Shown: in pieces, positions 1 to 64,000 of the stretch
How positions within the stretch are numbered: the first letter of the stretch is position 1
Layout of the letters: each line of letters starts with the position of its first letter
Source of the DNA: Aliiglaciecola sp. M165
Lineage (GTDB): Bacteria; Pseudomonadota; Gammaproteobacteria; Enterobacterales; Alteromonadaceae
Direction: 5' to 3'
DNA length: 64,000 bases
NCBI RefSeq assembly: GCF_007197995.1
Contig: NZ_VKKH01000008.1
Coordinates: 1 to 64,000, forward strand
Notes under the pieces: model-generated
Seen by the model: the letters and a program-made list of their open reading frames with translations, nothing else
What the model was told of the DNA's origin: nothing
Databases searched by the model: none
Translations under genes and position numbers: made by a program

Positions 1-137
1 GGGGATGATTAGTTAAGTAGGAGCAAATTGCATCTGGGCCATGAGCCAATGAGCTCAATAAACAGGCCGAATATATGAAGGCAATAACTCACTTATTATC
101 TATCAATAAACCTTGCAAACTGGGTGGGTCCATATAT

Positions 138-306
138 GACGTAGGTTTGGTACGCGGGTATGAGGTTGTTTTGGCATGCGGGCGTGACGTGGGTTTGGCT
201 CGCGGGGTATTACGTAGGTTTGGTACGCGGGCATGACGTAGGTTTGGCACGCGGGCGTGACGTTGTCATGGAATACGAGTATGACGTAGTTGTGGAGTGC
301 GGGCGT
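138..306. repeat. 24-bp tandem repeat, seven degenerate copies
   Basis: Seven head-to-tail units of 24 bp (the third is 25 bp) begin at 138, 162, 186, 211, 235, 259 and 283. The typical unit reads GACGTAGGTTTGG followed by a variable base pair and CGCGGGCGT or CGCGGGTAT. Copies 1, 4 and 5 are close to each other; copies 2, 6 and 7 are diverged. No good coding frame with a start and ribosome binding site runs through it, so I take it as a non-coding minisatellite. The rest of 1-331 shows nothing else. Confidence 0.8.
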
Positions 307-331
307 GAATTAACTAGACGCTAGCGTCTTG

Positions 332-625
332 TCAATTCACCTTCTCGGCTTGATAAACGGTTAATTCTGGGTGGCTTTCGCACAAAGGTGATAAATTTTT
401 CACAAATTGTTGTGAGGTCGGCAATGCAAAGTGTGCTTGCACAGCATCGTTGTCTCGCCATTGTTCGAAAAAAAACAGCTTTTTGGGTTGTTCAACATCT
501 TGGGTGACAGCGTGAGAAATACACCCGTCTTCAGCGCGAGAATGTTCTACGTGTCTCAGGCATAATGCCAGTGCATCCTGAAGACAGTTTTCTCGAATAT
601 GGACGCGGCCAGTGATAATGATCAT
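332..625 (-). CDS. antibiotic-biosynthesis-monooxygenase (ABM) domain protein
   Basis: This 97-residue protein has the size and pattern of stand-alone ABM-fold proteins, small dimeric ferredoxin-like enzymes related to YgiN quinol monooxygenase. The N-terminal strand MIIITGRVHI, the central EDGCISHAV and FFFEQWRDNDAVQAHF, and the terminal strand before a short tail fit that fold. The ATG at 625 has a strong AAGGAGGGG upstream. It follows the response regulator by 15 bp on the same strand, so it is probably co-transcribed with the two-component genes. The substrate is unknown. Confidence 0.75.
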   Translation of the reverse strand: MIIITGRVHIRENCLQDALALCLRHVEHSRAEDGCISHAVTQDVEQPKKLFFFEQWRDNDAVQAHFALPTSQQFVKNLSPLCESHPELTVYQAEKVN

Positions 626-640
626 TTTCCCCTCCTTATA

Positions 641-1330
641 TTACTTATCGCAGTCTTCCACACTTTCGACTATTTTGTAACCCACGCCATATACCGATCG
701 AATTAAATCCAATCCACCTTCGTCGTTAAGTTTTTTGCGAAGTTTTTTGATATGGCTGTCAATAGTGCGATAACTAACTATGCGATGGTCGTCATAGGCA
801 ATATCCATTAGATGGTCCCTAGAAAATATTCGGCCTGGTTCGCTTAATAAACATTTAAGCATTTTAAACTCAACTGCGGTTAGGACAATCTTTTGATTTG
901 ACGTTAAGGCCAACATACGGTTGTCATCAAGACCTAACAACGGCTTATTCTGAATATCTGGCTGTAGGGTTCTGCGCAATACGGCTTTGACTCTGGCGAC
1001 TACTTCCCGTGGGCTAAAAGGTTTGCAGATATAATCATCAGCTCCAATCTCCAGTCCTATTAGCCGATCGACTTCTTCAACTCTCGCTGTCAGCATTAAT
1101 ATGGGCACTTGGCTAAATCGCCGTATTTCCGAGCAAATCTGAATCCCATCTTTTCCGGGTAGCATAATGTCCAACAAAATTGCATCAGGGGGATGTTGTT
1201 TTACCACTTCGACAACATCGTTGCCGTCACTAAAAATTTCAACTGCATATTGTGCTTGGTGAAGATAGTCTTTCAACAGCAAGGCTAGTTTGTGTTCGTC
1301 TTCCACTATAAAAATCAAGGGGGTCGTCAT
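641..1330 (-). CDS. OmpR/BaeR-family response regulator
   Basis: The protein has an N-terminal receiver domain (VEDEHKLALLL; phospho-acceptor Asp in LLDIMLPGKDG near residue 54; conserved Lys in ICKPFSPRE) and a C-terminal winged-helix DNA-binding domain ending in YGVGYKI. The open frame extends 25 codons upstream, but the ATG at 1330 (MTTPLIFIVEDE) gives the normal family start. Five bases separate it from the histidine kinase stop, so the two form one operon and the kinase is the evident partner. BaeR/CpxR-like is the closest description; the stimulus is unknown. Confidence 0.92.
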   Translation of the reverse strand: MTTPLIFIVEDEHKLALLLKDYLHQAQYAVEIFSDGNDVVEVVKQHPPDAILLDIMLPGKDGIQICSEIRRFSQVPILMLTARVEEVDRLIGLEIGADDYICKPFSPREVVARVKAVLRRTLQPDIQNKPLLGLDDNRMLALTSNQKIVLTAVEFKMLKCLLSEPGRIFSRDHLMDIAYDDHRIVSYRTIDSHIKKLRKKLNDEGGLDLIRSVYGVGYKIVESVEDCDK

Positions 1331-1335
1331 AAAGT

Positions 1336-2799
1336 TTAACCTCGCATATCCAGACCAAACAGCAAATGCACAGCAAGACCACCCATCGCTGATTGTGTTG
1401 CCCAAATTTTGCCATTATGGGCAATCATGATTTTTTTACAAATTGCCAACCCCAAACCGCTACCTCCACTATTGCGGTTTCTAGATTGCTCTGTTCTATA
1501 CAGGTGCTCAAACAGTTTATCTAGGTGTTCATTGGCCACACCGGGACCATCGTCGGAAAAAGTTATCTCTACAGCGCTATCTTGTTTAACTACTGATATA
1601 TTCAGGTGACTCGCATTTTCAGCGTAACGAATGACATTGGTTACCAAGTTACTAAACAATTGTTTTAGACGTTTTTCATCGGCATTCAGCAGAATAGGTT
1701 TATCAGTAGAATTTATATTTAAGTCAATTTTATGTTCGGCCAATAGCTGTTCATATTTGCGACTTTCACTGCTGACTAACGCACTGATATCTAGTACGTT
1801 TTTTTTGTAGTGCAATGTACCGATGTCTGCACGAGTAAGCTCATGAAGATCTTCAATTAAGCGTTCTAATTGGGCAATTTCTTCTTGGGCTGAGATAAAC
1901 TGCTCAAGAGTGAGTGGGCGGATCCCATCAATAACTGCTTCAATTTCTCCTTTTAGCACCGCAACAGGTGTTCGTAATTCGTGAGAAACATCGGCTAACC
2001 AGCTCTTTCGTGAGTCCTCATTTTTCTTCAAGGTAAACGCAAGTTCATTGAAGTCTTGCTCAAGTTGATTAAATTCGTCTTTGCGTTTTAAGGCGAGTTG
2101 GCGATCAAATTGTCCTTGTGTAAGTTCGTGCATACCCTGGGTGAGTTGCTTGATGGGACGAATGATATGTCGAGCAAGCGGTAATGCGATAACTAAAGTA
2201 ATTACCAAAATTAGTATTGAAAAGATAAGTAGTGAGGTGTTTTGTTGCTCGATGAAATTCAACTCATAACCTTCGGTTAACTGATCTCGGCGCAGAAATT
2301 TCAACTGGCCAACAACTTGATCATCAACAACAATGTCGATGGTATTGTGTGTTTCTTCATGAAAAAGCCTTCCTACCACTATGTTTTGTTGACTGTCTAA
2401 CAAAGCATAACCCATTGGCGGCGGTGGTAAACCCCTTGGAGGTCTGTGACCTTCGATGTCACTTGGTATGGAACGACTCCCATCTGGAGGTCGTCGTTGG
2501 GGCGGATGGTCTCCTCTGAAGGGCCGAGGTCTCTGACGTGGCATTCTTGCCGCAGGTGAAGCTTCCCGTATTAAGTCGATAAATATTCTGGGGTCATCAT
2601 TAATGGAGGACCACGACTGGTTTACTTGATAATGCTCCGCTAGTGAATCCGCAACGGGCCTTAGCGCTTCGATTTGTTTGGCATTGACATAATCTATCAT
2701 CCCTTTTCCAATGCTCCATTGAATAATGCCAATCAGGGTAACCGTCAAGAAAACGCTAGAGAGTAAAAATATTGCAAAGAGTTTAGTTTGGATCCGCAT
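1336..2799 (-). CDS. BaeS-like sensor histidine kinase
   Basis: This 487-residue inner-membrane kinase has a TM helix at about 8-28, a periplasmic part of about 160 residues, a second TM near 188-208, HAMP, then HisKA with ADVSHELRTPVAVLKGE (His near 273) and an HATPase with N, G1 (DDGPGVA) and G2 (GGSGLGLAI) boxes. The periplasmic region contains an unusual Pro/Arg-rich stretch at about 86-128. That basic, flexible insert is unlike ordinary BaeS and might sense an anionic ligand (inference). It is the first gene of the kinase-regulator-ABM operon. Confidence 0.92.
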   Translation of the reverse strand: MRIQTKLFAIFLLSSVFLTVTLIGIIQWSIGKGMIDYVNAKQIEALRPVADSLAEHYQVNQSWSSINDDPRIFIDLIREASPAARMPRQRPRPFRGDHPPQRRPPDGSRSIPSDIEGHRPPRGLPPPPMGYALLDSQQNIVVGRLFHEETHNTIDIVVDDQVVGQLKFLRRDQLTEGYELNFIEQQNTSLLIFSILILVITLVIALPLARHIIRPIKQLTQGMHELTQGQFDRQLALKRKDEFNQLEQDFNELAFTLKKNEDSRKSWLADVSHELRTPVAVLKGEIEAVIDGIRPLTLEQFISAQEEIAQLERLIEDLHELTRADIGTLHYKKNVLDISALVSSESRKYEQLLAEHKIDLNINSTDKPILLNADEKRLKQLFSNLVTNVIRYAENASHLNISVVKQDSAVEITFSDDGPGVANEHLDKLFEHLYRTEQSRNRNSGGSGLGLAICKKIMIAHNGKIWATQSAMGGLAVHLLFGLDMRG

Positions 2800-3021
2800 A
2801 GTATCTTCATTGTTGAGATCAACAATTTTTACGTTACTTGAATTCTAGGGCAGTTCAAGTACTTAAATGCATCGCTAAGGAAAGATTGGGCGATTCAGTA
2901 AAACTTCCACATTTTTTGCACAATTGTCGAGTTTAAATCGCATATTGGCCGACAGTCAGTTGGTAAGTCTTTTTCAACGTTTAGGTTTATCAGACACGTC
3001 AACATTTGCTGATTTTTTGTC

Positions 3022-3510
3022 TTACAACCAACGTCTGACACGCGATTTATAATCCGTATATGCTTGCCCAAAAAGGTTTTCAATGATTTTCTCTTCGGGT
3101 TTGATTTGGAAATGAGTCAGGTATACGCCACTAGCAAAAGTACTTAAGAATCCGATCCAGGTTCCAAGGTAGAAAGTGGCGGAGATAAGAAACAATATCA
3201 TTCCAACATACATGGGGTTTCTGGTGAATTTGAATATTCCCGAAGTCACCAGAACAGACGCTTTCTTTGGGTTGATTGGGTCGACTGTGGTATTAGCGCG
3301 TTTAAACTCCCAAATTCCCAATACTATTACGCCAATGCCAGTCAAAAATGGAAGTGCCACCCATATATCAAACGATTTTGCCTCACGAAAGACGCCAACA
3401 TCGTTGCTCTTTGCTATAGCAGCCATTGAAATAAAGAATGCGCACACCAGTGGTGGGGGTATTTTGTGTTCAAGCCATTTCACTGTATAACCTCGATTTT
3501 GGGTAAGCAT
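3022..3510 (-). CDS. isoprenylcysteine methyltransferase-like membrane protein
   Basis: This 162-residue protein has four hydrophobic segments and the C-terminal signature of the ICMT/phospholipid methyltransferase superfamily: TRNPMYVGMILFLIS, then FQIKPEEKIIENLFG, then YKSRVRRWL. In this superfamily the RNP(M)Y and E-E motifs bind S-adenosylmethionine at the membrane face. Bacterial members are common and rarely have known substrates. It stands alone on the minus strand with intergenic gaps on both sides. Confidence 0.8.
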   Translation of the reverse strand: MLTQNRGYTVKWLEHKIPPPLVCAFFISMAAIAKSNDVGVFREAKSFDIWVALPFLTGIGVIVLGIWEFKRANTTVDPINPKKASVLVTSGIFKFTRNPMYVGMILFLISATFYLGTWIGFLSTFASGVYLTHFQIKPEEKIIENLFGQAYTDYKSRVRRWL

Positions 3511-3682
3511 AGCCGTCCAGCAGAGCCCTTATGCCCAATTTCTGCGTACTTCAAGTTCGAAAGAACCGGCTATTCCGTCACTTGAGCGCCTTGATCTTGA
3601 GCATTAGAGCACTACTGGGATTAAACTATAAATATTATGTTTTAAATCAATTGATTGCAGATATTTTTATCCCGAATTGAGG

Positions 3683-4732
3683 TTATTTATTTTGCTCAAG
3701 TAATGGGGGTTGTTCATCAACTTGACTTGTTTGACTGCCTTCAAATTCACTTTTCCAGCGCTGCTGAGACACATGCACTTTAACTAATTCGATGCACTCA
3801 TTGACCACAGCTAGCATTTCTTGATCTAACTCATGATCCTCAGATGAAAAGCGGCCAATACCATTCTCGACAAAGTCGTCAATTTTTTCCGGTGTCATAT
3901 CTTTGAGCAAATTTACTACCGATTGGGTAACAATGTCTGTCACCGCTTGCTCCAGAGTACGTTCAATAGTGCTTCCCAGTACAGGCACGAGTTTTAATGT
4001 GCCAATTTGCGAGTTTTCTCTTACTGCTTTTCCAACACTTTCGTTCACGTGTTGCCGCACAGATTGACCGTGTTCATTATGCTCAATAGATTCGCCGATA
4101 TGGCTCATTACAGATGCCAGCCACTTGGTTAATATAGGCAGTCGGCTGGCGATCACACTGCGACTAATGTCTTCTATTAGTGGGGAGCCTGCGGCGATAT
4201 CTTTTTGTGCATCGCTAAGCACTTTCACGACAATTCGATCCGACAGTTCTTCTACAAAAACGTTGTAATAAAATTCGAAAAATCGGAATAGAGCGGTTCG
4301 CCGTAAATCGATAATTTGATATTTATGCAAGCGATGTAAAATCGAAAAAATCCGCAAGAATCTAAAAATGCGTGCGGCAGCAAGAGGAATACATCCGACT
4401 AGATCGTACCAATGAACAAACGGAAAGAAATACCATCTCAAATAGGTTTTTCGACGAATTGCTACCACCCAACGTAAGCAAAATTCACTTAGAAATACGG
4501 CAACAAAGGCCAAATCAATTAATAAAAAATTTGCGTGAACTGGAGCATAGCCACTGACTAATCCGTCTGATATGTAGGCCAAGCCTTGTCGGAATACTTC
4601 GGTTTCATACAATGAATCGAAGATGATCCAAACAAGATTAATGATCAGTAGCCCCAGCATAGCTAAATCAAGCAGTATCCAGGGCCCTTCATGGCTTTTT
4701 AGCAGATTGTCGCGATTAAAGCCAAACATCAA
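3683..4732 (-). CDS. ion-channel-like membrane protein with cytosolic C-terminal region
   Basis: The first 150 residues hold about four hydrophobic helices (WILLDLAMLGLLIINLVWI; ANFLLIDLAFVAVFLS; FFPFVHWYDLVGCIP) and a basic amphipathic helix (RIFRFLRIFSILHRLHK). This is the layout of a voltage-sensor-like ion-transport domain without an obvious pore segment. The remaining 200 residues are soluble and acidic at the end. Proteins of this shape are often annotated as ion transporters; transport itself is unproven. It ends 5 bp from mltD on the same strand and is probably expressed with it. Confidence 0.6.
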   Translation of the reverse strand: MMFGFNRDNLLKSHEGPWILLDLAMLGLLIINLVWIIFDSLYETEVFRQGLAYISDGLVSGYAPVHANFLLIDLAFVAVFLSEFCLRWVVAIRRKTYLRWYFFPFVHWYDLVGCIPLAAARIFRFLRIFSILHRLHKYQIIDLRRTALFRFFEFYYNVFVEELSDRIVVKVLSDAQKDIAAGSPLIEDISRSVIASRLPILTKWLASVMSHIGESIEHNEHGQSVRQHVNESVGKAVRENSQIGTLKLVPVLGSTIERTLEQAVTDIVTQSVVNLLKDMTPEKIDDFVENGIGRFSSEDHELDQEMLAVVNECIELVKVHVSQQRWKSEFEGSQTSQVDEQPPLLEQNK

Positions 4733-4737
4733 TTACC

Positions 4738-6405
4738 TTAGGTTCGGGTTACGTCTACAAAGACTCTAAGTTTTTGTCCAGGTTGCAGGTATTTGGACAG
4801 TTTGCCCTGATTCCAGCGTTTAAGATCATTCAGTTTCACTTTGAATTTATTCGCAATACGGGCCAAAGAGTCACCTTTTCTGACAGTGTAAGTCAACGAG
4901 CGAACTACAGCATCTTTACGTTGCGACTCCGACACTTGGTTTACCCAAATAACTAACTTCTTGCCAGGATGGAGCATGTCGGTCGGCGCCATACCGTTCC
5001 ACTTAGCAAGGCTGCGAATATTTACCTTGTATTGGCGGCTTAAGTCCCAGAACGTATCTCCGGCTTTCACGGTATGAGACAACTGGTGAGAAGCTCTGCG
5101 CTTAGATTGTGTGCTCGCCAGACGCTGATCTTCTGATAACGAATACTGATCTAATGACTTTAATGACACGGGTACTAGGATATAGTCCCCCGCTCGGATC
5201 ATGTTGCCATCCATATCGTTGACGCCTTGTATGACATCTACGGTCGTATGGTATTGCTTAGAGAGTTTCAACAGGCTGTCGCCGCTTTTAATCTCGTGGC
5301 GAACCCAATTCAACCGCTTGTTTTTGTCGATATCGTTAAGCGCGATTTCAAAACTTTCTGCCCGGTCAGCAGGTAATAATAAACGGTGCGGACCTTTCGG
5401 ATCCGTCGCCCATCGATTGAAACCAGCATTGAGTGAGTGAAGTTCTTTTAAACTCAAACCAGCTAAGTCTGCTGCCAGCGCCAGATCGATTTGAGATTGA
5501 ATGTCGACGACTTGCACAAAAGCTTTGTTTTCTATCAGCGGCCATTCGACATTGTCATCATCAAAATCTTTTAAAATACTACTTAAAGCCAATAATTTTG
5601 GAACATATGCGCGTGTTTCTCTGGGCAGATCCAACGAAAAGAAATCCGTAGGTTTACCGGCTTTTTTGTTACGCTTGATGGCTCGCATTACTCGACCTTC
5701 ACCGCTGTTATATGCGGCAAGTGCATGCATCCAGTTTCCATCAAACATTTTGTTTAGGTATTTTAAATATGCAATCGCACCTTCCGTTGATGCAACGACA
5801 TCGCGGCGGCCGTCATACCACCAAGTTTGCTTCATGCCAAAACGTTTTCCAGTGCTGGGAATAAACTGCCACATTCCGGCTGCACGCCCATGTGAGTATG
5901 CAAATGGGTCAAACGCACTTTCCACAATGGGTAACAAAGCCAGCTCTAATGGCAATTGGTGCTTTTCAATCTCTTCGACAATGTAGTGTAAAAACGGTTT
6001 CGCCCGTTTAGACACACGCTGCATATATTTGGGGTGCTTTAAATACCAATTTTTTTGAGCAGTGACCCGCTTATTTTCAGGGATGTCAAAACTTAACTGC
6101 TGTTTGATCCTCAGCCAAACATTGTGGCGATTCTGCGGCAGCGCTTCGGCAGGAAGTTCCACATAGTTGTCTGGCTCTACAGTAATTTCTACTATTTCAG
6201 TTGGATGGGTAACCGGTATGGTGCCTTGCGCGGCAGAGGTGCAATCAAAAAGCTCTTGCGCTAGGTCATGCTGTTGCTGGCAACTTTCATTTATCTGTTC
6301 AGCAATCTGCTGCTCTTGCTCCAACTCAGGGTGAGTTTGGGTCATCGCGCTGAACGACTGACACCCAGCTAACAAGGTTATTGCACTGACAAGAGAGACT
6401 TTCAT
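4738..6405 (-). CDS. mltD: membrane-bound lytic murein transglycosylase D
   Basis: This outer-membrane lipoprotein cleaves peptidoglycan glycan strands to 1,6-anhydro products. The start at 6405 gives MKVSLVSAITLLAGC, a clear lipobox; the longer open frame upstream lacks one and would run into gloB. The SLT domain has the catalytic Glu in PIVESAFDP and the GMWQFIPSTGKRFG and ALAAYNSGEGRV motifs. Three LysM repeats follow (YHTTVDVIQGVND, YKVNIRSLAKWNG, FKVKLNDLKRWNQ). The mltD-gloB neighbourhood is the same as in enteric bacteria. Confidence 0.95.
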   Translation of the reverse strand: MKVSLVSAITLLAGCQSFSAMTQTHPELEQEQQIAEQINESCQQQHDLAQELFDCTSAAQGTIPVTHPTEIVEITVEPDNYVELPAEALPQNRHNVWLRIKQQLSFDIPENKRVTAQKNWYLKHPKYMQRVSKRAKPFLHYIVEEIEKHQLPLELALLPIVESAFDPFAYSHGRAAGMWQFIPSTGKRFGMKQTWWYDGRRDVVASTEGAIAYLKYLNKMFDGNWMHALAAYNSGEGRVMRAIKRNKKAGKPTDFFSLDLPRETRAYVPKLLALSSILKDFDDDNVEWPLIENKAFVQVVDIQSQIDLALAADLAGLSLKELHSLNAGFNRWATDPKGPHRLLLPADRAESFEIALNDIDKNKRLNWVRHEIKSGDSLLKLSKQYHTTVDVIQGVNDMDGNMIRAGDYILVPVSLKSLDQYSLSEDQRLASTQSKRRASHQLSHTVKAGDTFWDLSRQYKVNIRSLAKWNGMAPTDMLHPGKKLVIWVNQVSESQRKDAVVRSLTYTVRKGDSLARIANKFKVKLNDLKRWNQGKLSKYLQPGQKLRVFVDVTRT

Positions 6406-6448
6406 CACTGTGTCCAATACAACATGAGTAGGAGAGCTGTGAGCTCCA

Positions 6449-7222
6449 TTAAAAATTGTCCTTCCACTGCCTAACTGCAGCAAAAACCTGAACTTCATCG
6501 GACAGAGCTTTGTCCAAATAGTTTTCTGCATTGTGTTTAATTTCATCCTGTTGCGCACGTAAAAACGGGTTAATCGCTTTTTGTTGTTCTATATTCGTAG
6601 GCAGAGTAGGGAGGCCCTGACGTCGCCTTTTTTTCGCCCAGTCTGAATATTCAGACAGGGCTGTATTGTTTGGCTCAACCTGCAAAGCAAATTGCACATT
6701 GGCCAGCGTGTATTCGTGGGTACAATAGACCACGGTTTCGCCTGGTAGTTGCATCAATTTGCTTAAAGACTTGTGCATTTGTTCAGGGCTACCTTCAAAC
6801 AACCTTCCGCAACCCGCAGAAAATAGTGTATCGCCGCAAAACAGCATGTTGTTGCCGTAATAAGCAATGTGATCAAGTGTGTGACCCGGCACGTCAATGA
6901 CATCAAGCGTCAGATCAAATTCGGCCAAATACGCTTGATCACCTTCCTTTAACCGCTTGGTTAATGTTTGAATGTTACCATAGTCGGGCCCTAAAACAGG
7001 TATATCTGGGTATTTGTGCAGCAGCGTATCGATACCATTTGTGTGATCCCAATGGTGATGAGTGACTAAAATACCTTTGAGTGTTAGCTTGTTTACTTCG
7101 CAATAAGACAGCACGGGTCCTGACTCACCTGGGTCAACTACCCAGCAATCCTGTCCATTATGCAGACACCAAATGTAGTTGTCAGTGAATGCTGGGATCG
7201 GAAACACCGTTACATCGTGCAT
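6449..7222 (-). CDS. gloB: hydroxyacylglutathione hydrolase (glyoxalase II)
   Basis: This metallo-beta-lactamase-fold enzyme hydrolyses S-D-lactoylglutathione to D-lactate and glutathione, the second step of methylglyoxal detoxification. The metal-binding motif is THHHWDHTNG, followed by further ligands in VPGHTLDHIAYY, FCGDTLFSAGCGRLFEG and VYCTHEYT. The length of 257 residues is typical. It is divergent from the methyltransferase at 7300 and lies 43 bp upstream of mltD on the same strand. Confidence 0.96.
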   Translation of the reverse strand: MHDVTVFPIPAFTDNYIWCLHNGQDCWVVDPGESGPVLSYCEVNKLTLKGILVTHHHWDHTNGIDTLLHKYPDIPVLGPDYGNIQTLTKRLKEGDQAYLAEFDLTLDVIDVPGHTLDHIAYYGNNMLFCGDTLFSAGCGRLFEGSPEQMHKSLSKLMQLPGETVVYCTHEYTLANVQFALQVEPNNTALSEYSDWAKKRRRQGLPTLPTNIEQQKAINPFLRAQQDEIKHNAENYLDKALSDEVQVFAAVRQWKDNF

Positions 7223-7299
7223 AGTTGCCCTTGCTTGTGTAGTGAATGGATTGATGTACTATAAGAATTTGTTTGATGCTGCGCAAATATTTGGACTGA

Positions 7300-8085
7300 A
7301 TGAAGCCTGCTTTTAGTACTAAAAAGCCCTTGTATCCGAAAACTTGGAGTGAGATACCAGTAGGGGATGAGCTTAAATCACAAGTTGAATCCAGCTTACA
7401 TGATAGCTGTCGAAGCTTTTTTGGTTATCATTTGATCAAACTTGGCTGCTTGAGTCGAGATATTGATTTACCTAGTTGCACAATTAATCACAAGATTGAC
7501 GTGATCAACAAACAATGTGTGCGAGCCAGTCAAGACAATGCAAGTTCACAAATAGTTGCCGATAGCCATGAGCTACCCTTTTCTGAAGGGAGCATCGACG
7601 CGGCGGTGCTGGCACACGAACTGGACTTCTCTCGTGACCCTCATCAAATCTTGAGAGAAATCGATCGAGTATTGATCCCAAATGGTCACGTTGTGATAGT
7701 TGGGTTTAATCCTTTTAGTTTGGCGGGTATCTTTCGTTTTTTACCTATGTCGCGGAATAAGATCGTTCGTGAAGCGAGATTTTTCAGTCGTTTCAGAATT
7801 AAAGATTGGTTAAACCTGCTGGGTTTTGAAGTGATTGAGCAACATCAACTTGCCTTTTCCAGTTTATTGTTCAAAAAGAAATATCGAATATTTTCGGGCT
7901 TAGAGAAATTGTGCCGAAAATATCTGCCCATATTTGCTAGTGTTTATATTGTTGTGGCGAAAAAACGTGTGGTGCCGCTGTCGTTAATTAAACCCAAATG
8001 GAAACCTTCACCAAAGTTTTCACCGGTAAGAGCAAGCATGCGAAATGGCATAGAAAACAATTTTCGTGAAAAAAATTTGCTGTAA
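7300..8085 (+). CDS. class I SAM-dependent methyltransferase, YafS-like
   Basis: This 261-residue protein has a Methyltransf_11-type core. The usual SAM-binding region is diverged but post-I motifs remain: DSHELPFSEGSIDAAVLAHELDF (wrapped around the motif II/III strand) and LREIDRVLIPNGHVVIVGFNP. In Escherichia coli yafS sits beside gloB, and the same divergent arrangement here supports the assignment. The substrate is unknown. The C-terminus is basic (about 25 residues rich in Lys/Pro/Ser). Confidence 0.8.
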   Translation: MKPAFSTKKPLYPKTWSEIPVGDELKSQVESSLHDSCRSFFGYHLIKLGCLSRDIDLPSCTINHKIDVINKQCVRASQDNASSQIVADSHELPFSEGSIDAAVLAHELDFSRDPHQILREIDRVLIPNGHVVIVGFNPFSLAGIFRFLPMSRNKIVREARFFSRFRIKDWLNLLGFEVIEQHQLAFSSLLFKKKYRIFSGLEKLCRKYLPIFASVYIVVAKKRVVPLSLIKPKWKPSPKFSPVRASMRNGIENNFREKNLL

Positions 8086-8207
8086 ATGAAAAAATGGTCG
8101 ATAACTAGCTGTTAGGTAAATGAAATAATTTTTGAAACAGAGACTAAAGCGAATCTGCCTACGATTTGCAAAGCCTATGACTGAGAATTAGGAACTGGGG
8201 TCCAGTA

Positions 8208-9281
8208 ATGTTTTTTAAGAAAGTAAACGAAGAAGATCAACGCAAAATCCGTGAACTCACTAATGACAATCAAGCATTGCAAAGGCAGATTGATCAATTG
8301 CAGTCTCAACTCGCTGACGCACAAGAACAGGCGGCTGTGCAGACCACGGAAAGTTCAGAGGCTCAAGTTGTCGCGGAGATAATGTTAGACGGTCAACGCG
8401 CCTTGAATTCGGTCAAAGGCTCGCTGAGTGTCACCGCGTCTACTTTGGCAGCAGAAAGTGCCAAAGTGAAAGGTGCTGAAGAATTGTTTACTGGCTCTTC
8501 TGAGATGCTCGATGAAGCGGCTAGTGGTTTAACTCAAATTGATGCCATGGCGGCAAAAGGGGTAACCCATGCCGGAGAATTGTCGGGATTAGCTAGCAGC
8601 ATTAGTAGTTTTGTCGGAGTCATTAACTCTATTGCAGAGCAAACCAATCTGTTGGCCCTAAATGCGGCAATTGAAGCGGCGCGAGCTGGTGAAAGCGGAC
8701 GTGGTTTCGCGGTTGTTGCCGAAGAGGTTCGGAACTTGGCAATGCGTTCGTCTGAATCGACTCAGGAAATTAATAATCTGGTTGAAAAAATCGAAGAAGG
8801 GACGCGTAACATTGAATCAAACATCAATGAAGTGTCTTCTCAATCCAAAGAGCTCGTGACCAAAACTAGTGAAGTGAAAGACAAAGTTAGCCAGGTGCTA
8901 GAAATGTCTACCTCTATGAGTAATACCATCAGTGAATCAGCTGCCAGAACGTCTCTAGCCAACGCACAAATTGATCACTTGGATCTCAAACGTGCAGTGT
9001 ATAACGGTATCATCGGCAATGGTGACAGTTCGGTTAATGCAATTGGAGAGCCTGCATCGTCGGAACTATCGGCATGGATTAACGCATTGGGTGTTGAAGG
9101 AAGCTCTTCGAACATTAGAAGTGTTGAGCAAGCGAATCAAAGAGTCTATGACGCAGCTCGTGCAGCCTTGTCTGTTGCAGGTGAAAATATTGACAGCGCA
9201 GCGCTTGAAGCTCTCAACAACATGGAAAAAGCCAGTGCAGATTTGATGAGTAAAATCGACAGCTTAACCGCAGATATTTAA
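8208..9281 (+). CDS. soluble methyl-accepting chemotaxis-type protein with degenerate CZB-like tail
   Basis: There is no transmembrane segment. Residues about 10-55 form a coiled coil, and about 95-250 form an MCP signalling hairpin with the conserved tip around [22 protein letters not shown] and [12 protein letters not shown]. The tail (about 255-357) resembles the chemoreceptor zinc-binding (CZB) domain. It keeps one His ([12 protein letters not shown]), but the usual Cys (SSELSAW here) and the HxxxH pair (NQRVYDAA here) are replaced. It could signal to CheA or act as a cytosolic adaptor; metal or HOCl sensing by the standard CZB ligands seems lost. Confidence 0.85.
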
Positions 9282-9304
9282 TTTCACTCATACTTTTTGA
9301 ATAT

Positions 9305-9388
9305 TAAAAAAGGCGTTCATTTGCAGTGATCCCCAATGGTTGGACTATCCAATTGATGGGGGGCACTTCAATTTGAGCGCTTTTTTTG
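9305..9388 (+). terminator. long imperfect hairpin with T tract after the MCP-like gene
   Basis: AAAAAAGGCGTTCA at the left pairs with TGAGCGCTTTTTTT at the right, with inner pairing of GTGATCCCC to GGGGGGCAC and TTGGA to TCCA. It ends in seven T residues about 100 bp after the stop codon at 9281, so a Rho-independent terminator is the simplest reading. The following stretch 9389-9754 has a ten-base A run near 9460 and an AT-rich leader before the next gene, and I see no gene in it. Confidence 0.65.
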
Positions 9389-9754
9389 TGCATGTTGTTT
9401 TTATTAAAGGAATTTCTGCCATTTTTTAACTCCGCTGTAGAATCCCTCATTTAAAATCCAAAAAAAAAAAGGACACGCTTACCTAGTTTTTTATCTATGA
9501 ATATATGCGTCTCGGCGCACTTTTAAAAAAATGATTAAAACCTTATCTTTTCCATTAGTAAATCATTAGAAAAAAATTACCCACCACGCTAGGTATTCGC
9601 TCTTTTTTAGCAAATAGTTATCATTGGAACTCGCGGGAAATGTAGCTTGGTATTGCGTGTAAGTATCAAAGGTAACAGCAGACTTAACTGGGCAATATGT
9701 GTTTTTTGGGTGTTCTATCAAATAAACCTTAAACAATGATAGAAGGAAAAGATC

Positions 9755-10660
9755 ATGCCAATCACGACATCAATAGTCACAGGCGAAACGCCACAAGATA
9801 TAAACGTTACTATGACCGGATCTGAAGTCAGGAAGATTACCCCCACAGACTATTCTCTTTTTGATTTCGGTACCGAAGATATTAAACAAGCGGTCAATAA
9901 ATTGTTAGGTCGAAGCCCTAACGATGTATATATGAATCTCCCAGGCGGAAAGCATAAGTTATTTGAAAGATACAACTGGGAACCTGTCAACATCGAACTT
10001 GCCCCCAAAAGCTATAAGATTGTTGACCATAGTAAACAGCTTTTGGTAGTAAACACTGCCACTGTAACAAACTCGACTGAAAGCGATGGTTATTTTGGCA
10101 GCAGCTTGACACAAGAAAAGCAGTTTACTGTGAGCTCATCCTGGCATAAACGCAATACTTTTGGCTTCACGCAATCGATCAATTATGGTGTACAAATTGG
10201 GGTCGGTAGCGTAGGTGGTGAAACCTCAATCTCCATGGAGGAAGAAGTTGGTCAGGGAGCTAGCAACAGCGACACGGTTACAATTGGTTCAAAAATTGAT
10301 ACGAGTATAAAAATGGAACCAAATACTACGTACAAATTAACACTTGAAGCCTATGACAATGTCGTTAAATTAGAAGTTGACTATTTAATCAAACTCACAG
10401 GGGGGATAGCAGTAAATTATAAAAACCCCTGCAAAGGTCATCACTTTCATTACCTTCCCATAGAACGAGTGCTAAGTGCCATGACGCCAAATAAATCTAG
10501 TGCATTTTTGGCCATTGAGAGTGTTGAAATTGATTATTGGACCGATAGTTCAATTATGTTCGTAAACCCCGCAAAGGACAACGAAATTGTGGAAGTCCGT
10601 CACGAAAAACTTAATACACAAGGCAAACGTTTTGAGGCTGACTTAGTTGCGGCTGTATAG
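9755..10660 (+). CDS. aerolysin/ETX-MTX2-like beta-pore-forming protein
   Basis: The second half has the alternating polar Ser/Thr-rich strand pattern of the ETX/MTX2 (aerolysin-like) pore-forming domain. FTVSSSWHKRNTFGFTQS leads to a glycine-rich insertion strand (NYGVQIGVGSVGGETSISM), then SDTVTIGSKIDTSIKMEPNTTYKL and VKLEVDYLIKLTGGIAV. That pattern of two amphipathic hairpins around a central insertion loop is characteristic of the family. No signal peptide is visible, so release would need lysis or a non-Sec route. The start at 9755 has AAGGAAAAG upstream. The N-terminal 90 residues are not recognised and may bind a target. Confidence 0.7.
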   Translation: MPITTSIVTGETPQDINVTMTGSEVRKITPTDYSLFDFGTEDIKQAVNKLLGRSPNDVYMNLPGGKHKLFERYNWEPVNIELAPKSYKIVDHSKQLLVVNTATVTNSTESDGYFGSSLTQEKQFTVSSSWHKRNTFGFTQSINYGVQIGVGSVGGETSISMEEEVGQGASNSDTVTIGSKIDTSIKMEPNTTYKLTLEAYDNVVKLEVDYLIKLTGGIAVNYKNPCKGHHFHYLPIERVLSAMTPNKSSAFLAIESVEIDYWTDSSIMFVNPAKDNEIVEVRHEKLNTQGKRFEADLVAAV

Positions 10661-10688
10661 TTGTTGCGAACTGACAAACTAAGATATT

Positions 10689-10711
10689 GGGAAACTGTCG
10701 AGCAGTTTCCC
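10689..10711 (+). terminator. perfect hairpin after the pore-forming gene
   Basis: GGGAAACTG and CAGTTTCCC form a 9-bp perfect stem around TCGAG, 28 bp after the stop codon, followed by ATTTTCC. The T tract is weak but the position fits a terminator. The rest of 10712-10992 contains an 11-bp direct repeat ATTATTTCGAC (near 10720 and 10803) and otherwise nothing recognisable before the next gene. Confidence 0.6.
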
Positions 10712-10992
10712 ATTTTCCAATTATTTCGACCAAAATCTGCGACTAAAGACTTACCCGTAAAATAAACCATTGAGAGTTTGCCAAAACCTCTCCACTCCCA
10801 CATTATTTCGACATATATTGGACACAAAGTTGGCGTCGCCCCCTTTTGTATAAAACCTTTTTAATAAAATAAAACCGAGCTATGGGTTTTAAAACTGGTA
10901 GCGCGTTGAATAGCATGCTAAAAAAGCGATTATCTGACTGATGAATATGCTCGGAAGAGGCGTATCAAGCATTAATTTTATGGAATGAATTT

Positions 10993-13221
10993 TTGGAAAA
11001 CTCATACCAATTTGATAACTGGATTTTTAAGCCCGACACGGGTGCACTCATCTCTGGCGAAAAGGAAACGAGCTTAGAGCCCAAAGTTGCTCGCTTACTT
11101 GAGTACCTTATATTAAATCAAAACCGTGTAATCACACGTGAAGAGCTCATCGAAAAAGTGTGGGAAAACCGAATTGTTTCGTCTGATCCTATCAATCGCT
11201 GCATTTCAATAATCAGACAAACATTAAACCCTGAAGACAAATCTGCCTACATCGAAACCGTCCCGAAGAAGGGATACCTGAGTCATTTTACCGTTGTTTC
11301 TGCAGATGAACTAAAAACGGGATTTACCATAACACGAACGAACTTGGCCGTTGTGTCAGTGGTTATTTTGCTTGTTTTTGTGTTCACATTCCAATGGGTA
11401 AAAGACCCCAGCCCTGATTACACCACACCTAGCATTGCTGTGCTGCCATTTAGCGACTTAAGTGAAACGAAGTCTAACCAGTTTCTGGCACAAGGCATGA
11501 GCGACACCGTAATCGACATGTTATCAAGAGTTAAGGGTCTTGACGTTACCGCGCGAACATCTTCTTTTGCCATCGCAAATCAAAATTTAACCGTGAGTCA
11601 AATCGCGTCACAATTAGGTATTGAACATATGCTAGAAGGCAGTATTCAAGTCAATGGCAATGACATTCGAGTGCTCACCAGGTTAATAAATGCGAACACG
11701 CAAAAAGAAATTTGGTCGCAAAGTTTCGACCGCCAATTGCAGAATGTGTTCTCAGTTCAAGACGATATCGCCGCGGCAGTTGTGGCCGCTTTAAAAGGAA
11801 CGATATTGCCCAGTAATTACAACAATTACGAACCTAGCTTCGAAGTCTATGAGCTGGTCCTCAAAGGCCGAGTTGAAATGAATAAAATGACGTCAACCGG
11901 TTTGGAAACTGCACAAGACTTGTTTAGGCAAGCCATTCGACTGGACAGTCAATACCCGTTGCCACATATTTTATTAGCTAAAGTGTTAAAAGCTCAATTT
12001 GATACCGATAGCTATACCCACGACTACCAGACTGAACGGAAATTACAGTTTTTAGATGAGGTTGAGCACTTGCTTGATACGGCTCTTAAACTGGATCCCA
12101 ATTCCGGTGAAGCGCGAAACCTCAACGCAAGTATGTTGATAGCAAAGGGAAAAACACAGCAAGCCGGTATAGAGTTAGAAAGAGCTATTGAATTGGAACC
12201 CAATAATGCTGATGCCATCGGCCAATATGCCACGTGGTTACAATTCCAAAATCGACTTGATGAGGCGGTAATACAAGCTCGCAAGGCTGCATCATTAGAT
12301 CCCACTTCCAGTAAAATCCAGCAAATACTTGCACAGAATCTGTGGATTTCAGGGCGCTCTGAAGAGGCCATCAGTATTATTGAGGCGGATATTGTAAACA
12401 ACCCAACGTCTGCTAAAAATAACGGTTTATTGGCTCGTTGGTCTTTACAACTCGGAAGACCGGGTAAAGCAATGTTGTATGCAATTAAAGAAAAGGAATT
12501 AGATCCTAACAACCCCGATAGAATTTGGGGTGTTTGTTTAATACATTATCAGCTTTGGGATAGAGCTAAGGCACAACAGTGCACACAAGCCTTACTAGCT
12601 AAGTTTCCCAATTATTATGAAGCTAAGAAATGGTCTTTTCAATTTGGAGAAAAACCCAATATTGAAGATGGGATTGACTTTATTTACAAACAAATCGAGT
12701 TATTCCCACGAGTGGTTTATTTCCGCTTGCAGGCAGCACATTGGCTGGTATTTGAAAATCGACCTGAAGAGGCATTAACTTTACTAGAGCCCAACTTTCC
12801 AGAGTTGTTTGCCAATGAGCCTACAGTGACAGACTGGTCTTTATGGGCGGTGGACTTGATTTCGCAAGCCTGGACGCAATTGTCTGAAGATGAAAAAGCC
12901 ACAACATTACTAAAAGCTGGGTTAGCGCACATCGCTAAGACCCGCAAGCTGCAAGGCGGCGGTTTTAGCAGTGGCATTGAAGATGTGAGGTTTCACATCC
13001 TCCTAGGAGAACATAGTCAGGCAATGGCTAAGTTAAAAATGGCGATAGACAATCATTGGTCTATGTATTCAATGTGGTTCCATAAACACCCCGTATTTGA
13101 ACCTTTTGTACAAGACCCCCAGTTTTTGAGCTTAGTGGAACAACATAAAGCATTTATGCAAAGCCAAAGGCAGTGGTATCAGCGCCAGTTGAAAAATGAC
13201 GCTGCGTTGTCTGTTGATTAA
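10993..13221 (+). CDS. CadC/ToxR-type membrane-anchored regulator with FlgO-like and TPR domains
   Basis: Residues 1-100 form an OmpR-type winged helix (LEPKVARLLEYLILNQN, then REELIEKVW and YIETVPKKGYL). A single TM helix lies near 117-136 (VVSVVILLVFVFTFQWV). Residues about 148-275 match the FlgO-like/adenylate-cyclase-associated domain (SIAVLPFSDLS; QGMSDTVIDMLSR; HMLEGSIQ), and TPR repeats fill most of the rest. The start is TTG at 10993 with GGAA eight bases upstream; ATG codons just upstream are out of frame. Such one-component regulators bind DNA while membrane-tethered. The target is unknown; the pore-forming gene upstream is a candidate. Confidence 0.85.
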   Translation: MENSYQFDNWIFKPDTGALISGEKETSLEPKVARLLEYLILNQNRVITREELIEKVWENRIVSSDPINRCISIIRQTLNPEDKSAYIETVPKKGYLSHFTVVSADELKTGFTITRTNLAVVSVVILLVFVFTFQWVKDPSPDYTTPSIAVLPFSDLSETKSNQFLAQGMSDTVIDMLSRVKGLDVTARTSSFAIANQNLTVSQIASQLGIEHMLEGSIQVNGNDIRVLTRLINANTQKEIWSQSFDRQLQNVFSVQDDIAAAVVAALKGTILPSNYNNYEPSFEVYELVLKGRVEMNKMTSTGLETAQDLFRQAIRLDSQYPLPHILLAKVLKAQFDTDSYTHDYQTERKLQFLDEVEHLLDTALKLDPNSGEARNLNASMLIAKGKTQQAGIELERAIELEPNNADAIGQYATWLQFQNRLDEAVIQARKAASLDPTSSKIQQILAQNLWISGRSEEAISIIEADIVNNPTSAKNNGLLARWSLQLGRPGKAMLYAIKEKELDPNNPDRIWGVCLIHYQLWDRAKAQQCTQALLAKFPNYYEAKKWSFQFGEKPNIEDGIDFIYKQIELFPRVVYFRLQAAHWLVFENRPEEALTLLEPNFPELFANEPTVTDWSLWAVDLISQAWTQLSEDEKATTLLKAGLAHIAKTRKLQGGGFSSGIEDVRFHILLGEHSQAMAKLKMAIDNHWSMYSMWFHKHPVFEPFVQDPQFLSLVEQHKAFMQSQRQWYQRQLKNDAALSVD

Positions 13222-13225
13222 AATA

Positions 13226-14029
13226 TCACTGCTTATTAGACACTCTCCACCCATGCTTAATAACTACAGGCAAACTTAACAAGATGCCTATCAAAATCAT
13301 TACGGGAAAAACGGGCAAGGTTGCAAAGTAATCGACCAATAATCGCCAAACCGACCCTTGCCCCACTAATCCTGTACCCAATATTTGCGACATCAGTATT
13401 ACAACCAATAATTTGTAATTCACATCGTATTTGTTAACGACTCTCGCTCGCCACCAGATAACCAAGACAAACGTCAAAACAACAAATTGGCTTAGGCGGT
13501 GGTTGACGGCAAATTGTTCGACAGATATTAATGCAAAGTAAGGTGCCCACAAATTCAATGCGCTGACCAAAATCACTGGGCTAAATATTACGCTGACCGT
13601 GTTGAAACTTCGCATAAGCTCAGTACCTTGCCATTGGTTATTTACCCATAAACGCCAGTAGCATATACCGACGCCAAGCATGCTCACCCCATCAAAGAAG
13701 GTAAGTTGATAGGCGTATCGTTGCGCAAAACTGCTCACAGCGTTGACCAGAATGTGGGCGTTTAGCGTACCCAGCAGCAACATCAGGGCGATTAAAAATT
13801 TCCCTACAGTCAAATAAACGCTCGTCAATAGATGAGATTGACTCGTTCTCAATATGTACAAGACGAGAATATAAAATTGCCATAAAAAAAGCGCCCCACC
13901 AAACAGCTCGCAGGGCCAAGGAGCGCGCGAAACACCGAAGAAAAAGGGCATCGCAAAACCGTAGTATGCAAGACCTATCAAACCAGCATGAATCATGAAA
14001 AACATGATTGAATTCATTTCCAACTTCAC
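13226..14029 (-). CDS. multi-pass membrane protein of unknown function
   Basis: About 265 residues with seven or eight hydrophobic helices spread over the whole length and almost no charged loops. I do not recognise the family. The frame opens with GTG at 14029; an ATG four codons in (14017) is an equally good start and no strong ribosome binding site separates them. It ends 4 bp from the convergent CadC-like gene and starts 50 bp after the TonB receptor on the same strand, so it may belong to that transport locus. Confidence 0.6.
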   Translation of the reverse strand: MKLEMNSIMFFMIHAGLIGLAYYGFAMPFFFGVSRAPWPCELFGGALFLWQFYILVLYILRTSQSHLLTSVYLTVGKFLIALMLLLGTLNAHILVNAVSSFAQRYAYQLTFFDGVSMLGVGICYWRLWVNNQWQGTELMRSFNTVSVIFSPVILVSALNLWAPYFALISVEQFAVNHRLSQFVVLTFVLVIWWRARVVNKYDVNYKLLVVILMSQILGTGLVGQGSVWRLLVDYFATLPVFPVMILIGILLSLPVVIKHGWRVSNKQ

Positions 14030-14078
14030 TTGCGTTTAAAATGTAAACTGATGGATTTAGCCACGCAGATAACATTAA

Positions 14079-16310
14079 CTACATGGTGTAAGTCACCCTC
14101 AATCCCAGTGTACGAGGCCGCAGACTAATTGCAGGATTTTCATTGGTTGCACCTGTGTTGAGAATAATGGCATCGTTGTCAAAAAGGTTTTCGACGTACA
14201 GATTCACGTTCCATTGCCCTTTTAGATAGCTAATGGAGGAGTTAATCTGAGAAAATGCCTCACTTTCGGCAAAATCTGGATTAGGCGCACTCACACCGCT
14301 CATATTTGAGAAACGATTTACACTGTTATCTGTGTAACTTGCGTTTAGGGAAAAGATCATTTGTGCGCCTGCTTGCCACTGCCAAGTTACATCGATACCT
14401 GCACTAGCGACAAACTCAGCGGCACCTGGCAGTCTATCGTTTTTTAGTGCGCCCGATAAAAAGCTTCGCTGATCTGAAATGTCGACTATTTTGCCGTCTT
14501 GCCAAGACGCGTTAACAAAACCACTGATTTGCTCCAGATTCGCTCTCAATTCAAGTTCAATTCCGAAGACTTCAGCGTCTCCAGCGTTGGCAATATAGTT
14601 GGCACTGTCTGAAGGACGAATCGCATCCACCTGCACGTCGCGCCAGTCAATTCGATAAACTGCAATATTGGTTTGTAGTTGATCATCAAGCCAATAGCGT
14701 TTTGTGCCTACTTCCAGATTAAAAAGTGCGTCTGACCCGTAGTCTGGTTCAATAACTACGTCATTTGGGTCAACAAAGCTTGGACCGATATTGGGATTTA
14801 CCTTGCCCGCTCGTGCTCCTTTACTCACAGTGACATAATAATGTTGCTGTTCATCTGGTTGATAACTGAGTGAAAGCCGCCAAACTAGATCGCTGTTTTG
14901 GGTGGTGTTGACAAAGTCTGGTATCTGCTGCAACGCCAAAGATTCAAAATCAAAAACACGTTCTTCAAGCTGCTTTAAAATTGAATCTGCCTCAAACCAT
15001 CTCGCACCTAACCCTAAAAGCCAATGATGAGACAAATCTACTTCTGCATCTACAAACACGGCTAGTTCTTCAACTTCAGTTTTAAATACCCCATCATTAA
15101 ATACATCAGAATTCACCACCCCAGGCGCGATGTCGGCAAAGGTCTCCTGCAGACTCAGTACCTTAAAAAGCAGAGGGCCTTGTTGTTTATATTCCTGGTA
15201 AAAAGCCCCCGCGACCCAAGAAATTCGTTCAGAATGTTCAGACACAAACCTGAATTCCTGAGAAAAAATATCGCTGTCCAGCACGCTTTGATTCACCAAT
15301 TGCCCAAAGCCAAAGAAATCCCCCAAATCATCAAACCAGTTTGCCGTGGAGCTTCGTTTATTGGTGGATGAAGTTAACAACAGGTCATTAGCAAATTGGT
15401 AAGCCAGATTCAGATTATAAATTTGCAAATCAAATGCACGGGACTCCCTGACAAATGTGGAACGAAGAAATTTCCCTTGTTTTGGATCCCAACCGTTAGC
15501 GTCTCCAGGGTCACTTTCAACCCACATTCCTTCTAAGGAAAGGTCCAAATTTTCCGATGGTCTCCAAGCAAGTACCGCGCGCAAGTTACTGTCGGTAAAA
15601 TCATTTTCTATGTTTAGTCGGGTGTTTTTAACCCAACCGTCGGCTTGGCGTCGGGAGCCAACCAACCGCAGCGCCAGCTCATCTGAGATTAACGGAATAT
15701 TTATCATGAGATCTTGACGATGACGCACTCCGCCATGGGCAATATCGGCAACATCTAGCCTCACCGCACTTTCTAGCACGTCAAAATTGGGTTGATTGGT
15801 AACAATCCTCACAGTTCCAGCAATGTTACCTGAGCCGTATAAGGTGCCCTGGGGGCCTCTTAGCACCTCTACCCGATTGACATCAAACAAACTCAAGTCA
15901 GGCTGAAGAATTTCCGCATAAGGTCCGGTAATTGACATTGAGTTGACGTACAACCCTACTGGATCTTGTGTCAACTGAGTCTCGCCTATATCGGTATTGA
16001 TCCCTCGGATATTTATCGTCGCTCGATTTTTACGTTGTTGGCTAAGCGTAACACCAGGAATAAGGCGAAGGGCACTTTGAAAGTCATCAATTACATTTTC
16101 GCTAAGTGTTTTTTCACTTAGTACAGAAACACTGCCACTAACCTCATGAACATCCACATCACGTCTGGAGCTTGAAATAGTTAAACGTTCAATCACTTTA
16201 TGATCGATTTTGTCAGGTATCGAGTCTACGGTTTGAGCACTTGCTAACGCAGATGCAGTAAAATGAGAAGCGACTATACAACAGCAAGTGATACACAAGC
16301 GTGAGGTCAT
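14079..16310 (-). CDS. TonB-dependent outer-membrane receptor
   Basis: An ATG at 16310 with GGAG six bases upstream starts a typical signal peptide (MTSRLCITCC...ALASAQ). The plug domain follows (VSGSVSVLSEKTL; NRVEVLRGPQGTLYGSGNIAGTVRIVT), then a 22-strand-type barrel ending in RPRTLGLRVTYTM with a C-terminal aromatic/Met end. The closest broad group is the iron-complex/siderophore-type TonB receptors of marine bacteria with an ERLTISSSRRD N-terminal box that could be the TonB box. The ligand is not determinable. The membrane protein at 13226 lies downstream on the same strand. Confidence 0.9.
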   Translation of the reverse strand: MTSRLCITCCCIVASHFTASALASAQTVDSIPDKIDHKVIERLTISSSRRDVDVHEVSGSVSVLSEKTLSENVIDDFQSALRLIPGVTLSQQRKNRATINIRGINTDIGETQLTQDPVGLYVNSMSITGPYAEILQPDLSLFDVNRVEVLRGPQGTLYGSGNIAGTVRIVTNQPNFDVLESAVRLDVADIAHGGVRHRQDLMINIPLISDELALRLVGSRRQADGWVKNTRLNIENDFTDSNLRAVLAWRPSENLDLSLEGMWVESDPGDANGWDPKQGKFLRSTFVRESRAFDLQIYNLNLAYQFANDLLLTSSTNKRSSTANWFDDLGDFFGFGQLVNQSVLDSDIFSQEFRFVSEHSERISWVAGAFYQEYKQQGPLLFKVLSLQETFADIAPGVVNSDVFNDGVFKTEVEELAVFVDAEVDLSHHWLLGLGARWFEADSILKQLEERVFDFESLALQQIPDFVNTTQNSDLVWRLSLSYQPDEQQHYYVTVSKGARAGKVNPNIGPSFVDPNDVVIEPDYGSDALFNLEVGTKRYWLDDQLQTNIAVYRIDWRDVQVDAIRPSDSANYIANAGDAEVFGIELELRANLEQISGFVNASWQDGKIVDISDQRSFLSGALKNDRLPGAAEFVASAGIDVTWQWQAGAQMIFSLNASYTDNSVNRFSNMSGVSAPNPDFAESEAFSQINSSISYLKGQWNVNLYVENLFDNDAIILNTGATNENPAISLRPRTLGLRVTYTM

Positions 16311-16420
16311 TAAAACTCCATCATTGTTGGCCAAACGGTCTTAAAAATGCCAATAGGGTACTAGCCTTTTGATCCTCTATTGGCATACAGGAATATCGAC
16401 TAATTTAGCCTTAACTCAGG

Positions 16421-17074
16421 TTAACTTACCGTTCTCTTTCTCTGAACAAAACACAACACGCCAAACAATAACATCGCCAACATAGAAGGCTCTGATACTT
16501 GCGGAATGACTCGCTCACTAGCAAGTGAAAAGTCGGCATATACATCAAAAGAGAATTCAGATAAATCGTTATTTCGTTGGCCTTTTGTATCAAATCGGTC
16601 TAGTGCATCGTCAACCACATTGATAGCCAACCCCATAGACCAAGCAAAAAATAGCGAATCGAATTGATATGGAATATTCGCCTGGCAGCGAATGAATTCG
16701 CAACCATTAGTAGCAGTTGGATCTGAATCAAATTTATATTGGCCAACGTCGACAAAAACAGAGTCATTAAGTGCAGCGGCAAAGGTCATAGCCGTAGCCA
16801 AATCAGTCACATCCAGACCACTTGCATCGCCAAACACATTGCTAAATCTGTCATCAATAAATGCAACGTCGTATAAGACACCAACAATATCAATATTGAA
16901 CGCCCCCATCAGATTGCCAGTGATATCATCAACGTCCAAAACCGTGCTGGTCACGCTGTTTAGATCGCTAATTTCAGAACCATCTAGAGCGGAAATGAAC
17001 GCTGCATGGGAGAACGTTGAGGTGCACAACAATAAGCCACTTATCAATATCATTTTTATTTTAGTTATCTTCAT
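16421..17074 (-). CDS. PEP-CTERM secreted protein
   Basis: An N-terminal signal peptide (MKITKIKMILISGLLLC, start at 17074) is followed by about 175 residues of secreted region with no known domain. The C-terminal sorting signal is PEP-like: VSEPSMLAMLLFGVLCF then RKR. Such proteins are anchored or released by exosortase/EpsH systems, which are not in this window. The frame is open 14 codons further upstream, but those are Lys/Asn-rich and precede the signal peptide, so I chose the internal ATG. Confidence 0.8.
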   Translation of the reverse strand: MKITKIKMILISGLLLCTSTFSHAAFISALDGSEISDLNSVTSTVLDVDDITGNLMGAFNIDIVGVLYDVAFIDDRFSNVFGDASGLDVTDLATAMTFAAALNDSVFVDVGQYKFDSDPTATNGCEFIRCQANIPYQFDSLFFAWSMGLAINVVDDALDRFDTKGQRNNDLSEFSFDVYADFSLASERVIPQVSEPSMLAMLLFGVLCFVQRKRTVS

Positions 17075-17327
17075 TTTATTTTTCCTTTTTGTCTTATTTG
17101 TGATTGGCAAGCTCACAGTTCAATAGCTTGCGATACCAGGTAAATGGGTAAAAAATGACGTCGCCATTTCACCTGAAAGATTGTGTGGCAAGAATCGTAA
17201 AATGAGAATTAATTGGCACTGATGAATTTCTAATGGTTAGCTTATGGATATTTATCACATTGATTTAATTGCATTTTTTGAATTTTATAAATTTATGGCA
17301 TTTAATCAAAAACTGGAGTGATATTGA

Positions 17328-17462
17328 TTGAATTGGGATGCATTTAATCCCAGTAACGGTAGAACGTTACAAACTCTTTTCAATGATAAGCAACAAAATA
17401 TTGAAAAATATTGCTCTGTTGACAAGTTTACGAAACGTTTTGATGCGCTTAGCAAGAAGTAA
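17328..17462 (+). CDS. possible 44-residue protein, TTG start
   Basis: A small frame starts with TTG nine bases after GGAG and encodes NWDAFNPSNGRTLQT, a charged middle, and FTKRFDALSKK before TAA at 17460. It is followed 20 bp later by a good terminator, which supports a short transcript. The family is not recognised. Apart from this the gap 17075-17533 between the PEP-CTERM gene and metG holds nothing visible. Confidence 0.35.
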   Translation: MNWDAFNPSNGRTLQTLFNDKQQNIEKYCSVDKFTKRFDALSKK

Positions 17463-17482
17463 GCATAATCAGCATTCGAAAC

Positions 17483-17506
17483 GGCGTTCATTTGAACGCC
17501 TTTTCT
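17483..17506 (+). terminator. Rho-independent terminator
   Basis: GGCGTTCA and TGAACGCC form an 8-bp perfect stem with a two-base loop, followed by TTTTCTGTTTTT. It points along the plus strand and lies just after the small frame at 17328-17462. Read on the minus strand it sits 20 bp before no gene end, so its role as metG terminator is unlikely to be the main one, though it lies close to the metG 3' end. Confidence 0.7.
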
Positions 17507-17533
17507 GTTTTTAATCTTTAGTCCTAATTGAGG

Positions 17534-19561
17534 TTATTTAACTTTCATTCCTGGTTGAGCACCTTCGTGGGGTTCCAGTATCCATAGATCTGAACCGCCA
17601 GGGCCCGCGGCCAATACCATTCCTTCAGACAAACCAAAACGCATCTTTCTCGGTGCCAGGTTCGCGACCATCACCGTCAGTTTGCCTTCCAGTTGTTCCG
17701 GCTGATAAGCCGATTTTATCCCTGCAAAGACCTGGCGGGTTTCGCCGCCTAAATCTAATTGCAAACGCAGAAGTTTATCTGCACCTTCAACGTGTTCTGC
17801 CTTAGCGATTTTTGCTATGCGCAGGTCAACTTTTGCGAAGTCATCAAACGCAATCGTCTCGCCAATTGGATCTTTTACTAGGGGACTATTTGGATCAACT
17901 TTAGGGGAGCTTTCCAGGTTTTCTTTTGAGTCTTCAATCACTTTATTCACTTTATCCATGTCAACACGTTGCATTAACGCCTTAAATTTGTTGATTTCAT
18001 GATTGGTGAGCACAGTTTGCGCGCTTTCCCATGTCAATTTGTCATTTAAAAAACTCTCTGCCTGTTGCGCTAAAGTAGGCAACACCGGCTTTAAGTACAC
18101 CATCAAAATTCGGAATAAATTGATCCCCAGTGAACAGACATCATGAGTGAATTGTTGTTTGCCTTCTTCCTTGATGGTCACCCAAGGTGCTTGCGCATCA
18201 ATAAACTGATTGGCTTTATCTGCAAGGCCCATAATGTCTCGAATGGCACGATTGTACTGACGCTTCTCAAATGCTTCAGCGATCCCATCGGCCGCCTGGT
18301 GAAATTGCGCGACTAACTCAGGTTCAATTACATTTTCAGACAGCTTTCCGTCAAACCGTTTGGTAATGAAACTGGCACAACGGCTAGCAATATTAACCAC
18401 CTTGCCGACCAAATCTGAATTGACCTTTTGCGCAAAGTCTTCGAGGTTTAAATCGATGTCGGTAACGCCATCATTAAGCTTTGACGCATAGTAATAACGC
18501 AAATATTCTGGATTTAAATGGTTAAGGTAAGTTCTACCTTTGATAAAGGTTCCAGTGGATTTCGACATCTTTGCACCATTCACGGTAACAAAGCCATGCA
18601 CATTAACCCCTGTAGGTTTGCGCAATCCAGCGCCTTCCAAAATGGCTGGCCAGAATAGACAATGGAAATAGGTAATATCTTTGCCAATGAAATGATACAA
18701 CTCGGCATCCGAATCGGCATTCCAGTAACTGTCAAAATCGATGTTGTGTTGGTTACAGTAGTTTTTGAAGCTAGCCATATAACCTACAGGTGCATCAACC
18801 CAAACATAAAAGAACTTGTCTTTTGTACCGGGAATTTCAAAACCAAAATACGGCGCGTCGCGGCTGATATCCCACTGCTGTAAGCCTTCTTCAAACCATT
18901 CTTTTAACTTGTTGGCAATTTCTTCTTGTAACGCACCACTGACTAACCAGTCTTTTAACATGCTTTCGAACTTGGGTAGATCAAAGAAATAATGCTCGGA
19001 GTCTTTTAATACTGGTGTGGCACCTGAAACAACAGAGCGCGGGTTAATGACCTCTGTGGGGCTATAAGTTGAACTGCAAACATCGCAGCTATCGCCATTT
19101 TGGTTTTCAGCGCCACAGGATGGGCATGTTCCTTTTACAAAACGGTCTGGCAAGAACATGTTCTTTTCCGGATCATACAATTGACTGATCGTGCGTTTGC
19201 TGATGTAGCCCGCATCGTTAAGACGATTATAAATTTCTTCGCACAGTTCTTTGTTTTCTTCAGAATGAGTGACATAGTAGTTGTCATACTCAATATGAAA
19301 ATCCAGTAAATCCTGATGGTGCTCTGCGCGGGTTTGCGCAACCATTTCCTCAGGAGTAATACCAAGCTCTTGGGCTTTTAGCATCACTGGTGTACCGTGG
19401 GCATCGTCTGCACACACGCTGTAACATTGGTGCCCACGCATTCGCTGAAATCGCGTCCAAATATCGGTTTGAATGTGCTCTAAAAGGTGACCTAAATGAA
19501 TGGATCCATTCGCATAGGGTAGGGCACTGGTAACGAGAATTTTGCGTGGTTCTGTTGGCAT
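17534..19561 (-). CDS. metG: methionyl-tRNA synthetase
   Basis: This class I aminoacyl-tRNA synthetase charges tRNA-Met. The HIGH-type motif is in [11 protein letters not shown], the KMSKS loop in [11 protein letters not shown], and a zinc knuckle in [17 protein letters not shown]. The C-terminal part from about residue 575 is the tRNA-binding OB-fold ([20 protein letters not shown]), which dimerises the long bacterial form. The 675-residue length matches the gammaproteobacterial enzyme. It diverges from mrp, as is usual in this group. Confidence 0.98.
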
Positions 19562-19678
19562 GTGTGTCTACGTGTCTTGATAAGTTGAAAAAAGGACGCA
19601 AATGGTAACGAAAATGCACTGTGTTTGCACCAGCAATTAAATGCAAATCCAGTAAAACTTGCTAATAAGGGGGCAGAA

Positions 19679-20740
19679 TTGTCGAATAAGTTGTCAGATC
19701 CTGAGTTTAGAAAGCAGATTTACCAGACATTGGCGGATTTACTCGACGTTGAAGCCTCGGTAGTGACCCAAGGTTGCCAAATTAGTGAGCAGCAAATTCG
19801 CTTGTCTTTTCCGTTCGTATTTGAGCAACGATGTAATGAAATTTTCGTTGCGCTGCAAGCACTAGGCATTACTCAAACAGAGGTGCAATGCCAAAGTTAC
19901 ATTGACCCTAAACAAACTAAATTGAAACGTGTAACCAATGTAAATAACATCATTGCGGTTGCCTCTGGTAAAGGCGGAGTCGGTAAGTCTGCAACCAGTG
20001 TCAATCTTGCTTTTGCTTTGCAGGCCCAAGGCGCCAAAGTAGGATTGTTGGATGCTGATATCTATGGCCCTTCCATTCCTATCATGCTAGGTAACCCTCA
20101 AGCACACCCACAAAGCGAAGATAACCGCCACATGATCCCATTGAACTGTGAGGGGGTGGTGGCAAATTCTATTGGTTATCTGGTGCCTCCTGAAAATGCC
20201 ACGATCTGGCGAGGCCCCATGGCCAGTAAAGCCCTTCAACAGTTAGTAAACGAAACCTTGTGGCCTGAATTAGACTATTTGATTGTGGATATGCCGCCGG
20301 GTACCGGTGACATTCAATTAACGCTGGCGCAGCAAATACCGATCACCGCTGCAGTGATTGTTACCACTCCTCAAGATATCGCTTTGGCAGATGCTAAAAA
20401 GGGCATTGCCATGTTCAATAAGGTTGATGTACCCGTTTTGGGTTTGGTTGAGAACATGAGTTACTACCTGTGTTCAAATTGTGGTCACAAAGATTACGTG
20501 TTTGCCAGCGGCGGCGGACAGCGATTGGCAACCGAATTTGGTTTGCCCTTGCTGGGACAGATCCCATTGGATATTGTCATTCGTGAGCATGCCGATGGAG
20601 GCAAACCGCTATTGTACCAACTACCCAATTCCGCTCTTAGCCTGGCGTATTCAGACTTAGCGTTTAATGTTTCCAAACAACTTGCTTTGTATTCCGGCTT
20701 AAAACACGATGATGGAATCGACGTGCAAATGTCCAGTTAG
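19679..20740 (+). CDS. apbC: Mrp/ApbC iron-sulfur cluster carrier P-loop ATPase
   Basis: An N-terminal MIP18-like segment precedes a deviant Walker A ASGKGGVGKSATSVNLA, a DADIYGPSIP box and the CSNCGH/CxxC pair used to bridge an iron-sulfur cluster. It delivers Fe-S clusters to apoproteins in the cytosol. I chose TTG at 19679, preceded at good spacing by AAGGGGGC; an in-frame TTG at 19625 is the longer alternative with no ribosome binding site. The metG-apbC-dcd neighbourhood is conserved in gammaproteobacteria. Confidence 0.93.
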   Translation: MSNKLSDPEFRKQIYQTLADLLDVEASVVTQGCQISEQQIRLSFPFVFEQRCNEIFVALQALGITQTEVQCQSYIDPKQTKLKRVTNVNNIIAVASGKGGVGKSATSVNLAFALQAQGAKVGLLDADIYGPSIPIMLGNPQAHPQSEDNRHMIPLNCEGVVANSIGYLVPPENATIWRGPMASKALQQLVNETLWPELDYLIVDMPPGTGDIQLTLAQQIPITAAVIVTTPQDIALADAKKGIAMFNKVDVPVLGLVENMSYYLCSNCGHKDYVFASGGGQRLATEFGLPLLGQIPLDIVIREHADGGKPLLYQLPNSALSLAYSDLAFNVSKQLALYSGLKHDDGIDVQMSS

Positions 20741-20844
20741 TGGAAAAACATTGAACATAGTATGAACGCAGACCATAATGTCGGCGGTCAGAGCACTCGC
20801 TCACTAACCTTGTTTCTAAAAACAAAAATAAAGAGTTTAAAATC

Positions 20845-21447
20845 ATGCGCTTATGTGACAAAGATATCTACCAACACCTGAAGGACGGAAAAATCGGGAT
20901 CACTCCAGAACCCGATTACTCTCAAATCAGCGGACTAACCGTAGATATTCGTTTGGGCAACAAGTTTAGAGTCTTTGAAGATCATGCCGCACCTTACATT
21001 GATCTCAGTGGACCAAAGGCACAAGTGCAAGAAGCCATGAACTCGGTAATGAGTGATGAAATCATGGTCGCTGACGACAAATCCTTTTTCCTTCACCCCG
21101 GTGAGTTGGCGTTGGCTGTAACTCATGAATCTGTGACCTTACCTGCGAACATTGTTGGCTGGTTAGACGGTCGCTCCTCACTAGCACGCCTGGGTTTAAT
21201 GGTGCATGTCACCGCGCACAGAATTGATCCGGGTTGGTCAGGGAATATCGTATTGGAGTTTTACAATAGTGGTAAATTGCCACTGGCCCTCAAACCTAAG
21301 ATGAAAATTGGTGCCATCAGTTTTGAGGTGTTGTCTGATTTTGCTGAAAAACCCTATCATTCCAGAGCGGATGCCAAATATCGTGGTCAAGACGGGGCTA
21401 TCGCCAGCAGGATAAGTGCTGACGATAAAAGCGGCGATACTGAGTGA
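20845..21447 (+). CDS. dcd: dCTP deaminase
   Basis: It converts dCTP to dUTP, feeding dTTP synthesis. Family features are the N-terminal MRLCDKDI, the [16 protein letters not shown] strand pair, the nucleotide loop [34 protein letters not shown] with the catalytic Glu, and the disordered C-terminal lid ending in Lys/Asp-rich residues. It is 200 residues long and located directly downstream of apbC on the same strand. Confidence 0.97.
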
Positions 21448-21465
21448 CAACTCTGAATTAGCTTA

Positions 21466-22368
21466 TTAATGGACAGCTTCGGCTTGTCCTGAGCGCACTG
21501 CTCCCGGACTTACCCCTAAAACGCGTTTAAAGGCTTTTGAAAAAGAAGATTCATTGTCGTAGCCACAGGCTAGAGCAGCATGCAGGGTAGGTACCTTCTC
21601 ATCCGCCAACATTCTATACGCCTGACTTAGCCGCCATTGGGTAATGTAGTCCATGGGTGAAACCTGCAACACCGACTTGAACAAGTCGCTGAATGCCGCG
21701 CGTGACATAAAACAGATTTCCGCGAGTTGCTCCACAGTCCATTTTTTATCGAGATCAGCATGGATCGCTTCCATCACTTTACTGAGTTTCGGATGAATCG
21801 TTGCTGCTAGCACGCCCGTTTCAGACGGTAAATGTTGACGAAATATCATCGCCAGGATCGCTTCAGCGATTTTTCCCAATATCAGCTCCGAACCTTTTTC
21901 TGGATTCAACGATTCGTCCATGAGTGCTTCTAGCAACCAGAATAGGCCAGCCTTATTTGTTTTAATTTCTTCTCTTTTTAAGATCACGGCATCAGGAAGA
22001 TGCTCTGTAATAGACGTGACCAAAGGATGATTGTGGGCAAAATAACCACAAATTAACCCTGTACCACCTTCCTCTAACCCATCTTGATAGTCTTTACTAC
22101 TGGATAGATTTTTTTCAACTGCAAAGCTTTCATCGTTGGTAATGCAATGGATGACATCTTTTGGAAACAACACAATATCGCCTTTTTCCAAAGTCCAACT
22201 TTGGGAACCATCACCAATAGTCACAAAACAACGGCCAAAGCTAACAATATGGAAACTCATGTACTGAGTGCCAGAGGTATCGACCGCCCAGTTTCCACAA
22301 TATTGGCCATTGTGAAAAACGTTTGCGCTGACTTTAAAGGTAGAAAAAAGTTGGTTTAAAACATCCAT
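21466..22368 (-). CDS. AraC-family transcriptional regulator
   Basis: An N-terminal cupin-type effector domain (about 1-185; FHIVSFGRCFVTIGDG and LEKGDIVLFPKDVIHCI) is followed by two helix-turn-helix units at about 195-295 (WTVEQLAEICFMSRAAFSDLFK and PTLHAALACGYDNESSFSKAFKRVLG). It matches the cupin_6/AraC_binding_2 subgroup. It diverges from the YHS gene at 22484, so it may control that gene as well as itself. The inducer is unknown. Confidence 0.9.
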   Translation of the reverse strand: MDVLNQLFSTFKVSANVFHNGQYCGNWAVDTSGTQYMSFHIVSFGRCFVTIGDGSQSWTLEKGDIVLFPKDVIHCITNDESFAVEKNLSSSKDYQDGLEEGGTGLICGYFAHNHPLVTSITEHLPDAVILKREEIKTNKAGLFWLLEALMDESLNPEKGSELILGKIAEAILAMIFRQHLPSETGVLAATIHPKLSKVMEAIHADLDKKWTVEQLAEICFMSRAAFSDLFKSVLQVSPMDYITQWRLSQAYRMLADEKVPTLHAALACGYDNESSFSKAFKRVLGVSPGAVRSGQAEAVH

Positions 22369-22483
22369 AGACGATGGGACATAATCTGTATTGTTTGAGA
22401 CATAGTTAGCATACCAGAAGCTGCGTAAGATTCACCTCATCAACTGATTCATTAATGCTTAACCCTTAAAACGAGTACCGACC

Positions 22484-22951
22484 ATGTTTAAATTATTTAG
22501 CTACAGAATATTTTTCGCGGTGATGACTATCGCCATGTCATCCTTTGTATTTGCATCACAAGAAACTGCTACCGATGAAAATGGCGTAATTTTAGCTGGC
22601 CACGACGCGGTGGCGTATTTCACTGAAGGCAAGCCAGTGCTAGGCAGCGCAGAGTTTACTGCAATACATAAAGGCGCGATTTACCGATTTAGCAGCGCTG
22701 AAAACCGCGACCTGTTTAAACATGAACCAGAGCGTTTTGAACCCGCGTACGGCGGATACTGTGCATTAGGTGCAACCATGGGTGAAACATTCAAAGTAGA
22801 CGGCAAAGCTTTTGAAATTGTAGACGGTAAGTTATATGTCAACCGCGACAAAGAAGTGTATGACGTATGGAAAATGAATATTCCACAAAACCTGTTAGCA
22901 GCAGATGCTGAATGGCCTGAAATTCAATTTGTCGCAGTCAATAACCTGTAA
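22484..22951 (+). CDS. secreted YHS-domain protein
   Basis: The 155-residue protein has a signal peptide (SYRIFFAVMTIAMSSFVFA) and one YHS domain: DAVAYFTEGKPVLGSAEFTA, then YRFSSAENRDLFKHEPERFEPAYGGYCALG. The GYC motif is the conserved core. YHS proteins of this type are often periplasmic and linked to metal or redox functions, but no activity is established here. It is divergent from the AraC gene and closed by a terminator at 23018. Confidence 0.88.
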   Translation: MFKLFSYRIFFAVMTIAMSSFVFASQETATDENGVILAGHDAVAYFTEGKPVLGSAEFTAIHKGAIYRFSSAENRDLFKHEPERFEPAYGGYCALGATMGETFKVDGKAFEIVDGKLYVNRDKEVYDVWKMNIPQNLLAADAEWPEIQFVAVNNL

Positions 22952-23017
22952 GAATCGAAACCTTAAAGAATTGTGTGTGAAAAGTGTTAAAACGTCTCCC
23001 GTTTCAACATGGTGTTT

Positions 23018-23041
23018 GCCCCCAACATGGGGGCTTTTTTT
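23018..23041 (+). terminator. Rho-independent terminator of the YHS gene
   Basis: GCCCCC and GGGGGC form a 6-bp GC stem around AACAT, followed by seven T residues, 67 bp after the stop codon. Confidence 0.85.
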
Positions 23042-23101
23042 ACGAATCGACAAAAAACGCCTAATTATCAAACAAAAACACCCAAACCCCGCAAACGACC
23101 A

Positions 23102-23129
23102 TTGCAAAGCGTCAAAAAATAAGTAAACT
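23102..23129 (+). promoter_or_regulatory. candidate promoter of the tRNA-Pro gene
   Basis: TTGCAA (23102-23107) and TAAACT (23124-23129) are spaced by 16 bp. A GC-rich discriminator (GCGCAG) follows, as is usual for stable-RNA promoters, 12 bp before the tRNA 5' end. Confidence 0.55.
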
Positions 23130-23141
23130 GCGCAGCTCGGT

Positions 23142-23218
23142 CGGTGTGTAGCGCAGCTTGGTAGCGCACTGTCATGGGGTGTCAGGGGTCGGAGGTTCAA
23201 ATCCTCTCACACCGACCA
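23142..23218 (+). tRNA. tRNA-Pro (anticodon GGG)
   Basis: The 77-nt cloverleaf starts with acceptor CGGTGTG pairing with CACACCG and ends in encoded ACCA. The D arm (GCGCAGCTTGGTAGCGC), an anticodon loop ATGGGGT with GGG anticodon, and a T arm (GGAGG TTCAAAT CCTCT) are all normal and very close to the enteric proL product. Its 3' part is the attachment site for the island, and the gene stays complete at the left end. Confidence 0.96.
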
Positions 23219-23222
23219 ATTA
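23168..23222 (+). repeat. attL: 55-bp direct repeat in the tRNA-Pro 3' end
   Basis: The repeat runs from the last base pairs before the anticodon arm (ACTGTCATGGGG) through the T arm and ACCA to ATTA just outside the tRNA. It is identical base for base to 57582-57636. Confidence 0.93.
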
Positions 23223-23277
23223 ATCCCTTTAAAACCAACGGTTTAAACAAAAATCCCTGAAACATTAAAAATGAGCG

Positions 23278-23299
23278 TACCCCTTCCGTACCCTTTCCG
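23278..23299. repeat. two tandem 11-mers next to attL
   Basis: TACCCCTTCCG and TACCCTTTCCG stand head to tail, followed by a partial TGCCC, 56 bp inside the left end. Short tandem repeats close to an att site are often integrase arm-binding sites; that role is inference. The remaining sequence to 23599 holds only the dispersed repeat described separately. Confidence 0.4.
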
Positions 23300-23477
23300 T
23301 GCCCTAATACAGTAGTCTGAAACCTTATATTAGTCTCTTCGATCCTTGTAGTAACTTTCATGATATTCAACCTGAAAGATGTGACTTGATCGCTGGATGT
23401 TCTCGGAATTTCCCTGAATTGAATGATCGGAAATGTGCTTATTTTCGACTAGAACATTTTGTAGATCGAACCGCTGC

Positions 23478-23583
23478 TTTGTACGTAAAGCGGACATTTC
23501 TTATTCTTTCCTCAGAAAACACAGAATATGGTTTTTCAGGGGAAACGGGTGTTACTATGAAGTCTAATTATCAGGCTGTTATG
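23478..23583 (+). repeat. about 105-bp dispersed repeat, copy 1
   Basis: From TTTGTACGT to TTATG this stretch matches 27667-27769, including GAAAACACAGAATATGG (17 bases identical) and GTTACTATG. Each copy ends about 15-25 bp before the start of a hypothetical gene (23600 and 27793). The nature of the repeat is unknown; a short open frame across it looks accidental. Confidence 0.75.
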
Positions 23584-23599
23584 AGGAGATGGAAGTCCA

Positions 23600-24355
23600 G
23601 TGACATCATCAACAATAGTTGAAAAAAGTTGTTACTTTATTAGTAATGTATCTTGCTACGATGTAGTAAAAGATTTTGCTGGTCCGTTGCTAGCTGCACT
23701 TGCAGTAGTAGCTTCTGTCTTTATTGCATTTAAGCAATTATCTAAACAACACCAGAACACTCTAGATGCTCAAAAAGAAGAAGCTAAAAGAAATACAAGA
23801 GTAGAGCTATTCAAAGATATTAATGTTCTCTTAGATCAATCAACGGCATCTATTAGACAGGTTAATTCTTATTGTTTTGGTAAGAAATATTCTAACTTGG
23901 AAATGAAAGCTCAAGTTGATCACGTTGAATATTTAGAGTTAATGAAAAACTTCAGTAACCCACTATTGGCTGTTGTCACCAAAACAGAATCGCACGAAAT
24001 AGTGAATCTCAAATTGTTCCGAGTATTTCGGTTCGCTTTACTATCCATCCACCATGATTTGTTATCTCTACAATCTGAAAGAGATCGTTTTAAAGTTTTA
24101 GAAAACATCATTGAGTTGACTAACGACTCAATAATGTATTTCGGCGATTTCCAAGTTTGCATGCAAAACATGGCTTATGGTGAAGTATTTGATGCTGATG
24201 TGCCATTTAGGATTCCAGCTGATAAAAGGTATAAGGTCATTACTAATTGCCCTAAAAATTTAGATGAGCTTCATGATTACTTTTGGCGAGAAACAAATTG
24301 GGGCAAAAACTGTATTAAATACGAAAATGAGGCAAAGGAAAAATTCTCCTCGTAA
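23600..24355 (+). CDS. membrane-anchored hypothetical protein
   Basis: The 251-residue protein has one TM helix near 28-45 (PLLAALAVVASVFIAFKQL) followed by a coiled, Gln/Lys-rich helix and a soluble helical domain. This topology resembles the DUF4760-like proteins frequent in islands, but I cannot assign it firmly. The start is GTG at 23600 with GGAAG five bases upstream. Its 5' and 3' flanks match those of the unrelated gene at 27793, suggesting that both were inserted as units. Confidence 0.65.
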   Translation: MTSSTIVEKSCYFISNVSCYDVVKDFAGPLLAALAVVASVFIAFKQLSKQHQNTLDAQKEEAKRNTRVELFKDINVLLDQSTASIRQVNSYCFGKKYSNLEMKAQVDHVEYLELMKNFSNPLLAVVTKTESHEIVNLKLFRVFRFALLSIHHDLLSLQSERDRFKVLENIIELTNDSIMYFGDFQVCMQNMAYGEVFDADVPFRIPADKRYKVITNCPKNLDELHDYFWRETNWGKNCIKYENEAKEKFSS

Positions 24356-24427
24356 CAAGTTACTCAAAAGAACGCGACACGCTTGGCTTGTGCTCCTTCG
24401 TCGCTAATTTTAGCAAAGCATTTATGC

Positions 24428-24468
24428 GCCCATTAGTAAGGCGTTGAATGCCCGCTCTTTGCCTAATT
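24428..24468 (+). repeat. 3' flank shared by two island genes, copy 1
   Basis: GCCCATTA, about 17 variable bases, CGCTCTTTG and AATT at the end are shared with 28752-28794. A GCGTTGAAT inside resembles the GTTRRRY core of integron attC sites, but a proper left core is missing (TCGTAAC at the gene end), so attC identity is doubtful. The rest of 24356-24594 shows nothing else. Confidence 0.45.
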
Positions 24469-24594
24469 CTACCTTTCGCCAGTATGAAACAGTATTACTC
24501 AGTATGATATTTTGATAAGTAGTTCGAGACTTTATTACTCTCCTACAGTTATTAGTCAGAAAAGCGTTTCTGCAGTGGCACACTACAGACTATC

Positions 24595-25458
24595 TCATCT
24601 TGGATGTGATTGTTTTCCATTACGCACCCACATTATTGCCATTAAGAAGCCCATTAATGCCAAGCTTGGTGGTGTATTAAGCGAGACGCTAGCTTCTCTA
24701 ACTATCAAATAGTGATAAGCAGGTAAGCCATTGGCGTAAAGTGAATTGTAAGTACCCCCCAAAATGTTATCAGGCGAGTCTGAAAGCATAAAATCTTCGA
24801 CAGAAAACGCAGTATAGCTATAGCTATAAGCGTCGATAACACCAGCGTTGGTAAATACCGAAGTAGATGATGATTTTCCTTCTGGCTCATCATTTCGTTG
24901 GTAAGCTTCAGAAAAATTAAATATTGCACACATGAAATACCAGTTGCCAACACCGCCTAAGCCATCAACGCACTCACTTGAATCGTTGGTAATGCCTGAA
25001 TAAATTAGATGATTGTAGGAGATTGTATGGCGAAAATAATTGCCTTGATACTCATATTCATCGACAAGGTTGTTTGCAAAAGGATCAAATCCAAACAACT
25101 GATAAAAATAAGCATAGGTAGCATGCTCTTGCGTACCCACGTTTGAGTAAGGCCAATTGTCGGTCATCCCTCGGAAGCGATTCCATGAATCGGTCAACAC
25201 CGCCACTTCCGAAGCTTGCGCAAAGCGCCAGTCTTTCCCAAATTGGCCATTAGCCAGCGCATCATCGATTTCATCATAGTTCACCGAATAGGTGACATCA
25301 AAGCTCAACCATTCCAGTCCCTGCAAATCAAGTATCGGATCGCTTTTGATAATGCCTGCTGTTGCCACACCCGAAAAAACCAAGCTTGAGAACACCAATA
25401 ATGCCGCAATAAGAATATTCACTTTAGTGAGTAAGTGGGTTGTGGCTGTTAATTTCAT
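24595..25458 (-). CDS. secreted protein with PEP-CTERM-like tail
   Basis: A signal peptide (ILIAALLVFSSLVFSGVATA) is followed by about 230 residues of unknown, Tyr/Asn/Asp-rich extracellular region. The end NTPPSLALMGFLMAIMWV then RNGK is a variant of the PEP-CTERM sorting signal, with TPPS where VPEPS is usual. AAGGAA lies upstream of the ATG at 25458. It is the second protein of this class in the window, here as island cargo. It would depend on a host exosortase encoded elsewhere. Confidence 0.7.
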   Translation of the reverse strand: MKLTATTHLLTKVNILIAALLVFSSLVFSGVATAGIIKSDPILDLQGLEWLSFDVTYSVNYDEIDDALANGQFGKDWRFAQASEVAVLTDSWNRFRGMTDNWPYSNVGTQEHATYAYFYQLFGFDPFANNLVDEYEYQGNYFRHTISYNHLIYSGITNDSSECVDGLGGVGNWYFMCAIFNFSEAYQRNDEPEGKSSSTSVFTNAGVIDAYSYSYTAFSVEDFMLSDSPDNILGGTYNSLYANGLPAYHYLIVREASVSLNTPPSLALMGFLMAIMWVRNGKQSHPR

Positions 25459-25680
25459 ATTAAAGTTCCTTTTTAATTAAGTGCGCAATAATAACAAGCG
25501 AATCCGATAATTTCTATGTGTTGAAAATAAGGTTGGGGAATCGCTGAATATATTTAATATCAAGGTCGCCCTGGGCGGCCAATGCATCAAAATTTTAAAC
25601 TGGAGAAATGGGTGTTCAGTAAGTTAGAAAATGCGGGGCATGCGGCTCCGCCTAATTTTGAAATAAAAGAGGGTTCGATT

Positions 25681-25887
25681 CTAGTAACCTCTTCTATCGA
25701 TCCAAGAACTATATTCTTCAGAGCTTGACGCGACAAAAGAATCATCTCTTCTATGAGCTGCCACTTCCGGATATTGCGCATCGTTTTTAGAGTGATCGAT
25801 TTTTGAAAAAATATCTTTCCGTTTAAGTACAACAGTCAAAAACAAAACGATAAGTACAATTACCCAGATTGCCATCGATAATGGCAT
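25681..25887 (-). CDS. small single-pass membrane protein
   Basis: The 68-residue protein has one N-terminal TM helix (MAIWVIVLIVLFLTVVL) and a charged, Ser-rich cytoplasmic tail. A near-perfect AAGGAGGT seven bases before the ATG at 25887 makes it very likely real. The family is unknown. Confidence 0.65.
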   Translation of the reverse strand: MPLSMAIWVIVLIVLFLTVVLKRKDIFSKIDHSKNDAQYPEVAAHRRDDSFVASSSEEYSSWIDRRGY

Positions 25888-25945
25888 TTTGACCTCCTTA
25901 AAATAGAATATTGTTCAAATTATAACACATTGATCAAATAGATCC

Positions 25946-26164
25946 CTACCGGCGAGCTCGGCGCCTCGAGCCGCTGTTGTATCGAGATAAACTGGAGCCA
26001 CCATTTTGGCCGACAAAACCAGGTAGACCGTCTATCTCTTTATCACTTAACTGGTTTTGCTTATCAAGGGATTTGAATTGGCTGAGTTGACCTTCAGGCG
26101 AGCGTACGCCATCTCCTAAACCAACTGTGTCAGCAAGCTTGCTTGTGAGGTTTCGGGTATCCAC
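25946..26164 (-). CDS. hypothetical 72-residue protein, possibly a C-terminal remnant
   Basis: The frame ends in an Arg-rich tail (SGSRRRARR). The only start is GTG at 26164 with no clear ribosome binding site, yet the frame stays open to a TGA at 26252, giving 29 more protein-like codons without a start. That suggests the end of a larger gene whose front is lost. The composition (Gly/Ser/Asp) fits a secreted or phage-type protein, but nothing is recognised. Confidence 0.4.
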   Translation of the reverse strand: MDTRNLTSKLADTVGLGDGVRSPEGQLSQFKSLDKQNQLSDKEIDGLPGFVGQNGGSSLSRYNSGSRRRARR

Positions 26165-26267
26165 GCCACCCTCTTTGACGACACGATTTTCGCCGAAACC
26201 CTGCTCAACAAAAGAATCAACTTGTTTCTGCTTTTTGTCTACTTGCGTATATCAGCAGCTCTAAACA

Positions 26268-26813
26268 TCATTCACTCCATTTCGCTTTAAAATGTTTGCC
26301 AGAGCCTTTTCTCAAACTCTTTCTATCAATCATTTTTGATTTGAACTTAAAATCTACGCTGATTTTTACGATAAGGAGCCTATTAAAATTTCCAGCTCGC
26401 TTAACTAACACTGTGTTGTCAGACTTATGTGGAGAAATTGTTTTTATTTCGACGAAATCTTTTCCCAATTTGCCATCTGAACCTTGTGTAAATGGTTTAT
26501 GCCTCTTTATTCCATATTTAGCTTCACCGTAAAGCTCCCCAAGTTCACCGTAGATTGGCAGATGCCGTCCGGTTAATTCTAAGTAATTTTGAGCAGTTCT
26601 AATCAGGTCATCGAGCAACTCCCAAAGTTCTAGAGTTGTGGGGTTTTTGGGTTCTTCATCACAATCCCAGTCCTCGTCATCATCAACAAACTCCTCGATA
26701 CTATCCCAATTGTCATGCTCCCAAGGGTTATACCCACAGGCCGCTGCCTCAGCTATTTGCTCTGGGCTATAGCCCTCATCATGCATACTGTGGAGAAAAT
26801 CCCAATCACTCAT
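26268..26813 (-). CDS. predicted PD-(D/E)xK-like nuclease-related protein (DUF6998-like)
   Basis: An acidic N-terminal half (about 1-60, many Asp/Glu/Trp) precedes a compact domain. ELYGEAKYGI leads to TQGSDGKLGKDFVEIKTISPHK and VLVKRAGNFNRLLIVKISVDF. The pattern E...GSDG...(D/V)EIKT followed by a KR-GNF strand is that of small restriction-endonuclease-like proteins of the DUF6998 type. I see the ordered motif but no proof of nuclease activity. It is isolated on the minus strand. Confidence 0.6.
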   Translation of the reverse strand: MSDWDFLHSMHDEGYSPEQIAEAAACGYNPWEHDNWDSIEEFVDDDEDWDCDEEPKNPTTLELWELLDDLIRTAQNYLELTGRHLPIYGELGELYGEAKYGIKRHKPFTQGSDGKLGKDFVEIKTISPHKSDNTVLVKRAGNFNRLLIVKISVDFKFKSKMIDRKSLRKGSGKHFKAKWSE

Positions 26814-27027
26814 ATACTTCCTTTGCTAGATATATTAGTTTGCTTGTTATGCACTAAACCCGTTTTTACGTATTTGTATAAAATTGACTCATACAACGGT
26901 ACGACTATGACTTAGAGCATACAAAAACTTGTACGTTAGTTCTTTGCCTGTCGCCGACTCTGCAAGCTAGTCGTGGCCAGTTAACTTGACTACCATAATT
27001 AGGTCTCTGCTAAATAGGAGACTACTT

Positions 27028-27639
27028 ATGGCAATTCAAATTAAGACACCTTGGAACAAAGATAGAATAATCGGTCAGAAAAAACCTCTACAAATTTCAC
27101 ATATATGGGGAATTCGAATCCGCTTAGAGCTTGAAGGACGAACGAGGGACCTAGCACCGTTCAATCTTGATCTCGATAGTAAGCTAAGAGGTTGTGACCT
27201 AGTTAAACTCAAAGTATCAGATGTCGTTTGCGGGCGTTCAGCCCTGAGAAGAACGCACATTGTTCAGTAGAAAACGGGCAGTCCTGTTCAATTTGAGATA
27301 ACACCGAATACTGGAGAATCGATTCTGGCATGGGTTAAGAAAACCGGACTCAAGGAATCTGACTATCTTTTTAAATCACGGATCAATAATTCTGAACACA
27401 TATCTACCAGACAATACCATCGCATTTTTCAAGGATGGATTGAAAAGCTCAAACTCGACACGTCAATCTATAGCACTCACTCAATGCGCAGAACCAAGGC
27501 TTATCTGATTTATAAGAAGACTAAAAATCTGCGAGTAGTGCAACTGTTGCTTGGTCATAAGAAGTTAGAGAGCACAGTCCGCTATTTAGGCATCGAGGTG
27601 GACGATGCTTTGGAAATATCAGAATCTATTGAAGTTTAG
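27028..27639 (+). pseudogene. small tyrosine recombinase broken by an internal TAG
   Basis: The frame encodes a 203-residue tyrosine recombinase of the short, catalytic-domain-only type (KTPWNKDRIIGQK; LRGCDLVKLKVSDV; STHSMRRTKAYLIY; LLLGHKKLESTVRYLG). The catalytic set is visible: Arg in LRGCDL, HSMRR, LLLGH and the Tyr in TVRYLG. A TAG at 27268-27270 (codon 81) splits it, and the frame before and after is intact and in register. Relatives normally have Gln there, so a CAG/CAA to TAG change is the likely cause. A short inverted pair GTCTC/GAGAC lies just upstream of the ATG. Confidence 0.85.
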
Positions 27640-27647
27640 GCTTATCT

Positions 27648-27669
27648 GGGCTGCTTGTGCAGCCCTTTT
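27648..27669 (+). terminator. terminator after the broken recombinase
   Basis: GGGCTGC and GCAGCCC form a 7-bp perfect stem around TTGT, followed by TTTT, nine bases after the stop codon. Confidence 0.7.
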
Positions 27670-27769
27670 GTACGTGAAGCAGACATTTAACCCTTCCTCC
27701 GAAAACACAGAATATGGTTTTTCTGTGGACATGGCTGTTACTATGGAGCTTAATTTATTAGCTATTATG
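27667..27769 (+). repeat. about 105-bp dispersed repeat, copy 2
   Basis: This matches 23478-23583 over its whole length with scattered substitutions and one short gap. It begins within the terminator T tract of the broken recombinase and ends 24 bp before the next gene. Confidence 0.75.
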
Positions 27770-27792
27770 CCCAACTGTAGAAAAAGGACGTT

Positions 27793-28665
27793 ATGAGCTT
27801 CGAAAGATATAAATTATTTGAATATCGATCTTTAGCGCACAGGTTATTTAAAAGACATCACACGCACTTTAATGATATTTATTGGAGTCAAAGGATTGCG
27901 AATAGACATGTATTCTCACTCACAAAACCTTACAAAAGGGACGATTCAATAACACTACTTTTCAATCCGACGACCGATGAGATTAGAAATAGTAGATCTT
28001 TGGGGGAATGGGCAGACTGGTACTCAGATTTTGATAGATGGTCTAGATTGGCATCGATCGTTGGTTTGGCCGGATACTTAGAAACATATATTGCGCAGGT
28101 ATCAGTGGCAGCATTCGAATCAACCCCATCTCTAGTCTTGGGAGGGGGGCCTAAAGTTGATGGGGCCGTCTTTCTAAAGCATAACGCCAATTATGATTTG
28201 TATCAGCACTCGGAGTCTCTAACTAGGGGAGATTGGCAGGCAAGAGTGTCGGCCTATAAGGGATTCTTTGGTTCATGCCCTTTTGAGAATCTTATTTCAG
28301 AACTAGAAAAGCTTAGAATACTCCGTAACGATGCTGGCCATTCATTTGGTAGAGATATTAAATCAATGAGGTTTGCTCAAGGGTGGGAAGTAAAAAAGCT
28401 TGCGAACATATCAGATTCAAAAATAATTGATTTTCTCAAACTTGTTGAATCTGTCGCCAATTCTATTGATAGCCATATTGCAGAGGAATATGTCGGCCAG
28501 TACGAAATTATTAAGGTTTATCATCAGTGGTTGCCAACATTAGAAAATGCGAATCGGTATGCTCAGAAAGAACGCGCAAAGAAATTCAGGAAGTATTTTT
28601 TCGAGCTTACTTCTGGAATATATAGTCCAGCACTAAAAATGATGGATTACTATGATTCGCTATAG
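27793..28665 (+). CDS. HEPN-like helical protein
   Basis: The 290-residue, mostly helical soluble protein contains LEKLRILRNDAGHSF, in which RNDAGH fits the R-x4-H motif of HEPN ribonucleases, preceded by a helix of the right kind. HEPN proteins are common in toxin-antitoxin and abortive-infection systems. No antitoxin partner is adjacent, so the role is inference. The ATG at 27793 follows AAAAAGGACG. It shares both flanks with the gene at 23600. Confidence 0.5.
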   Translation: MSFERYKLFEYRSLAHRLFKRHHTHFNDIYWSQRIANRHVFSLTKPYKRDDSITLLFNPTTDEIRNSRSLGEWADWYSDFDRWSRLASIVGLAGYLETYIAQVSVAAFESTPSLVLGGGPKVDGAVFLKHNANYDLYQHSESLTRGDWQARVSAYKGFFGSCPFENLISELEKLRILRNDAGHSFGRDIKSMRFAQGWEVKKLANISDSKIIDFLKLVESVANSIDSHIAEEYVGQYEIIKVYHQWLPTLENANRYAQKERAKKFRKYFFELTSGIYSPALKMMDYYDSL

Positions 28666-28751
28666 CGGCAGGCATAAAAAGCCGATGCAAGCGCAGCTAG
28701 CTATATTGGCCCGGCATCTGGGCGTTGAGAGTCCGTTCCTTGTCTATAACG

Positions 28752-28794
28752 GCCCATTAAAAGAGAGCGATAAGCGATCGCTCTTTGTCCAATT
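28752..28794 (+). repeat. 3' flank shared by two island genes, copy 2, with hairpin
   Basis: GCCCATTA ... CGCTCTTTG ... AATT repeats the layout of 24428-24468. This copy also forms a hairpin (AGAGCGAT, loop AAGCG, ATCGCTCT, then TTTG) that could terminate transcription. The upstream 28666-28751 contains an imperfect inverted pair, GCCGATGC and GCATCTGGGC, followed by GTTGAGA. Confidence 0.45.
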
Positions 28795-28857
28795 GAGGCA
28801 GACAGGAGCTTAAAGTTGTAGCCCCACCTGAGTTTATAAGTTTCCCCTCTTAAAAGA

Positions 28858-30024
28858 TTATACGTCAAAAACATCTAGTTCAGCAGCAATAACCCTCGTC
28901 CATTCGACATGGTTTTCAGTATATATCTTGGTTGACTTCGCATCTGAATGCGCGAGTCTCTCTTGTGGATCTATACCACCATCTTTGAACATTCTCGCAG
29001 CCAAAGCTCTAACCTCATGAAAAGTTGGTCGAGCTTTTTTAGGTAATACTGAATACAACCCTAGTTCATCCCTTAATTTCGAAAAAGCACTGCTCAGATA
29101 TGTGCTAGCGACTTGGGTATGGTGATCACAGTTTTCTCCTATCTGAGCTTTGTATCTGCCAATACGATGCACAATGTAAGGACCCTCAATTCCATCTTTT
29201 CCACTATTGAAAATTGTACTTCGAAGAGCGGCGGTAATTGGAATTTCAACATTAGATGCTTCCAAGTGTTCTGTTTTTTGTCGGCGAACTCTTATAAAGC
29301 CATAGATTGTTAGGCCGTTCTCAATTTTCGGAGTATCAAACCAAGTGCAATCGCTGTACTTCATTCTGCTGACCTCCAGCGTAGCTTGAGCAGTTTCTAA
29401 CCCCAACTCAATTGCTGTTTTCAACCACAATTCTGCCGCTGAGTGCATTTTAAGTAAGGCTTCTAATTGAAGTCGCTGTCTTATCTTCTTGGACGTGTTT
29501 TTTTTGGTTCTCTTATCCCACGCATAATTGTGTTTAATGGCACCTTCATCCAACAAGTAAGAAAAAATTTTCCTCAAAAACCGAAGCTTGCGATTGTATA
29601 CGTTGACACTTTTTCCAGACGTATGCTTCACCATGTATTCGGTAACAAACTCCAGGTCCAGCGATTTGCTGTATGCTGAACCTCCAAAGCTTAACAGTCG
29701 CTCACAGTCGTTTGAGAAAGTCGACCATGCATTTTCTTTTAGGTTTTCCTCTTGCTGTACTCTCACTTTAACGATTGGAATCCAGTAAGCAAGCGGACGA
29801 TTATATTTATCTGCATTTTCCAACAAATTAATAGTTCGATTTCTATGTTCCGCGTTGAACAATTTGGCCGCTTCAATCGCTTCGATTCTTTTTGTTTTTG
29901 GAGGAAAGTAAAATTCTTTTCCACTGATGTAGCGGTATTTAAATCTTTTTGATCCTCTAACCAACTTTGTAGTTAGACCGACAGGGAGGTCGTTATTTTC
30001 GATTTTTTTGCGTCGTGGTGCCAT
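28858..30024 (-). CDS. lambda-type phage integrase (tyrosine recombinase), Arg I apparently missing
   Basis: The 388-residue protein has an N-terminal DNA-binding part, a core-binding helical domain (about 75-165) and a catalytic domain from about 185. The HEVR box (His336, Arg339), His359 in LAHSDAK and the nucleophile Tyr368 in TKIYTENH are present. The region that should hold the first catalytic Arg reads ETAQATLEVSRMKYSD; I recall relatives with Arg where this protein has Thr215. It is the last gene of a four-gene operon starting at 30896 and overlaps the excisionase-like gene. It is the likely integrase of the island, possibly inactive now. Confidence 0.85.
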   Translation of the reverse strand: MAPRRKKIENNDLPVGLTTKLVRGSKRFKYRYISGKEFYFPPKTKRIEAIEAAKLFNAEHRNRTINLLENADKYNRPLAYWIPIVKVRVQQEENLKENAWSTFSNDCERLLSFGGSAYSKSLDLEFVTEYMVKHTSGKSVNVYNRKLRFLRKIFSYLLDEGAIKHNYAWDKRTKKNTSKKIRQRLQLEALLKMHSAAELWLKTAIELGLETAQATLEVSRMKYSDCTWFDTPKIENGLTIYGFIRVRRQKTEHLEASNVEIPITAALRSTIFNSGKDGIEGPYIVHRIGRYKAQIGENCDHHTQVASTYLSSAFSKLRDELGLYSVLPKKARPTFHEVRALAARMFKDGGIDPQERLAHSDAKSTKIYTENHVEWTRVIAAELDVFDV

Positions 30025-30314
30025 TACTTATTCGCTCCTGCTGCCTTCATCATTTCAAAAAGATTCTTTACTACTCCGCTTTTCTGAGTGTCTACAAAAA
30101 TTAAGTACTGGCCTGTTGGGGTTATTTCGACGGTGGTGTTTGCCGGCATTGTATTCCGCCGAATCCAATTCCTAACTGTTTTGCAAGTAATTCCGCCATT
30201 CCATATTTCTGCAGCATACTCTGCCGGCGTATAAGCCTTCTTTCTGTTTAATGTGAGTGACGAGGTTCCAGCGTCAAGCTTGGTTGTTGTGTTCTGTTTA
30301 TACGAATTGTGCAT
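30024..30314 (-). CDS. excisionase-like MerR-type DNA-binding protein
   Basis: The 96-residue protein has a winged-helix/MerR-like core: KKAYTPAEYAAEIWNGGITCKTVRNWIRR followed by TPTGQYLIFV. It overlaps the integrase start (TAATG type junction at 30024), the usual arrangement for a recombination directionality factor. A regulator role is possible too. Confidence 0.75.
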   Translation of the reverse strand: MHNSYKQNTTTKLDAGTSSLTLNRKKAYTPAEYAAEIWNGGITCKTVRNWIRRNTMPANTTVEITPTGQYLIFVDTQKSGVVKNLFEMMKAAGANK

Positions 30315-30522
30315 TTAGATGCTCCTTAGAATGATTTACTGGTGCCGACTCTAAATGACATTTCTGTGGTACCGATTTTAAATTTGCATTGACTAAGCCC
30401 ATTTTGATACAAAGGCGAACTAAATCTTTGCTAGCAAATAACGGTTGGATGCAACATTTTGCTTTGCTAGTTTTACTTGCCAGTAACTGTGATGTGGAAA
30501 TAAGTTTATTTAGTTGACTCAT
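30298..30522 (-). CDS. hypothetical 74-residue protein of the integrase operon
   Basis: It overlaps the excisionase gene by 17 bp and the upstream gene by 4 bp, which supports co-translation. The sequence is basic with four Cys and no recognisable motif. Confidence 0.5.
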   Translation of the reverse strand: MSQLNKLISTSQLLASKTSKAKCCIQPLFASKDLVRLCIKMGLVNANLKSVPQKCHLESAPVNHSKEHLNAQFV

Positions 30523-30896
30523 TTAATTTTCTCCTCATAGAATCTTTGTTTGATGCAGAGGAGTCTATTAGTCGGCTCTGTAGACAGTAAATTATCACTC
30601 GCTGCAACAAGCTCAGATCCTTTCAATATTAGATTTGTGATAAGTGCTTTTAAGTTTTTGTATTTACTGGTTTTTATTTGATTTTGTGTTTGCGTTTCAG
30701 CAATATTGCAGTGGAAACTTAACCGGTGATGTTTTCGGATCAGGTATTTAATCCGGTCGTATGTTAAAAATAATGCATCGAAACCTGCAAGACAGACCAA
30801 TTGACATACAAAAAGTATTTTTTCCGCTAATTGCAGAATGACTGTCGTCCTGCAAGGAATAATATGCAGGTGAATAACCTTTCTATTGGGATCCAA
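30519..30896 (-). CDS. hypothetical 125-residue protein, first gene of the integrase operon
   Basis: It is a basic protein with a hydrophobic, Cys-containing segment (ILFVCQLVCLAGFDALFL) in the first half. No family is recognised. It is divergent from the gene at 30985, and the 88-bp gap between them probably contains both promoters. Confidence 0.45.
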   Translation of the reverse strand: MDPNRKVIHLHIIPCRTTVILQLAEKILFVCQLVCLAGFDALFLTYDRIKYLIRKHHRLSFHCNIAETQTQNQIKTSKYKNLKALITNLILKGSELVAASDNLLSTEPTNRLLCIKQRFYEEKIK

Positions 30897-30984
30897 ACTT
30901 CTCTTGAAACTTTCCCCATCTAATTTGACGTGCTTCCCCGCGATGAGAGAGTGATTATCCTGGCCACATTTTCGAGTGATTAAG

Positions 30985-31626
30985 ATGAAGCTTTATAATG
31001 GCATAACGAATCAGTTTGTTTTGAATATGCGTAGTGAATTATTGCGGTATTATGAGTTAAGTTTTGAGCGACTTAGCCAAGGGGATTTTTTCATTCCAGA
31101 GGGGATTGTAAAAACATCATTTGAACGCATTGTGCTGCAACTCACCAGTCATCTTATCGAGGCGAAACATCGGTTTGATTTAGGGTGCCCAGCTTCAGTT
31201 AACGATATCAAACGCCTTCATTTTGGCATGCTTCACCGAGAAGTCCATGTGGCCAAAATCGACTGGTTCATCCCACACTATGTGTTGAATTTTCGAAACA
31301 CAGAATTGGAGCCAATGGTGTTTAGAGTCGTATCAATAGATGCCATCAAGCGAGCGCACCGTAAAATTTGGATAGCTTTATTGGTCGATGGGACAAGATA
31401 TGATTTACGAGGCGGAGCATCGGTATATCGCGCTATTAAAACTTATCCCAAAGCATTGCAATCCGAAGCTCAGTTTCCCCCGAAGCATGTTCCGCCAAAT
31501 TGGAGGCTTCTGGTTAAGCAAGGAATAAACAATGTGAACACGCCGTCATATTGGGAATTGCGAGTAGATGAAGGTGAAAACTACTCTGCGCAAATACTAG
31601 ACTTCTCTCAGACTGGAAAAAGTTAG
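30985..31626 (+). CDS. hypothetical 213-residue protein
   Basis: A soluble, mixed alpha/beta protein, with a Tyr/Leu-rich N-terminal helix and a basic central region (KRAHRKIWIALLVDG). The family is not recognised. The ATG at 30985 is preferred over GTG at 30976 because GAG(TG) lies at a workable distance from it. It converges on the winged-helix gene at 31639. Confidence 0.6.
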   Translation: MKLYNGITNQFVLNMRSELLRYYELSFERLSQGDFFIPEGIVKTSFERIVLQLTSHLIEAKHRFDLGCPASVNDIKRLHFGMLHREVHVAKIDWFIPHYVLNFRNTELEPMVFRVVSIDAIKRAHRKIWIALLVDGTRYDLRGGASVYRAIKTYPKALQSEAQFPPKHVPPNWRLLVKQGINNVNTPSYWELRVDEGENYSAQILDFSQTGKS

Positions 31627-31638
31627 CGGGTAAGGTAT

Positions 31639-32016
31639 TTAGCGTTTTTCTGGTGTTGTGTTGAGAGCGTGATGATTGATACTGAAGGTTGGTTCGATGG
31701 GAGATGTGTTGAGCTCTGTAATGGGCGCAACAATGCGGTAACCCAACCCCCGACGATTCTCTACATAATCTGAGCGTTGAGCGTTATCCCCAAAGTGTTG
31801 GCGAAGTTGAGTGATACTTTTATCGATAGCTGAATTACTGACACTGTGGCCCCAAACACGCAGCATCAATTCGTTTTTAGACACCAAGCGCTGATTGTTG
31901 TGAATAAGATAAGTCAGCAGCTTGAACAAAATAGGGGTGAGGTTTTGGCGATTGCCTTCACCATCGACAAGCTGCGCCAAGCCTTCATCCAAATTGTAAC
32001 TGCCGACCCGTAGCAC
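31639..32016 (-). CDS. winged-helix (OmpR/ToxR-type) DNA-binding protein without TM
   Basis: Residues 1-100 are a Trans_reg_C winged helix (LTPILFKLLTYLIHNNQRLVS, KNELMLRVWG, DKSITQLRQHFG, YVENRRGLGYRIV). Unlike CadC there is no TM segment or sensor domain; the protein stops after a 25-residue tail. It is divergent from the lipoprotein pair at 32265 and 32916 and is a good candidate for their regulator. The 248-bp gap between them shows no clear operator. Confidence 0.8.
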   Translation of the reverse strand: MLRVGSYNLDEGLAQLVDGEGNRQNLTPILFKLLTYLIHNNQRLVSKNELMLRVWGHSVSNSAIDKSITQLRQHFGDNAQRSDYVENRRGLGYRIVAPITELNTSPIEPTFSINHHALNTTPEKR

Positions 32017-32264
32017 GTTTTTGACTCACCTAAAAACTTAACCGCACTCTATTATCCACGGAAAGAGAGTAGGTCAAACCTATCCAACCAACGCTAAGTA
32101 GTTGATTTTACTTAAGAGATACAAAGACAAGGTAAAAACAAGTTAACGGTAAGGTTTAGGAAAGTTTGGGATTTGCCCTTTTTGAACAAGATGGTGAGGA
32201 TACATCGCCCACGTTTGACAGCTGGGCCATTGAGGAGAATATGAATTAAAAACAGGAGTCATTC

Positions 32265-32912
32265 ATGAAGTTATCTCTAACCAAACCCCTCTCTATATTA
32301 ACCTTTACCACAACCTTACTTTTGCTTGGTGGCTGCGCAACCAGCGCCAAAATCGAACAAACTACGCTAAATATGCAATTTTATGCCTTGTCCGGAAAGT
32401 CATTGACGGTCAATTATGCCCATGAGGCCATCAACCGTGACGTCCTCCCTGAGGACGGCTACGCCAAGACGCAGTTTAAATCCTTATCTGGATTCACACA
32501 AAAAGTGTTGAATAAGGGCAAGGTAAGCGTCACTCGTCAAACGCAATCTGCTCAGTACACCCTGGATGTTAAATTTGAACACCCCAATGAGCTCGGCGCA
32601 GTGTTTTATGACCACCAATTAGCCTCATCCATGGCCAAGTCATTGTTGACCCTGGGCTTAAATGGCAGCAGTGATTATAAGATTGTGGCTAACTACAAAG
32701 TGACATTTACGCTGCAAACCTCTGATGGCAACCCAGTTGCGACCCAATCCTATGTGGTGGAGGATGCCTTTGACCATCAACGCTCAAAATTTGGTTTTGG
32801 CAGTTTTGATAAAATGCGGGAGCTCAATGCACAACTACTGGAAAAAACCTACACCGAAAAACTTATCCGATTTTTAAATCTTGCCAATCAATCAATTGCG
32901 GTGAAGGGGTAG
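32265..32912 (+). CDS. lipoprotein of unknown function
   Basis: The signal peptide ends in LLLGGCATS, a proper lipobox with Asp absent at +2, so outer-membrane sorting is expected. The 190-residue mature part has alternating strands and no known domain. AGGAG precedes the ATG. Three bases separate it from the next lipoprotein gene, so the two are one operon. Confidence 0.75.
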   Translation: MKLSLTKPLSILTFTTTLLLLGGCATSAKIEQTTLNMQFYALSGKSLTVNYAHEAINRDVLPEDGYAKTQFKSLSGFTQKVLNKGKVSVTRQTQSAQYTLDVKFEHPNELGAVFYDHQLASSMAKSLLTLGLNGSSDYKIVANYKVTFTLQTSDGNPVATQSYVVEDAFDHQRSKFGFGSFDKMRELNAQLLEKTYTEKLIRFLNLANQSIAVKG

Positions 32913-32915
32913 GGC

Positions 32916-34553
32916 ATGAGCAAGCAATTTTTAGTCGTTGTTTTATTCACACTTAGTCTTAGCGCCTGCGGCGGGGGCGGTGACGAAGAGTCCCAAACGG
33001 CAACGAATCCAACTGTTACACAACCCACACCGACTGATACATCACCGGTTGTGACCATGGAGGCAACTTCCCTTGAGCTTCAGGCTAATCAACAACATGA
33101 AGTGGGCATTTCTGTCACTGACGATAACGGGATAAGCTCAGTAGTGTGGGAAGTACTTTCAGGTAAAATAACCATTTCCCAAAGCGATGACGACAGCGCA
33201 ACATTGCTTGCAGGAGAAGTATCAGAAAATGAAGCCGCTGAGGTCAGGGTGACGGTCACCGATACGGCCAACCAATCTGTATCAGCTACTTTGTCGATTA
33301 CCCTGCGTCCAGCTGAACAAGCTTCTTGGTCAACACTTAACTGGGAAACCCAAAGCATCGATGTGGGTTACACCGATGTATTGCCCTTTGCCGGCGTAAC
33401 ATCATCGGGAGAAGGTGTTGCAGTGCTTGCTGCCCGTGACAACGGTTCGATTACGCGTTTTAAAGTTGGCACCTTCTCGGATGAAAACATATCGAGCTTC
33501 TCTGAAGTAACAGAATACGTGGTCGCACAAACCGATGCTCAACCTTTTTTGACGCGCAAGCAGCGCCCCGTTTTTACACTCTCAGCTAGCGGTGAAGCCG
33601 TATTTGCCTGGATACGTTCAAACGAAGTGTATGGGATTGCACGAGACGCACAAGGAAATTGGTCCGATATCAGAAACTTAACCAGCGCCTTTGATTACGA
33701 TATCTATAATTTGCATGAGATTGCGTTTAGCCAAAACGCGATAAGTTTTATCATGGAATATGACCAAGGCATGCCCGGACACCTTGATTCTGTGCCAGGC
33801 CTGGTGAAGTTATCCTTTGATTTAACACTTAACCCCTCACAAACGCAGCATCAAGTCATTATCGAAGAAGGGTTTTCTGGTGTTTTGGATACGTTTGTAT
33901 TGGGTGAGAGTAGTTTGCTGTATGCGGTCAGCTCAGATGACGATGCACAGTCCATATCGGTGCAGGAAATGGATGGTGAGGTAAAAACATCTCTCACACT
34001 ACCTGCAGGCCATGCACCCAAAGTGTTTATCAGCGCAGACTATCTGTTAACGACAAACAATAAAGTGGGAACCGATAAACGGATGGGTATTTTCAAAAAA
34101 GAGGAGGACGGCTATGTCGAAGTCGGTGAAGCAGGTGAGTATGCTTTGTCCCCTCAAGTAGCCACCAATGGCAAGCTGGTCGCTGTTTATGCTTTTGAGC
34201 AAGGCTATCGCGGGATATTTGAAAATAAAACGTTTTGGCTATTTGACCTGGAAACTCAGTCAACGATTACGGATACGGTTGTCGGACTAAATGGCACTTA
34301 TGATAATACCAAAATTGTTATGAACGAGCGTGGCGAGACACTTATCGTAAGTGATGGTGGTGTGGCTGGTGAGGTTTTGTATCAAACCTTCTCTGAAAGT
34401 GGTGAAGCACTCGAAAGCGGACGTATCGCCAATGTGAATTACAGCAGTCTATTTGGCTCGCTAGTAAGCCTTGACGCAAAAACCACACCCAACGGTGTGA
34501 TGGTTGTTGCAACTGGCACAAAAGAAGCGTTTGTAGCAACTGTTCAACCATAA
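32916..34553 (+). CDS. large lipoprotein with Ig-like N-terminal and beta-propeller-like regions
   Basis: Lipobox LSACGGGG is followed by a Thr/Pro linker and an Ig/cadherin-like strand region (about 45-130; SVTDDNGISSVVWEV, VRVTVTDTANQSVSATLSITL). The rest, about 400 residues, has repeating short beta-strand blades (AVLAARDNGSITRFKV; AVFAWIRSNEVYGIA) suggestive of a propeller. Surface binding is plausible; nothing more specific is supported. Confidence 0.7.
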   Translation: MSKQFLVVVLFTLSLSACGGGGDEESQTATNPTVTQPTPTDTSPVVTMEATSLELQANQQHEVGISVTDDNGISSVVWEVLSGKITISQSDDDSATLLAGEVSENEAAEVRVTVTDTANQSVSATLSITLRPAEQASWSTLNWETQSIDVGYTDVLPFAGVTSSGEGVAVLAARDNGSITRFKVGTFSDENISSFSEVTEYVVAQTDAQPFLTRKQRPVFTLSASGEAVFAWIRSNEVYGIARDAQGNWSDIRNLTSAFDYDIYNLHEIAFSQNAISFIMEYDQGMPGHLDSVPGLVKLSFDLTLNPSQTQHQVIIEEGFSGVLDTFVLGESSLLYAVSSDDDAQSISVQEMDGEVKTSLTLPAGHAPKVFISADYLLTTNNKVGTDKRMGIFKKEEDGYVEVGEAGEYALSPQVATNGKLVAVYAFEQGYRGIFENKTFWLFDLETQSTITDTVVGLNGTYDNTKIVMNERGETLIVSDGGVAGEVLYQTFSESGEALESGRIANVNYSSLFGSLVSLDAKTTPNGVMVVATGTKEAFVATVQP

Positions 34554-34574
34554 AAACGTCCCCCTACTGCGTTT

Positions 34575-34601
34575 AAGGTCATCGAGAGGTGGCCTTTTTT
34601 T
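34575..34601 (+). terminator. terminator of the lipoprotein operon
   Basis: AAGGTCATC and GGTGGCCTT pair around GAGA with two G-T pairs, followed by a T run, 21 bp after the stop codon. Confidence 0.7.
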
Positions 34602-34698
34602 ATCTTTGAAAGTCCCCACAATTTAACGTTGTTTTAGCACACCAAAAACTCCTCTGCACATTAAGCTTATCTCATCGAAAACCACAAGAGAGGTGACA

Positions 34699-34959
34699 AT
34701 GAAAAAGAAACCCAAACACTCTGATGCTGAAAAGTTATGTTCGGCTCTATTGGTATTATCTGGAGTAGCAGATATAAACGAGTTGGCTAAAGTCACTGGA
34801 ATACATCACAGTACTCTAAGAGCGTGGAGGGATAAGTTAGGCGAAAAGGAGTTCACTTACTGGGATCTTTGCCTAACCGTCAACGCTGATATAGAAGCTG
34901 ACTCATTATTTTTACTTGCAGATATGCTCAATATTGGAGAGAGGGAGAGCACGTTTTGA
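34699..34959 (+). CDS. small helix-turn-helix protein
   Basis: The 86-residue protein has an HTH-like centre (INELAKVTGIHHSTLRAWRDKLG). The ATG at 34699 has AGAGAGGTG upstream. It may be a regulator or a Cro-like protein of the island. Confidence 0.6.
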   Translation: MKKKPKHSDAEKLCSALLVLSGVADINELAKVTGIHHSTLRAWRDKLGEKEFTYWDLCLTVNADIEADSLFLLADMLNIGERESTF

Positions 34960-35032
34960 TTTGACACATATCCCACCCATTCAAAACTACTCTCCAAATC
35001 AATTTTAAAAAAAATGAGATAAGGTGATAGCA

Positions 35033-35335
35033 ATGGAAGATATCGGTATTTGGTTAAGTTATTTGTTGGGTTTTGTGGCGCTAATATTCTTCGGGTTACT
35101 CGGAATGATAGCTGGAAGTGAAGGCGGAGGGGCAAGTTACTCAAGCTCTTCCAGTCCGGCAAGCTGCTTCGATGATGACGACAACTTCATCATCAACCAT
35201 GCAACCGGCTCTCCAATGGTAGGAGGCGTTTCTGGCCAGGATGCCTTTGGAAATAACTTTGGTTGCAATAGCAGTATGTTTAATAGTTCTGGTTGCTCAG
35301 GCAGTGTCATGGGTAGTGGTTTTGACGATATTTAA
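35033..35335 (+). CDS. small membrane protein with Ser/Gly-rich tail
   Basis: One TM helix (WLSYLLGFVALIFFGLLGMIAG) is followed by a Ser/Gly/Asn/Cys-rich tail with DDDDN in the middle and four Cys. The ATG at 35033 follows AAGGTGA. Small TM proteins with such tails accompany several phage-defence loci, but no link is shown here. Confidence 0.6.
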   Translation: MEDIGIWLSYLLGFVALIFFGLLGMIAGSEGGGASYSSSSSPASCFDDDDNFIINHATGSPMVGGVSGQDAFGNNFGCNSSMFNSSGCSGSVMGSGFDDI

Positions 35336-35359
35336 CTAACGGAGTTTATTCTTAAATGA

Positions 35360-35380
35360 GATGCCTTTAAGGGCATCTTT
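35360..35380 (+). terminator. hairpin terminator after the small membrane protein
   Basis: GATGCC and GGCATC pair around TTTAAG and are followed by TTTC, 24 bp after the stop. Confidence 0.6.
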
Positions 35381-35508
35381 CGGCCAAGAGAGGACTAAAT
35401 ATGAAAGAGGTTGAACAAGTGTTGCGACCCTTTGATTGTCTATCCTAGAAAATAACTTCCACTATCTTAAAAATACTAGCGAATAAGTAAAAAGTTCACA
35501 ATGTTTCG

Positions 35509-36270
35509 TTAAATATCATCCATTTTGATTTGCATAGTTTCAACAACCTCCGAGCTTAACGCTCCTACTCTGGAAAAAGCCTCTAATTGTTTTATTTGTA
35601 GCTTCTCGTATATATCGTCACATGCTTTCTTTTTCTCTTTTGACCAATTTCTCCTGCTAAGAGATACGAGGTTCAAATTGATTATAAATATCGATGAAGT
35701 AACTCCAGCAATTGCTGCGCTAATCGCTGCCCCTGAATCACCTCTCACGGCAGTATATGCCTTGTCAAAAATAAAATTTCCATGGTCAATCAATTTGAAA
35801 CACTGTTCGGATATTTGAAACACAAAATCGGTAACTTGTTGTAGTTTATCGAGCGACTCTTTGTTGTATTTAGATTGCAACTCCTTGTTACTTTCATTCT
35901 CTGCCTGTATGCGCTGTTTTCTAAGTTTGACAACTTTTTCAAATTCCCTAGAGTCTTCTTCAAACAATAATTTCAGTTGAGGTTCTATGTTGTTTTGAAT
36001 ATCTTCAATTATAAATCGAAACTGATTTTCAAATTGAATATATTTAAGTTGATTTGATTTAATAGAACCATTGTCAATTCCGAGTTTTTCCTGTTCCGAT
36101 TTTTTTATACTGAGACTGCAAACTGTTGTTATTAGTTTGCCTGCAAGTATTCCCATTAATGCTGCGGCGCTGCCCGAGCCTGGTGCTGAATTTCCTGCCC
36201 CAAAGTCGTTTAACAGGTTATTGACTGATCTATCTAATAACCTACTTGTAGTTACTAAATTACTATCCAT
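35509..36270 (-). CDS. cyclodeaminase/cyclohydrolase (FTCD_C)-family protein in the SPARTA operon
   Basis: The N-terminal FGAGNSAPGSGSAAALMGIL is the glycine-rich signature of the FTCD_C family (usually G(G)PAPGGGS..A). Long helices follow, with DSREFEKVVKLRKQR matching the conserved D..A/E..v..a segment and a late hydrophobic helix pair. In classical members this fold processes formimino- or methenyl-tetrahydrofolate. Here it begins 16 bp after the short Argonaute gene on the same strand, so it is transcribed with it. The coiled insert at about 100-140 is longer than in folate enzymes. It may be an accessory or nucleotide-linked factor of the defence system (inference). Confidence 0.65.
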   Translation of the reverse strand: MDSNLVTTSRLLDRSVNNLLNDFGAGNSAPGSGSAAALMGILAGKLITTVCSLSIKKSEQEKLGIDNGSIKSNQLKYIQFENQFRFIIEDIQNNIEPQLKLLFEEDSREFEKVVKLRKQRIQAENESNKELQSKYNKESLDKLQQVTDFVFQISEQCFKLIDHGNFIFDKAYTAVRGDSGAAISAAIAGVTSSIFIINLNLVSLSRRNWSKEKKKACDDIYEKLQIKQLEAFSRVGALSSEVVETMQIKMDDI

Positions 36271-36286
36271 AATATTGTAATACCAT

Positions 36287-37807
36287 TTAAATATAGTGTT
36301 TGAAAGGCAAAGGCGGCAGATCGTGCGCCATTGGAGTTGCCGTTAGTATTTCTCCAACCTGGTCAGCAAAGCGCAGTGTAACAGGTTCACCATCAGCAAA
36401 ATCACAGCGATTGAAGTTCACCTTTGTTAATCCAAGAATATCTTTTAAAACCTGTTCCATATCTGCTTCACCGAACGATATCTCTATCATTAATGGATTA
36501 GGGACTTCACGCCCTTGGTATGTGCCAAGTCTAGGTACAAATCCTTTAGTATATAAATAGGCTTTTTTATAACTATCTATGCAATAAGCACCTCTCAACA
36601 AGGGATGGTCTGTCGGGCTATATAACTTAAATTGTTTTTCGTGCCTTATTCTTATGGCAATGACTTTTGTGTTTTCAGGCACTCCAGCTTTGAACCCTTC
36701 CCACTCATCTTTATTTATTCTTGTTTTGCCATGGATAAATAACTCAGTCGGTGGAAACCCATGATCTCTTTTATAGGCAGCAACAATTTGCTCAGCAATA
36801 ATTTTTGCTTTCACGAAAGGCAAATGAAACTGTTTCGTTTCTGAAGAATACCAAGGCCCTACAGCCCCCCTAAACACAACACCGTCGCCAGAGTCGAGGA
36901 ACATTTGGGCACCGCAGCAGGCATTTTGACTATCTATTTGTGTTTCATCTTTCTTAAACACTAGACCCACGTAGCACACGCCAGGTCTTACATTTGCTAG
37001 TTTCCAAGGACGACCAGACGCTTTGAAAAATGCAGTAGTACATAGGTTCCAAGCTACTGACGCCTTATCTTGAAGTTGTCTTGTTTGCCTTCCGTTTTCT
37101 ATGAATTCTTCTGGCATAAGGGTAGTTTCGCGAACGACCTGTATAACTGCTTTAGCATCCAACAATCTAGCCTTAAGTTGATTGTGAAAATTCAATTCGT
37201 AGCGGTACAGTTCAGCAGTTTCATTATCTTCGTCAAACAATGAGGGTTGAGCAGATAGTTTTTTTGCTAACTTGGCATTCATGAGCTGTGGCGATGTTTC
37301 TGCTATCGAACCTGGAACTCGAGATTGGGGGCGACCATATTTATAGACTTCTTCAGGAATAACTACAAACCAAAGGTCTACCCCTTCATCTTCTTCATTG
37401 ATATGACGGCGAATCTCATTTTCAAAAATTGAAACGGTATTGTAGATCGCTTGGTGTCGGTCTTTGATACGAATAGCTTGAACAATCTCTTGGTCTGAAA
37501 TGAGAATTGAGGTTACTGGTGTGTCCGGCCATTTCGCACTAAATAAGGCTTCAAAACCTGGAAAAGGAATGTGATGAGCAACCTCAGATGTCGCTGCAAT
37601 GGGCAAATTGATTTGGTTTACCCATTTTTTGTATAACTGCAAACCGCTTTTTGTTCCAACAAAGCCTACTCTTATTGCGGTTGGCCCGTTTTCGTCGTTT
37701 AAAGGGCCAAACCACAATAATCCATCCTTGGCAAACGCTGTTTGTTGTTGGTAACCAAACAACAATTCTGGTTCATTTAAAAGTTGTATGTCCTTATTAC
37801 TCATCAT
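36287..37807 (-). CDS. short prokaryotic Argonaute (MID-PIWI) of a SPARTA system
   Basis: The 506-residue protein has the layout of short pAgos: MID (about 150-290; ELNFHNQLKARLLDAKAVIQVVRE) and PIWI (about 290-506; CYVGLVFKKDE, ELFIHGKTRINKDEWEGFKAGV, VIAIRIRHEKQFKLYSP, PNPLMIEISFGE). There is no N or PAZ domain, and the catalytic DEDX set does not line up, as expected for inactive short pAgos that use guide RNA to detect invading DNA. It overlaps the TIR-APAZ gene by 11 bp. The two products are known to form a heterodimer in this family. Confidence 0.9.
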   Translation of the reverse strand: MMSNKDIQLLNEPELLFGYQQQTAFAKDGLLWFGPLNDENGPTAIRVGFVGTKSGLQLYKKWVNQINLPIAATSEVAHHIPFPGFEALFSAKWPDTPVTSILISDQEIVQAIRIKDRHQAIYNTVSIFENEIRRHINEEDEGVDLWFVVIPEEVYKYGRPQSRVPGSIAETSPQLMNAKLAKKLSAQPSLFDEDNETAELYRYELNFHNQLKARLLDAKAVIQVVRETTLMPEEFIENGRQTRQLQDKASVAWNLCTTAFFKASGRPWKLANVRPGVCYVGLVFKKDETQIDSQNACCGAQMFLDSGDGVVFRGAVGPWYSSETKQFHLPFVKAKIIAEQIVAAYKRDHGFPPTELFIHGKTRINKDEWEGFKAGVPENTKVIAIRIRHEKQFKLYSPTDHPLLRGAYCIDSYKKAYLYTKGFVPRLGTYQGREVPNPLMIEISFGEADMEQVLKDILGLTKVNFNRCDFADGEPVTLRFADQVGEILTATPMAHDLPPLPFKHYI

Positions 37808-39185
37808 ATCCGGCCTCTTCTTCGGTCAAATCAACTTTGACATCATCTACTTCATCAGGGGCTGCTAGGGGCTCAACATTGGCTACAAGTCTATAATCCA
37901 TCTTAACTGCAGTTGGCCTACCAACGACTGTTATCAACTTGCCCTCACCAACATCAAGTTCTATTTCAGAACTTCCCCTTGACAACAAATGTGTATATAG
38001 CAATAGCAAATCTCTCCATCGAGGATTCCACCAACTCTTGCAAAAGCCTCGGCGTAATCTGTGCATTTTATTGCTGTCTTGGATTGCATTTCGACCATCT
38101 TCAGTGAATACCACATGTGGTATAAGATTTATGAACGGTGAAATTCCATATTGAACCTTTGCTTCAATAGCAAAATGCCAGAACAGTTTGTTTTTTGCGC
38201 TGAAACCATTTACTTTTTTGCGCCTGACTTGTCCATGCTGGTCTGGAAATTGAAGTAAGCCTTCATGTTTATCACTTATAGGGAAAAACCAAGAAACGCG
38301 ACCGTTCGATAACTCGTACTTGTGTAATCCATTTTCAAACATGGAATTATTCCAAGTTTCAACTAATAGATTATTCACTTTCTTTATTACTTCTCCTCTT
38401 AAAAAATCCTTATGATTTCGAACTTCATTATTAAGTACTGAGTGCAATTTCAATTTTGGCGACTCACTGGGTATGACGTGACTTGGTAAAAAAGAAATTA
38501 GATCTTTGCGACTTGCGAACGTGCCAAGCATGCCACCCCATTCAAACCAGGCATAAGGACACGTTGATAACTGCTTTTGCCATAGCTTTCTATCTCCGGG
38601 TAATCGAAAAAAGTTAAGCTCTTCAGGTATGTAGGAAATCTCCAAGCTATTACTTGTCGCAAAGTCATCTTCTAATTTTACTGATGTAGATGGTTTTCGA
38701 GTAGCAGCGAGCACGGCGCCGAGATTAATCTCTTTGTTGAATTTTGGTGTTTCATCTCGCTCAAGACGTTCAACTAAGCGCTCTATCCCATACCCCCAAC
38801 CTTTTGAGAAAGAGATAATGTTTCTATCTGAAAATCCATAAGGAAGACCGCCGAATTCAGTGTCGTCAATAATTATAGGAATGATAAAGTTTGGGAGCTT
38901 ATTCTGCGATTCAGCATTGAGAGCTAGCTCAACTTCACGTTGAACACCAGGTTTGGTTAAGGATGTTTTCGTAATGACAATAATAAACTTAAAAGTGGAA
39001 TCTAGAATCGCTTCATCAATATCTTCCCACCACTTTTCTCCACCAAATAATTTGGTAACATCGGACCAAACCTCATATCCGATAAGTTTGAGGCGGGTTG
39101 ATAGCCATAATGTAAAATGGTTATCCTCGGGGGTCGCGTGGCTGACAAAGACTAAATTCTTTTGATTCCTGTCCTTCTCGACCAT
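37797..39185 (-). CDS. TIR-APAZ NADase subunit of a SPARTA system
   Basis: Residues 1-150 are a TIR domain (LVFVSHATPEDNHFTLWLSTRL; GYEVWSD; WWEDIDEAILDSTFKFIIVIT; then GVQREVELAL, whose Glu84 is the candidate catalytic residue). The rest is an APAZ region that replaces the missing N/PAZ lobes of the partner Argonaute. In characterised SPARTA systems, guide-directed target recognition triggers oligomerisation and NAD(P)+ depletion, killing or arresting infected or plasmid-bearing cells. It is the first gene of the operon. GGAGAAGGAA precedes the ATG at 39185. Confidence 0.9.
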   Translation of the reverse strand: MVEKDRNQKNLVFVSHATPEDNHFTLWLSTRLKLIGYEVWSDVTKLFGGEKWWEDIDEAILDSTFKFIIVITKTSLTKPGVQREVELALNAESQNKLPNFIIPIIIDDTEFGGLPYGFSDRNIISFSKGWGYGIERLVERLERDETPKFNKEINLGAVLAATRKPSTSVKLEDDFATSNSLEISYIPEELNFFRLPGDRKLWQKQLSTCPYAWFEWGGMLGTFASRKDLISFLPSHVIPSESPKLKLHSVLNNEVRNHKDFLRGEVIKKVNNLLVETWNNSMFENGLHKYELSNGRVSWFFPISDKHEGLLQFPDQHGQVRRKKVNGFSAKNKLFWHFAIEAKVQYGISPFINLIPHVVFTEDGRNAIQDSNKMHRLRRGFCKSWWNPRWRDLLLLYTHLLSRGSSEIELDVGEGKLITVVGRPTAVKMDYRLVANVEPLAAPDEVDDVKVDLTEEEAGYDE

Positions 39186-39401
39186 TACAATTCCTTCTCC
39201 AAAGCACGTTCATCAAATAAAACAACAAGTGGCTGGTACTATGTCCGTTAGGGTTTGAAAGCAGCTACAATTTAATTGCCCAGATTATTTACCTTACACA
39301 AGAGAGTTGACCAGGTACAGTCTTTGTTGCAAATATGAGACATGTTTAGTTTTCTGGTCCCACTGCGACTCTCATCACTGAAGTTGGATTTCGATCTCAA
39401 G

Positions 39402-40076
39402 TCAACCATTAGGAAAAACTGCTCTGATAATGAATCGCACAGAAGAGCAGTTAAGTTTTTTGCCTCGCCTACTTTTAATACCAAGCTGGTTAAGTTTTTC
39501 GGTTATGGTTTTTGTGTCACGGATTCCTTCACTCATAATGGATTCAATTATCGGCTTTAGCGATTGATGAAATTCGTTTGTTTGTTGTTTGATTCTCTCC
39601 CTTGCCCTGGAAGTGTCTGAATTTCGAACTTCTCCAAGAGAGGGGTTTCCTAGTTTGATCCCCCTGGCCTTGGCTGCTTGCAGTGCAGCTTTGGTTCTTT
39701 CTGATATTTTGTTTCGTTCATCTTCAGCCACTGCAGCCAGGATATGAATCGTTAACTTATTCGCATCAGGGTAGTCACAGCAAACGAAATTGACATTTGA
39801 GCGCATTAAGCCTGAAAGAAAGTGCACACACCGCGACAACCTGTCTAGTTTGGCAATAATGAGTATGGAGTTTGTTAGCTTACAGTGATTTAGAGCTGAG
39901 AGAAGGATAGGGCGATTGTTGCTTTTACCTGATTCTATTTCGGTGAAATCCTTAACTATGAAACCAGTGTCTCTCGATTTGATGTATCGATTCACTGCTT
40001 CTCTCTGTGCTTCCAAACCTAACCCGGATTCAGATTGTCTTTTTGTACTAACCCGAAAGTAAGCGATGTAGTTCAT
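39402..40076 (-). CDS. serine recombinase (resolvase/invertase family)
   Basis: The N-terminal catalytic domain has YFRVSTKRQSESGLGLEAQ (nucleophile Ser10) and AKLDRLSRCVHFLSGL with the conserved Arg residues. IHILAAVAEDERNKISERTKAAL marks the E helix. A short C-terminal HTH region ends in GKKLNCSSVRFIIRAV. At 224 residues it is the small resolvase type rather than a large serine integrase. It could have inserted the defence operon or serve another nested element. No obvious res site was found in the flanks. Confidence 0.9.
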   Translation of the reverse strand: MNYIAYFRVSTKRQSESGLGLEAQREAVNRYIKSRDTGFIVKDFTEIESGKSNNRPILLSALNHCKLTNSILIIAKLDRLSRCVHFLSGLMRSNVNFVCCDYPDANKLTIHILAAVAEDERNKISERTKAALQAAKARGIKLGNPSLGEVRNSDTSRARERIKQQTNEFHQSLKPIIESIMSEGIRDTKTITEKLNQLGIKSRRGKKLNCSSVRFIIRAVFPNG

Positions 40077-40532
40077 TGATACTTGCCTAAAAAATACTGC
40101 TATATGGTGGTTTAGCAGAATTATCTGGTCTTTGGTTAACCGGTCAAGAATGTGAACTTTTTAGCGACTGAATGAAATTGAGATTTGTCGCAGTGAGATT
40201 AGTTGAAAATCGTTTTGGGTTGAGACGTATTAGGGCAGCTAAATTAGGCTTCTCATATTTTGTATCAAAACACTGCAAAAAAACTACACCAGGAAAATAA
40301 TGGAGCAGTGGACTATATATCCATTTATTTGCAAATTAATTTAAGTACAACACTTGTTAGCCTATCGTGACCAGCTTAGACGTGATTGGCGGATCGCCGA
40401 TTTCGTTAGATAGTGTGATGCGTCAAGCTGTTTTGCTTTTTGTATTGCGAGCCATCGGTTTCAAAACGAATATTCGATTGTTCTTTCACACTAAAGACTA
40501 ATAAATTAACAAACAGAATAGGAAACTACATT
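40077..40532 (+). other. 456-bp region without a gene
   Basis: It contains a small dyad GGCGGATCGCC near 40388, AT-rich stretches that could hold promoters, and at its end AGAATAGGAAACTACATT directly before the next gene, including one exact TAGGAAAC (40519-40526). I see no supported coding sequence. Confidence 0.5.
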
Positions 40533-40829
40533 ATGGAGTTGAACGATTCACTTTCGGACAGTCAGGCGAGGTTCGCGTTGTGGCTGGAATGCAAAATGCC
40601 AGAGCTACTACGTTTTTTCGATTTTGACAAAAAAGAAATATTGCATTACTCATTATCAAGGTATTTATTATGTGCCCCACGTACCGAAAAAATACTGGTT
40701 AGATTTGTCGCGTTGGTGTGGATTCACGAAAACGAATACGACTTTTGTCTAGTTGAAGCCGCTAGATGTTTAGATGCGCGGCAATTAGGCATCATACTGG
40801 AATGGTTGAGAGACCCTATTTGGCCATAG
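40533..40829 (+). CDS. 98-residue hypothetical protein flanked by TAGGAAAC-type repeats
   Basis: A helical acidic protein rich in Leu and Cys with no known motif (ELNDSLSDSQARFALWLEC at the front). TAGGAAAC (40519-40526) sits six bases before its ATG. Its stop codon is the TAG of TAGGTAAT (40827), and TAGGAAAA follows at 40838. This is the same gene/junction arrangement as in the array that begins 700 bp downstream, although it lies outside the left palindrome. Confidence 0.65.
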   Translation: MELNDSLSDSQARFALWLECKMPELLRFFDFDKKEILHYSLSRYLLCAPRTEKILVRFVALVWIHENEYDFCLVEAARCLDARQLGIILEWLRDPIWP

Positions 40830-41073
40830 GTAATTAGTAGGAAAAATCGGCTGGTAGTCTCTTGGAATATTATTTTGGGGTCTTATTACTTAATTTTGTA
40901 ACAATTCCAAGAATGTTATCAGCCGCAATATACGTATAGATAAAAAAAGCGAATCCATAGCTTTTCGTCACGTTTTTTAGTTACTAAATGCAAACTATTA
41001 AACTAGGAGAAGCAAAACAAGTCATTGAACTTTGAAGTCGTACCAACATCAATAGTCGGCTAGAGCCCTCCAA

Positions 41074-41110
41074 ATATAGTTAACGTAAATTCGCAATTAC
41101 GTTAGCATAT
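41074..41110. repeat. left boundary palindrome (imperfect)
   Basis: ATAGTTAACGTAAAT, loop TCGC, then AATTACGTTAGCATAT form an imperfect stem. The 31-bp stretch from ATAGTTAACG matches the right copy at 51158 except for two bases. It could be an element end or a transcription barrier. Confidence 0.7.
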
Positions 41111-41167
41111 CAAACCTAACGGAATAAGGGAGATCTAAATTCTTATGCATTATTTCTGCACCCAAAC

Positions 41168-41252
41168 GTTTCCTATCACCCTGTATATTTAGCACCCTAC
41201 ATACTGTTGGTTTATTTTTGTACTAATATATAGGAAACCAAGTTTCCTATAT
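41168..41252. promoter_or_regulatory. attI-like recombination/operator region before the array recombinase
   Basis: It contains an inverted GTTTCCTA (41168-41175) and a perfect dyad, ATATAGGAAAC (41228-41238), spacer CAA, GTTTCCTATAT (41242-41252), ending 4 bp before the recombinase ATG. If the arms are taken as 9 bp, the spacer is 7 bp, a normal size for a tyrosine recombinase core site. The same 8-mer recurs at the cassette junctions, so this is the natural candidate for the primary site. Autoregulation by the recombinase binding here is also possible. Confidence 0.6.
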
Positions 41253-41256
41253 TAAA

Positions 41257-42045
41257 ATGACAGACGAAAAAATAGACTTTAAATGGCGGTGGAATCCTCC
41301 ATCATTGCGCACTGTAAAGCAGCCTGAAACGCTTACACCAGATGAATTTTTAGACATGGTTGAGAGAGTTGATAATGAGCGAGTAGAGCCACTTATTGGA
41401 TTGCGCAACCAGTGCATGTTGCTTACTACCTATTTTAGTTGTTTTCGTGCTGTTGAAGTGAGCCAGTGGAAAGTTAAGGAGGCTTTGTATCCTGATGGTT
41501 CACTAATGTTCGTCACTCGACTGAGAAAAGAGGGAACAAAGGGTAACTATCCTGCCATTGCCCATATACCCAACGTGCGGGAGTACAGAGCGTATTTAGA
41601 TAAGTGGGTTGATGCCAGAGTAAAACATCGCATTGGCAAAGATAAATCAGGCTCTACGGATTACAGAGGTTTAGATCCAGAGTCGCATGTGTTTTTAAGT
41701 AACTGGCGTGGATTGTGGCAACCGTTTTCGCTCACTCGCAAAGTATCAAAAGGTAAGGAATACATGGTTGCTACGGCTGTTCAGAACCTGCTTACTAAGC
41801 TCTATAAGGATTACGGATACTCAAATTCTAGTAGTCACGCTGGGAGACACAGCTTTGCACGCTTTGCTCAGAAGCTACTTGAAAAGAAAGGTTCTCAAGA
41901 TACAAATCGTATTATTCAAACTTTGCTACATCATCGTACCGAAGAAGCGCAGCGAGATTACACAGATATTGATTTTAATCATATTAGAGAAGTGGCTAGG
42001 CGAATGATGCCTAAACCCAAGAAACGCGGTAGGCCTAAAAAATAA
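41257..42045 (+). CDS. array-associated tyrosine recombinase
   Basis: The 262-residue recombinase has a short N-terminal part and a catalytic domain with Arg64 (SCFRAVEVSQ), the HAGR box (His194, Arg197), His225/226 (LLHHRTEEAQ) and the nucleophile Tyr235 (RDYTDI). The C-terminus is an AT-hook-like KKRGRPKK. It is shorter than IntI integrases (about 320-340) and lacks their extra helix region. The gene starts right after the TAGGAAAC dyad and leads the array, so it is the likely enzyme acting at those repeats. No good ribosome binding site is visible apart from the dyad. Confidence 0.9.
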   Translation: MTDEKIDFKWRWNPPSLRTVKQPETLTPDEFLDMVERVDNERVEPLIGLRNQCMLLTTYFSCFRAVEVSQWKVKEALYPDGSLMFVTRLRKEGTKGNYPAIAHIPNVREYRAYLDKWVDARVKHRIGKDKSGSTDYRGLDPESHVFLSNWRGLWQPFSLTRKVSKGKEYMVATAVQNLLTKLYKDYGYSNSSSHAGRHSFARFAQKLLEKKGSQDTNRIIQTLLHHRTEEAQRDYTDIDFNHIREVARRMMPKPKKRGRPKK

Positions 42046-42091
42046 GTTATAACAATGTTGCAACATTGAGTTGGCGTGCTATAGTTATAAC
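42046..42091 (+). promoter_or_regulatory. mazEF promoter and operator
   Basis: TTGCAA (42058-42063) and TATAGT (42080-42085) with a 16-bp spacer form a plausible promoter. Two copies of the palindromic 8-mer GTTATAAC (42046 and 42084), each followed by A(A/T)TGTT, and the 16-bp palindrome CAATGTTGCAACATTG (42053-42068) overlap it. This is what one expects of an autoregulated toxin-antitoxin operator. It may also drive the rest of the array. Confidence 0.65.
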
Positions 42092-42117
42092 ATTGTTACC
42101 ACAAGAGTGATTTTATT

Positions 42118-42375
42118 ATGGAACTCGTAATTAGAAAAATAGGCAATTCAAAGGGGGCAGTTATCCCGGCTCCTTTGCTTAAAGAGTTGGGTGTTGATGC
42201 TGGCCAGATTATGCAAGCAAACGTCGTTGAAGGCCGATTGGTCATCGAGAAGATGAATAAGCCTGAATATTCACTTGGTGAACTATTGGCACAATGCAAA
42301 CCAGAAACAATGGAATTGAGTTCAGAAGACCAAACTTGGTTGAATGATGGTCCTGCAGGGAAAGAAGAAGTCTGA
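42118..42375 (+). CDS. mazE: MazE-like antitoxin (AbrB/SpoVT fold)
   Basis: The 85-residue protein has the swapped-hairpin AbrB domain in its first half (MELVIRKIGNSKGAVIPAPLL, then AGQIMQANVVEGRLVIE) and an acidic C-terminal tail that would wrap the toxin. It binds its operator and neutralises MazF. Its stop overlaps the mazF start (TGATG). Confidence 0.88.
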   Translation: MELVIRKIGNSKGAVIPAPLLKELGVDAGQIMQANVVEGRLVIEKMNKPEYSLGELLAQCKPETMELSSEDQTWLNDGPAGKEEV

Positions 42376-42713
42376 TGGTGAAAAAGTATATTCCGAAGCG
42401 TGGCGATATTGTGTTCACAAATTTTAACCCTTCTGCTGGGAATGAGCAGGCATATGAAAGACCGGCATTGGTGCTTTCGCCTGAGCCATTTAACAATCAA
42501 GTACAGCTCGCCCTGGTTGCACCTATAACCTCAACGGTAAGAGGCCATGGCTTTGAAGTGGCCCTTGATGACAAAACAGCAACACAAGGTGTGGTGCTTT
42601 GTCAGCAGGTTAAGACAATTGATTATGAAACGAGGGGGGTAAGATATATTGAATCAGCCCCTCATCATTTAGTTAACGAGGCTTTAGCGCGTGTACGTGC
42701 GCTGGTTAGCTGA
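42375..42713 (+). CDS. mazF: MazF/ChpB-like mRNA interferase toxin
   Basis: The 112-residue PemK/MazF-fold toxin has YIPKRGDIVFTNFNPSAGNEQ at the N-terminus, RPALVLSPEPFN and the conserved VVLCQQVKTIDYETRG strand. Such toxins cleave RNA at short sequences. TGA at 42711 abuts TAGGAAAC at 42714. As first cassette pair next to the recombinase it may stabilise the array by post-segregational killing, as toxin-antitoxin genes do in superintegrons. Confidence 0.9.
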   Translation: MVKKYIPKRGDIVFTNFNPSAGNEQAYERPALVLSPEPFNNQVQLALVAPITSTVRGHGFEVALDDKTATQGVVLCQQVKTIDYETRGVRYIESAPHHLVNEALARVRALVS

Positions 42714-42977
42714 TAGGAAACAATATGAAAGACTCGATAAAGGCGGCATTGTTGTATTTGTGCTGTGTGATTACTGCAACATCTAGTTCTTATGTTGTGA
42801 CACAGCCATACGGAATACTAATTACTCTGGTTACTGGGGTGTTTTTAGGGGTGATTGTTTTTGTGCTTATTAACTCGGTACCATGGGTAAATAAAAAGAT
42901 TGGTTGGAACAAAATTATCCGTTCACTATACCACCGAGCAAGCGCTGAATACTAAGTTTAGAAAATGTAGGAAACAG
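42714..42977 (+). repeat. duplicated cassette unit, copy 1
   Basis: From TAGGAAAC at 42714 through TAGGAAACAG at 42968 this unit matches 47957-48219, differing by three substitutions in the gene, one base in the first repeat and a one-base indel before the second repeat. Outside the repeats the sequences are unrelated. Confidence 0.9.
42725..42955 (+). CDS. small two-TM protein, cassette copy 1
   Basis: The 76-residue protein has two hydrophobic segments (AALLYLCCVITATSSSYVV and GILITLVTGVFLGVIVFVLI) and a basic tail. It is the same gene as 47968-48198 with two amino acid changes. TAGGAAAC lies at 42714 (11 bp before the ATG) and 42968 (13 bp after the stop), and identity to the second copy stops at these repeats on both sides. 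Confidence 0.75.
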   Translation: MKDSIKAALLYLCCVITATSSSYVVTQPYGILITLVTGVFLGVIVFVLINSVPWVNKKIGWNKIIRSLYHRASAEY

Positions 42978-43136
42978 ATAATAAGGCCATTTACAAACGA
43001 TACGCATGGTAGAAATCATTATTTCCATGCGCCAAAAGAACATACGGTTCCTAAATCTTCAAATGATAGAAAAGGTACCAAAACGGCTAAGAGGCAATCT
43101 GATAAAGAGCTTCTCGCCCAAGAATTACAGCAGTAG
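42978..43136 (+). CDS. about 52-residue basic protein with ATA in the start position
   Basis: The frame fills the interval between two exact TAGGAAAC copies and ends with the TAG of the second. It is Lys/Arg/His-rich (KEHTVPKSSNDRKGTKTAKR). No ATG, GTG or TTG exists in it; the codons where a start belongs are ATA ATA. Either AUA is used or an ATG was lost. Unknown family. Confidence 0.45.
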   Translation: MIRPFTNDTHGRNHYFHAPKEHTVPKSSNDRKGTKTAKRQSDKELLAQELQQ

Positions 43137-43152
43137 GAAACGTGGAGCTCCG

Positions 43153-43641
43153 ATGCTCAATACATTAAAAGAGATTAGTGTTAACAAGTTTGAAAATAGT
43201 CAATTAATTGGTTTGAGTGCATTAGCGTTATTAACAACCATGTCCTTTAATTCGCATGCGAATACAAACAATGAATGCGAGCAATTCGAAAACATGCGAC
43301 CTCACTCAATTGTCTTAACTGGTACAAAAAATGTGTCAGAAGCGACAGACCTATCAATCCAATGGTCAGAATGTAACAAAGATGCCATTTCTTTAACGGT
43401 TTACCTTGGCACACACAAGCTAACGCCAAGTACAGAAATACTCGAAAACAAAATTTCGGAAGATATAAAATCCACGGGTTTAGAAAATTTTATGCTATTT
43501 ATTGTCAAACACGATAACGAAGGAACAGGGGCTTCCATACAATGGCAAGGTAAAAGCCTAGGTCTATTTCCCTTGAGCAGGCTTAAAGAGCAACTAATTG
43601 ATGCAGCAACTGCCGCAAATTGGGAAAACCAAAAATTCTAA
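43153..43641 (+). CDS. secreted hypothetical protein
   Basis: The ATG at 43153 with GGAG upstream, just after TAGGAAAC at 43134, begins a protein with a signal-like segment near 20-38 (LIGLSALALLTTMSFNSHA) and a 120-residue mature domain with two Cys. No known motif. A degenerate junction TCGGAAAA (43657) follows. Confidence 0.65.
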   Translation: MLNTLKEISVNKFENSQLIGLSALALLTTMSFNSHANTNNECEQFENMRPHSIVLTGTKNVSEATDLSIQWSECNKDAISLTVYLGTHKLTPSTEILENKISEDIKSTGLENFMLFIVKHDNEGTGASIQWQGKSLGLFPLSRLKEQLIDAATAANWENQKF

Positions 43642-43668
43642 AGCAATGTATCGCAATCGGAAAAAGGC

Positions 43669-43938
43669 ATGGATAAGAATAAACTGCTCATACAGTCTAC
43701 ATTGGAAGCCATTAAAACACTTGCTTTCAATCTGCTTGCAGGTTGGCTAGTTTGCCTCATTTTGCTTTACTTCTTCGCAGATGCATTAGGCCTTTTTGAA
43801 GTTCATAATTATTCAGAATTTATAGAACAAATGATGTTTTCTGTTCAATCTCTGGCGCTGCCCGTTTTAATTGCTCCGATCTTGGCAATGCTTAAATTTA
43901 ACAAAGTATATTTTTCTTCTGAAGAAGAGCAAATCTAA
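43669..43938 (+). CDS. small two-TM protein
   Basis: The 89-residue protein has TM segments at about 22-42 (LLAGWLVCLILLYFFAD) and 58-78 (LALPVLIAPILAML), acidic C-terminus. Exact TAGGAAAC at 43943 follows 4 bp after the stop. Confidence 0.65.
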   Translation: MDKNKLLIQSTLEAIKTLAFNLLAGWLVCLILLYFFADALGLFEVHNYSEFIEQMMFSVQSLALPVLIAPILAMLKFNKVYFSSEEEQI

Positions 43939-43956
43939 CGTATAGGAAACAGAAAA

Positions 43957-44361
43957 GTGATCAACCTCACAGATATTCAAGAGTTTGTTTCAGATTTTAG
44001 AAATGCATGCGATAAGGTAAATTGGCAAAAAATGCCGTTAGAATATCAAGAGTTCCCACTTGGTACTTGTGGAGCCATGAGTCAGATATTGGCGTCTTTC
44101 CTTATTGCAAGAGGATATGAAAATATTGAATATGTGGCTGGAGAAAGGAATAGTCAATCTCACGCTTGGTTGGAGATTGAAAGAATAGCTATTGATGTGA
44201 CAGCATCTCAATTCAATGAGATAGGAAGCAAAATTTTGTGTCAGAAAAAGTCTGAATGGCACAATCAATACGTAGAACAACAACGATTTTTATGCTCTGG
44301 CGAGCTTTCACCTAACCGGATTTTGGTTTCAAATGCTATTTATTGTCAACTAAATCAATAA
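43957..44361 (+). CDS. transglutaminase-like cysteine-protease-fold protein
   Basis: The 134-residue protein shows the ordered Cys-His-Asp pattern of the transglutaminase/papain-like core: FPLGTCGAMSQILASFL, then NSQSHAWLEIER, then IAIDVTASQF. The size is that of a bare core domain. It could be a protease, deamidase or cross-linking enzyme; the substrate is unknown. GTG start at 43957, six bases after TAGGAAAC. Confidence 0.6.
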   Translation: MINLTDIQEFVSDFRNACDKVNWQKMPLEYQEFPLGTCGAMSQILASFLIARGYENIEYVAGERNSQSHAWLEIERIAIDVTASQFNEIGSKILCQKKSEWHNQYVEQQRFLCSGELSPNRILVSNAIYCQLNQ

Positions 44362-44384
44362 TCTGCAAACAAGGGAATGAACAA

Positions 44385-44858
44385 ATGGAAGCCCGGCGAA
44401 TCGAAATGGCAGCTTTTAAAGCAATTGAACACTATAGAGCCGCTTTTCACTGTTCGATAGATAATGGGTATACCTTTGGTTCTTCGCAATTGATGCTTGT
44501 GTCATTTAGTGCAGAGTTGGCAATGAAGGCATTGAATTATCAACACGGTTCCAGTGCTAGTGGCCACCGATTGAAAAAATTATTGAATCAACTTCCGCCA
44601 AAATTTTCAGAGGAAATTGAGACAGAAATGAGAGAAGAATGGGATGACTACGATTCTTCTTTGGATAACGTAGACCATGCATTTGTTGAATGGCGATACA
44701 TATTTGAAGCAAAAGAGCCTAAAACTTTGAACGTTAACTTTTTAATGAGGCTAGCTGAAATCTGTTGCAACATAGTAAAACGCGAGTTTCACATTGAAGA
44801 ACGTATTATAGAAAATGGTGTGAGAAAAATTATTCACTTACCATCGATAAAAAAGTGA
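44385..44858 (+). CDS. HEPN-like helical protein
   Basis: The 157-residue helical protein has ELAMKALNY, SGHRLKKLLNQLP and HAFVEWRYIFEAK, an arrangement seen in HEPN-superfamily proteins. The R-x4-6-H catalytic motif is not evident, so it may be a non-catalytic member. The junction before it (TCTGCAAAC) is a poor match to the repeat. Confidence 0.45.
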   Translation: MEARRIEMAAFKAIEHYRAAFHCSIDNGYTFGSSQLMLVSFSAELAMKALNYQHGSSASGHRLKKLLNQLPPKFSEEIETEMREEWDDYDSSLDNVDHAFVEWRYIFEAKEPKTLNVNFLMRLAEICCNIVKREFHIEERIIENGVRKIIHLPSIKK

Positions 44859-44932
44859 CAAAGGAATGAAGATGTAAGCCCCTGTGGACTCAAAATGAGA
44901 GCCTAGTGGTTTAAAGGCTAGAGGCTATTTAC

Positions 44933-45094
44933 ATGGTTAGGCTAAAATCAACTAAAAAATTAAACTTACGGGTTTTTAAATTGGTTTTGAACATAGGGCT
45001 TGAAATTGAGCCTGATAAAGGCGATACGATTTCGTTTATTTGGCCCTCAGTAAACGGATATAAATTTGTCCAACTACCCAAAAAGTACAAATAG
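44933..45094 (+). CDS. 53-residue basic protein
   Basis: The frame MVRLKSTKKLNLRVF continues to QLPKKYK and its stop is the TAG of an exact TAGGAAAC (45092). The length and junction fit a cassette gene, but no ribosome binding site is clear. A short AAAGGAATG frame upstream (44868) is only three codons. Confidence 0.45.
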   Translation: MVRLKSTKKLNLRVFKLVLNIGLEIEPDKGDTISFIWPSVNGYKFVQLPKKYK

Positions 45095-45099
45095 GAAAC

Positions 45100-45325
45100 A
45101 TAGGCATACTCTTTAGATCCGATTATGGAAAACTAAACTGTAGATTTTGGTTGTCTGGAAAAATGATTAAAGCCCTTGTTTTACATGGCCAACGCTTAAA
45201 TAGCGAGTCTGGGGATTCCAGCATTTTTAGTCAAATGCTGGGTTAATAGTAACGATATTGAAGAATTCTGGAAAATCGCTCTTACAAGCGTCTTGAGTGG
45301 TTTTCCAGAGTTCTTCCAGAACTGA
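45100..45325 (+). pseudogene. decayed cassette: two overlapping short frames and a hairpin
   Basis: After TAGGAAAC (45092) a frame beginning with ATA runs to TAA at 45244. A second frame, open from 45200, reads protein-like to TGA at 45323 (ending SGFPEFFQN). A frameshift in one original gene would explain both. A TAGTAAC at 45247 resembles the junction repeat. GAAGAATTCTGGAAAA (45260) and TTTTCCAGAGTTCTTC (45301) form a 16-bp stem with one G-T pair. Confidence 0.4.
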
Positions 45326-45340
45326 ATATAAAGAGTAAAG

Positions 45341-46195
45341 ATGTCATTCAAATGGAAGGAGGTTAACTGGCCTACAATTTTGTTGAGCGGTATTCTGGCA
45401 GCGATAATTAGCTTTATAGGAAATAAAATCAATACAGAAAATACAATCGAAGCAAATAAGAATTTACAGAACAATGATTTAACCTTACGCATTGAGCAAT
45501 TTGATAAAAAATACGAACTAGATAAGCAAGAACTTGCTGAGTCCCGTATAGCGAGTCTGTCTGAGCAGCAGCTTTTATCTGACCAGCTAGATTTTCAACG
45601 AAAAAAGTCTTTGCAAGTAGAACAGCAGTTATCAATATTGAAACAATTCCTAACATCCAATACTAGCAATATTAAGCAGATAACAGCGCAACAACTAGCT
45701 TTAATTACTAATTTCGCAAAGCAATTAGAAACGGATAGAAATGAGATAAATAAAATCACTATACGTGAGAAGACACTGAACTATATTGACGCCGCTCGAC
45801 TTGTTCACCAAAAAACTGCGGAGCTTAATTCGACCTCTTGTGTGCTAACATTTAATTCGACTAGCATTGTAGATGGTGTAAAGGTGTTTTTTGGTAATAA
45901 ACAATTAGACTCTGCTTCTTGTGACGCTCATAACCTTGTTCGTGCTGAATTAATCGAAGCGCTTGTTCAATATGAATCTAAATTCAGTGACGTATTGTTT
46001 CTAGCAGCACCAAATTTATCTGCAAAAATTACGACTCTTAATGATGAAGTAAACACAACTGCACTACGCAAATTTCTATTAAGTGGTAGCGGTATGATCG
46101 ATTTAACAGCAGATATTGTCAGTTTGAACACATTAATGATGCCTGAGTCGAGATTTTCAGCACATTTGGCTGCGATCATGACAGAGGTACCATAA
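45341..46195 (+). CDS. membrane-anchored coiled-coil protein
   Basis: The 284-residue protein has an N-terminal TM helix (PTILLSGILAAIISFIG), a long Gln/Glu/Lys coiled coil (about 38-145) and a C-terminal helical domain with two Cys. It is the largest gene of the array. Neither the preceding (AAAGAG) nor following junction (TTGGGAATAG) matches the repeat well. Confidence 0.65.
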   Translation: MSFKWKEVNWPTILLSGILAAIISFIGNKINTENTIEANKNLQNNDLTLRIEQFDKKYELDKQELAESRIASLSEQQLLSDQLDFQRKKSLQVEQQLSILKQFLTSNTSNIKQITAQQLALITNFAKQLETDRNEINKITIREKTLNYIDAARLVHQKTAELNSTSCVLTFNSTSIVDGVKVFFGNKQLDSASCDAHNLVRAELIEALVQYESKFSDVLFLAAPNLSAKITTLNDEVNTTALRKFLLSGSGMIDLTADIVSLNTLMMPESRFSAHLAAIMTEVP

Positions 46196-46213
46196 AAGTT
46201 GGGAATAGATGAG

Positions 46214-46285
46214 ATGAACAACTTATTTGCAATACAGTTGTACCTAAAATCAATTATACATCTTAACGCACAACTGATAGTTTGA
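46214..46285 (+). CDS. possible 23-residue peptide
   Basis: A tiny frame (MNNLFAIQLYLKSII and eight more residues) lies alone between two array genes. GGGAATAG precedes the ATG. It could equally be noise. Confidence 0.2.
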   Translation: MNNLFAIQLYLKSIIHLNAQLIV

Positions 46286-46311
46286 GTATATGAAATTTGA
46301 GGATTTTAGTT

Positions 46312-46653
46312 GTGAAAAACTATTTCAATAGTTTTATCTTATGTGCAACAGTAGCAGTGTCTGTGGCGACTATGCCTACGTATGCCGAAAAGAATGTTAG
46401 GCCTGATCCACAACCAAAAACACCAGAAGGCTCAAGAGTAACTTTTCAATATGGCTTTGACGTAGATAAGGCTATGCTAGAAACTGCAGCCCGTTTTCTT
46501 ATTAAAGAAGGTTGCGAGACAGACATAAAATACTCCGAAGAAGTTTTCCCTGGGGAGATTAAAGTGTCTACCAGGGGGCAATCAGAAGAATACGAAGACC
46601 CTGCTGCAGCCGCAACATGGGCTTTACAAAATTGTTTACCTGTAGGTAAGTAA
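46312..46653 (+). CDS. small secreted protein
   Basis: GTG at 46312, with GAGG upstream, starts a signal peptide (MKNYFNSFILCATVAVSVA...YA) and a mature part of about 88 residues with two Cys that could form a disulfide. The frame can also be read from TTG at 46297. Unknown family. Confidence 0.6.
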   Translation: MKNYFNSFILCATVAVSVATMPTYAEKNVRPDPQPKTPEGSRVTFQYGFDVDKAMLETAARFLIKEGCETDIKYSEEVFPGEIKVSTRGQSEEYEDPAAAATWALQNCLPVGK

Positions 46654-46659
46654 TAAAAG

Positions 46660-46821
46660 ATGGAATTCTGGAAATTTACCTTACTGTAGGTGGCAGCATT
46701 AACAGCTAAGTCTGTTGGTTTAGTTTGGGCCTTGATCGAGTTATATGATTTTGTGACACTGATGATTCAAATTCCAGTTGTATTTTGGCGAAGTTTGCCG
46801 CTGATTTTACCAAATCGCTAA
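46660..46821 (+). pseudogene. small membrane-protein gene interrupted by TAG
   Basis: ATG GAA TTC TGG starts a frame stopped by TAG at 46687 (codon 10). The same frame then continues for 43 codons with a TM-like stretch (LTAKSVGLVWALIELYDF) to TAA at 46819. A single base change would restore a 53-residue protein. Confidence 0.5.
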
Positions 46822-46835
46822 CACAGGAATAAGAA

Positions 46836-47084
46836 ATGATCATCGATGATATTATTTCAATCGGCCAGTGGACTCGTAAACCACCGACAGAATCAGGCAC
46901 ATACTGGCACTGGTGGGGTGACAACAAAAGTGCCCCTTTCGTATTCAATGTTGGTTTTTCCGGTACCAAACGAAAATGTTTTATTCAAAAAGGTCATGGC
47001 GGTATGAAGGACCCTCAGTGGTGAGATGAATATGGTGGGTTCTGGGCTCCATCGTTCCCCCCATCTACTAGTTTTGAAGCATAG
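46836..47084 (+). pseudogene. Trp-rich small protein gene interrupted by TGA
   Basis: The first 62 codons (PTESGTYWHWWGDNK; CFIQKGHGGMKDPQW) end in TGA at 47022. The frame then continues as DEYGGFWAPSFPPS to TAG at 47082. The continuation reads as the natural end of the same small Trp/Gly-rich domain, so TGA most likely replaced TGG or a Cys codon. The final TAG starts a weak junction repeat TAGGCCAT. AGGAATAAG precedes the ATG. Confidence 0.55.
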
Positions 47085-47090
47085 GCCATC

Positions 47091-47282
47091 ATGCAGACCA
47101 TTACAGACAATTTTACACTGACTTCTGGTGATTATGTTTATCTTCATTGGCATTCAGATCCCAGCACCAAGCTGATTGCAAAGAAGTTAGTGGATGGCCA
47201 ATTAGTAAATGCCGCAACTGGCGATGAGATTAGTAAGCATTCATTAAGAAATTGGCTTGTTGGCGAAGAATTCAAGTTGTAG
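47091..47282 (+). CDS. 63-residue hypothetical protein
   Basis: A compact beta-rich sequence (FTLTSGDYVYLHWHSDP) of unknown family. Its stop is the TAG of TAGGAAAA (47280). Confidence 0.55.
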   Translation: MQTITDNFTLTSGDYVYLHWHSDPSTKLIAKKLVDGQLVNAATGDEISKHSLRNWLVGEEFKL

Positions 47283-47300
47283 GAAAAAGGAAGTGATCAT

Positions 47301-47579
47301 ATGAGTATGCACATATCAGGAAGCGGCGAAAAGGTTGTACTTTACGAAAGAATCAAATTTCTGGAGATTGCTATCGAAGTGGCAAATGAAGACGAAGAAA
47401 GTGAAGCTATTGCCTCCAAATTGGAAGCAGAACTACAGCAATACAAGGATAGATATGAGAGTGCTGATGGCAGTGTTTTAATGGACGCTTCTGGAAAGTT
47501 TGAGTTAAAAATGCGAGCTAAAATGTATATTCAAATGATACGCGATTCTTCGGCTCAAAAGACTGAAAATCGAACATAG
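47301..47579 (+). CDS. 92-residue helical acidic protein
   Basis: Mostly alpha-helical, charged (IAIEVANEDEESEAIASKL), no known motif. It lies between TAGGAAAA (47280) and TAGGAGAC (47577), whose TAG is its stop codon. Confidence 0.6.
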   Translation: MSMHISGSGEKVVLYERIKFLEIAIEVANEDEESEAIASKLEAELQQYKDRYESADGSVLMDASGKFELKMRAKMYIQMIRDSSAQKTENRT

Positions 47580-47584
47580 GAGAC

Positions 47585-47791
47585 ATGATGACCAAATTTA
47601 TTATGGTTGATATGGAAGGGCCTATAGCCGCAACTATAGGAACAGCTAATATCTGTATGGCTGTATCGGATGGCAAGGAAAGAACTAAGGTTTTTTTCAC
47701 CGGAAAGGACGAACCGATTGTGATCCTTTGTTCACTCACAGAATTCAATAAAGCATGTGGATCAGAAGAAATATTTGTAGAAATTGAGTGA
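47585..47791 (+). CDS. 68-residue hypothetical protein
   Basis: Two adjacent ATG codons begin the frame, one base after TAGGAGAC. The sequence (KFIMVDMEGPIAATIGTA) looks like a small beta-rich domain. TGA at 47789 abuts an exact TAGGAAAC. Confidence 0.6.
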   Translation: MMTKFIMVDMEGPIAATIGTANICMAVSDGKERTKVFFTGKDEPIVILCSLTEFNKACGSEEIFVEIE

Positions 47792-47803
47792 TAGGAAACA
47801 ATA

Positions 47804-47959
47804 ATGCTCGATGTTTTAGTGGTAATACTTTTGATAGCTGTGCCAGTTATTTTACTTATGTGGTTCCTTGGCTTTTTCGCACGTAAAAAGAAGAAAAATA
47901 AATCAGGATGGGACAACCCAAATAAATCACCGCTATCAAAGTCAATTGATGATAGATAG
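47804..47959 (+). CDS. 51-residue single-TM protein
   Basis: An N-terminal TM helix (LDVLVVILLIAVPVILLMW) is followed by a Lys-rich tail. The ATG at 47804 is four bases after TAGGAAAC, and the stop is the TAG of TAGGAAAA (47957). Confidence 0.65.
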   Translation: MLDVLVVILLIAVPVILLMWFLGFFARKKKKNKSGWDNPNKSPLSKSIDDR

Positions 47960-48219
47960 GAAAAAATATGAAAGACTCGATAAAGGCGGCATTGTTGTAT
48001 TTGTGCTGTGTGATTACTGCAACATCTAGTTCTTATGTTGTGACACAGCCATACGGAATACTAATTACTCTGGTTACTGGAGTGTTTTTAGGGGTGATTG
48101 TTTTTGTGCTTATTACCTCGGTACCATGGGTAAATAAAAAGATTGGTTGGAACAAAATTATCCGTTCAATATACCACCGAGCAAGCGCTGAATACTAAGT
48201 TTAGAAATGTAGGAAACAG
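47957..48219 (+). repeat. duplicated cassette unit, copy 2
   Basis: This is the second copy of the unit at 42714-42977, bounded by TAGGAAAA (47957) and TAGGAAACAG (48210). Similarity to copy 1 begins and ends at the repeats. Confidence 0.9.
47968..48198 (+). CDS. small two-TM protein, cassette copy 2
   Basis: The 76-residue product differs from copy 1 only by Asn to Thr (residue 51) and Leu to Ile (residue 68). It is read in a different neighbourhood, which shows the gene moved or was copied as a unit. Confidence 0.75.
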   Translation: MKDSIKAALLYLCCVITATSSSYVVTQPYGILITLVTGVFLGVIVFVLITSVPWVNKKIGWNKIIRSIYHRASAEY

Positions 48220-48220
48220 G

Positions 48221-48370
48221 ATGATGTTAAAACGAAAAATTACCTTACCGTTGAGTATGCTGACTATAGCTTCAACCGGGTTTCTGATGATTCTTGGAGT
48301 GATACCAATGTCACTATATAGTTTGATACCCGCAGGGGTTCTTGCTTGCGCAAACGTATTCGCTCGATAG
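48221..48370 (+). CDS. 49-residue two-TM protein
   Basis: The protein has two short hydrophobic segments (LSMLTIASTGFLMILGVI and LYSLIPAGVLACANVF). The ATG pair at 48221 follows TAGGAAACAGG, and the stop is the TAG of the next exact TAGGAAAC (48368). Confidence 0.6.
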   Translation: MMLKRKITLPLSMLTIASTGFLMILGVIPMSLYSLIPAGVLACANVFAR

Positions 48371-48428
48371 GAAACAATGTACGAACAATATGCCATAATG
48401 TAATAAACAATACAGCATTATGTGATTT

Positions 48429-48689
48429 ATGGCAGAAGCATTCTATAGAGTCAAAGAAGGTGAATTTGTTCGTCAGCTTGAAACAACAACCATCACAAAA
48501 GTGATCGCGCAAGAAAGTATAGATGAACCTTTAAAGTTTGTTGTAGTGGCAATAAATTCGGCCACTAAAATGGCATATGCTATGCGTCATGGGCGAGTAG
48601 ATGAACTTAGAACATGGCGCTTAGATAATCTAGCTAGATTTTTAAAAAAACACGCTGTAGCCTCTTTTGAGACTCAGTTTCAGAGATAG
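48429..48689 (+). CDS. 86-residue hypothetical protein
   Basis: Unknown small soluble protein (KVIAQESIDEPLKFVVVAIN). Its start lies 53 bp after TAGGAAAC. The gap holds an eight-codon ATG frame and a CATAATG/CATTATG inverted pair. The stop is the TAG of TAGGAAAT (48687). Confidence 0.6.
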   Translation: MAEAFYRVKEGEFVRQLETTTITKVIAQESIDEPLKFVVVAINSATKMAYAMRHGRVDELRTWRLDNLARFLKKHAVASFETQFQR

Positions 48690-48699
48690 GAAATGACAT

Positions 48700-49233
48700 A
48701 TGGAAAATGGAATGGAAGTTAGTTTAGTGGTAATTGCACAAATAGCTTCAGTGCTAGTTTCAGCTGGCACAGGCTTAGTGTTATTGGTCTCCGCTAGAAT
48801 CAATTTTAAGATTGCTAAGAATGCTACTAGAGCACGCAGAGAGCAGAACTATTTTCAAGCAAGTAATTTGATGATGAAGTATTGGGACGACATCCAGCAT
48901 ATCCATTCTCTCAACAACAAAAAAATACATTATGAAGATTGGGAGCCTAAAGATAGAGCCATCGCCGCTAGAGTTTGCTTATGTTTACACCAGATAGGTG
49001 GTTTGATGGGAAGTGGTGCTGTGCCAGAGTCAATATGTGAATTGTATTTTTACTCCATTCCCAAGGTATACCATACATTGAAGCCATATCTTGAGTCCGT
49101 TCGCAAAGAGGGCAAGGATTTTAGGCATCAAAGTTATTGGTTCGAGCTTGAACCTTTAGTTGAAAAAGCGCTCCAGCTGAATAAATCTAAAGGTCGAGAC
49201 TTTGGGGACATTGAATTGCTAAAAGTTGGATAG
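48700..49233 (+). CDS. membrane-anchored helical protein (DUF4760-like)
   Basis: A TM helix near 7-28 (LVVIAQIASVLVSAGTGLVLLV) precedes a soluble helical domain with NYFQASNLMMKYWDDI and HQIGGLMGSG, similar in layout to DUF4760 proteins. The stop is the TAG of TAGGAAAT (49231). Confidence 0.6.
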   Translation: MENGMEVSLVVIAQIASVLVSAGTGLVLLVSARINFKIAKNATRARREQNYFQASNLMMKYWDDIQHIHSLNNKKIHYEDWEPKDRAIAARVCLCLHQIGGLMGSGAVPESICELYFYSIPKVYHTLKPYLESVRKEGKDFRHQSYWFELEPLVEKALQLNKSKGRDFGDIELLKVG

Positions 49234-49244
49234 GAAATAATGAA

Positions 49245-49637
49245 ATGGTAGGTAAAGTAGACTGGGAAAAATTATTAGAAAAGTTAGGCGGAGAGAATTC
49301 TAGAGCTTCAGAGTGTTTAAGTAAGATAATATCTCACATTATTGATTGTGGATTATCTAACCAACTCACCGTGGAAGAAACAGGCTATGGTGACTTGTTA
49401 ATACGTAATATTGCATATCAAAAAAAACATTTCCAATTGATGCCAATCTCCGATAATCGGTTGGAGCTGAATTTCAAGGATGAAAACACTGGTGTAGTTC
49501 GTTGTTTCTTTCCACACCCAAGTCATTCTGATTCGCTTAACAGAGTTTCTCAGATTCTAAGCAACATTGACTGGACCAATCCGGTTAAACCAAATAAATG
49601 GTATGACTGGCCTTTCTTCTATCCAATGGTCAAGTAA
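49245..49637 (+). CDS. 130-residue hypothetical protein
   Basis: Soluble alpha/beta protein with Trp/Pro-rich end (KPNKWYDWPFFYP). Unknown. TAGGAAAT follows one base after the stop. Confidence 0.6.
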   Translation: MVGKVDWEKLLEKLGGENSRASECLSKIISHIIDCGLSNQLTVEETGYGDLLIRNIAYQKKHFQLMPISDNRLELNFKDENTGVVRCFFPHPSHSDSLNRVSQILSNIDWTNPVKPNKWYDWPFFYPMVK

Positions 49638-49650
49638 ATAGGAAATATTA

Positions 49651-49947
49651 ATGGATTTTGCAGCAAAGATAGCCTTTATCCTCATAGCTGTTACAACAAC
49701 AGTATGGTATTTGATAGAACAAAGGAAAGATCAAGAACCATTTAATTACGGCAAAATCATCTGGGCGATTTGTACGGGCTGGTTAGCTGGTTTTTGTTTG
49801 TATGTAGTTTTCTTTGTTGATCCTGCTGAGCAGGGACAAGCATTAACTTTGTATAACAGAGTTAAAGAAAATGGAGCCGTGTTAGCCGCGTCGATTGCGG
49901 CCAGCGCTTTAGCTTGGGATAGGTTTTTCAATAGAACAAACCAATAA
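49651..49947 (+). CDS. 98-residue membrane protein
   Basis: There are two or three TM segments (AFILIAVTTTVWYLI; IIWAICTGWLAGFCLYVVFF; a late Ala-rich helix). The ATG is four bases after TAGGAAAT. TAGGTAAC (49958) follows 10 bp after the stop. Confidence 0.65.
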   Translation: MDFAAKIAFILIAVTTTVWYLIEQRKDQEPFNYGKIIWAICTGWLAGFCLYVVFFVDPAEQGQALTLYNRVKENGAVLAASIAASALAWDRFFNRTNQ

Positions 49948-49968
49948 CAGTGAATACTAGGTAACATA

Positions 49969-50265
49969 GTGATTAGAGTGTGTCCATCAAGAAAAGGCGT
50001 TTACGGTATATGTCAAAGTGGTGTGGTGGAACCCACTCTGGCTGATTTCGTTTATATTGGTAGAGCCAAATCGATTGAGTCTAGGCGTGCCGATTATGAA
50101 CGAATATCTTTGGGTGCATCAGCTAATAAAATATCTAGTCAATTGCACCAATGGCTGATCATGAACAAAGACTTTCAGTTTTTCATTATCTCAGAGAAAG
50201 AATCCGAGGAAATGCTTTTAATCAAGTTGTCACTCGAAATGGGTGCAATGCTTTTTAACAGATAG
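49969..50265 (+). CDS. GIY-YIG-like nuclease-fold protein
   Basis: KGVYGI (GVY at residues 10-12), then FVYIGRAKSIESRRADY with YIG at 29-31 and Arg39/40, give the GIY-YIG order and spacing. A later Glu (EEMLLIKLSLE) could be the metal ligand. The domain is of minimal length and may be catalytic or only DNA-binding. GTG start, three bases after TAGGTAAC; stop is the TAG of TAGGATAC. Confidence 0.55.
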   Translation: MIRVCPSRKGVYGICQSGVVEPTLADFVYIGRAKSIESRRADYERISLGASANKISSQLHQWLIMNKDFQFFIISEKESEEMLLIKLSLEMGAMLFNR

Positions 50266-50276
50266 GATACATCAAA

Positions 50277-50543
50277 ATGGATTTTACTCAGACTGTAGAG
50301 CCTTTGGAATTGGGCGATGGAGAAAGATTCTTATTGGTTTATGTAGATCAGGATAGAGGTGAAATAATTTCTATTTCGCTTGAAGTCGTTTTAAAAAATG
50401 AGCATGGATAGGGAAGTAAGCGCTTAGACGTAGCGATTGATCATTACAATAAACCCAAGCGCACTGCAATGTGTTATTTCATTGAGTGCAGCGACTCAAA
50501 TATGGTCGCATTTGAAGAATTTAAAAAGAAAATATCACGATAG
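50277..50543 (+). pseudogene. small soluble protein gene interrupted by TAG
   Basis: ATG at 50277 begins a frame (DGERFLLVYVDQDRGE) closed by TAG at 50409. The same frame continues for 43 protein-like codons (RTAMCYFIECSDSNMV) to the TAG of an exact TAGGAAAC at 50541. A single substitution (TGG or CAG to TAG) would explain it. The first part alone (44 residues) might still be made. Confidence 0.5.
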
Positions 50544-50586
50544 GAAACATTGTAATTTATTGCAAAAAAATATGTAGGAGCAGTAA

Positions 50587-51126
50587 ATGGCACTTCTAGC
50601 AGAAACACTTGTTGATGAGTGGTTAAATCGTAATGGTTACTTCACCATGAGGGGTCTTAAACTTGGAGTTCAAGAGATAGACCTGCTCGGCGTAAAAAGT
50701 GTTTCATATAAAGCTAGCGCTAGACATGTCGAAGTGCAAGTTAGCTTGCGACCTGTAGCCTATATAACACCATTACAAAAACAGCACATACCAAGTTTTG
50801 CTAAAGCCAAGAACAGCGCAAAAAAGCGCCCAAAAACGATTATAGAAGAAAGTGTTGCAGCTTGGGTTGAAAAAAAATTTACTTCACTCAATAAAAACAA
50901 AGTTAGAGATGCCAAGTGGCCAGACTGCGAATGGGAGTTCATGTTTGTCCATGGCGTTGTCATAGAAGAGTACGAATTGGAAGTGATGCGTTCATTAGGC
51001 ATTAATACAGTACCGCTTTGGCATGTGTTACGTGATTTGAAACACGCGCCTGGTGTAATTACGGGTGGAGCCGGCACTGATCTCGCCGAATTGATTGAAT
51101 ACTTTAATGAACGTGTGGCCGAATAA
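50587..51126 (+). CDS. restriction-endonuclease-fold-like protein, last array gene
   Basis: The 179-residue protein reads ETLVDEWLNRNGYFTMRG, then VQEIDLLGVK and ARHVEVQVSLRPV. The E...(E)ID...EVQ order matches PD-(D/E)xK nucleases with an ExQ variant. Start ATG at 50587 follows TAGGAGCAG. It ends 28 bp before the right palindrome. The target is unknown. Confidence 0.6.
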   Translation: MALLAETLVDEWLNRNGYFTMRGLKLGVQEIDLLGVKSVSYKASARHVEVQVSLRPVAYITPLQKQHIPSFAKAKNSAKKRPKTIIEESVAAWVEKKFTSLNKNKVRDAKWPDCEWEFMFVHGVVIEEYELEVMRSLGINTVPLWHVLRDLKHAPGVITGGAGTDLAELIEYFNERVAE

Positions 51127-51153
51127 ATCAATTATCAAACAGGTCATTTAGTG

Positions 51154-51195
51154 ATTTATAGTTAACGTAAATTCGCATTTACGTTAACTATAAAT
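51154..51195. repeat. right boundary palindrome (perfect 19-bp arms)
   Basis: ATTTATAGTTAACGTAAAT, loop TCGC, and its exact reverse complement form a 42-bp dyad between the converging genes ending at 51126 and 51224. It may be an element end, a recombination site or a bidirectional terminator. No T tract beyond the arms. Confidence 0.85.
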
Positions 51196-51223
51196 CTAAT
51201 AAGTAACAATAGAATTGTGGATG

Positions 51224-52825
51224 TTAGTTATAATTCTGTTCACTAATTCGAGGCACGGGTAATTCTATTCTGTTACCTTCAATATCGACAATTACACCTC
51301 TGAAAGAAGTGGAACTGAAAGCCTGCTTTAATTCGTTTTTGTGATTCTTAAGATTCTCAGCTGCAGGGCCACAGATTTCTCCCCACTTTACACTCGAGCA
51401 ATACGCTTGAGCACTTGTTTGCAAATCAACATCTGACAGTTCCAAGACAGAATTAGAAATCAAGCTTTTTAATTTTTCTTGGTCAAGCGCCTTTAAAACG
51501 GTACCGCTATCGCGCACAAATTCAAACCTATTGATATAGTTTATATTGTAGATAGAAAACTCTGGCCAATAATTTGCCTTTTTATGTATTTGCTCTTGTA
51601 TGTTAGCGTATGAACCAGACGCTTGAGCTTTCCATTTGTTGAATTGCCCAAAGTTAATGTTTAAGTGTTTTAACATTGTTGTGTCAATATCAATCGCACG
51701 GATAAAACAGTCTTCTTCGAAATTATCGAAACATAAACGAGTTTTATTCGACAGGTCATTTAATCGCTTTTCTATGGAGGTTCTTTCTGCTTGTAGAGCA
51801 GTTTTTGATGCTGGCTTTATGGAAAAGCCTGCCAGACCGTCAGCGGCTAAAACGTCCTCTATTTGAATGTAGCGCGCGACTAACTTTTCAGCGTTTGTCT
51901 TAGCGATATCTAAATTGCTGAATAGAGAAGCTATATATTTAAAAGTAGGATCTTTTTCAATATCAAAATGTCGGGATATCTTATCAACATTGAATGATTT
52001 TATTTGTGAGGTTTCCCAGCTGATAGCTTTGATGGCTTCCTTCAATGATTGCCTAACAGACAAAATATCTGCGGGCTCTAGCCCAATAAGGCTTTTTAAC
52101 GATGGCGTATTATCAATTGTACCTGATTGAAAGATGTAGGTTGAAACGGTTGCAGTTGAGTCAACTTGTTTCACCGAAGATGTGAGGTTAACTGCCGCGT
52201 TAGCTTTGCCTTTTGAGCTACTTACGGCCAAGGACACTGCTGACGAAATTTCTTCGACATATTTACTATTTGACGCAGTGAAGACATATGCGACGCTAAT
52301 GTTTGTCTCTTTGACAACGCTCGTAATAAGGCCTCTGCCACATGGTCGATAGAACAATTGACTATCCTTTTCCTCATTGGCCTCACTTAAGTATGCTTTC
52401 CCTTCGTCGGTTAATTTTACTCTTTTTACTCGTTGAGAGTTGTATGATCTTACGCCCGATACAATATAAACAATACTTTTGTTGTCGTTAAATATTTCTC
52501 TCTGCTCTTTGTAGTCCGCAGCAGCGCTGACCTTAGCCAAACCAAAATTGGTAGAGCCTGAAGCGGAAAGACTAAGTCCTGTCTTTTTAGAGAACTCTGA
52601 AAAACTACTGACAAACCCTTCAGAGTAACTTTCTTGAGCGATAGGGGGTTTTTCTTTATAAGTAACGTCAAAGCATTCTCCAAGAGATCCAACATCAAAT
52701 GGAGCAAAAGGATCGAATGATTCACCTAGATCTGCAGTCATACCCGGCTGAAAAACAATGTTTTCGGATTGCGCACCAAAGCTTGCAAAGAGTATAAGTA
52801 GCATTACTGTGATATTTTTTTTCAT
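51224..52825 (-). CDS. secreted protein, possible MACPF/CDC-like fold
   Basis: A Sec signal peptide (ITVMLLILFASFGAQS) opens a 533-residue protein. Residues about 85-260 read like a membrane-attack/perforin core: SIVYIVSGV, LTDEGKAYL, FYRPCGRGLITSVV (in place of the Y-G-T-H-Y/F signature), SVAYVFTAS, and Ser/Ala/Val-rich segments that could be the insertion hairpins. The match is loose, so the call is tentative. It is the last gene of a three-gene operon with a recombinase. AAGGAAAAA precedes the ATG. Confidence 0.4.
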   Translation of the reverse strand: MKKNITVMLLILFASFGAQSENIVFQPGMTADLGESFDPFAPFDVGSLGECFDVTYKEKPPIAQESYSEGFVSSFSEFSKKTGLSLSASGSTNFGLAKVSAAADYKEQREIFNDNKSIVYIVSGVRSYNSQRVKRVKLTDEGKAYLSEANEEKDSQLFYRPCGRGLITSVVKETNISVAYVFTASNSKYVEEISSAVSLAVSSSKGKANAAVNLTSSVKQVDSTATVSTYIFQSGTIDNTPSLKSLIGLEPADILSVRQSLKEAIKAISWETSQIKSFNVDKISRHFDIEKDPTFKYIASLFSNLDIAKTNAEKLVARYIQIEDVLAADGLAGFSIKPASKTALQAERTSIEKRLNDLSNKTRLCFDNFEEDCFIRAIDIDTTMLKHLNINFGQFNKWKAQASGSYANIQEQIHKKANYWPEFSIYNINYINRFEFVRDSGTVLKALDQEKLKSLISNSVLELSDVDLQTSAQAYCSSVKWGEICGPAAENLKNHKNELKQAFSSTSFRGVIVDIEGNRIELPVPRISEQNYN

Positions 52826-52839
52826 TATTTTTCCTTGTA

Positions 52840-53631
52840 TTATTTTCCAATTGCTTTCAGCGCGTCGGCTTTAGCCTCTTCAGGTGGCTCTTCGTATTCG
52901 ACTGTCGTGGCAGGCGTAATGTGTCCAAGAATACCTTGTGCAACCTTTAATGACTTGCCTTGTGTATGAATAATATGGGTGGCCACACCGCGTCGACCAC
53001 TATGAGATTTAGCTTTTTCAATGCCTGCCCAACCGCGCAACATCAGCGCCATGTGCTCCTGGAGTGAGTTAGGATGATAAAAGCGTTTGCGTTGGGATAA
53101 AAACAAGGGATCGCTGGGTTTCACATAGGGATCTTTATCTAAGCGGTGCTGCACGTAACGGGTTAGTACGTCGCGCAAAGTGTCGTTGGCCAAGGGCAGT
53201 TCGCGGGAGCGCGTTTTGCGTTTTTTGTTGACCGCCGGGTAGAACATCGATGGGTCAATGTCAGCACCAGCTTTGGCTAACGCGGCTATCTTTACAACTG
53301 TACTGTCGAAGTCTTCCACCTTAAAGGATATGCGCTTACGCTCATACTGGGCACTGGATTTGCGCAGCGCATTGGCGCCTTTGGTGATATCGGCCGGTAC
53401 CGTTAACACCTGGTATAAGGTAAACGTTCTATCAGCGTGACCAACAAGGGTATCGAGCTTCACCAAATCTTTCATTTTAAGCAACGCAATTTCTTGGGCG
53501 CGCAGTCCCAAATGACGGCTAATGCGCATAATAGCGGCGTTTTTTTCAGGGTGGCGCCGCTGTTCGACAGCATCAAACACCGTCGTCCACTCATCATCGG
53601 TGAGCACATGCGCTTTTCCGTTATTGGCCAA
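52840..53631 (-). CDS. tyrosine recombinase inside a secreted-protein operon
   Basis: The 263-residue protein has all catalytic residues: Arg44 (LGLRAQEIALL), His210-x-x-Arg213 (SHSGRR), His237 (ILGHITPAT) and Tyr246 (TVEYEEP). It starts with TTG after ACAGGT. It is 14 bp from each neighbour, both of which encode secreted proteins, so all three must be co-transcribed. It lacks an N-terminal core-binding domain of usual size. Its substrate sites are unknown. Confidence 0.85.
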   Translation of the reverse strand: MANNGKAHVLTDDEWTTVFDAVEQRRHPEKNAAIMRISRHLGLRAQEIALLKMKDLVKLDTLVGHADRTFTLYQVLTVPADITKGANALRKSSAQYERKRISFKVEDFDSTVVKIAALAKAGADIDPSMFYPAVNKKRKTRSRELPLANDTLRDVLTRYVQHRLDKDPYVKPSDPLFLSQRKRFYHPNSLQEHMALMLRGWAGIEKAKSHSGRRGVATHIIHTQGKSLKVAQGILGHITPATTVEYEEPPEEAKADALKAIGK

Positions 53632-53645
53632 GGGTGGTTTACCTG

Positions 53646-54803
53646 TTAATTTTCAATGGCCACAGCAACCCAATCAAACATTGAGTCGTGTTTCTCCAAT
53701 TTGTAAGTCACACCTAACCTAGCTGCATTGCCATCTTTTCCACCGTGAGCTTGTATACCACAGTAATTGAATTTAAAACCAGTTTTGGATTTGGATTTGA
53801 CTTTTACTTGGGGCGCAACGTAAGGTGCCACTCCTCCACCAACCGCTTTTGCATGCTTGGTCCCAAAAAACAAATTGGGCGTGGTCGCAAATGCTGTACC
53901 GAATTTAACTTCAAACTCTCGGTTGCATTTGGCATCCCGTGGCAATACAAACTTACCGGTTTGTAGCGTCGTTTTCTCCAGTAATGCTATGGCGGTGTTT
54001 GCTGCGGTCAATTCCGCATCCATCTTTTTTTGCATCGTTTGCAATAAACCGGCAATCTCAGACGCTCTGTCTGCATTAAATTGAAAATCGGCAGGCATGA
54101 TCACGTTGTAGGGTTGAATATTGTTTAACACGGTGATCTCTGCTTCGGTAAACGTATCGCCATTGTCGTCTGTAGCAGTTGGGGAGCGTTCACACACAAA
54201 ATTAAAAGTTTTGTCGACGGATATTTTGGAATCTTCATTAAGCGGGACTGATTTGCCCGCCTCAGCGTCGGGCAGCTGACCTTTGCAAGTAGCTGAATCT
54301 TTGGGCGTGATACTTATACCTGTTATTTCTATAGGTGAATTACCAGCAACGAGTGTGAAGGTCGCTTTTCTGAGGGTTTGCATGGCGTGGGATATAAAGG
54401 CGTTGTTATTATTAAACGCATAACACGCCTTGATCGCCTCATAGGCATTATCGGCTAGGCGTTCGTAGCTGGTATTCGTATACGTGTACTCTTCAGCATC
54501 CACCGCATAGTTACTACAAAAGCGCTGCATTTTTTGGGAATTACTGCCGGAGGTGCCCGTAAACGTTGCAGGTATTTCCTTGATCACGGCTTCGACTTGA
54601 GCGCTACTGGTGCTGGCCTTGATGCTGCCATTGGCTTCGCAATAATTGCTAAACACAAACTGGCGAAAATCGCTGGTGCGCACATTCAGTTGCACATCTT
54701 TCATCGCTCGGGTTAATTCGACGCATTCGTTGGCCACAGCGGTGCCGGCTAAGGTCATCAGTGTGATGGTGGAAAATGAGAATATTCTTAAGAGTGTGCG
54801 CAT
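53646..54803 (-). CDS. secreted protein with possible H-type lectin-like C-terminal domain
   Basis: A signal peptide (ITLMTLAGTAVA) is followed by a Cys-containing region. The C-terminal domain (about 300-385) has VKFGTAFATTPNLFFG, SKTGFKFNYCG and MFDWVAVAIE, resembling the F..F..P.V ... GF.V ... W.A pattern of H-type lectins. First gene of the operon with the recombinase and the 533-residue secreted protein. A surface-binding role is inference. Confidence 0.5.
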   Translation of the reverse strand: MRTLLRIFSFSTITLMTLAGTAVANECVELTRAMKDVQLNVRTSDFRQFVFSNYCEANGSIKASTSSAQVEAVIKEIPATFTGTSGSNSQKMQRFCSNYAVDAEEYTYTNTSYERLADNAYEAIKACYAFNNNNAFISHAMQTLRKATFTLVAGNSPIEITGISITPKDSATCKGQLPDAEAGKSVPLNEDSKISVDKTFNFVCERSPTATDDNGDTFTEAEITVLNNIQPYNVIMPADFQFNADRASEIAGLLQTMQKKMDAELTAANTAIALLEKTTLQTGKFVLPRDAKCNREFEVKFGTAFATTPNLFFGTKHAKAVGGGVAPYVAPQVKVKSKSKTGFKFNYCGIQAHGGKDGNAARLGVTYKLEKHDSMFDWVAVAIEN

Positions 54804-55039
54804 GTGTCATCCTTAATTTATCATTATAAGTGACCAGTCTGCTTACTACCGAACCACGAGCAACTTGGCATTGTGCATTATTTGTACTATGCTTTTTAGA
54901 CTGAAAAAGGGCAGTGTGGATGTAATACTGTCCAACACCGCACACATTTCAGTGCCTTTGAAAACAATAACATACCCCCTGAAATCTGTATAGTTCCGTA
55001 AAAATCATATTTTAACGGATTTCCATGCAAATTGATGCT

Positions 55040-56347
55040 CTAACATTTTCCTTTCTCTTTCACCGCAAATTTCTCTCTGTGAAAAGACAAATATTTTTGA
55101 TTCATTTTAGTCAATTTATATTGCTTGGATGTGTCAATATTCCAGGTAATTAAAGTACTTTTTGGGAGGCGTTTTGAAACAACAACAAAGCCATTTCTAT
55201 CGAAAGTTATTAAGTGCTTGTCGAATAGTTTATCTACGTGAGGGGCCAACAACAAGCCGTTGTGACCATCCATTTTTTCGTCATCACTTGAATCTTCCCA
55301 GGCTTTGATATGGCTCGCAATTAAAATGCTAGGCCATTGTTCAGCAATTTTTGTTACTACGCACTCACCTTTACACAACCTCATAACTTCATCTCTAAAA
55401 TAGTCTTGACCAATTCGTGATTGTGTAGTGCTTATTGAACCGGTTTTAGAAGGCTTCTTTCGCTGCCTAGGTTTGACAGATTTACTCTTGTCTCTAGATT
55501 GTGTACTCAAATGAAACAAGCCCGTATCTGCAGGGTCCTTTTCGAACCAAATAGAATCGTTAATAGAAAGATTGGTTAGATTTATTTGGTCGGCGATTTC
55601 CGCGAGTCTTAGATTGTACCGTCCACTCTGCTTTCTTTTTAGAGGGAGCGCTATTTGTTCTTCATTGAGTAGTATGCGTATTTCATTAGATTCACCTTCG
55701 TCCAAAGGCTTCTCTAAAAAGAATTCGATCATGTCTTTTGGAATACCAGTTTCCAGATCGGATAAGATAGTTTTGTCGCAAAGCTTTCGACAAGTTGCTG
55801 ATGATTTTATTTCCCAAGAATACCCCGCTGAATATGGAAATTTTGAATCGATTCTGGATTCGGCAAACACGATTGAATCTTGATTGTTCGATTCGTGGAT
55901 ATGACTCAATAAGAATTTAGCTGCCTCTGTAGAAATTCGGTTCGAATACGTTTCTGTAAACACACCCTTTTCTGAGATTAATCTCGGCTCACTTGTTTCA
56001 TTGTACTGGTCATGGAATAGGTCAATAAAGTCTTTGAAATAGATAGGAGTTGCTAAATTTTTTAAGGTTATATCGACTCGATAACCATCTTTTTTCCATG
56101 CATCAAAAGCTCGGCCTGGAGGTCTTGGTGCCATGTAAGCATCCTTTGCCGCAAACCCAAGTTGGCCGATTAATCCGTCCTTAATTAAAAAAGCCAAGTC
56201 GCCTTCTTCCATGGTTGCCAATTGAGGCCAACCGGCATTATTAATTACTTTTCCATTGCCATTAACGTATTTAACAGGTGCCCATAGAAACTTCAGTCTT
56301 TGCACCTCGTCATATGTTTTGCCTATTTTAATACTGTAGAACTTCAT
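55040..56347 (-). CDS. HNH endonuclease with EVE-like N-terminal domain
   Basis: Residues 1-120 resemble an EVE/PUA-like base-reading domain (FYSIKIGKTYDEVQ; EEGDLAFLIKDGLIGQLGF). Residues about 315-400 form an HNH_2-type nuclease (YFRDEVMRLCKGECVVTKI, ASHIKAWEDS, DGHNGLLLAPHVDKLFD). Reader plus HNH suggests a modification-dependent restriction enzyme. Fits the island's defence theme. GAAGGAAA precedes the ATG. Confidence 0.75.
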   Translation of the reverse strand: MKFYSIKIGKTYDEVQRLKFLWAPVKYVNGNGKVINNAGWPQLATMEEGDLAFLIKDGLIGQLGFAAKDAYMAPRPPGRAFDAWKKDGYRVDITLKNLATPIYFKDFIDLFHDQYNETSEPRLISEKGVFTETYSNRISTEAAKFLLSHIHESNNQDSIVFAESRIDSKFPYSAGYSWEIKSSATCRKLCDKTILSDLETGIPKDMIEFFLEKPLDEGESNEIRILLNEEQIALPLKRKQSGRYNLRLAEIADQINLTNLSINDSIWFEKDPADTGLFHLSTQSRDKSKSVKPRQRKKPSKTGSISTTQSRIGQDYFRDEVMRLCKGECVVTKIAEQWPSILIASHIKAWEDSSDDEKMDGHNGLLLAPHVDKLFDKHLITFDRNGFVVVSKRLPKSTLITWNIDTSKQYKLTKMNQKYLSFHREKFAVKEKGKC

Positions 56348-56384
56348 TGATCATTTCCTTCAAAACAAAGCTGTTTGAACAGCA

Positions 56385-56906
56385 TTATTGTTGTTCGCCA
56401 ATTAGTGGTTGAGTATATTCGACAGGTAGTTTCTTACTCTTGATTCCTGCTTGTAAATAGAGCTCCTTGGCAACGTCAACCTGGTCGTAGTATGACTGCG
56501 TTTTTAATCTTACTAACGGGTGAAGACCCTTAAGGGCACAATTGACATACTTGTCACGCGCTATTCTCTTCGGTTGATTATGACTAGGGTCGTCTAATTC
56601 GATCACAGCTAATATTTTTGTGTTTGTATCGGTGATCACGTAATCCATTCGCTTAGACCAGGCTTTACTTTTGTGCTTAAATTGCGTTGGCTCAACCAGT
56701 GCAATGAGGGACGTTTGACAATGTATCGAGTAATTGCTCCCAAGTACTTCTCTCAATGCAAAATACAATTTTCTTTCACTTTGCGTTGTTAAAAACTCCT
56801 TTTTAAAGTGCTGTATTTCGGACTCTTCAACTGTTTTGCTCTCGCGGGTGGAGAATTTCAATACGAGCGCCAACGCGACAAGCGCCACTATTACAATAAA
56901 GTCCAT
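56385..56906 (-). CDS. membrane-anchored DUF2726-type nuclease-like protein
   Basis: An N-terminal TM helix (IVIVALVALALVLKF) precedes a DUF2726 domain: LTTQSERKLYFALREVLG, RMDYVITDT, AVIELDDPSHNQPKRIARD. The D...(x)n...ELDD pattern is that of a restriction-endonuclease-like fold. Activity is unproven. It is upstream of, and on the same strand as, the HNH gene (37 bp gap). Confidence 0.75.
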   Translation of the reverse strand: MDFIVIVALVALALVLKFSTRESKTVEESEIQHFKKEFLTTQSERKLYFALREVLGSNYSIHCQTSLIALVEPTQFKHKSKAWSKRMDYVITDTNTKILAVIELDDPSHNQPKRIARDKYVNCALKGLHPLVRLKTQSYYDQVDVAKELYLQAGIKSKKLPVEYTQPLIGEQQ

Positions 56907-57107
56907 TACAAATCCTTTTGGTTTGACTATCGATTAGATAAGAGTAAGTTAATTCCCGGTTAGCCTAACGGTTTTTGGATGGAAACTCCAATAGCAATAA
57001 AATCGATTATTTTGGCTTAAGTCTTTGAGCAACTTGACGTATTAGCGCGTAGTGTTGAAATGATACCCGAAGGTTTCTTCATTCCAGCAGAATATTGAGA
57101 GGATAAA

Positions 57108-57245
57108 ATGTACACCTTGTTATTCACGCTAACTATTTTTATTGCTCTAGCGCTTTCCTGGTATCTGATTTTTCAAGTGCTCCCGTATAAGGCAATGAAG
57201 CTAAGATCTAAGCCAAAAATATCGCGGAAGACCACCAAAAGCTGA
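57108..57245 (+). CDS. 45-residue single-TM protein
   Basis: MYTLLFTLTIFIALALSW then a basic tail ending RKTTKS; GAGAGGAT lies six bases before the ATG. It is the last gene before attR. The following 57246-57581 is AT-rich and holds no gene that I can see. Confidence 0.5.
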   Translation: MYTLLFTLTIFIALALSWYLIFQVLPYKAMKLRSKPKISRKTTKS

Positions 57246-57581
57246 AAAATGCTCAAGTCTTCGACGGATATAGGCTTCGTTGAAACTAAAGTTAATGTTG
57301 AAACAACATTGTCGGTGGTTACGTAGTTAGTTTGCGGAATATTTTTCGAACCACGTTTACAAAGATTGGGTTAAATGGTTTTACGTAGCCAAGAAAACTT
57401 CTTTCGTTTTTTTCATGAAAGATTGAAGTTTTTAACGTACCAATATACAGTAGTCCAAAATTTTTAAGTCATTGATTCCAAAAGGTTTGTAATTTCCGGA
57501 ATTGTCTGGTTTTCCGGGGTGAATATTGCGTAAAATATTCATTAACTGGTTGAATATAAAGAAAAAAATAAAAATTCCTTA

Positions 57582-57636
57582 ACTGTCATGGGGTGTCAGG
57601 GGTCGGAGGTTCAAATCCTCTCACACCGACCAATTA
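57582..57636 (+). repeat. attR: partial tRNA-Pro copy
   Basis: This is identical to 23168-23222, containing the tRNA from the anticodon arm to CCA plus four bases. Upstream sequence does not continue the tRNA, so this copy is not a functional gene. Confidence 0.93.
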
Positions 57637-58117
57637 TCTTCCTGATATCCTTAGAAATTTCCATTTCCTTATTCTCAAAACCCCAATTTTCTACCTTTTT
57701 GTGAAACTTGCGGAGTGTGCGATGCTACAAAAGCATCGAGTTTTGCAGACTCATTCTCAGCATTGCCTTGCTTTATCTACTTTGAATAACGGTTCAGTGT
57801 CACCTCTCAAGTGTTGGTCTCCTTTTTAAACAACGTGTGCGGATCACGTTGCTTAACTCTCAAGGATATCAGGCGTGTTTCTATATACTTTCGACTCAGA
57901 TGTCTGGAGTGTTGGTATAGATTGTCGACTGTTTTGATTATTTTTAACGTCTTGTTAAGCATGATGTATTCATTGCTTAACTCATCGCCTGGCTAGCGCA
58001 GAGTTGACTCTTTTCACTTTTTGAGTTCAAAAAAGGATTAGAGCCTGATCCGTTGTTACTGCTACCTCCAAAACACTGGCTCAATTCAAGGGTGTTAGTT
58101 ATTGCTTTAAACTCCTG
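57637..58117. other. 481-bp region without a gene, right of attR
   Basis: It contains the inverted pair CAACGTG (57831-57837) and CACGTTG (57845-57851) and several short frames with no ribosome binding sites. I see no supported coding sequence. Confidence 0.5.
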
Positions 58118-59140
58118 CTACGATGACGCAAACCTCACTAAATCTAAAGCAATTTGTTTAATATCAGATTGCGCGATAAGCTTCTCAGCAAGTCCTCTTA
58201 AATTGTTCATATTTTCGGGAGTAGCATCATCCATTTCAGAGGATGCATCGCTGCCAATATTGATTTGAATCCTTTTGTACTGTTTCGGCAATTGCACTGT
58301 TTCATATATTTGCTTTAGTTGAAAATCTGTCGCTTCTGCCACGCCATCCATCATGATATCGATAACCGGCTTAGCCCATCTTAGCTGCCCCCAGTCTTTG
58401 GCTTCTTTGTAAGGTAAACCTTGTTCAGAGTGTCCCGTACCTATTGAGATCATATACATGTCTTTTGCGCCGATCTTATACTGCTCTCTGGCAAAAGCGT
58501 AGGCTAACATAGAGGGGTTGTTGGCAAATACGCCACCATCAACCAGAGGATAGGGGACGTTGGTTTTGGATTTGATTCTGGCTGGCTCAAAATAAGTTGG
58601 CGCGGCAGCTGTGGCTCGAGCGACATCACATGCTCTAAAATCATTTGCTGGTTTTTCCGCATTGATATTATCGAATAAATGCATTCTGCGTCTGCGAATA
58701 TCGTATGACGTTATTAAACAGTGGGCATGTGACAAGGTCCCACTTGATAGATATTCAGTGCCTAAGCAGTCTTCCAGCGCTTCTTCTAGGTCAGCCGCGT
58801 CGTATTTTTCGTCTATTACGCCAGCCAATGAGGTGAGTTTTTTAGAAAAACTGATATCAAAAATGTCTTCGCCTCTGTCAAAATAGAAGCTGGCTAATTC
58901 CCTAGCCTGATATCTGGGTTTACCCTTTTTAGAACCATCATTTAACGCTAAGCCCAAGGCGATGATCCCCCCTGTACTCGTTCCAGCAAACAAATCCACA
59001 TAATGACTAATATAGGTAGTGTGATCACCCGTTTTCTGGGCTATTTCTCGCTCTATTTCTGCCAGAACCAATGCGGGAATAATTCCTCTAATACCTCCCC
59101 CATCAATTGACACAATTACTTTTGGTTTTTGGACACTCAT
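58118..59140 (-). CDS. patatin-like phospholipase
   Basis: This 340-residue lipid acyl hydrolase has the oxyanion motif DGGGIRG, the nucleophile Ser55 in GTSTGG and the catalytic Asp201 in DGGVFANNP. The CapV-type enzymes of CBASS have the same architecture, but no cyclic-nucleotide synthase gene is nearby, so a defence role is open. AGGAAGGG precedes the ATG. It starts just outside the island. Confidence 0.92.
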   Translation of the reverse strand: MSVQKPKVIVSIDGGGIRGIIPALVLAEIEREIAQKTGDHTTYISHYVDLFAGTSTGGIIALGLALNDGSKKGKPRYQARELASFYFDRGEDIFDISFSKKLTSLAGVIDEKYDAADLEEALEDCLGTEYLSSGTLSHAHCLITSYDIRRRRMHLFDNINAEKPANDFRACDVARATAAAPTYFEPARIKSKTNVPYPLVDGGVFANNPSMLAYAFAREQYKIGAKDMYMISIGTGHSEQGLPYKEAKDWGQLRWAKPVIDIMMDGVAEATDFQLKQIYETVQLPKQYKRIQINIGSDASSEMDDATPENMNNLRGLAEKLIAQSDIKQIALDLVRFASS

Positions 59141-59183
59141 TACCCTTCCTCTTTTGTCGATTAACCTTAATTACAAGAGTCAT

Positions 59184-59477
59184 TCATATTGCGCTTCTAG
59201 TGGTTGGTTCAAAGCGCCATAAAGTGTGTGAAATGCTATCGACCAATTCGTGGATTTCGTCGAAAGACGACATGTAAATGGGTTTGGTACACAAGCGCCA
59301 AGGGCTTTTCTCTAATCCAAAATGCCTTGTGCACTGAAATAGCATTGCATTATTAATTTGTGACAGCACTTGCCAAAACCTCTCATTAGAAGACAAAAAA
59401 GTATCTGCAAGTGGTGCTAATGATATTTTGTGGTTTGTGCATTTTAGATCCTGTTTGCGCCAACTGACCGAATTCAT
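59184..59477 (-). CDS. 97-residue hypothetical protein
   Basis: A soluble, Trp/His-containing protein of unknown family. AAGG lies eight bases before the ATG. It is 43 bp upstream of the patatin gene on the same strand and may be co-transcribed. Confidence 0.5.
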   Translation of the reverse strand: MNSVSWRKQDLKCTNHKISLAPLADTFLSSNERFWQVLSQINNAMLFQCTRHFGLEKSPWRLCTKPIYMSSFDEIHELVDSISHTLWRFEPTTRSAI

Positions 59478-59685
59478 TTTCGTTACCTTGTGGAACGGTT
59501 TACAGAGTAAATACTTTAATTAGACATTGATTGGTAACAATTGTAATGCGATAACTCCCTGAAGCTCCATGGAAGTGAAGTAGGCTATCTTTAACATCAA
59601 CTGGTAAATTTAGATGGCTGCTTTCCATCTCACGTTGGATTAATTATCGTCTTTCCAATTAGTTGGCCATGGGTCGGCTGATTGT

Positions 59686-59883
59686 ATGAACAGGCTTCTC
59701 AAGTTCTATGTTACATGGCGCTTTTGTTTGGATGAAAGTGGTTATTTAGGTTTTGTGCACTTCCAAAACGCTGAATGCAAGCAACTGCCCCGGTTATTGC
59801 TTGCTGGTTTGAAAGCGGATTACTTCAACAAAAACCTTGAAGTACTGATGGACAACGTGGATTTAAGGCGGTTTATTTTGTGA
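59686..59883 (+). CDS. possible 65-residue protein
   Basis: A frame MNRLLKFYVTWRF...RRFIL stands alone in the gap 59478-59935, without a clear ribosome binding site. Composition is protein-like but the call is weak. Nothing else is visible in this gap. Confidence 0.3.
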   Translation: MNRLLKFYVTWRFCLDESGYLGFVHFQNAECKQLPRLLLAGLKADYFNKNLEVLMDNVDLRRFIL

Positions 59884-59935
59884 TTAGGAAAAGGCGCCTA
59901 TGGTTACTTTTTTTGTTTATCTCTGATTGTTCCTG

Positions 59936-62900
59936 TCAAAACACAGTTTCGCTGGATTTATTGGCTACGTTGAGAGAAAAACCGGCCCAGTAACGCGGAT
60001 GAGAGTAACGTCCCGATTGAAAAAAACGCGACTTGGCGCTGGCGAGTGCTTTGCTACTGTTTCCGTCAAATTCCCTCAAGCCTTGATAAAAATAGCGCAT
60101 AAACAGCGAAGTAGGGTGGTCCTCCACTTTCCAAAGCGTCGCTAATACCGAACCTGCACCATTGAGCAGGAAATTTCGCGACAATCCATTCATACCAATG
60201 CCACTGAAATACTGACCTTGCAGTGTCTCGCAACCACTTAGCACAATAAGCTTTGAGGCAAACGAATTTTGAGACAACTGGGACAGGGTTAAATAGTCGG
60301 TTCCGCGTTGTTCATCCGCTGTTGCGAAAGCCACTAAATCCGGGATTTGCGGGTCATACAGACCATGAGTGGCGATATGCAGAATATTTGACTGACGAAA
60401 AGGGAGTGATAGCAATTGTGTGGACGTTGCGTTTTTGCCAACGGCGAGATTTACCGCTTTTTCCGCAAATAGGCTACGAATAGCTTCAGCTTCTCTGGCA
60501 GTAAATGGCAAAGGGGCTAACGCACTGCGCCATTGTCTGGTTAATTCCTGCTCGGTTAAATTCTCGGCCGATTCAGTTAAATTGAAGGTCGGGTTGGCAA
60601 ATATGGCGATATCCAATGCGCCGTCCGAGCGACGGAATTCCTTGTCTTCAAAATAGGCACTTGCCGACATGGTTTGCACCAAGGAAACATCAAGCGCCAG
60701 GGGATTGTAGAAATTGCTGTTATCAGATGTGTTGAAGGCGCCCAGTGGAATGCGATTCAACTCACCGGAAGAAGCAATAATCAACTTTGTGTATCCTCGT
60801 TGATCGATCGTCGATATGGGCAACAACTTGGCTAAAGAGGTTTCTCTTAAAATTTTTAAAAGTGAGTTGTTTTCATAGGCTTGTATAAGTTGATTGGATA
60901 GCTGTTCCCAGTCATTCGCTTTTGCACTTGGATAGGCGCGGCTGCCGTCAGTATCAGTCAATATGGCAAACCCGTAATCCGGGCCTGAAATAAAGTGGAT
61001 AAATGCTTCGCTCTCTGACAGGTTTGATTGGATTTGTTCAAATGACAGGGTCTTCAAATCAAGCTCAGAGGCAGAGCTTTCCTCTACCAATAAAAAGGCA
61101 GCAAATTTATCTGAGGCGATATCTGCAGTTGTTCTGTATTTAGCTCTTTGATTTTCATCCGAAGTAGAAATGGCCAGCTTTTCGCTATTGAGTTTTTCTT
61201 GCCATACGGTTGCCATCTCATCGAAGTCCGTTTGATTGAATCTGGATTGTTTGCGTGTACTTTTTTCGATGAGAAAATTGGCGGAGTGGTATTGTTCAAA
61301 CGCTTCAATGAGTTTGACTGACCGCGTGGTTTTGTCTATTGCGGGAGATTCAGCCAAGAATGTTGAGTAAGTAGCAAATAAGTCGTGGGTTGCTGCTATG
61401 TAAGGCGCTGAGTTGCTGAGAACTTGTTTAATGAGATTGGTATCGGCAAAAGCCTGTTCATAAAGCATCTGCACCTGTTCTGCGCACATTTCCCCAGAGA
61501 CACGCTTGATAACTAAGTTCACATATCTCAATTTGCGCGTCGGGTATTCGGTGTTCAACTTTTTTGTCAAAATTTCATCACAAGAGCGCAGCTTTTGGCT
61601 TAATCGACGGCTGTCAGTGAATACAGATTCGTCGCATTTGGCACCTGAAAAGCAATCATTGAGTATATCCTGAATAGCGATGGCAGAAGTTGGTTCCAGA
61701 ACATTTAGCGCTTCAAGTTCCACCAACAGGCAATCAATGATCTGCCCTTTGACAAGGGTACGTATTTCGGATGCTTTGCAAATGGGCTCTATTCTCTGCA
61801 ATGCACCTTGGAAGTCACCCAGGGATAGATGATCCCTTGCCGTATGCAGTTTGTTCACGACAAAATGGTAGCTGGTTTCAGGGAGTGCAACTGCAGCGGT
61901 TAAATGCGCGTTTAGCGCTGCTTCGTGTTGCCCCGAATAGCTTAGAAGGGTACCGCGGTAAGATTGGGAAATTGCCAAGTTCTCTTTGTCACCAAGAGAT
62001 TCATCTATTGCAATTGTGTTATCTATGTAACGCAGAGATTTTTGATAGTCTCCAATTTTTCCATATAAGGTGCCAATGTTGTAGTAGGCTGACGCTTTTT
62101 CGAAAATAAATTCCATGTCAGTGCGGTCAGAAGATTCGATCAACTGAATCGCTTTTTGATAGGATTGCAGCGCATTCTGCAACTCGCCCAAACTCTCCTG
62201 AGAGAGTCCAATATATTGATGTAGGCTCGCCTGTTGAGTGGCAGACAACTGATCTACCAAGCTCACCTGGGCCGCCAACAAGGTGTAAACAGCCTGCTCA
62301 TCCATGTCTTTCGCCATGTAATAAAGCCAATACGCCTGCAATAAATCATAATGTGCTTTAGGGTTGAAGTCTCCTACAAGCTCTACAGCTAGTTGGTCCA
62401 GAAAACATTTGCCAATATCGATATTTTGATTGGCCGGAAGCTCAGCGCTGGTATGGCAGAACGTATCTGGGATGGTAAGCCTTTTTTGCTGTCTGCCTAA
62501 CTGACTCTCCATTAACGACACTGCAATTCTCCCTTTAACCTGTTGTTGCAATGTTGTTTTGAGTTCAGGTGATTCAACCTGTTGCAATAAACTTAGCGTG
62601 GCCACATCCATATCAATGGATGATTGAAATTGGTTGAGAAAAAACAAGTTTCTTGCAAGTGTTTGTCTTGTGCCTAATTGCAGCCTGCTCGGAGAATGTT
62701 TCACGCTGTCCAGCAGGTTAATCAAAACTTGATTGGCACTCTCATACTGTCCTTGATTATTTAACAACGAAGCCTGCCAGAAGGTTATTTCGTCTGACTT
62801 TTCTGACCCCTCAGGCAAATTAAACCTGATAGTTTCCAGTGCTTGTTCTTCAATGTTGTTCGTTTGCAGGTTTTGTATAGCCAATTGATGCAATTGATCG

Positions 62901-63283
62901 GCAAGCGAGATGTCTTCCGCGGCCGTGAGTTTTTGCAGCGAAGTATTATCAAGACTCTCCAAGTCGACGACTTGCTTGATTACCAATTGAATGTCGAGTT
63001 GTGCAGGTACGCTTTCTGGGTTTATAAAAACGTATTCGCTAGGATAATAGGTAATAGGATTATCTGAATGAGAAATAAGCTGACCATCGAGTTTTACTTT
63101 GACCTCAAAGTCATAGGGAATATTTGAAACTATAAACCCTTGCTCACCGGTTTCTGTTATCTCAATGGTGGGGAGATCCAGAATGGTTTTTTCTACGCCA
63201 TAAACACAACTAGAGGGCATAAAAAAGCATGCCCACAAAAATGTGAGCAATGCTTTTTGTCGAATTGCTTCAGCAGTTTTCAT
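59936..63283 (-). CDS. secreted TPR-CHAT protease-like protein
   Basis: The 1115-residue protein has a signal peptide (LLTFLWACFFMPSSC), a strand-rich front, TPR repeats (about 330-480, e.g. GESQESLGELQNALQSYQKA-type units) and a C-terminal CHAT domain with the His in NILHIATHGLYDP and the Cys in IVLSGCETLQG. CHAT domains are caspase-like proteases often regulated by partners. An exported CHAT protein acts in the periplasm or outside. It overlaps the upstream small gene by four bases. Confidence 0.85.
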   Translation of the reverse strand: MKTAEAIRQKALLTFLWACFFMPSSCVYGVEKTILDLPTIEITETGEQGFIVSNIPYDFEVKVKLDGQLISHSDNPITYYPSEYVFINPESVPAQLDIQLVIKQVVDLESLDNTSLQKLTAAEDISLADQLHQLAIQNLQTNNIEEQALETIRFNLPEGSEKSDEITFWQASLLNNQGQYESANQVLINLLDSVKHSPSRLQLGTRQTLARNLFFLNQFQSSIDMDVATLSLLQQVESPELKTTLQQQVKGRIAVSLMESQLGRQQKRLTIPDTFCHTSAELPANQNIDIGKCFLDQLAVELVGDFNPKAHYDLLQAYWLYYMAKDMDEQAVYTLLAAQVSLVDQLSATQQASLHQYIGLSQESLGELQNALQSYQKAIQLIESSDRTDMEFIFEKASAYYNIGTLYGKIGDYQKSLRYIDNTIAIDESLGDKENLAISQSYRGTLLSYSGQHEAALNAHLTAAVALPETSYHFVVNKLHTARDHLSLGDFQGALQRIEPICKASEIRTLVKGQIIDCLLVELEALNVLEPTSAIAIQDILNDCFSGAKCDESVFTDSRRLSQKLRSCDEILTKKLNTEYPTRKLRYVNLVIKRVSGEMCAEQVQMLYEQAFADTNLIKQVLSNSAPYIAATHDLFATYSTFLAESPAIDKTTRSVKLIEAFEQYHSANFLIEKSTRKQSRFNQTDFDEMATVWQEKLNSEKLAISTSDENQRAKYRTTADIASDKFAAFLLVEESSASELDLKTLSFEQIQSNLSESEAFIHFISGPDYGFAILTDTDGSRAYPSAKANDWEQLSNQLIQAYENNSLLKILRETSLAKLLPISTIDQRGYTKLIIASSGELNRIPLGAFNTSDNSNFYNPLALDVSLVQTMSASAYFEDKEFRRSDGALDIAIFANPTFNLTESAENLTEQELTRQWRSALAPLPFTAREAEAIRSLFAEKAVNLAVGKNATSTQLLSLPFRQSNILHIATHGLYDPQIPDLVAFATADEQRGTDYLTLSQLSQNSFASKLIVLSGCETLQGQYFSGIGMNGLSRNFLLNGAGSVLATLWKVEDHPTSLFMRYFYQGLREFDGNSSKALASAKSRFFQSGRYSHPRYWAGFSLNVANKSSETVF

Positions 63284-63852
63284 TCAGTATTTTGATTCCC
63301 ATAGCCTCTCCAGGCCGCGACTGTGTCGACCGAAAACGGTTGGCCGCCAACCGTGGTTTCCCATCTGAGTGTATCTTCAAATACTTTTTCAATGGGGACA
63401 TCTGGGCTGTCTTCATTCATCTCATAGGGATTATCAGGATCACCTGGATCAACTTTTAACTTTTTTGATTCTACCTTCCAGTTTGTAATCCGCCATGGTT
63501 CTTCATTGTCGTTGCCATGGGGAATGACAGCATTCATATTGGCGTCTTCTAGGAAGTAGTCACCGTCCTTGGAAATCAATTCCAGTCTTAATCCCCGCAT
63601 GATTTTGGCCATGGTATGGGTCCAGACGCCACTTGCTTTTTGAAAAACAAAGTCGCCGGTAACCGACAATTCGGATCGCATTCGGAACAAGCCGTTTGAT
63701 CTTGGCAAGTAAATATCTAGATCTCGCATGCGTTCTTTTTGCGCTGCAGTGAATTCGGACTCGTCCACCGGGCGCGCACTGATTATTGCTCTGTCATCAT
63801 CGACGGGTTTTGCAATCCAGTGTTCAATTGTATCTTTAGTCGGCTCAGTCAT
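63280..63852 (-). CDS. 190-residue hypothetical protein upstream of the CHAT gene
   Basis: An acidic soluble protein with a Pro/Asp-rich segment (VDPGDPDNPYEMNEDSPD). Its TGA overlaps the ATG of the CHAT gene (ATGA), so the two are translationally coupled and probably work together. Unknown family. Confidence 0.65.
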   Translation of the reverse strand: MTEPTKDTIEHWIAKPVDDDRAIISARPVDESEFTAAQKERMRDLDIYLPRSNGLFRMRSELSVTGDFVFQKASGVWTHTMAKIMRGLRLELISKDGDYFLEDANMNAVIPHGNDNEEPWRITNWKVESKKLKVDPGDPDNPYEMNEDSPDVPIEKVFEDTLRWETTVGGQPFSVDTVAAWRGYGNQNTE

Positions 63853-63862
63853 ACTATTCTCC

Positions 63863-64000
63863 TTAACTTTGAATAAAGTTGATTAAGTTGATCATGTTGA
63901 TTTTGCGCTCTTTGATAAATTTTATTTCTTCCAATTTGGGACCCAATTTTTTAATCGCGTCCGCAAACTGAAATTTGTTATGGGTGTAAACGCTGAATGT
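63863..64000 (-). CDS. C-terminal end of a gene cut by the window edge
   Basis: The frame enters from the right edge and ends at TAA (63863-63865), encoding a Lys/Ile-rich helix (KKLGPKLEEIKFIKERK) and INFIQS. It lies 11 bp before the next gene on the same strand, so it belongs to the CHAT operon. Confidence 0.55.
   Translation of the reverse strand, partial: TFSVYTHNKFQFADAIKKLGPKLEEIKFIKERKINMINLINFIQS

Follow-up and report, generated by a model that had tools for sequence, protein, structure and literature searches.

To our knowledge, integrons are the only general platform known for arrays of gene cassettes. The pdif/Xer modules of Acinetobacter plasmids depend on host XerC/D and lie between dif-like sites of 28 bp, with arms of 11 bp. 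Integron-like elements in rulB of Pseudomonas are described as whole elements of 9-16 kb that insert at a single position, carry three recombinases and have a repeat of 3 bp (PMC4542609). Among the matches listed for open PubMed Central (without bioRxiv) there was no description of a cassette system such as the one in our 64-kb window (i.e., the whole stretch of DNA analysed), which is very probably a gene-cassette array run by site-specific recombination, integron-like in function but built of other parts.

As in integrons, small genes of mostly unknown function are arrayed in one orientation beside a tyrosine recombinase; they are shuffled and duplicated, and include toxin-antitoxin genes. 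Comparison of these arrays also points to the cassette mobility by which integrons are recognised, with gain, loss and reordering at the sites. Unlike in integrons, the recombinase lacks a match to the IntI-type profile TIGR02249 at E 0.1 and falls elsewhere in the tree, the array has a five-base core (GGAAA) in place of attC hairpins or long repeats, and it lies 3' of the recombinase on the same strand, its mark sitting as a ribosome-binding site; the absence of IntI match, hairpins and long repeats at the array bears out a preliminary description of this DNA, which had set it apart from integrons. With pdif/Xer modules it shares plasmid-borne modules, often toxin-antitoxin, presumably moved between short sites by tyrosine recombinases, but at these arrays conservation spans only about 8 bases, and the recombinase is a dedicated one, far below the XerC and XerD cut-offs (41.7 bits against 335 and 35.2 against 330). 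The rulB elements resemble these arrays in their Pseudomonas plasmids, rulAB neighbourhood, site-specific recombinases and variable cargo, whereas shuffled single-gene cassettes are not among the features given in the accessible part of that source (PMC4542609).

Layout of the array in the window

The 262-aa tyrosine recombinase, the roughly 25 tiny same-strand genes and the 11 exact forward copies of TAGGAAAC noted in the preliminary description were all confirmed (Table 1). The window holds 14 matches to TAGGAAAC, the 11 forward ones all within 40519-50541, against 1.92 expected by chance on both strands and a maximum of 6 in 100 shuffles; when one mismatch is allowed, 20 forward and 2 reverse copies lie in 42046-51200, and within the stretch 45341-47282 there is no such site at a junction before 47280. 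The repeat does sit mostly at gene junctions: of 23 forward copies in 40400-51200 (at most one mismatch), five lie inside a listed ORF, two of these (42968, 50541) in doubtful overlapping ORFs, and in nine the TAG of the repeat is the exact stop codon of a listed gene. That the recombinase heads the array is true of the downstream part, but exact copies at 40519 and 41231 lie upstream of it, and a MazE/MazF-type pair (42118-42713) intervenes before the first downstream site.

The proposed 8-bp core also needs amendment, in that the mark is present at junctions but its conserved core is the shorter GGAAA. Composition anchored on GGAAA in marine arrays is mostly TA or TG before it and C or T after it, junctions being marked over only about 8 bases, and exact TAGGAAAC heads the 8-mer ranking in just four of 12 arrays and is within the top eight in five. 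No paired inverted arms were seen around the mark, and we know of no tyrosine recombinase site as short. Across the 4.6-Mb genome, TAGGAAAC occurs 75 times (48 forward, 27 reverse), compared with 197 for a reversed-pattern control, and therefore does not serve this genome as a common ribosome-binding site.

At all four of its ends, the homology between the copies of the duplicated cassette (limits 42712-42977 and 47955-48219) stops no more than 2 nt from a site. Other repeats in the array, 13 families with the duplicated unit included, are pairs or triplets of 20-29 nt, none of them at the junctions as a set; Rfam at gathering scores gave no match in 39000-52000, and, at the thresholds applied, the final array gene matched nothing in NCBIfam, Pfam or PADLOC. 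Relatives of the 86-aa cassette occur near ParB on other Alteromonas plasmids.

Table 1. Features of the array and its surroundings (positions in the window)
Feature	Position	Strand	Remark
Small ORF 40533-40829 preceded by site TAGGAAAC	40519..40829	+	upstream of recombinase
Inverted copy GTTTCCTATCACCC, outer half of conserved upstream element	41168..41181	-	GTTTCCYAT in 12/12 aligned loci, Alteromonas to Vibrio
Palindrome TAGGAAAC-CAA-GTTTCCTA	41231..41249	.	candidate primary site or operator, just 5' of recombinase start codon
262-aa tyrosine recombinase, array head	41257..42045	+	Phage_integrase domain
MazE/ChpS-type antitoxin	42118..42375	+	ChpS 62.5 bits (below cut-off 101); MazE_antitoxin 26.6 bits (cut-off 24.7)
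MazF/ChpB-type toxin	42375..42713	+	ChpB 97.6 bits, below cut-off 129
First downstream junction site TAGGAAAC	42714..42721	+	exact match
Cassette, copy 1 of duplicated unit	42725..42955	+	253 nt, 98% identical to 47955-48207
Site TAGGAAAC	42968..42975	+	exact match
Site TAGGAAAC	43134..43141	+	exact match
Cassette genes 43153-43641, 43669-43938	43153..43938	+	ORF list
Site TAGGAAAC	43943..43950	+	exact match
Cassette genes 43957-44361, 44385-44858, 44933-45094	43957..45094	+	ORF list
Site TAGGAAAC	45092..45099	+	exact match
Cassette genes 45341-46195, 46312-46653, 46690-46821, 46836-47024, 47091-47282	45341..47282	+	ORF list
Variant site TAGGAAAA	47280..47287	+	at most 1 mismatch
Variant site TAGGAGAC	47577..47584	+	at most 1 mismatch
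Site TAGGAAAC	47792..47799	+	exact match
Variant site TAGGAAAA	47957..47964	+	at most 1 mismatch
Cassette, copy 2 of duplicated unit	47968..48198	+	homology to 42725..42955 cassette
Site TAGGAAAC	48210..48217	+	exact match
Site TAGGAAAC	48368..48375	+	exact match
86-aa cassette also in pKD01 array	48429..48689	+	77% over 328 nt, sites at both ends
Variant site TAGGAAAT	48687..48694	+	at most 1 mismatch
Variant site TAGGAAAT	49231..49238	+	at most 1 mismatch
Variant site TAGGAAAT	49639..49646	+	at most 1 mismatch
Variant site TAGGTAAC	49958..49965	+	at most 1 mismatch
Variant site TAGGATAC	50263..50270	+	at most 1 mismatch
Last exact TAGGAAAC site	50541..50548	+	exact match
Final array gene, 179 aa	50587..51126	+	ORF list

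The recombinase and its neighbourhood

The recombinase matches PF00589 at 28.5 bits (cut-off 27.1), positions 102-294 of the XerC profile corresponding to its residues 21-255, and the profile search recognised no separate N-terminal core-binding domain. Residues K95, H194, R197, H226 and Y235 are identical in 12 of 12 aligned homologues and R64 is nearly so; from known motifs, we take these six to be catalytic. No phage record matched the protein at E 1e-5, PDB sequences gave two Xer matches, both weak (E 0.0028 and 0.73), and a structure prediction over seven sequences (mean pLDDT 40.5) was left unused. In a tree for which the tool warned of long branches, marine and Pseudomonas-group recombinases join, with the window's second recombinase falling among them, apart from the genome's IntI and two Xer proteins (support 100/99); the Xer proteins were searched with the XerC profile only, and the "XerD" label in the tree is our own.

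All aligned loci (12 of 12 and 9 of 9) have an inverted TTTCC element 5' of the recombinase, and TRGGAAAY occupies the recombinase-proximal palindrome place in 11 of 12, locus L004 having TAGTAAAC there. Perhaps the inverted element serves as the partner site for exchange. The order of recombinase and MazEF-type pair recurs in Pseudomonas and Burkholderia, and the pair may stabilise the array.

Rearrangement at the mark in related arrays

Comparison of related loci shows cassettes reshuffled, gained and lost within a conserved layout, with breakpoints at the mark. The Alteromonas megaplasmids pKD01 and MRG65-300 carry the same locus with conserved flanks, but their genes are largely shuffled, with breaks at T(A/G)GGAAA; gene order is thus not fixed, as common cassettes switch neighbours at the repeat, and this shuffling supports the earlier inference of a different cassette system. 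At edge pairs chosen around sites (18 left and 10 right, drawn from 15 stretches), identity has fallen to the background level by positions -3 and +9 relative to the site, and none of the compared (T/C)(A/G)GGAAA pairs has both neighbours in common. Because these pairs were chosen around sites, we also ran unanchored tests: across 15 stretches, 69 of 220 alignment ends had a site no more than 12 nt away in one or both sequences, against 16.0 expected (sd 3.6, largest 28, from 500 random shifts), the other 151 being near none; among pKD01 x MRG65 alignments shorter than 1,000 bp the count was 28 of 46, against 3.6 expected (largest 11).

Recombinases just 24-28% identical to that of the window head small-gene arrays on plasmids of Pseudomonas, Halomonas, Shewanella and Burkholderia. 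Two P. aeruginosa plasmids, H05 and 2024CK-00032, differ by a 2,162-bp block of six genes with six GGAAA marks inside, which lies between AGGAAATCGA repeats and flanks of 3,121 bp (left, 100% identical) and 5,023 bp (right, 99.66%). Over 12 stretches of the Pseudomonas group, 33 of 108 ends were no more than 8 nt from GGAAA in each of the two sequences, when 0.3 were expected (largest 3 among 500 shifts). When each of the 1,024 five-mers was used in turn as a breakpoint anchor, GGAAA came first in both groups (52 distinct edges, 34 edge pairs), marine edges being kept without removal of equal-sequence pairs; used as plain anchors, GGAAA words also gave 40 marine and 70 Pseudomonas-group pairs alike on both sides, representing colinear stretches or words within genes.

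The base following GGAAA is identical at 8 of 25 left but 21 of 27 right edges in the Pseudomonas group (Fisher p 0.0018, the edges not being independent; 47 left and 52 right edges from 15 stretches before equal-sequence pairs were removed), and at 0.68 of left and 0.58 of right edges in the marine group. In the Pseudomonas group this base travels with the upstream gene, which places the exchange point just after GGAAAN.

This placement bears on the most durable of the alternatives, in which microhomology or RecA drives rearrangement at the sole word common to junctions, selection spares the reading frames and the recombinase is a bystander. GGAAA is indeed common to the junctions; P8W and pS810b show one clean 926-bp difference whose right end is away from any GGAAA; and arrays occur with a defective recombinase (Lys for the first catalytic Arg in pKD01), with partial copies only (MRG65-300) or with none annotated (the pS810b stretch). 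However, exchange in the Pseudomonas group falls outside the common word, with the next base coming from the upstream unit, 5-10 bp is too short for RecA, and related recombinases head arrays across many genera, though these loci were found by way of the recombinase. We consider this alternative unlikely.

Still less probable is action in trans on the junctions by the Xer proteins of the genome or by the integrase of its true integron. The genome does encode both, IntI scoring 444 bits on contig C5, and IntI can use poor secondary sites, but the junctions are devoid of the 118-nt repeat present in nine copies in the real integron, and they lack attC-like folding, being less folded (mean -4.22 kcal/mol at 130 sites from 8 of 15 stretches) than random stretches (-5.52 over 960 windows), a difference to which their base composition may contribute.

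Proposed translation signal and mechanism, and distribution

The position of the mark supports the earlier proposal that each repeat provides translation signals. Of 164 sites from 15 array stretches, 119 have an open frame of at least 30 codons starting 8-23 nt on, compared with 674 of 3,000 random positions, and in the marine group the mark mostly ends 3-8 nt 5' of the next start codon. With exchange after GGAAAN, the proposal is refined, since the signal would belong to the 3' end of the upstream unit. An ordinary small-gene operon with a favoured ribosome-binding site, its repeat purely translational, would account for AGGA at ribosome-binding distance from most starts, and compact strings of genes could plausibly have AGGAAA-like starts, but we reject it as the least credible alternative given the shuffled order in relatives, the breaks at the mark, the scarcity of TAGGAAAC in the rest of the genome and a five-mer ranking in which the Shine-Dalgarno words GGAGG and GAGGA account for 1 and 10 edges, versus 52 for GGAAA.

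For an array run by site-specific recombination, a cassette would be a small, apparently promoterless gene with a short mark at its end, most often TRGGAAAN (marine group) or AGGAAAN (Pseudomonas group). Strands would be exchanged at the 3' edge of GGAAAN, presumably by the adjacent small recombinase, which seems to consist of a catalytic domain only, so that cassettes or blocks could be lost or gained between two marks and their order reshuffled. Cassettes may move as circles, and the array would be transcribed from upstream of the recombinase. Given the AGGA within the mark and its spacing from the start, each cassette would supply the Shine-Dalgarno of its downstream neighbour, making a newly inserted gene translatable at once.

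Somewhat more tentatively, we favour a broader reading, in which these arrays give proteobacterial plasmids a second and independent platform for capturing cassettes, parallel to integrons. Double-stranded DNA would there be exchanged by a tyrosine recombinase made up of a minimal catalytic domain, at a mark of six bases that doubles as recombination site and ribosome-binding site, and some Alteromonas would bear a mirror-image second array across the recombinase, with larger units and their own promoters and terminators. If so, plasmids of several genera hold a large unread reservoir of tiny genes, and a new economy is suggested, with one short word performing both roles; how a recombinase with no recognisable core-binding domain locates a target of five to eight bases becomes a biochemical question.

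Related array-head recombinases in the tree come from Alteromonas, Pseudoalteromonas, Vibrio, Pseudomonas, Halomonas and Shewanella, as well as from the genus of the window itself. Searched at E 1e-30, the window recombinase was found in 4 of 295 genomes of its family (own genome counted), 1 of 369 of its class (its own), 4 of 227 of the genus with the Vibrio locus and 2 of 108 of that with the Pseudoalteromonas locus; alignment A2 at E 1e-20 found 2 of 398 genomes of the phylum (own genome counted). Array-bearing plasmids include Rms163 of P. aeruginosa, and such arrays also occur on phage-like contigs and on one contig of 3.2 Mb. Pfam recognised only 23 families, with one or two members each, among 133 cassette proteins (a selection from 247 called ORFs and annotated genes). 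Two loci (L001 and L002) have a left-hand series with the same 8-mer or a variant reversed, terminators, and common heads of about 184 bp.

Units and sites in the window and related loci

Within the window, which is part of a 266,910-bp contig of the 4.6-Mb genome, TAGGAAAC occurs 11 times in forward and three times in reverse orientation (1.92 copies are expected for both strands). When one mismatch is allowed, 42046-51200 has 20 forward versus 2 reverse copies, the majority at gene junctions, which bears out the preliminary description of a string of small genes joined by an 8-mer. Genome-wide, the word is found 75 times and a reversed control word 197 times. A 253-nt unit is present twice in the array at 98% identity, with sites at all four ends, and a MazE/MazF-type pair follows the recombinase.

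Sequences related to the recombinase (44-90% identity, not all full-length) occur in Alteromonas, Pseudoalteromonas and Vibrio, in one MAG, in three plasmid records and on three virus contigs. One of the virus matches is a 31-residue fragment; on one virus contig, tail-fibre-type genes adjoin the array. Upstream of the recombinase, GTTTCCYAT is conserved in 12 of 12 aligned loci, with TRGGAAAY ahead of its start in 11 of 12, and 3' of it lie small genes, mostly on the same strand, with T(A/G)GGAAA at many junctions (L003 and L024 have only short arrays). Two of these loci bear a mirror-image GTTTCCYA series to the left of the recombinase, preceded by terminator-like sequence and mostly GCCYGAAC, which is possibly a second array type; several left-hand units of L001 have common ~184-bp heads (93-96% identity) with different genes behind them.

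The same layout, a recombinase and then a string of small same-strand genes, is found on Pseudomonas, Halomonas and Shewanella plasmids (pA506, Rms163 and others; 24-28% identity to the window recombinase) and on a Burkholderia glumae plasmid (27%; left out of the tree). Several wider-family loci carry a MazE/ChpB- or MazE/MazF-type pair after the recombinase, and upstream of it an inverted TTTCC is present in all nine aligned loci, followed by ACACC in eight. Among the fetched records, 4810-S13 and pQBR103, retrieved via a common DNA stretch, are not good arrays, HR96 is short, L038 has a few genes, and the recombinase of a Vibrio parahaemolyticus locus (L063) is fragmentary; no clear junction word was found in the Shewanella arrays.

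Coordinates of features in the window and in fetched loci
Feature	Locus	Position	Strand
TIR-domain protein and short prokaryotic Argonaute	window	36287-39185
TAGGAAAC, 11 exact forward copies	window	40519-50541
TAGGAAAC, copies with one mismatch allowed	window	42046-51200
TATAGTTAACGTAAATTCGCA, left copy	window	41075-41095
Tyrosine recombinase	window	41257-42045	+
TATAGTTAACGTAAATTCGCA, right copy	window	51157-51177
Second small tyrosine recombinase	window	52840-53631	-
IntI	L053 (contig C5, same genome)	4319-5326
Nine 118-nt repeats	L053	120-3662
Left-hand GTTTCCYA series	L001	895-9914
Left-hand GTTTCCYA series	L002	7601-9912
pKD01 recombinase	L013	14995-15795
MRG65-300 partial copies	L015	6641-7322
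	L015	12013-12930
	L016	1263-1710
926-bp difference, P8W versus pS810b	L060	10687-11612

Reshuffling, gain and loss of units

Comparisons of aligned arrays show, at the level of sequence, that they consist of units that are reshuffled, gained and lost, and locate the place of exchange. Both array flanks are common to pKD01 and MRG65-300 (93.9% and 91.7-95.1% identity), and in the region enclosed by these flanks cassettes recur in changed order, singly or as short groups. One cassette is present in five copies, and numerous alignments start or end at TRGGAAAC; the fixed gene order among relatives that had been proposed as a test was not found. In pairs anchored on (T/C)(A/G)GGAAA, the downstream unit alone was common in 18, the upstream unit alone in 10 and both in none, identity dropping to background at -3 and +9. 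Plain GGAAA anchors gave 40 marine pairs alike on both sides, which stem from colinear groups or from words inside genes. When alignment ends were taken without anchors, 69 of the 220 had a site no more than 12 nt away in one or both sequences (expected 16.0).

In the Pseudomonas group, 15 stretches anchored on GGAAA yielded 25 distinct left edges (alike only downstream of the mark) and 27 right edges (alike only upstream); another 70 pairs were alike upstream and downstream. At left edges, identity remained at background through the base before GGAAA, was 0.32 at N, the base right after it, and 0.76-1.0 thereafter; at right edges, it was high through GGAAA, 0.78 at N, and then 0.67, 0.44 and 0.37. 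Because N is identical at only 8/25 left edges versus 21/27 right edges, it travels with the upstream unit in this group; in the marine group N is uninformative (0.68 left, 0.58 right). When all 1,024 five-mers were ranked as anchors, GGAAA came first in the marine group (34 edges) and in the Pseudomonas group (52 edges, followed by the overlapping AGGAA with 32, GAAAA with 18 and CCATG with 15). The start-codon word CCATG gave 14 left edges and one right edge; GGAAA gave edges of both kinds.

Recent events are evident between close plasmids. In the compared stretch, plasmids of the P. aeruginosa strains H05 and 2024CK-00032 match at 100% over 3,121 bp and at 99.66% over 5,023 bp. They differ by a 2,162-bp block of six small annotated genes in H05, whose six internal GGAAA words account for all five internal gene junctions; AGGAAATCGA stands at both its ends and as a single copy in the uninterrupted plasmid. 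Between Rms163 and p382, a ~2.5-kb block differs at one GGAAA-type junction (GGAAT on one side), as does the stretch adjoining the recombinase, the remainder being colinear at 99%. As a counterexample, the 926-bp difference between P8W and pS810b has its right end away from GGAAA; this stretch, missing from pS810b, carries an AbiJ-type gene.

Recombinases, mechanism and cargo

Profile searches identify a Phage_integrase domain in the window recombinase. A weak match to XerC spans the latter's C-terminal two thirds, and the integron integrase gives no match at E 0.1. The residues presumed catalytic (our own assignment) are conserved in the 12 aligned recombinases; the exception is pKD01, with Lys in place of the first Arg, and its array may therefore be inactive. 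Some arrays may thus be frozen at present, since MRG65-300 lacks a full recombinase copy (32% covered at the best place); three partial copies, comprising the recombinase end and following genes, are scattered through its array. In a tree for which the tool flags long branches, both recombinase groups and the second window recombinase, encoded just beyond the array, stand apart from IntI and two Xer proteins of the window's genome and from three other integrases (support 100/99); the second window recombinase groups with the cassette recombinases, but on a long branch.

The window's genome also holds a true integron, with an IntI scoring 444 bits and 118-nt repeats that we take to be attC sites. 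The window array, in contrast, has no such repeats, and the earlier statement that it has neither attC nor IntI holds: it is not an integron. Across the arrays examined, junction sites fold less than random stretches, which base composition may partly explain.

We infer that the adjacent recombinase catalyses exchange, that cassettes pass through circular forms and that the array has a shared promoter. An open frame starts 8-23 nt past the first base of the site at 119 of 164 sites (99 at 11-16), a spacing which suggests that the mark doubles as a ribosome-binding site. The proposal that the repeat gives the next gene its translation signals fits this spacing. As the mark is part of the unit upstream, each unit would equip its downstream neighbour, its 3' mark serving as the neighbour's ribosome-binding site. 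The 133 cassette proteins gave matches to 23 Pfam families at E 0.001, with one or two members each, including toxin-antitoxin parts, ankyrin repeats, a PDDEXK nuclease, a DNA methylase and ribosome modulation factor.

Titles and abstracts found in searches of open PubMed Central treat integrons and other matter and describe no such arrays, nor do the available parts of PMC4542609 and of PMC8138268, on tyrosine recombinase classes. The accessible portion of PMC5217437 states that pAMRG65-300 has only hypothetical proteins in common with two other plasmids, and "recombinase" and "integrase" are absent from its main text.

The recombinase and array lie between two identical, directly repeated 21-bp copies of TATAGTTAACGTAAATTCGCA, which may mark the two ends of a mobile unit of 10 kb. 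The inner 19 bases of the repeat (≤2 mismatches) occur in the genome only at these two places, and at fewer than 5 mismatches the repeat was not found in other fetched loci; the right-hand copy lies in a strong palindrome. Adjoining the array is a TIR-domain protein and short Argonaute pair (PADLOC pAgo_I, 677 bits; Aga_TIR, 418 bits), a SPARTA-like defence pair.
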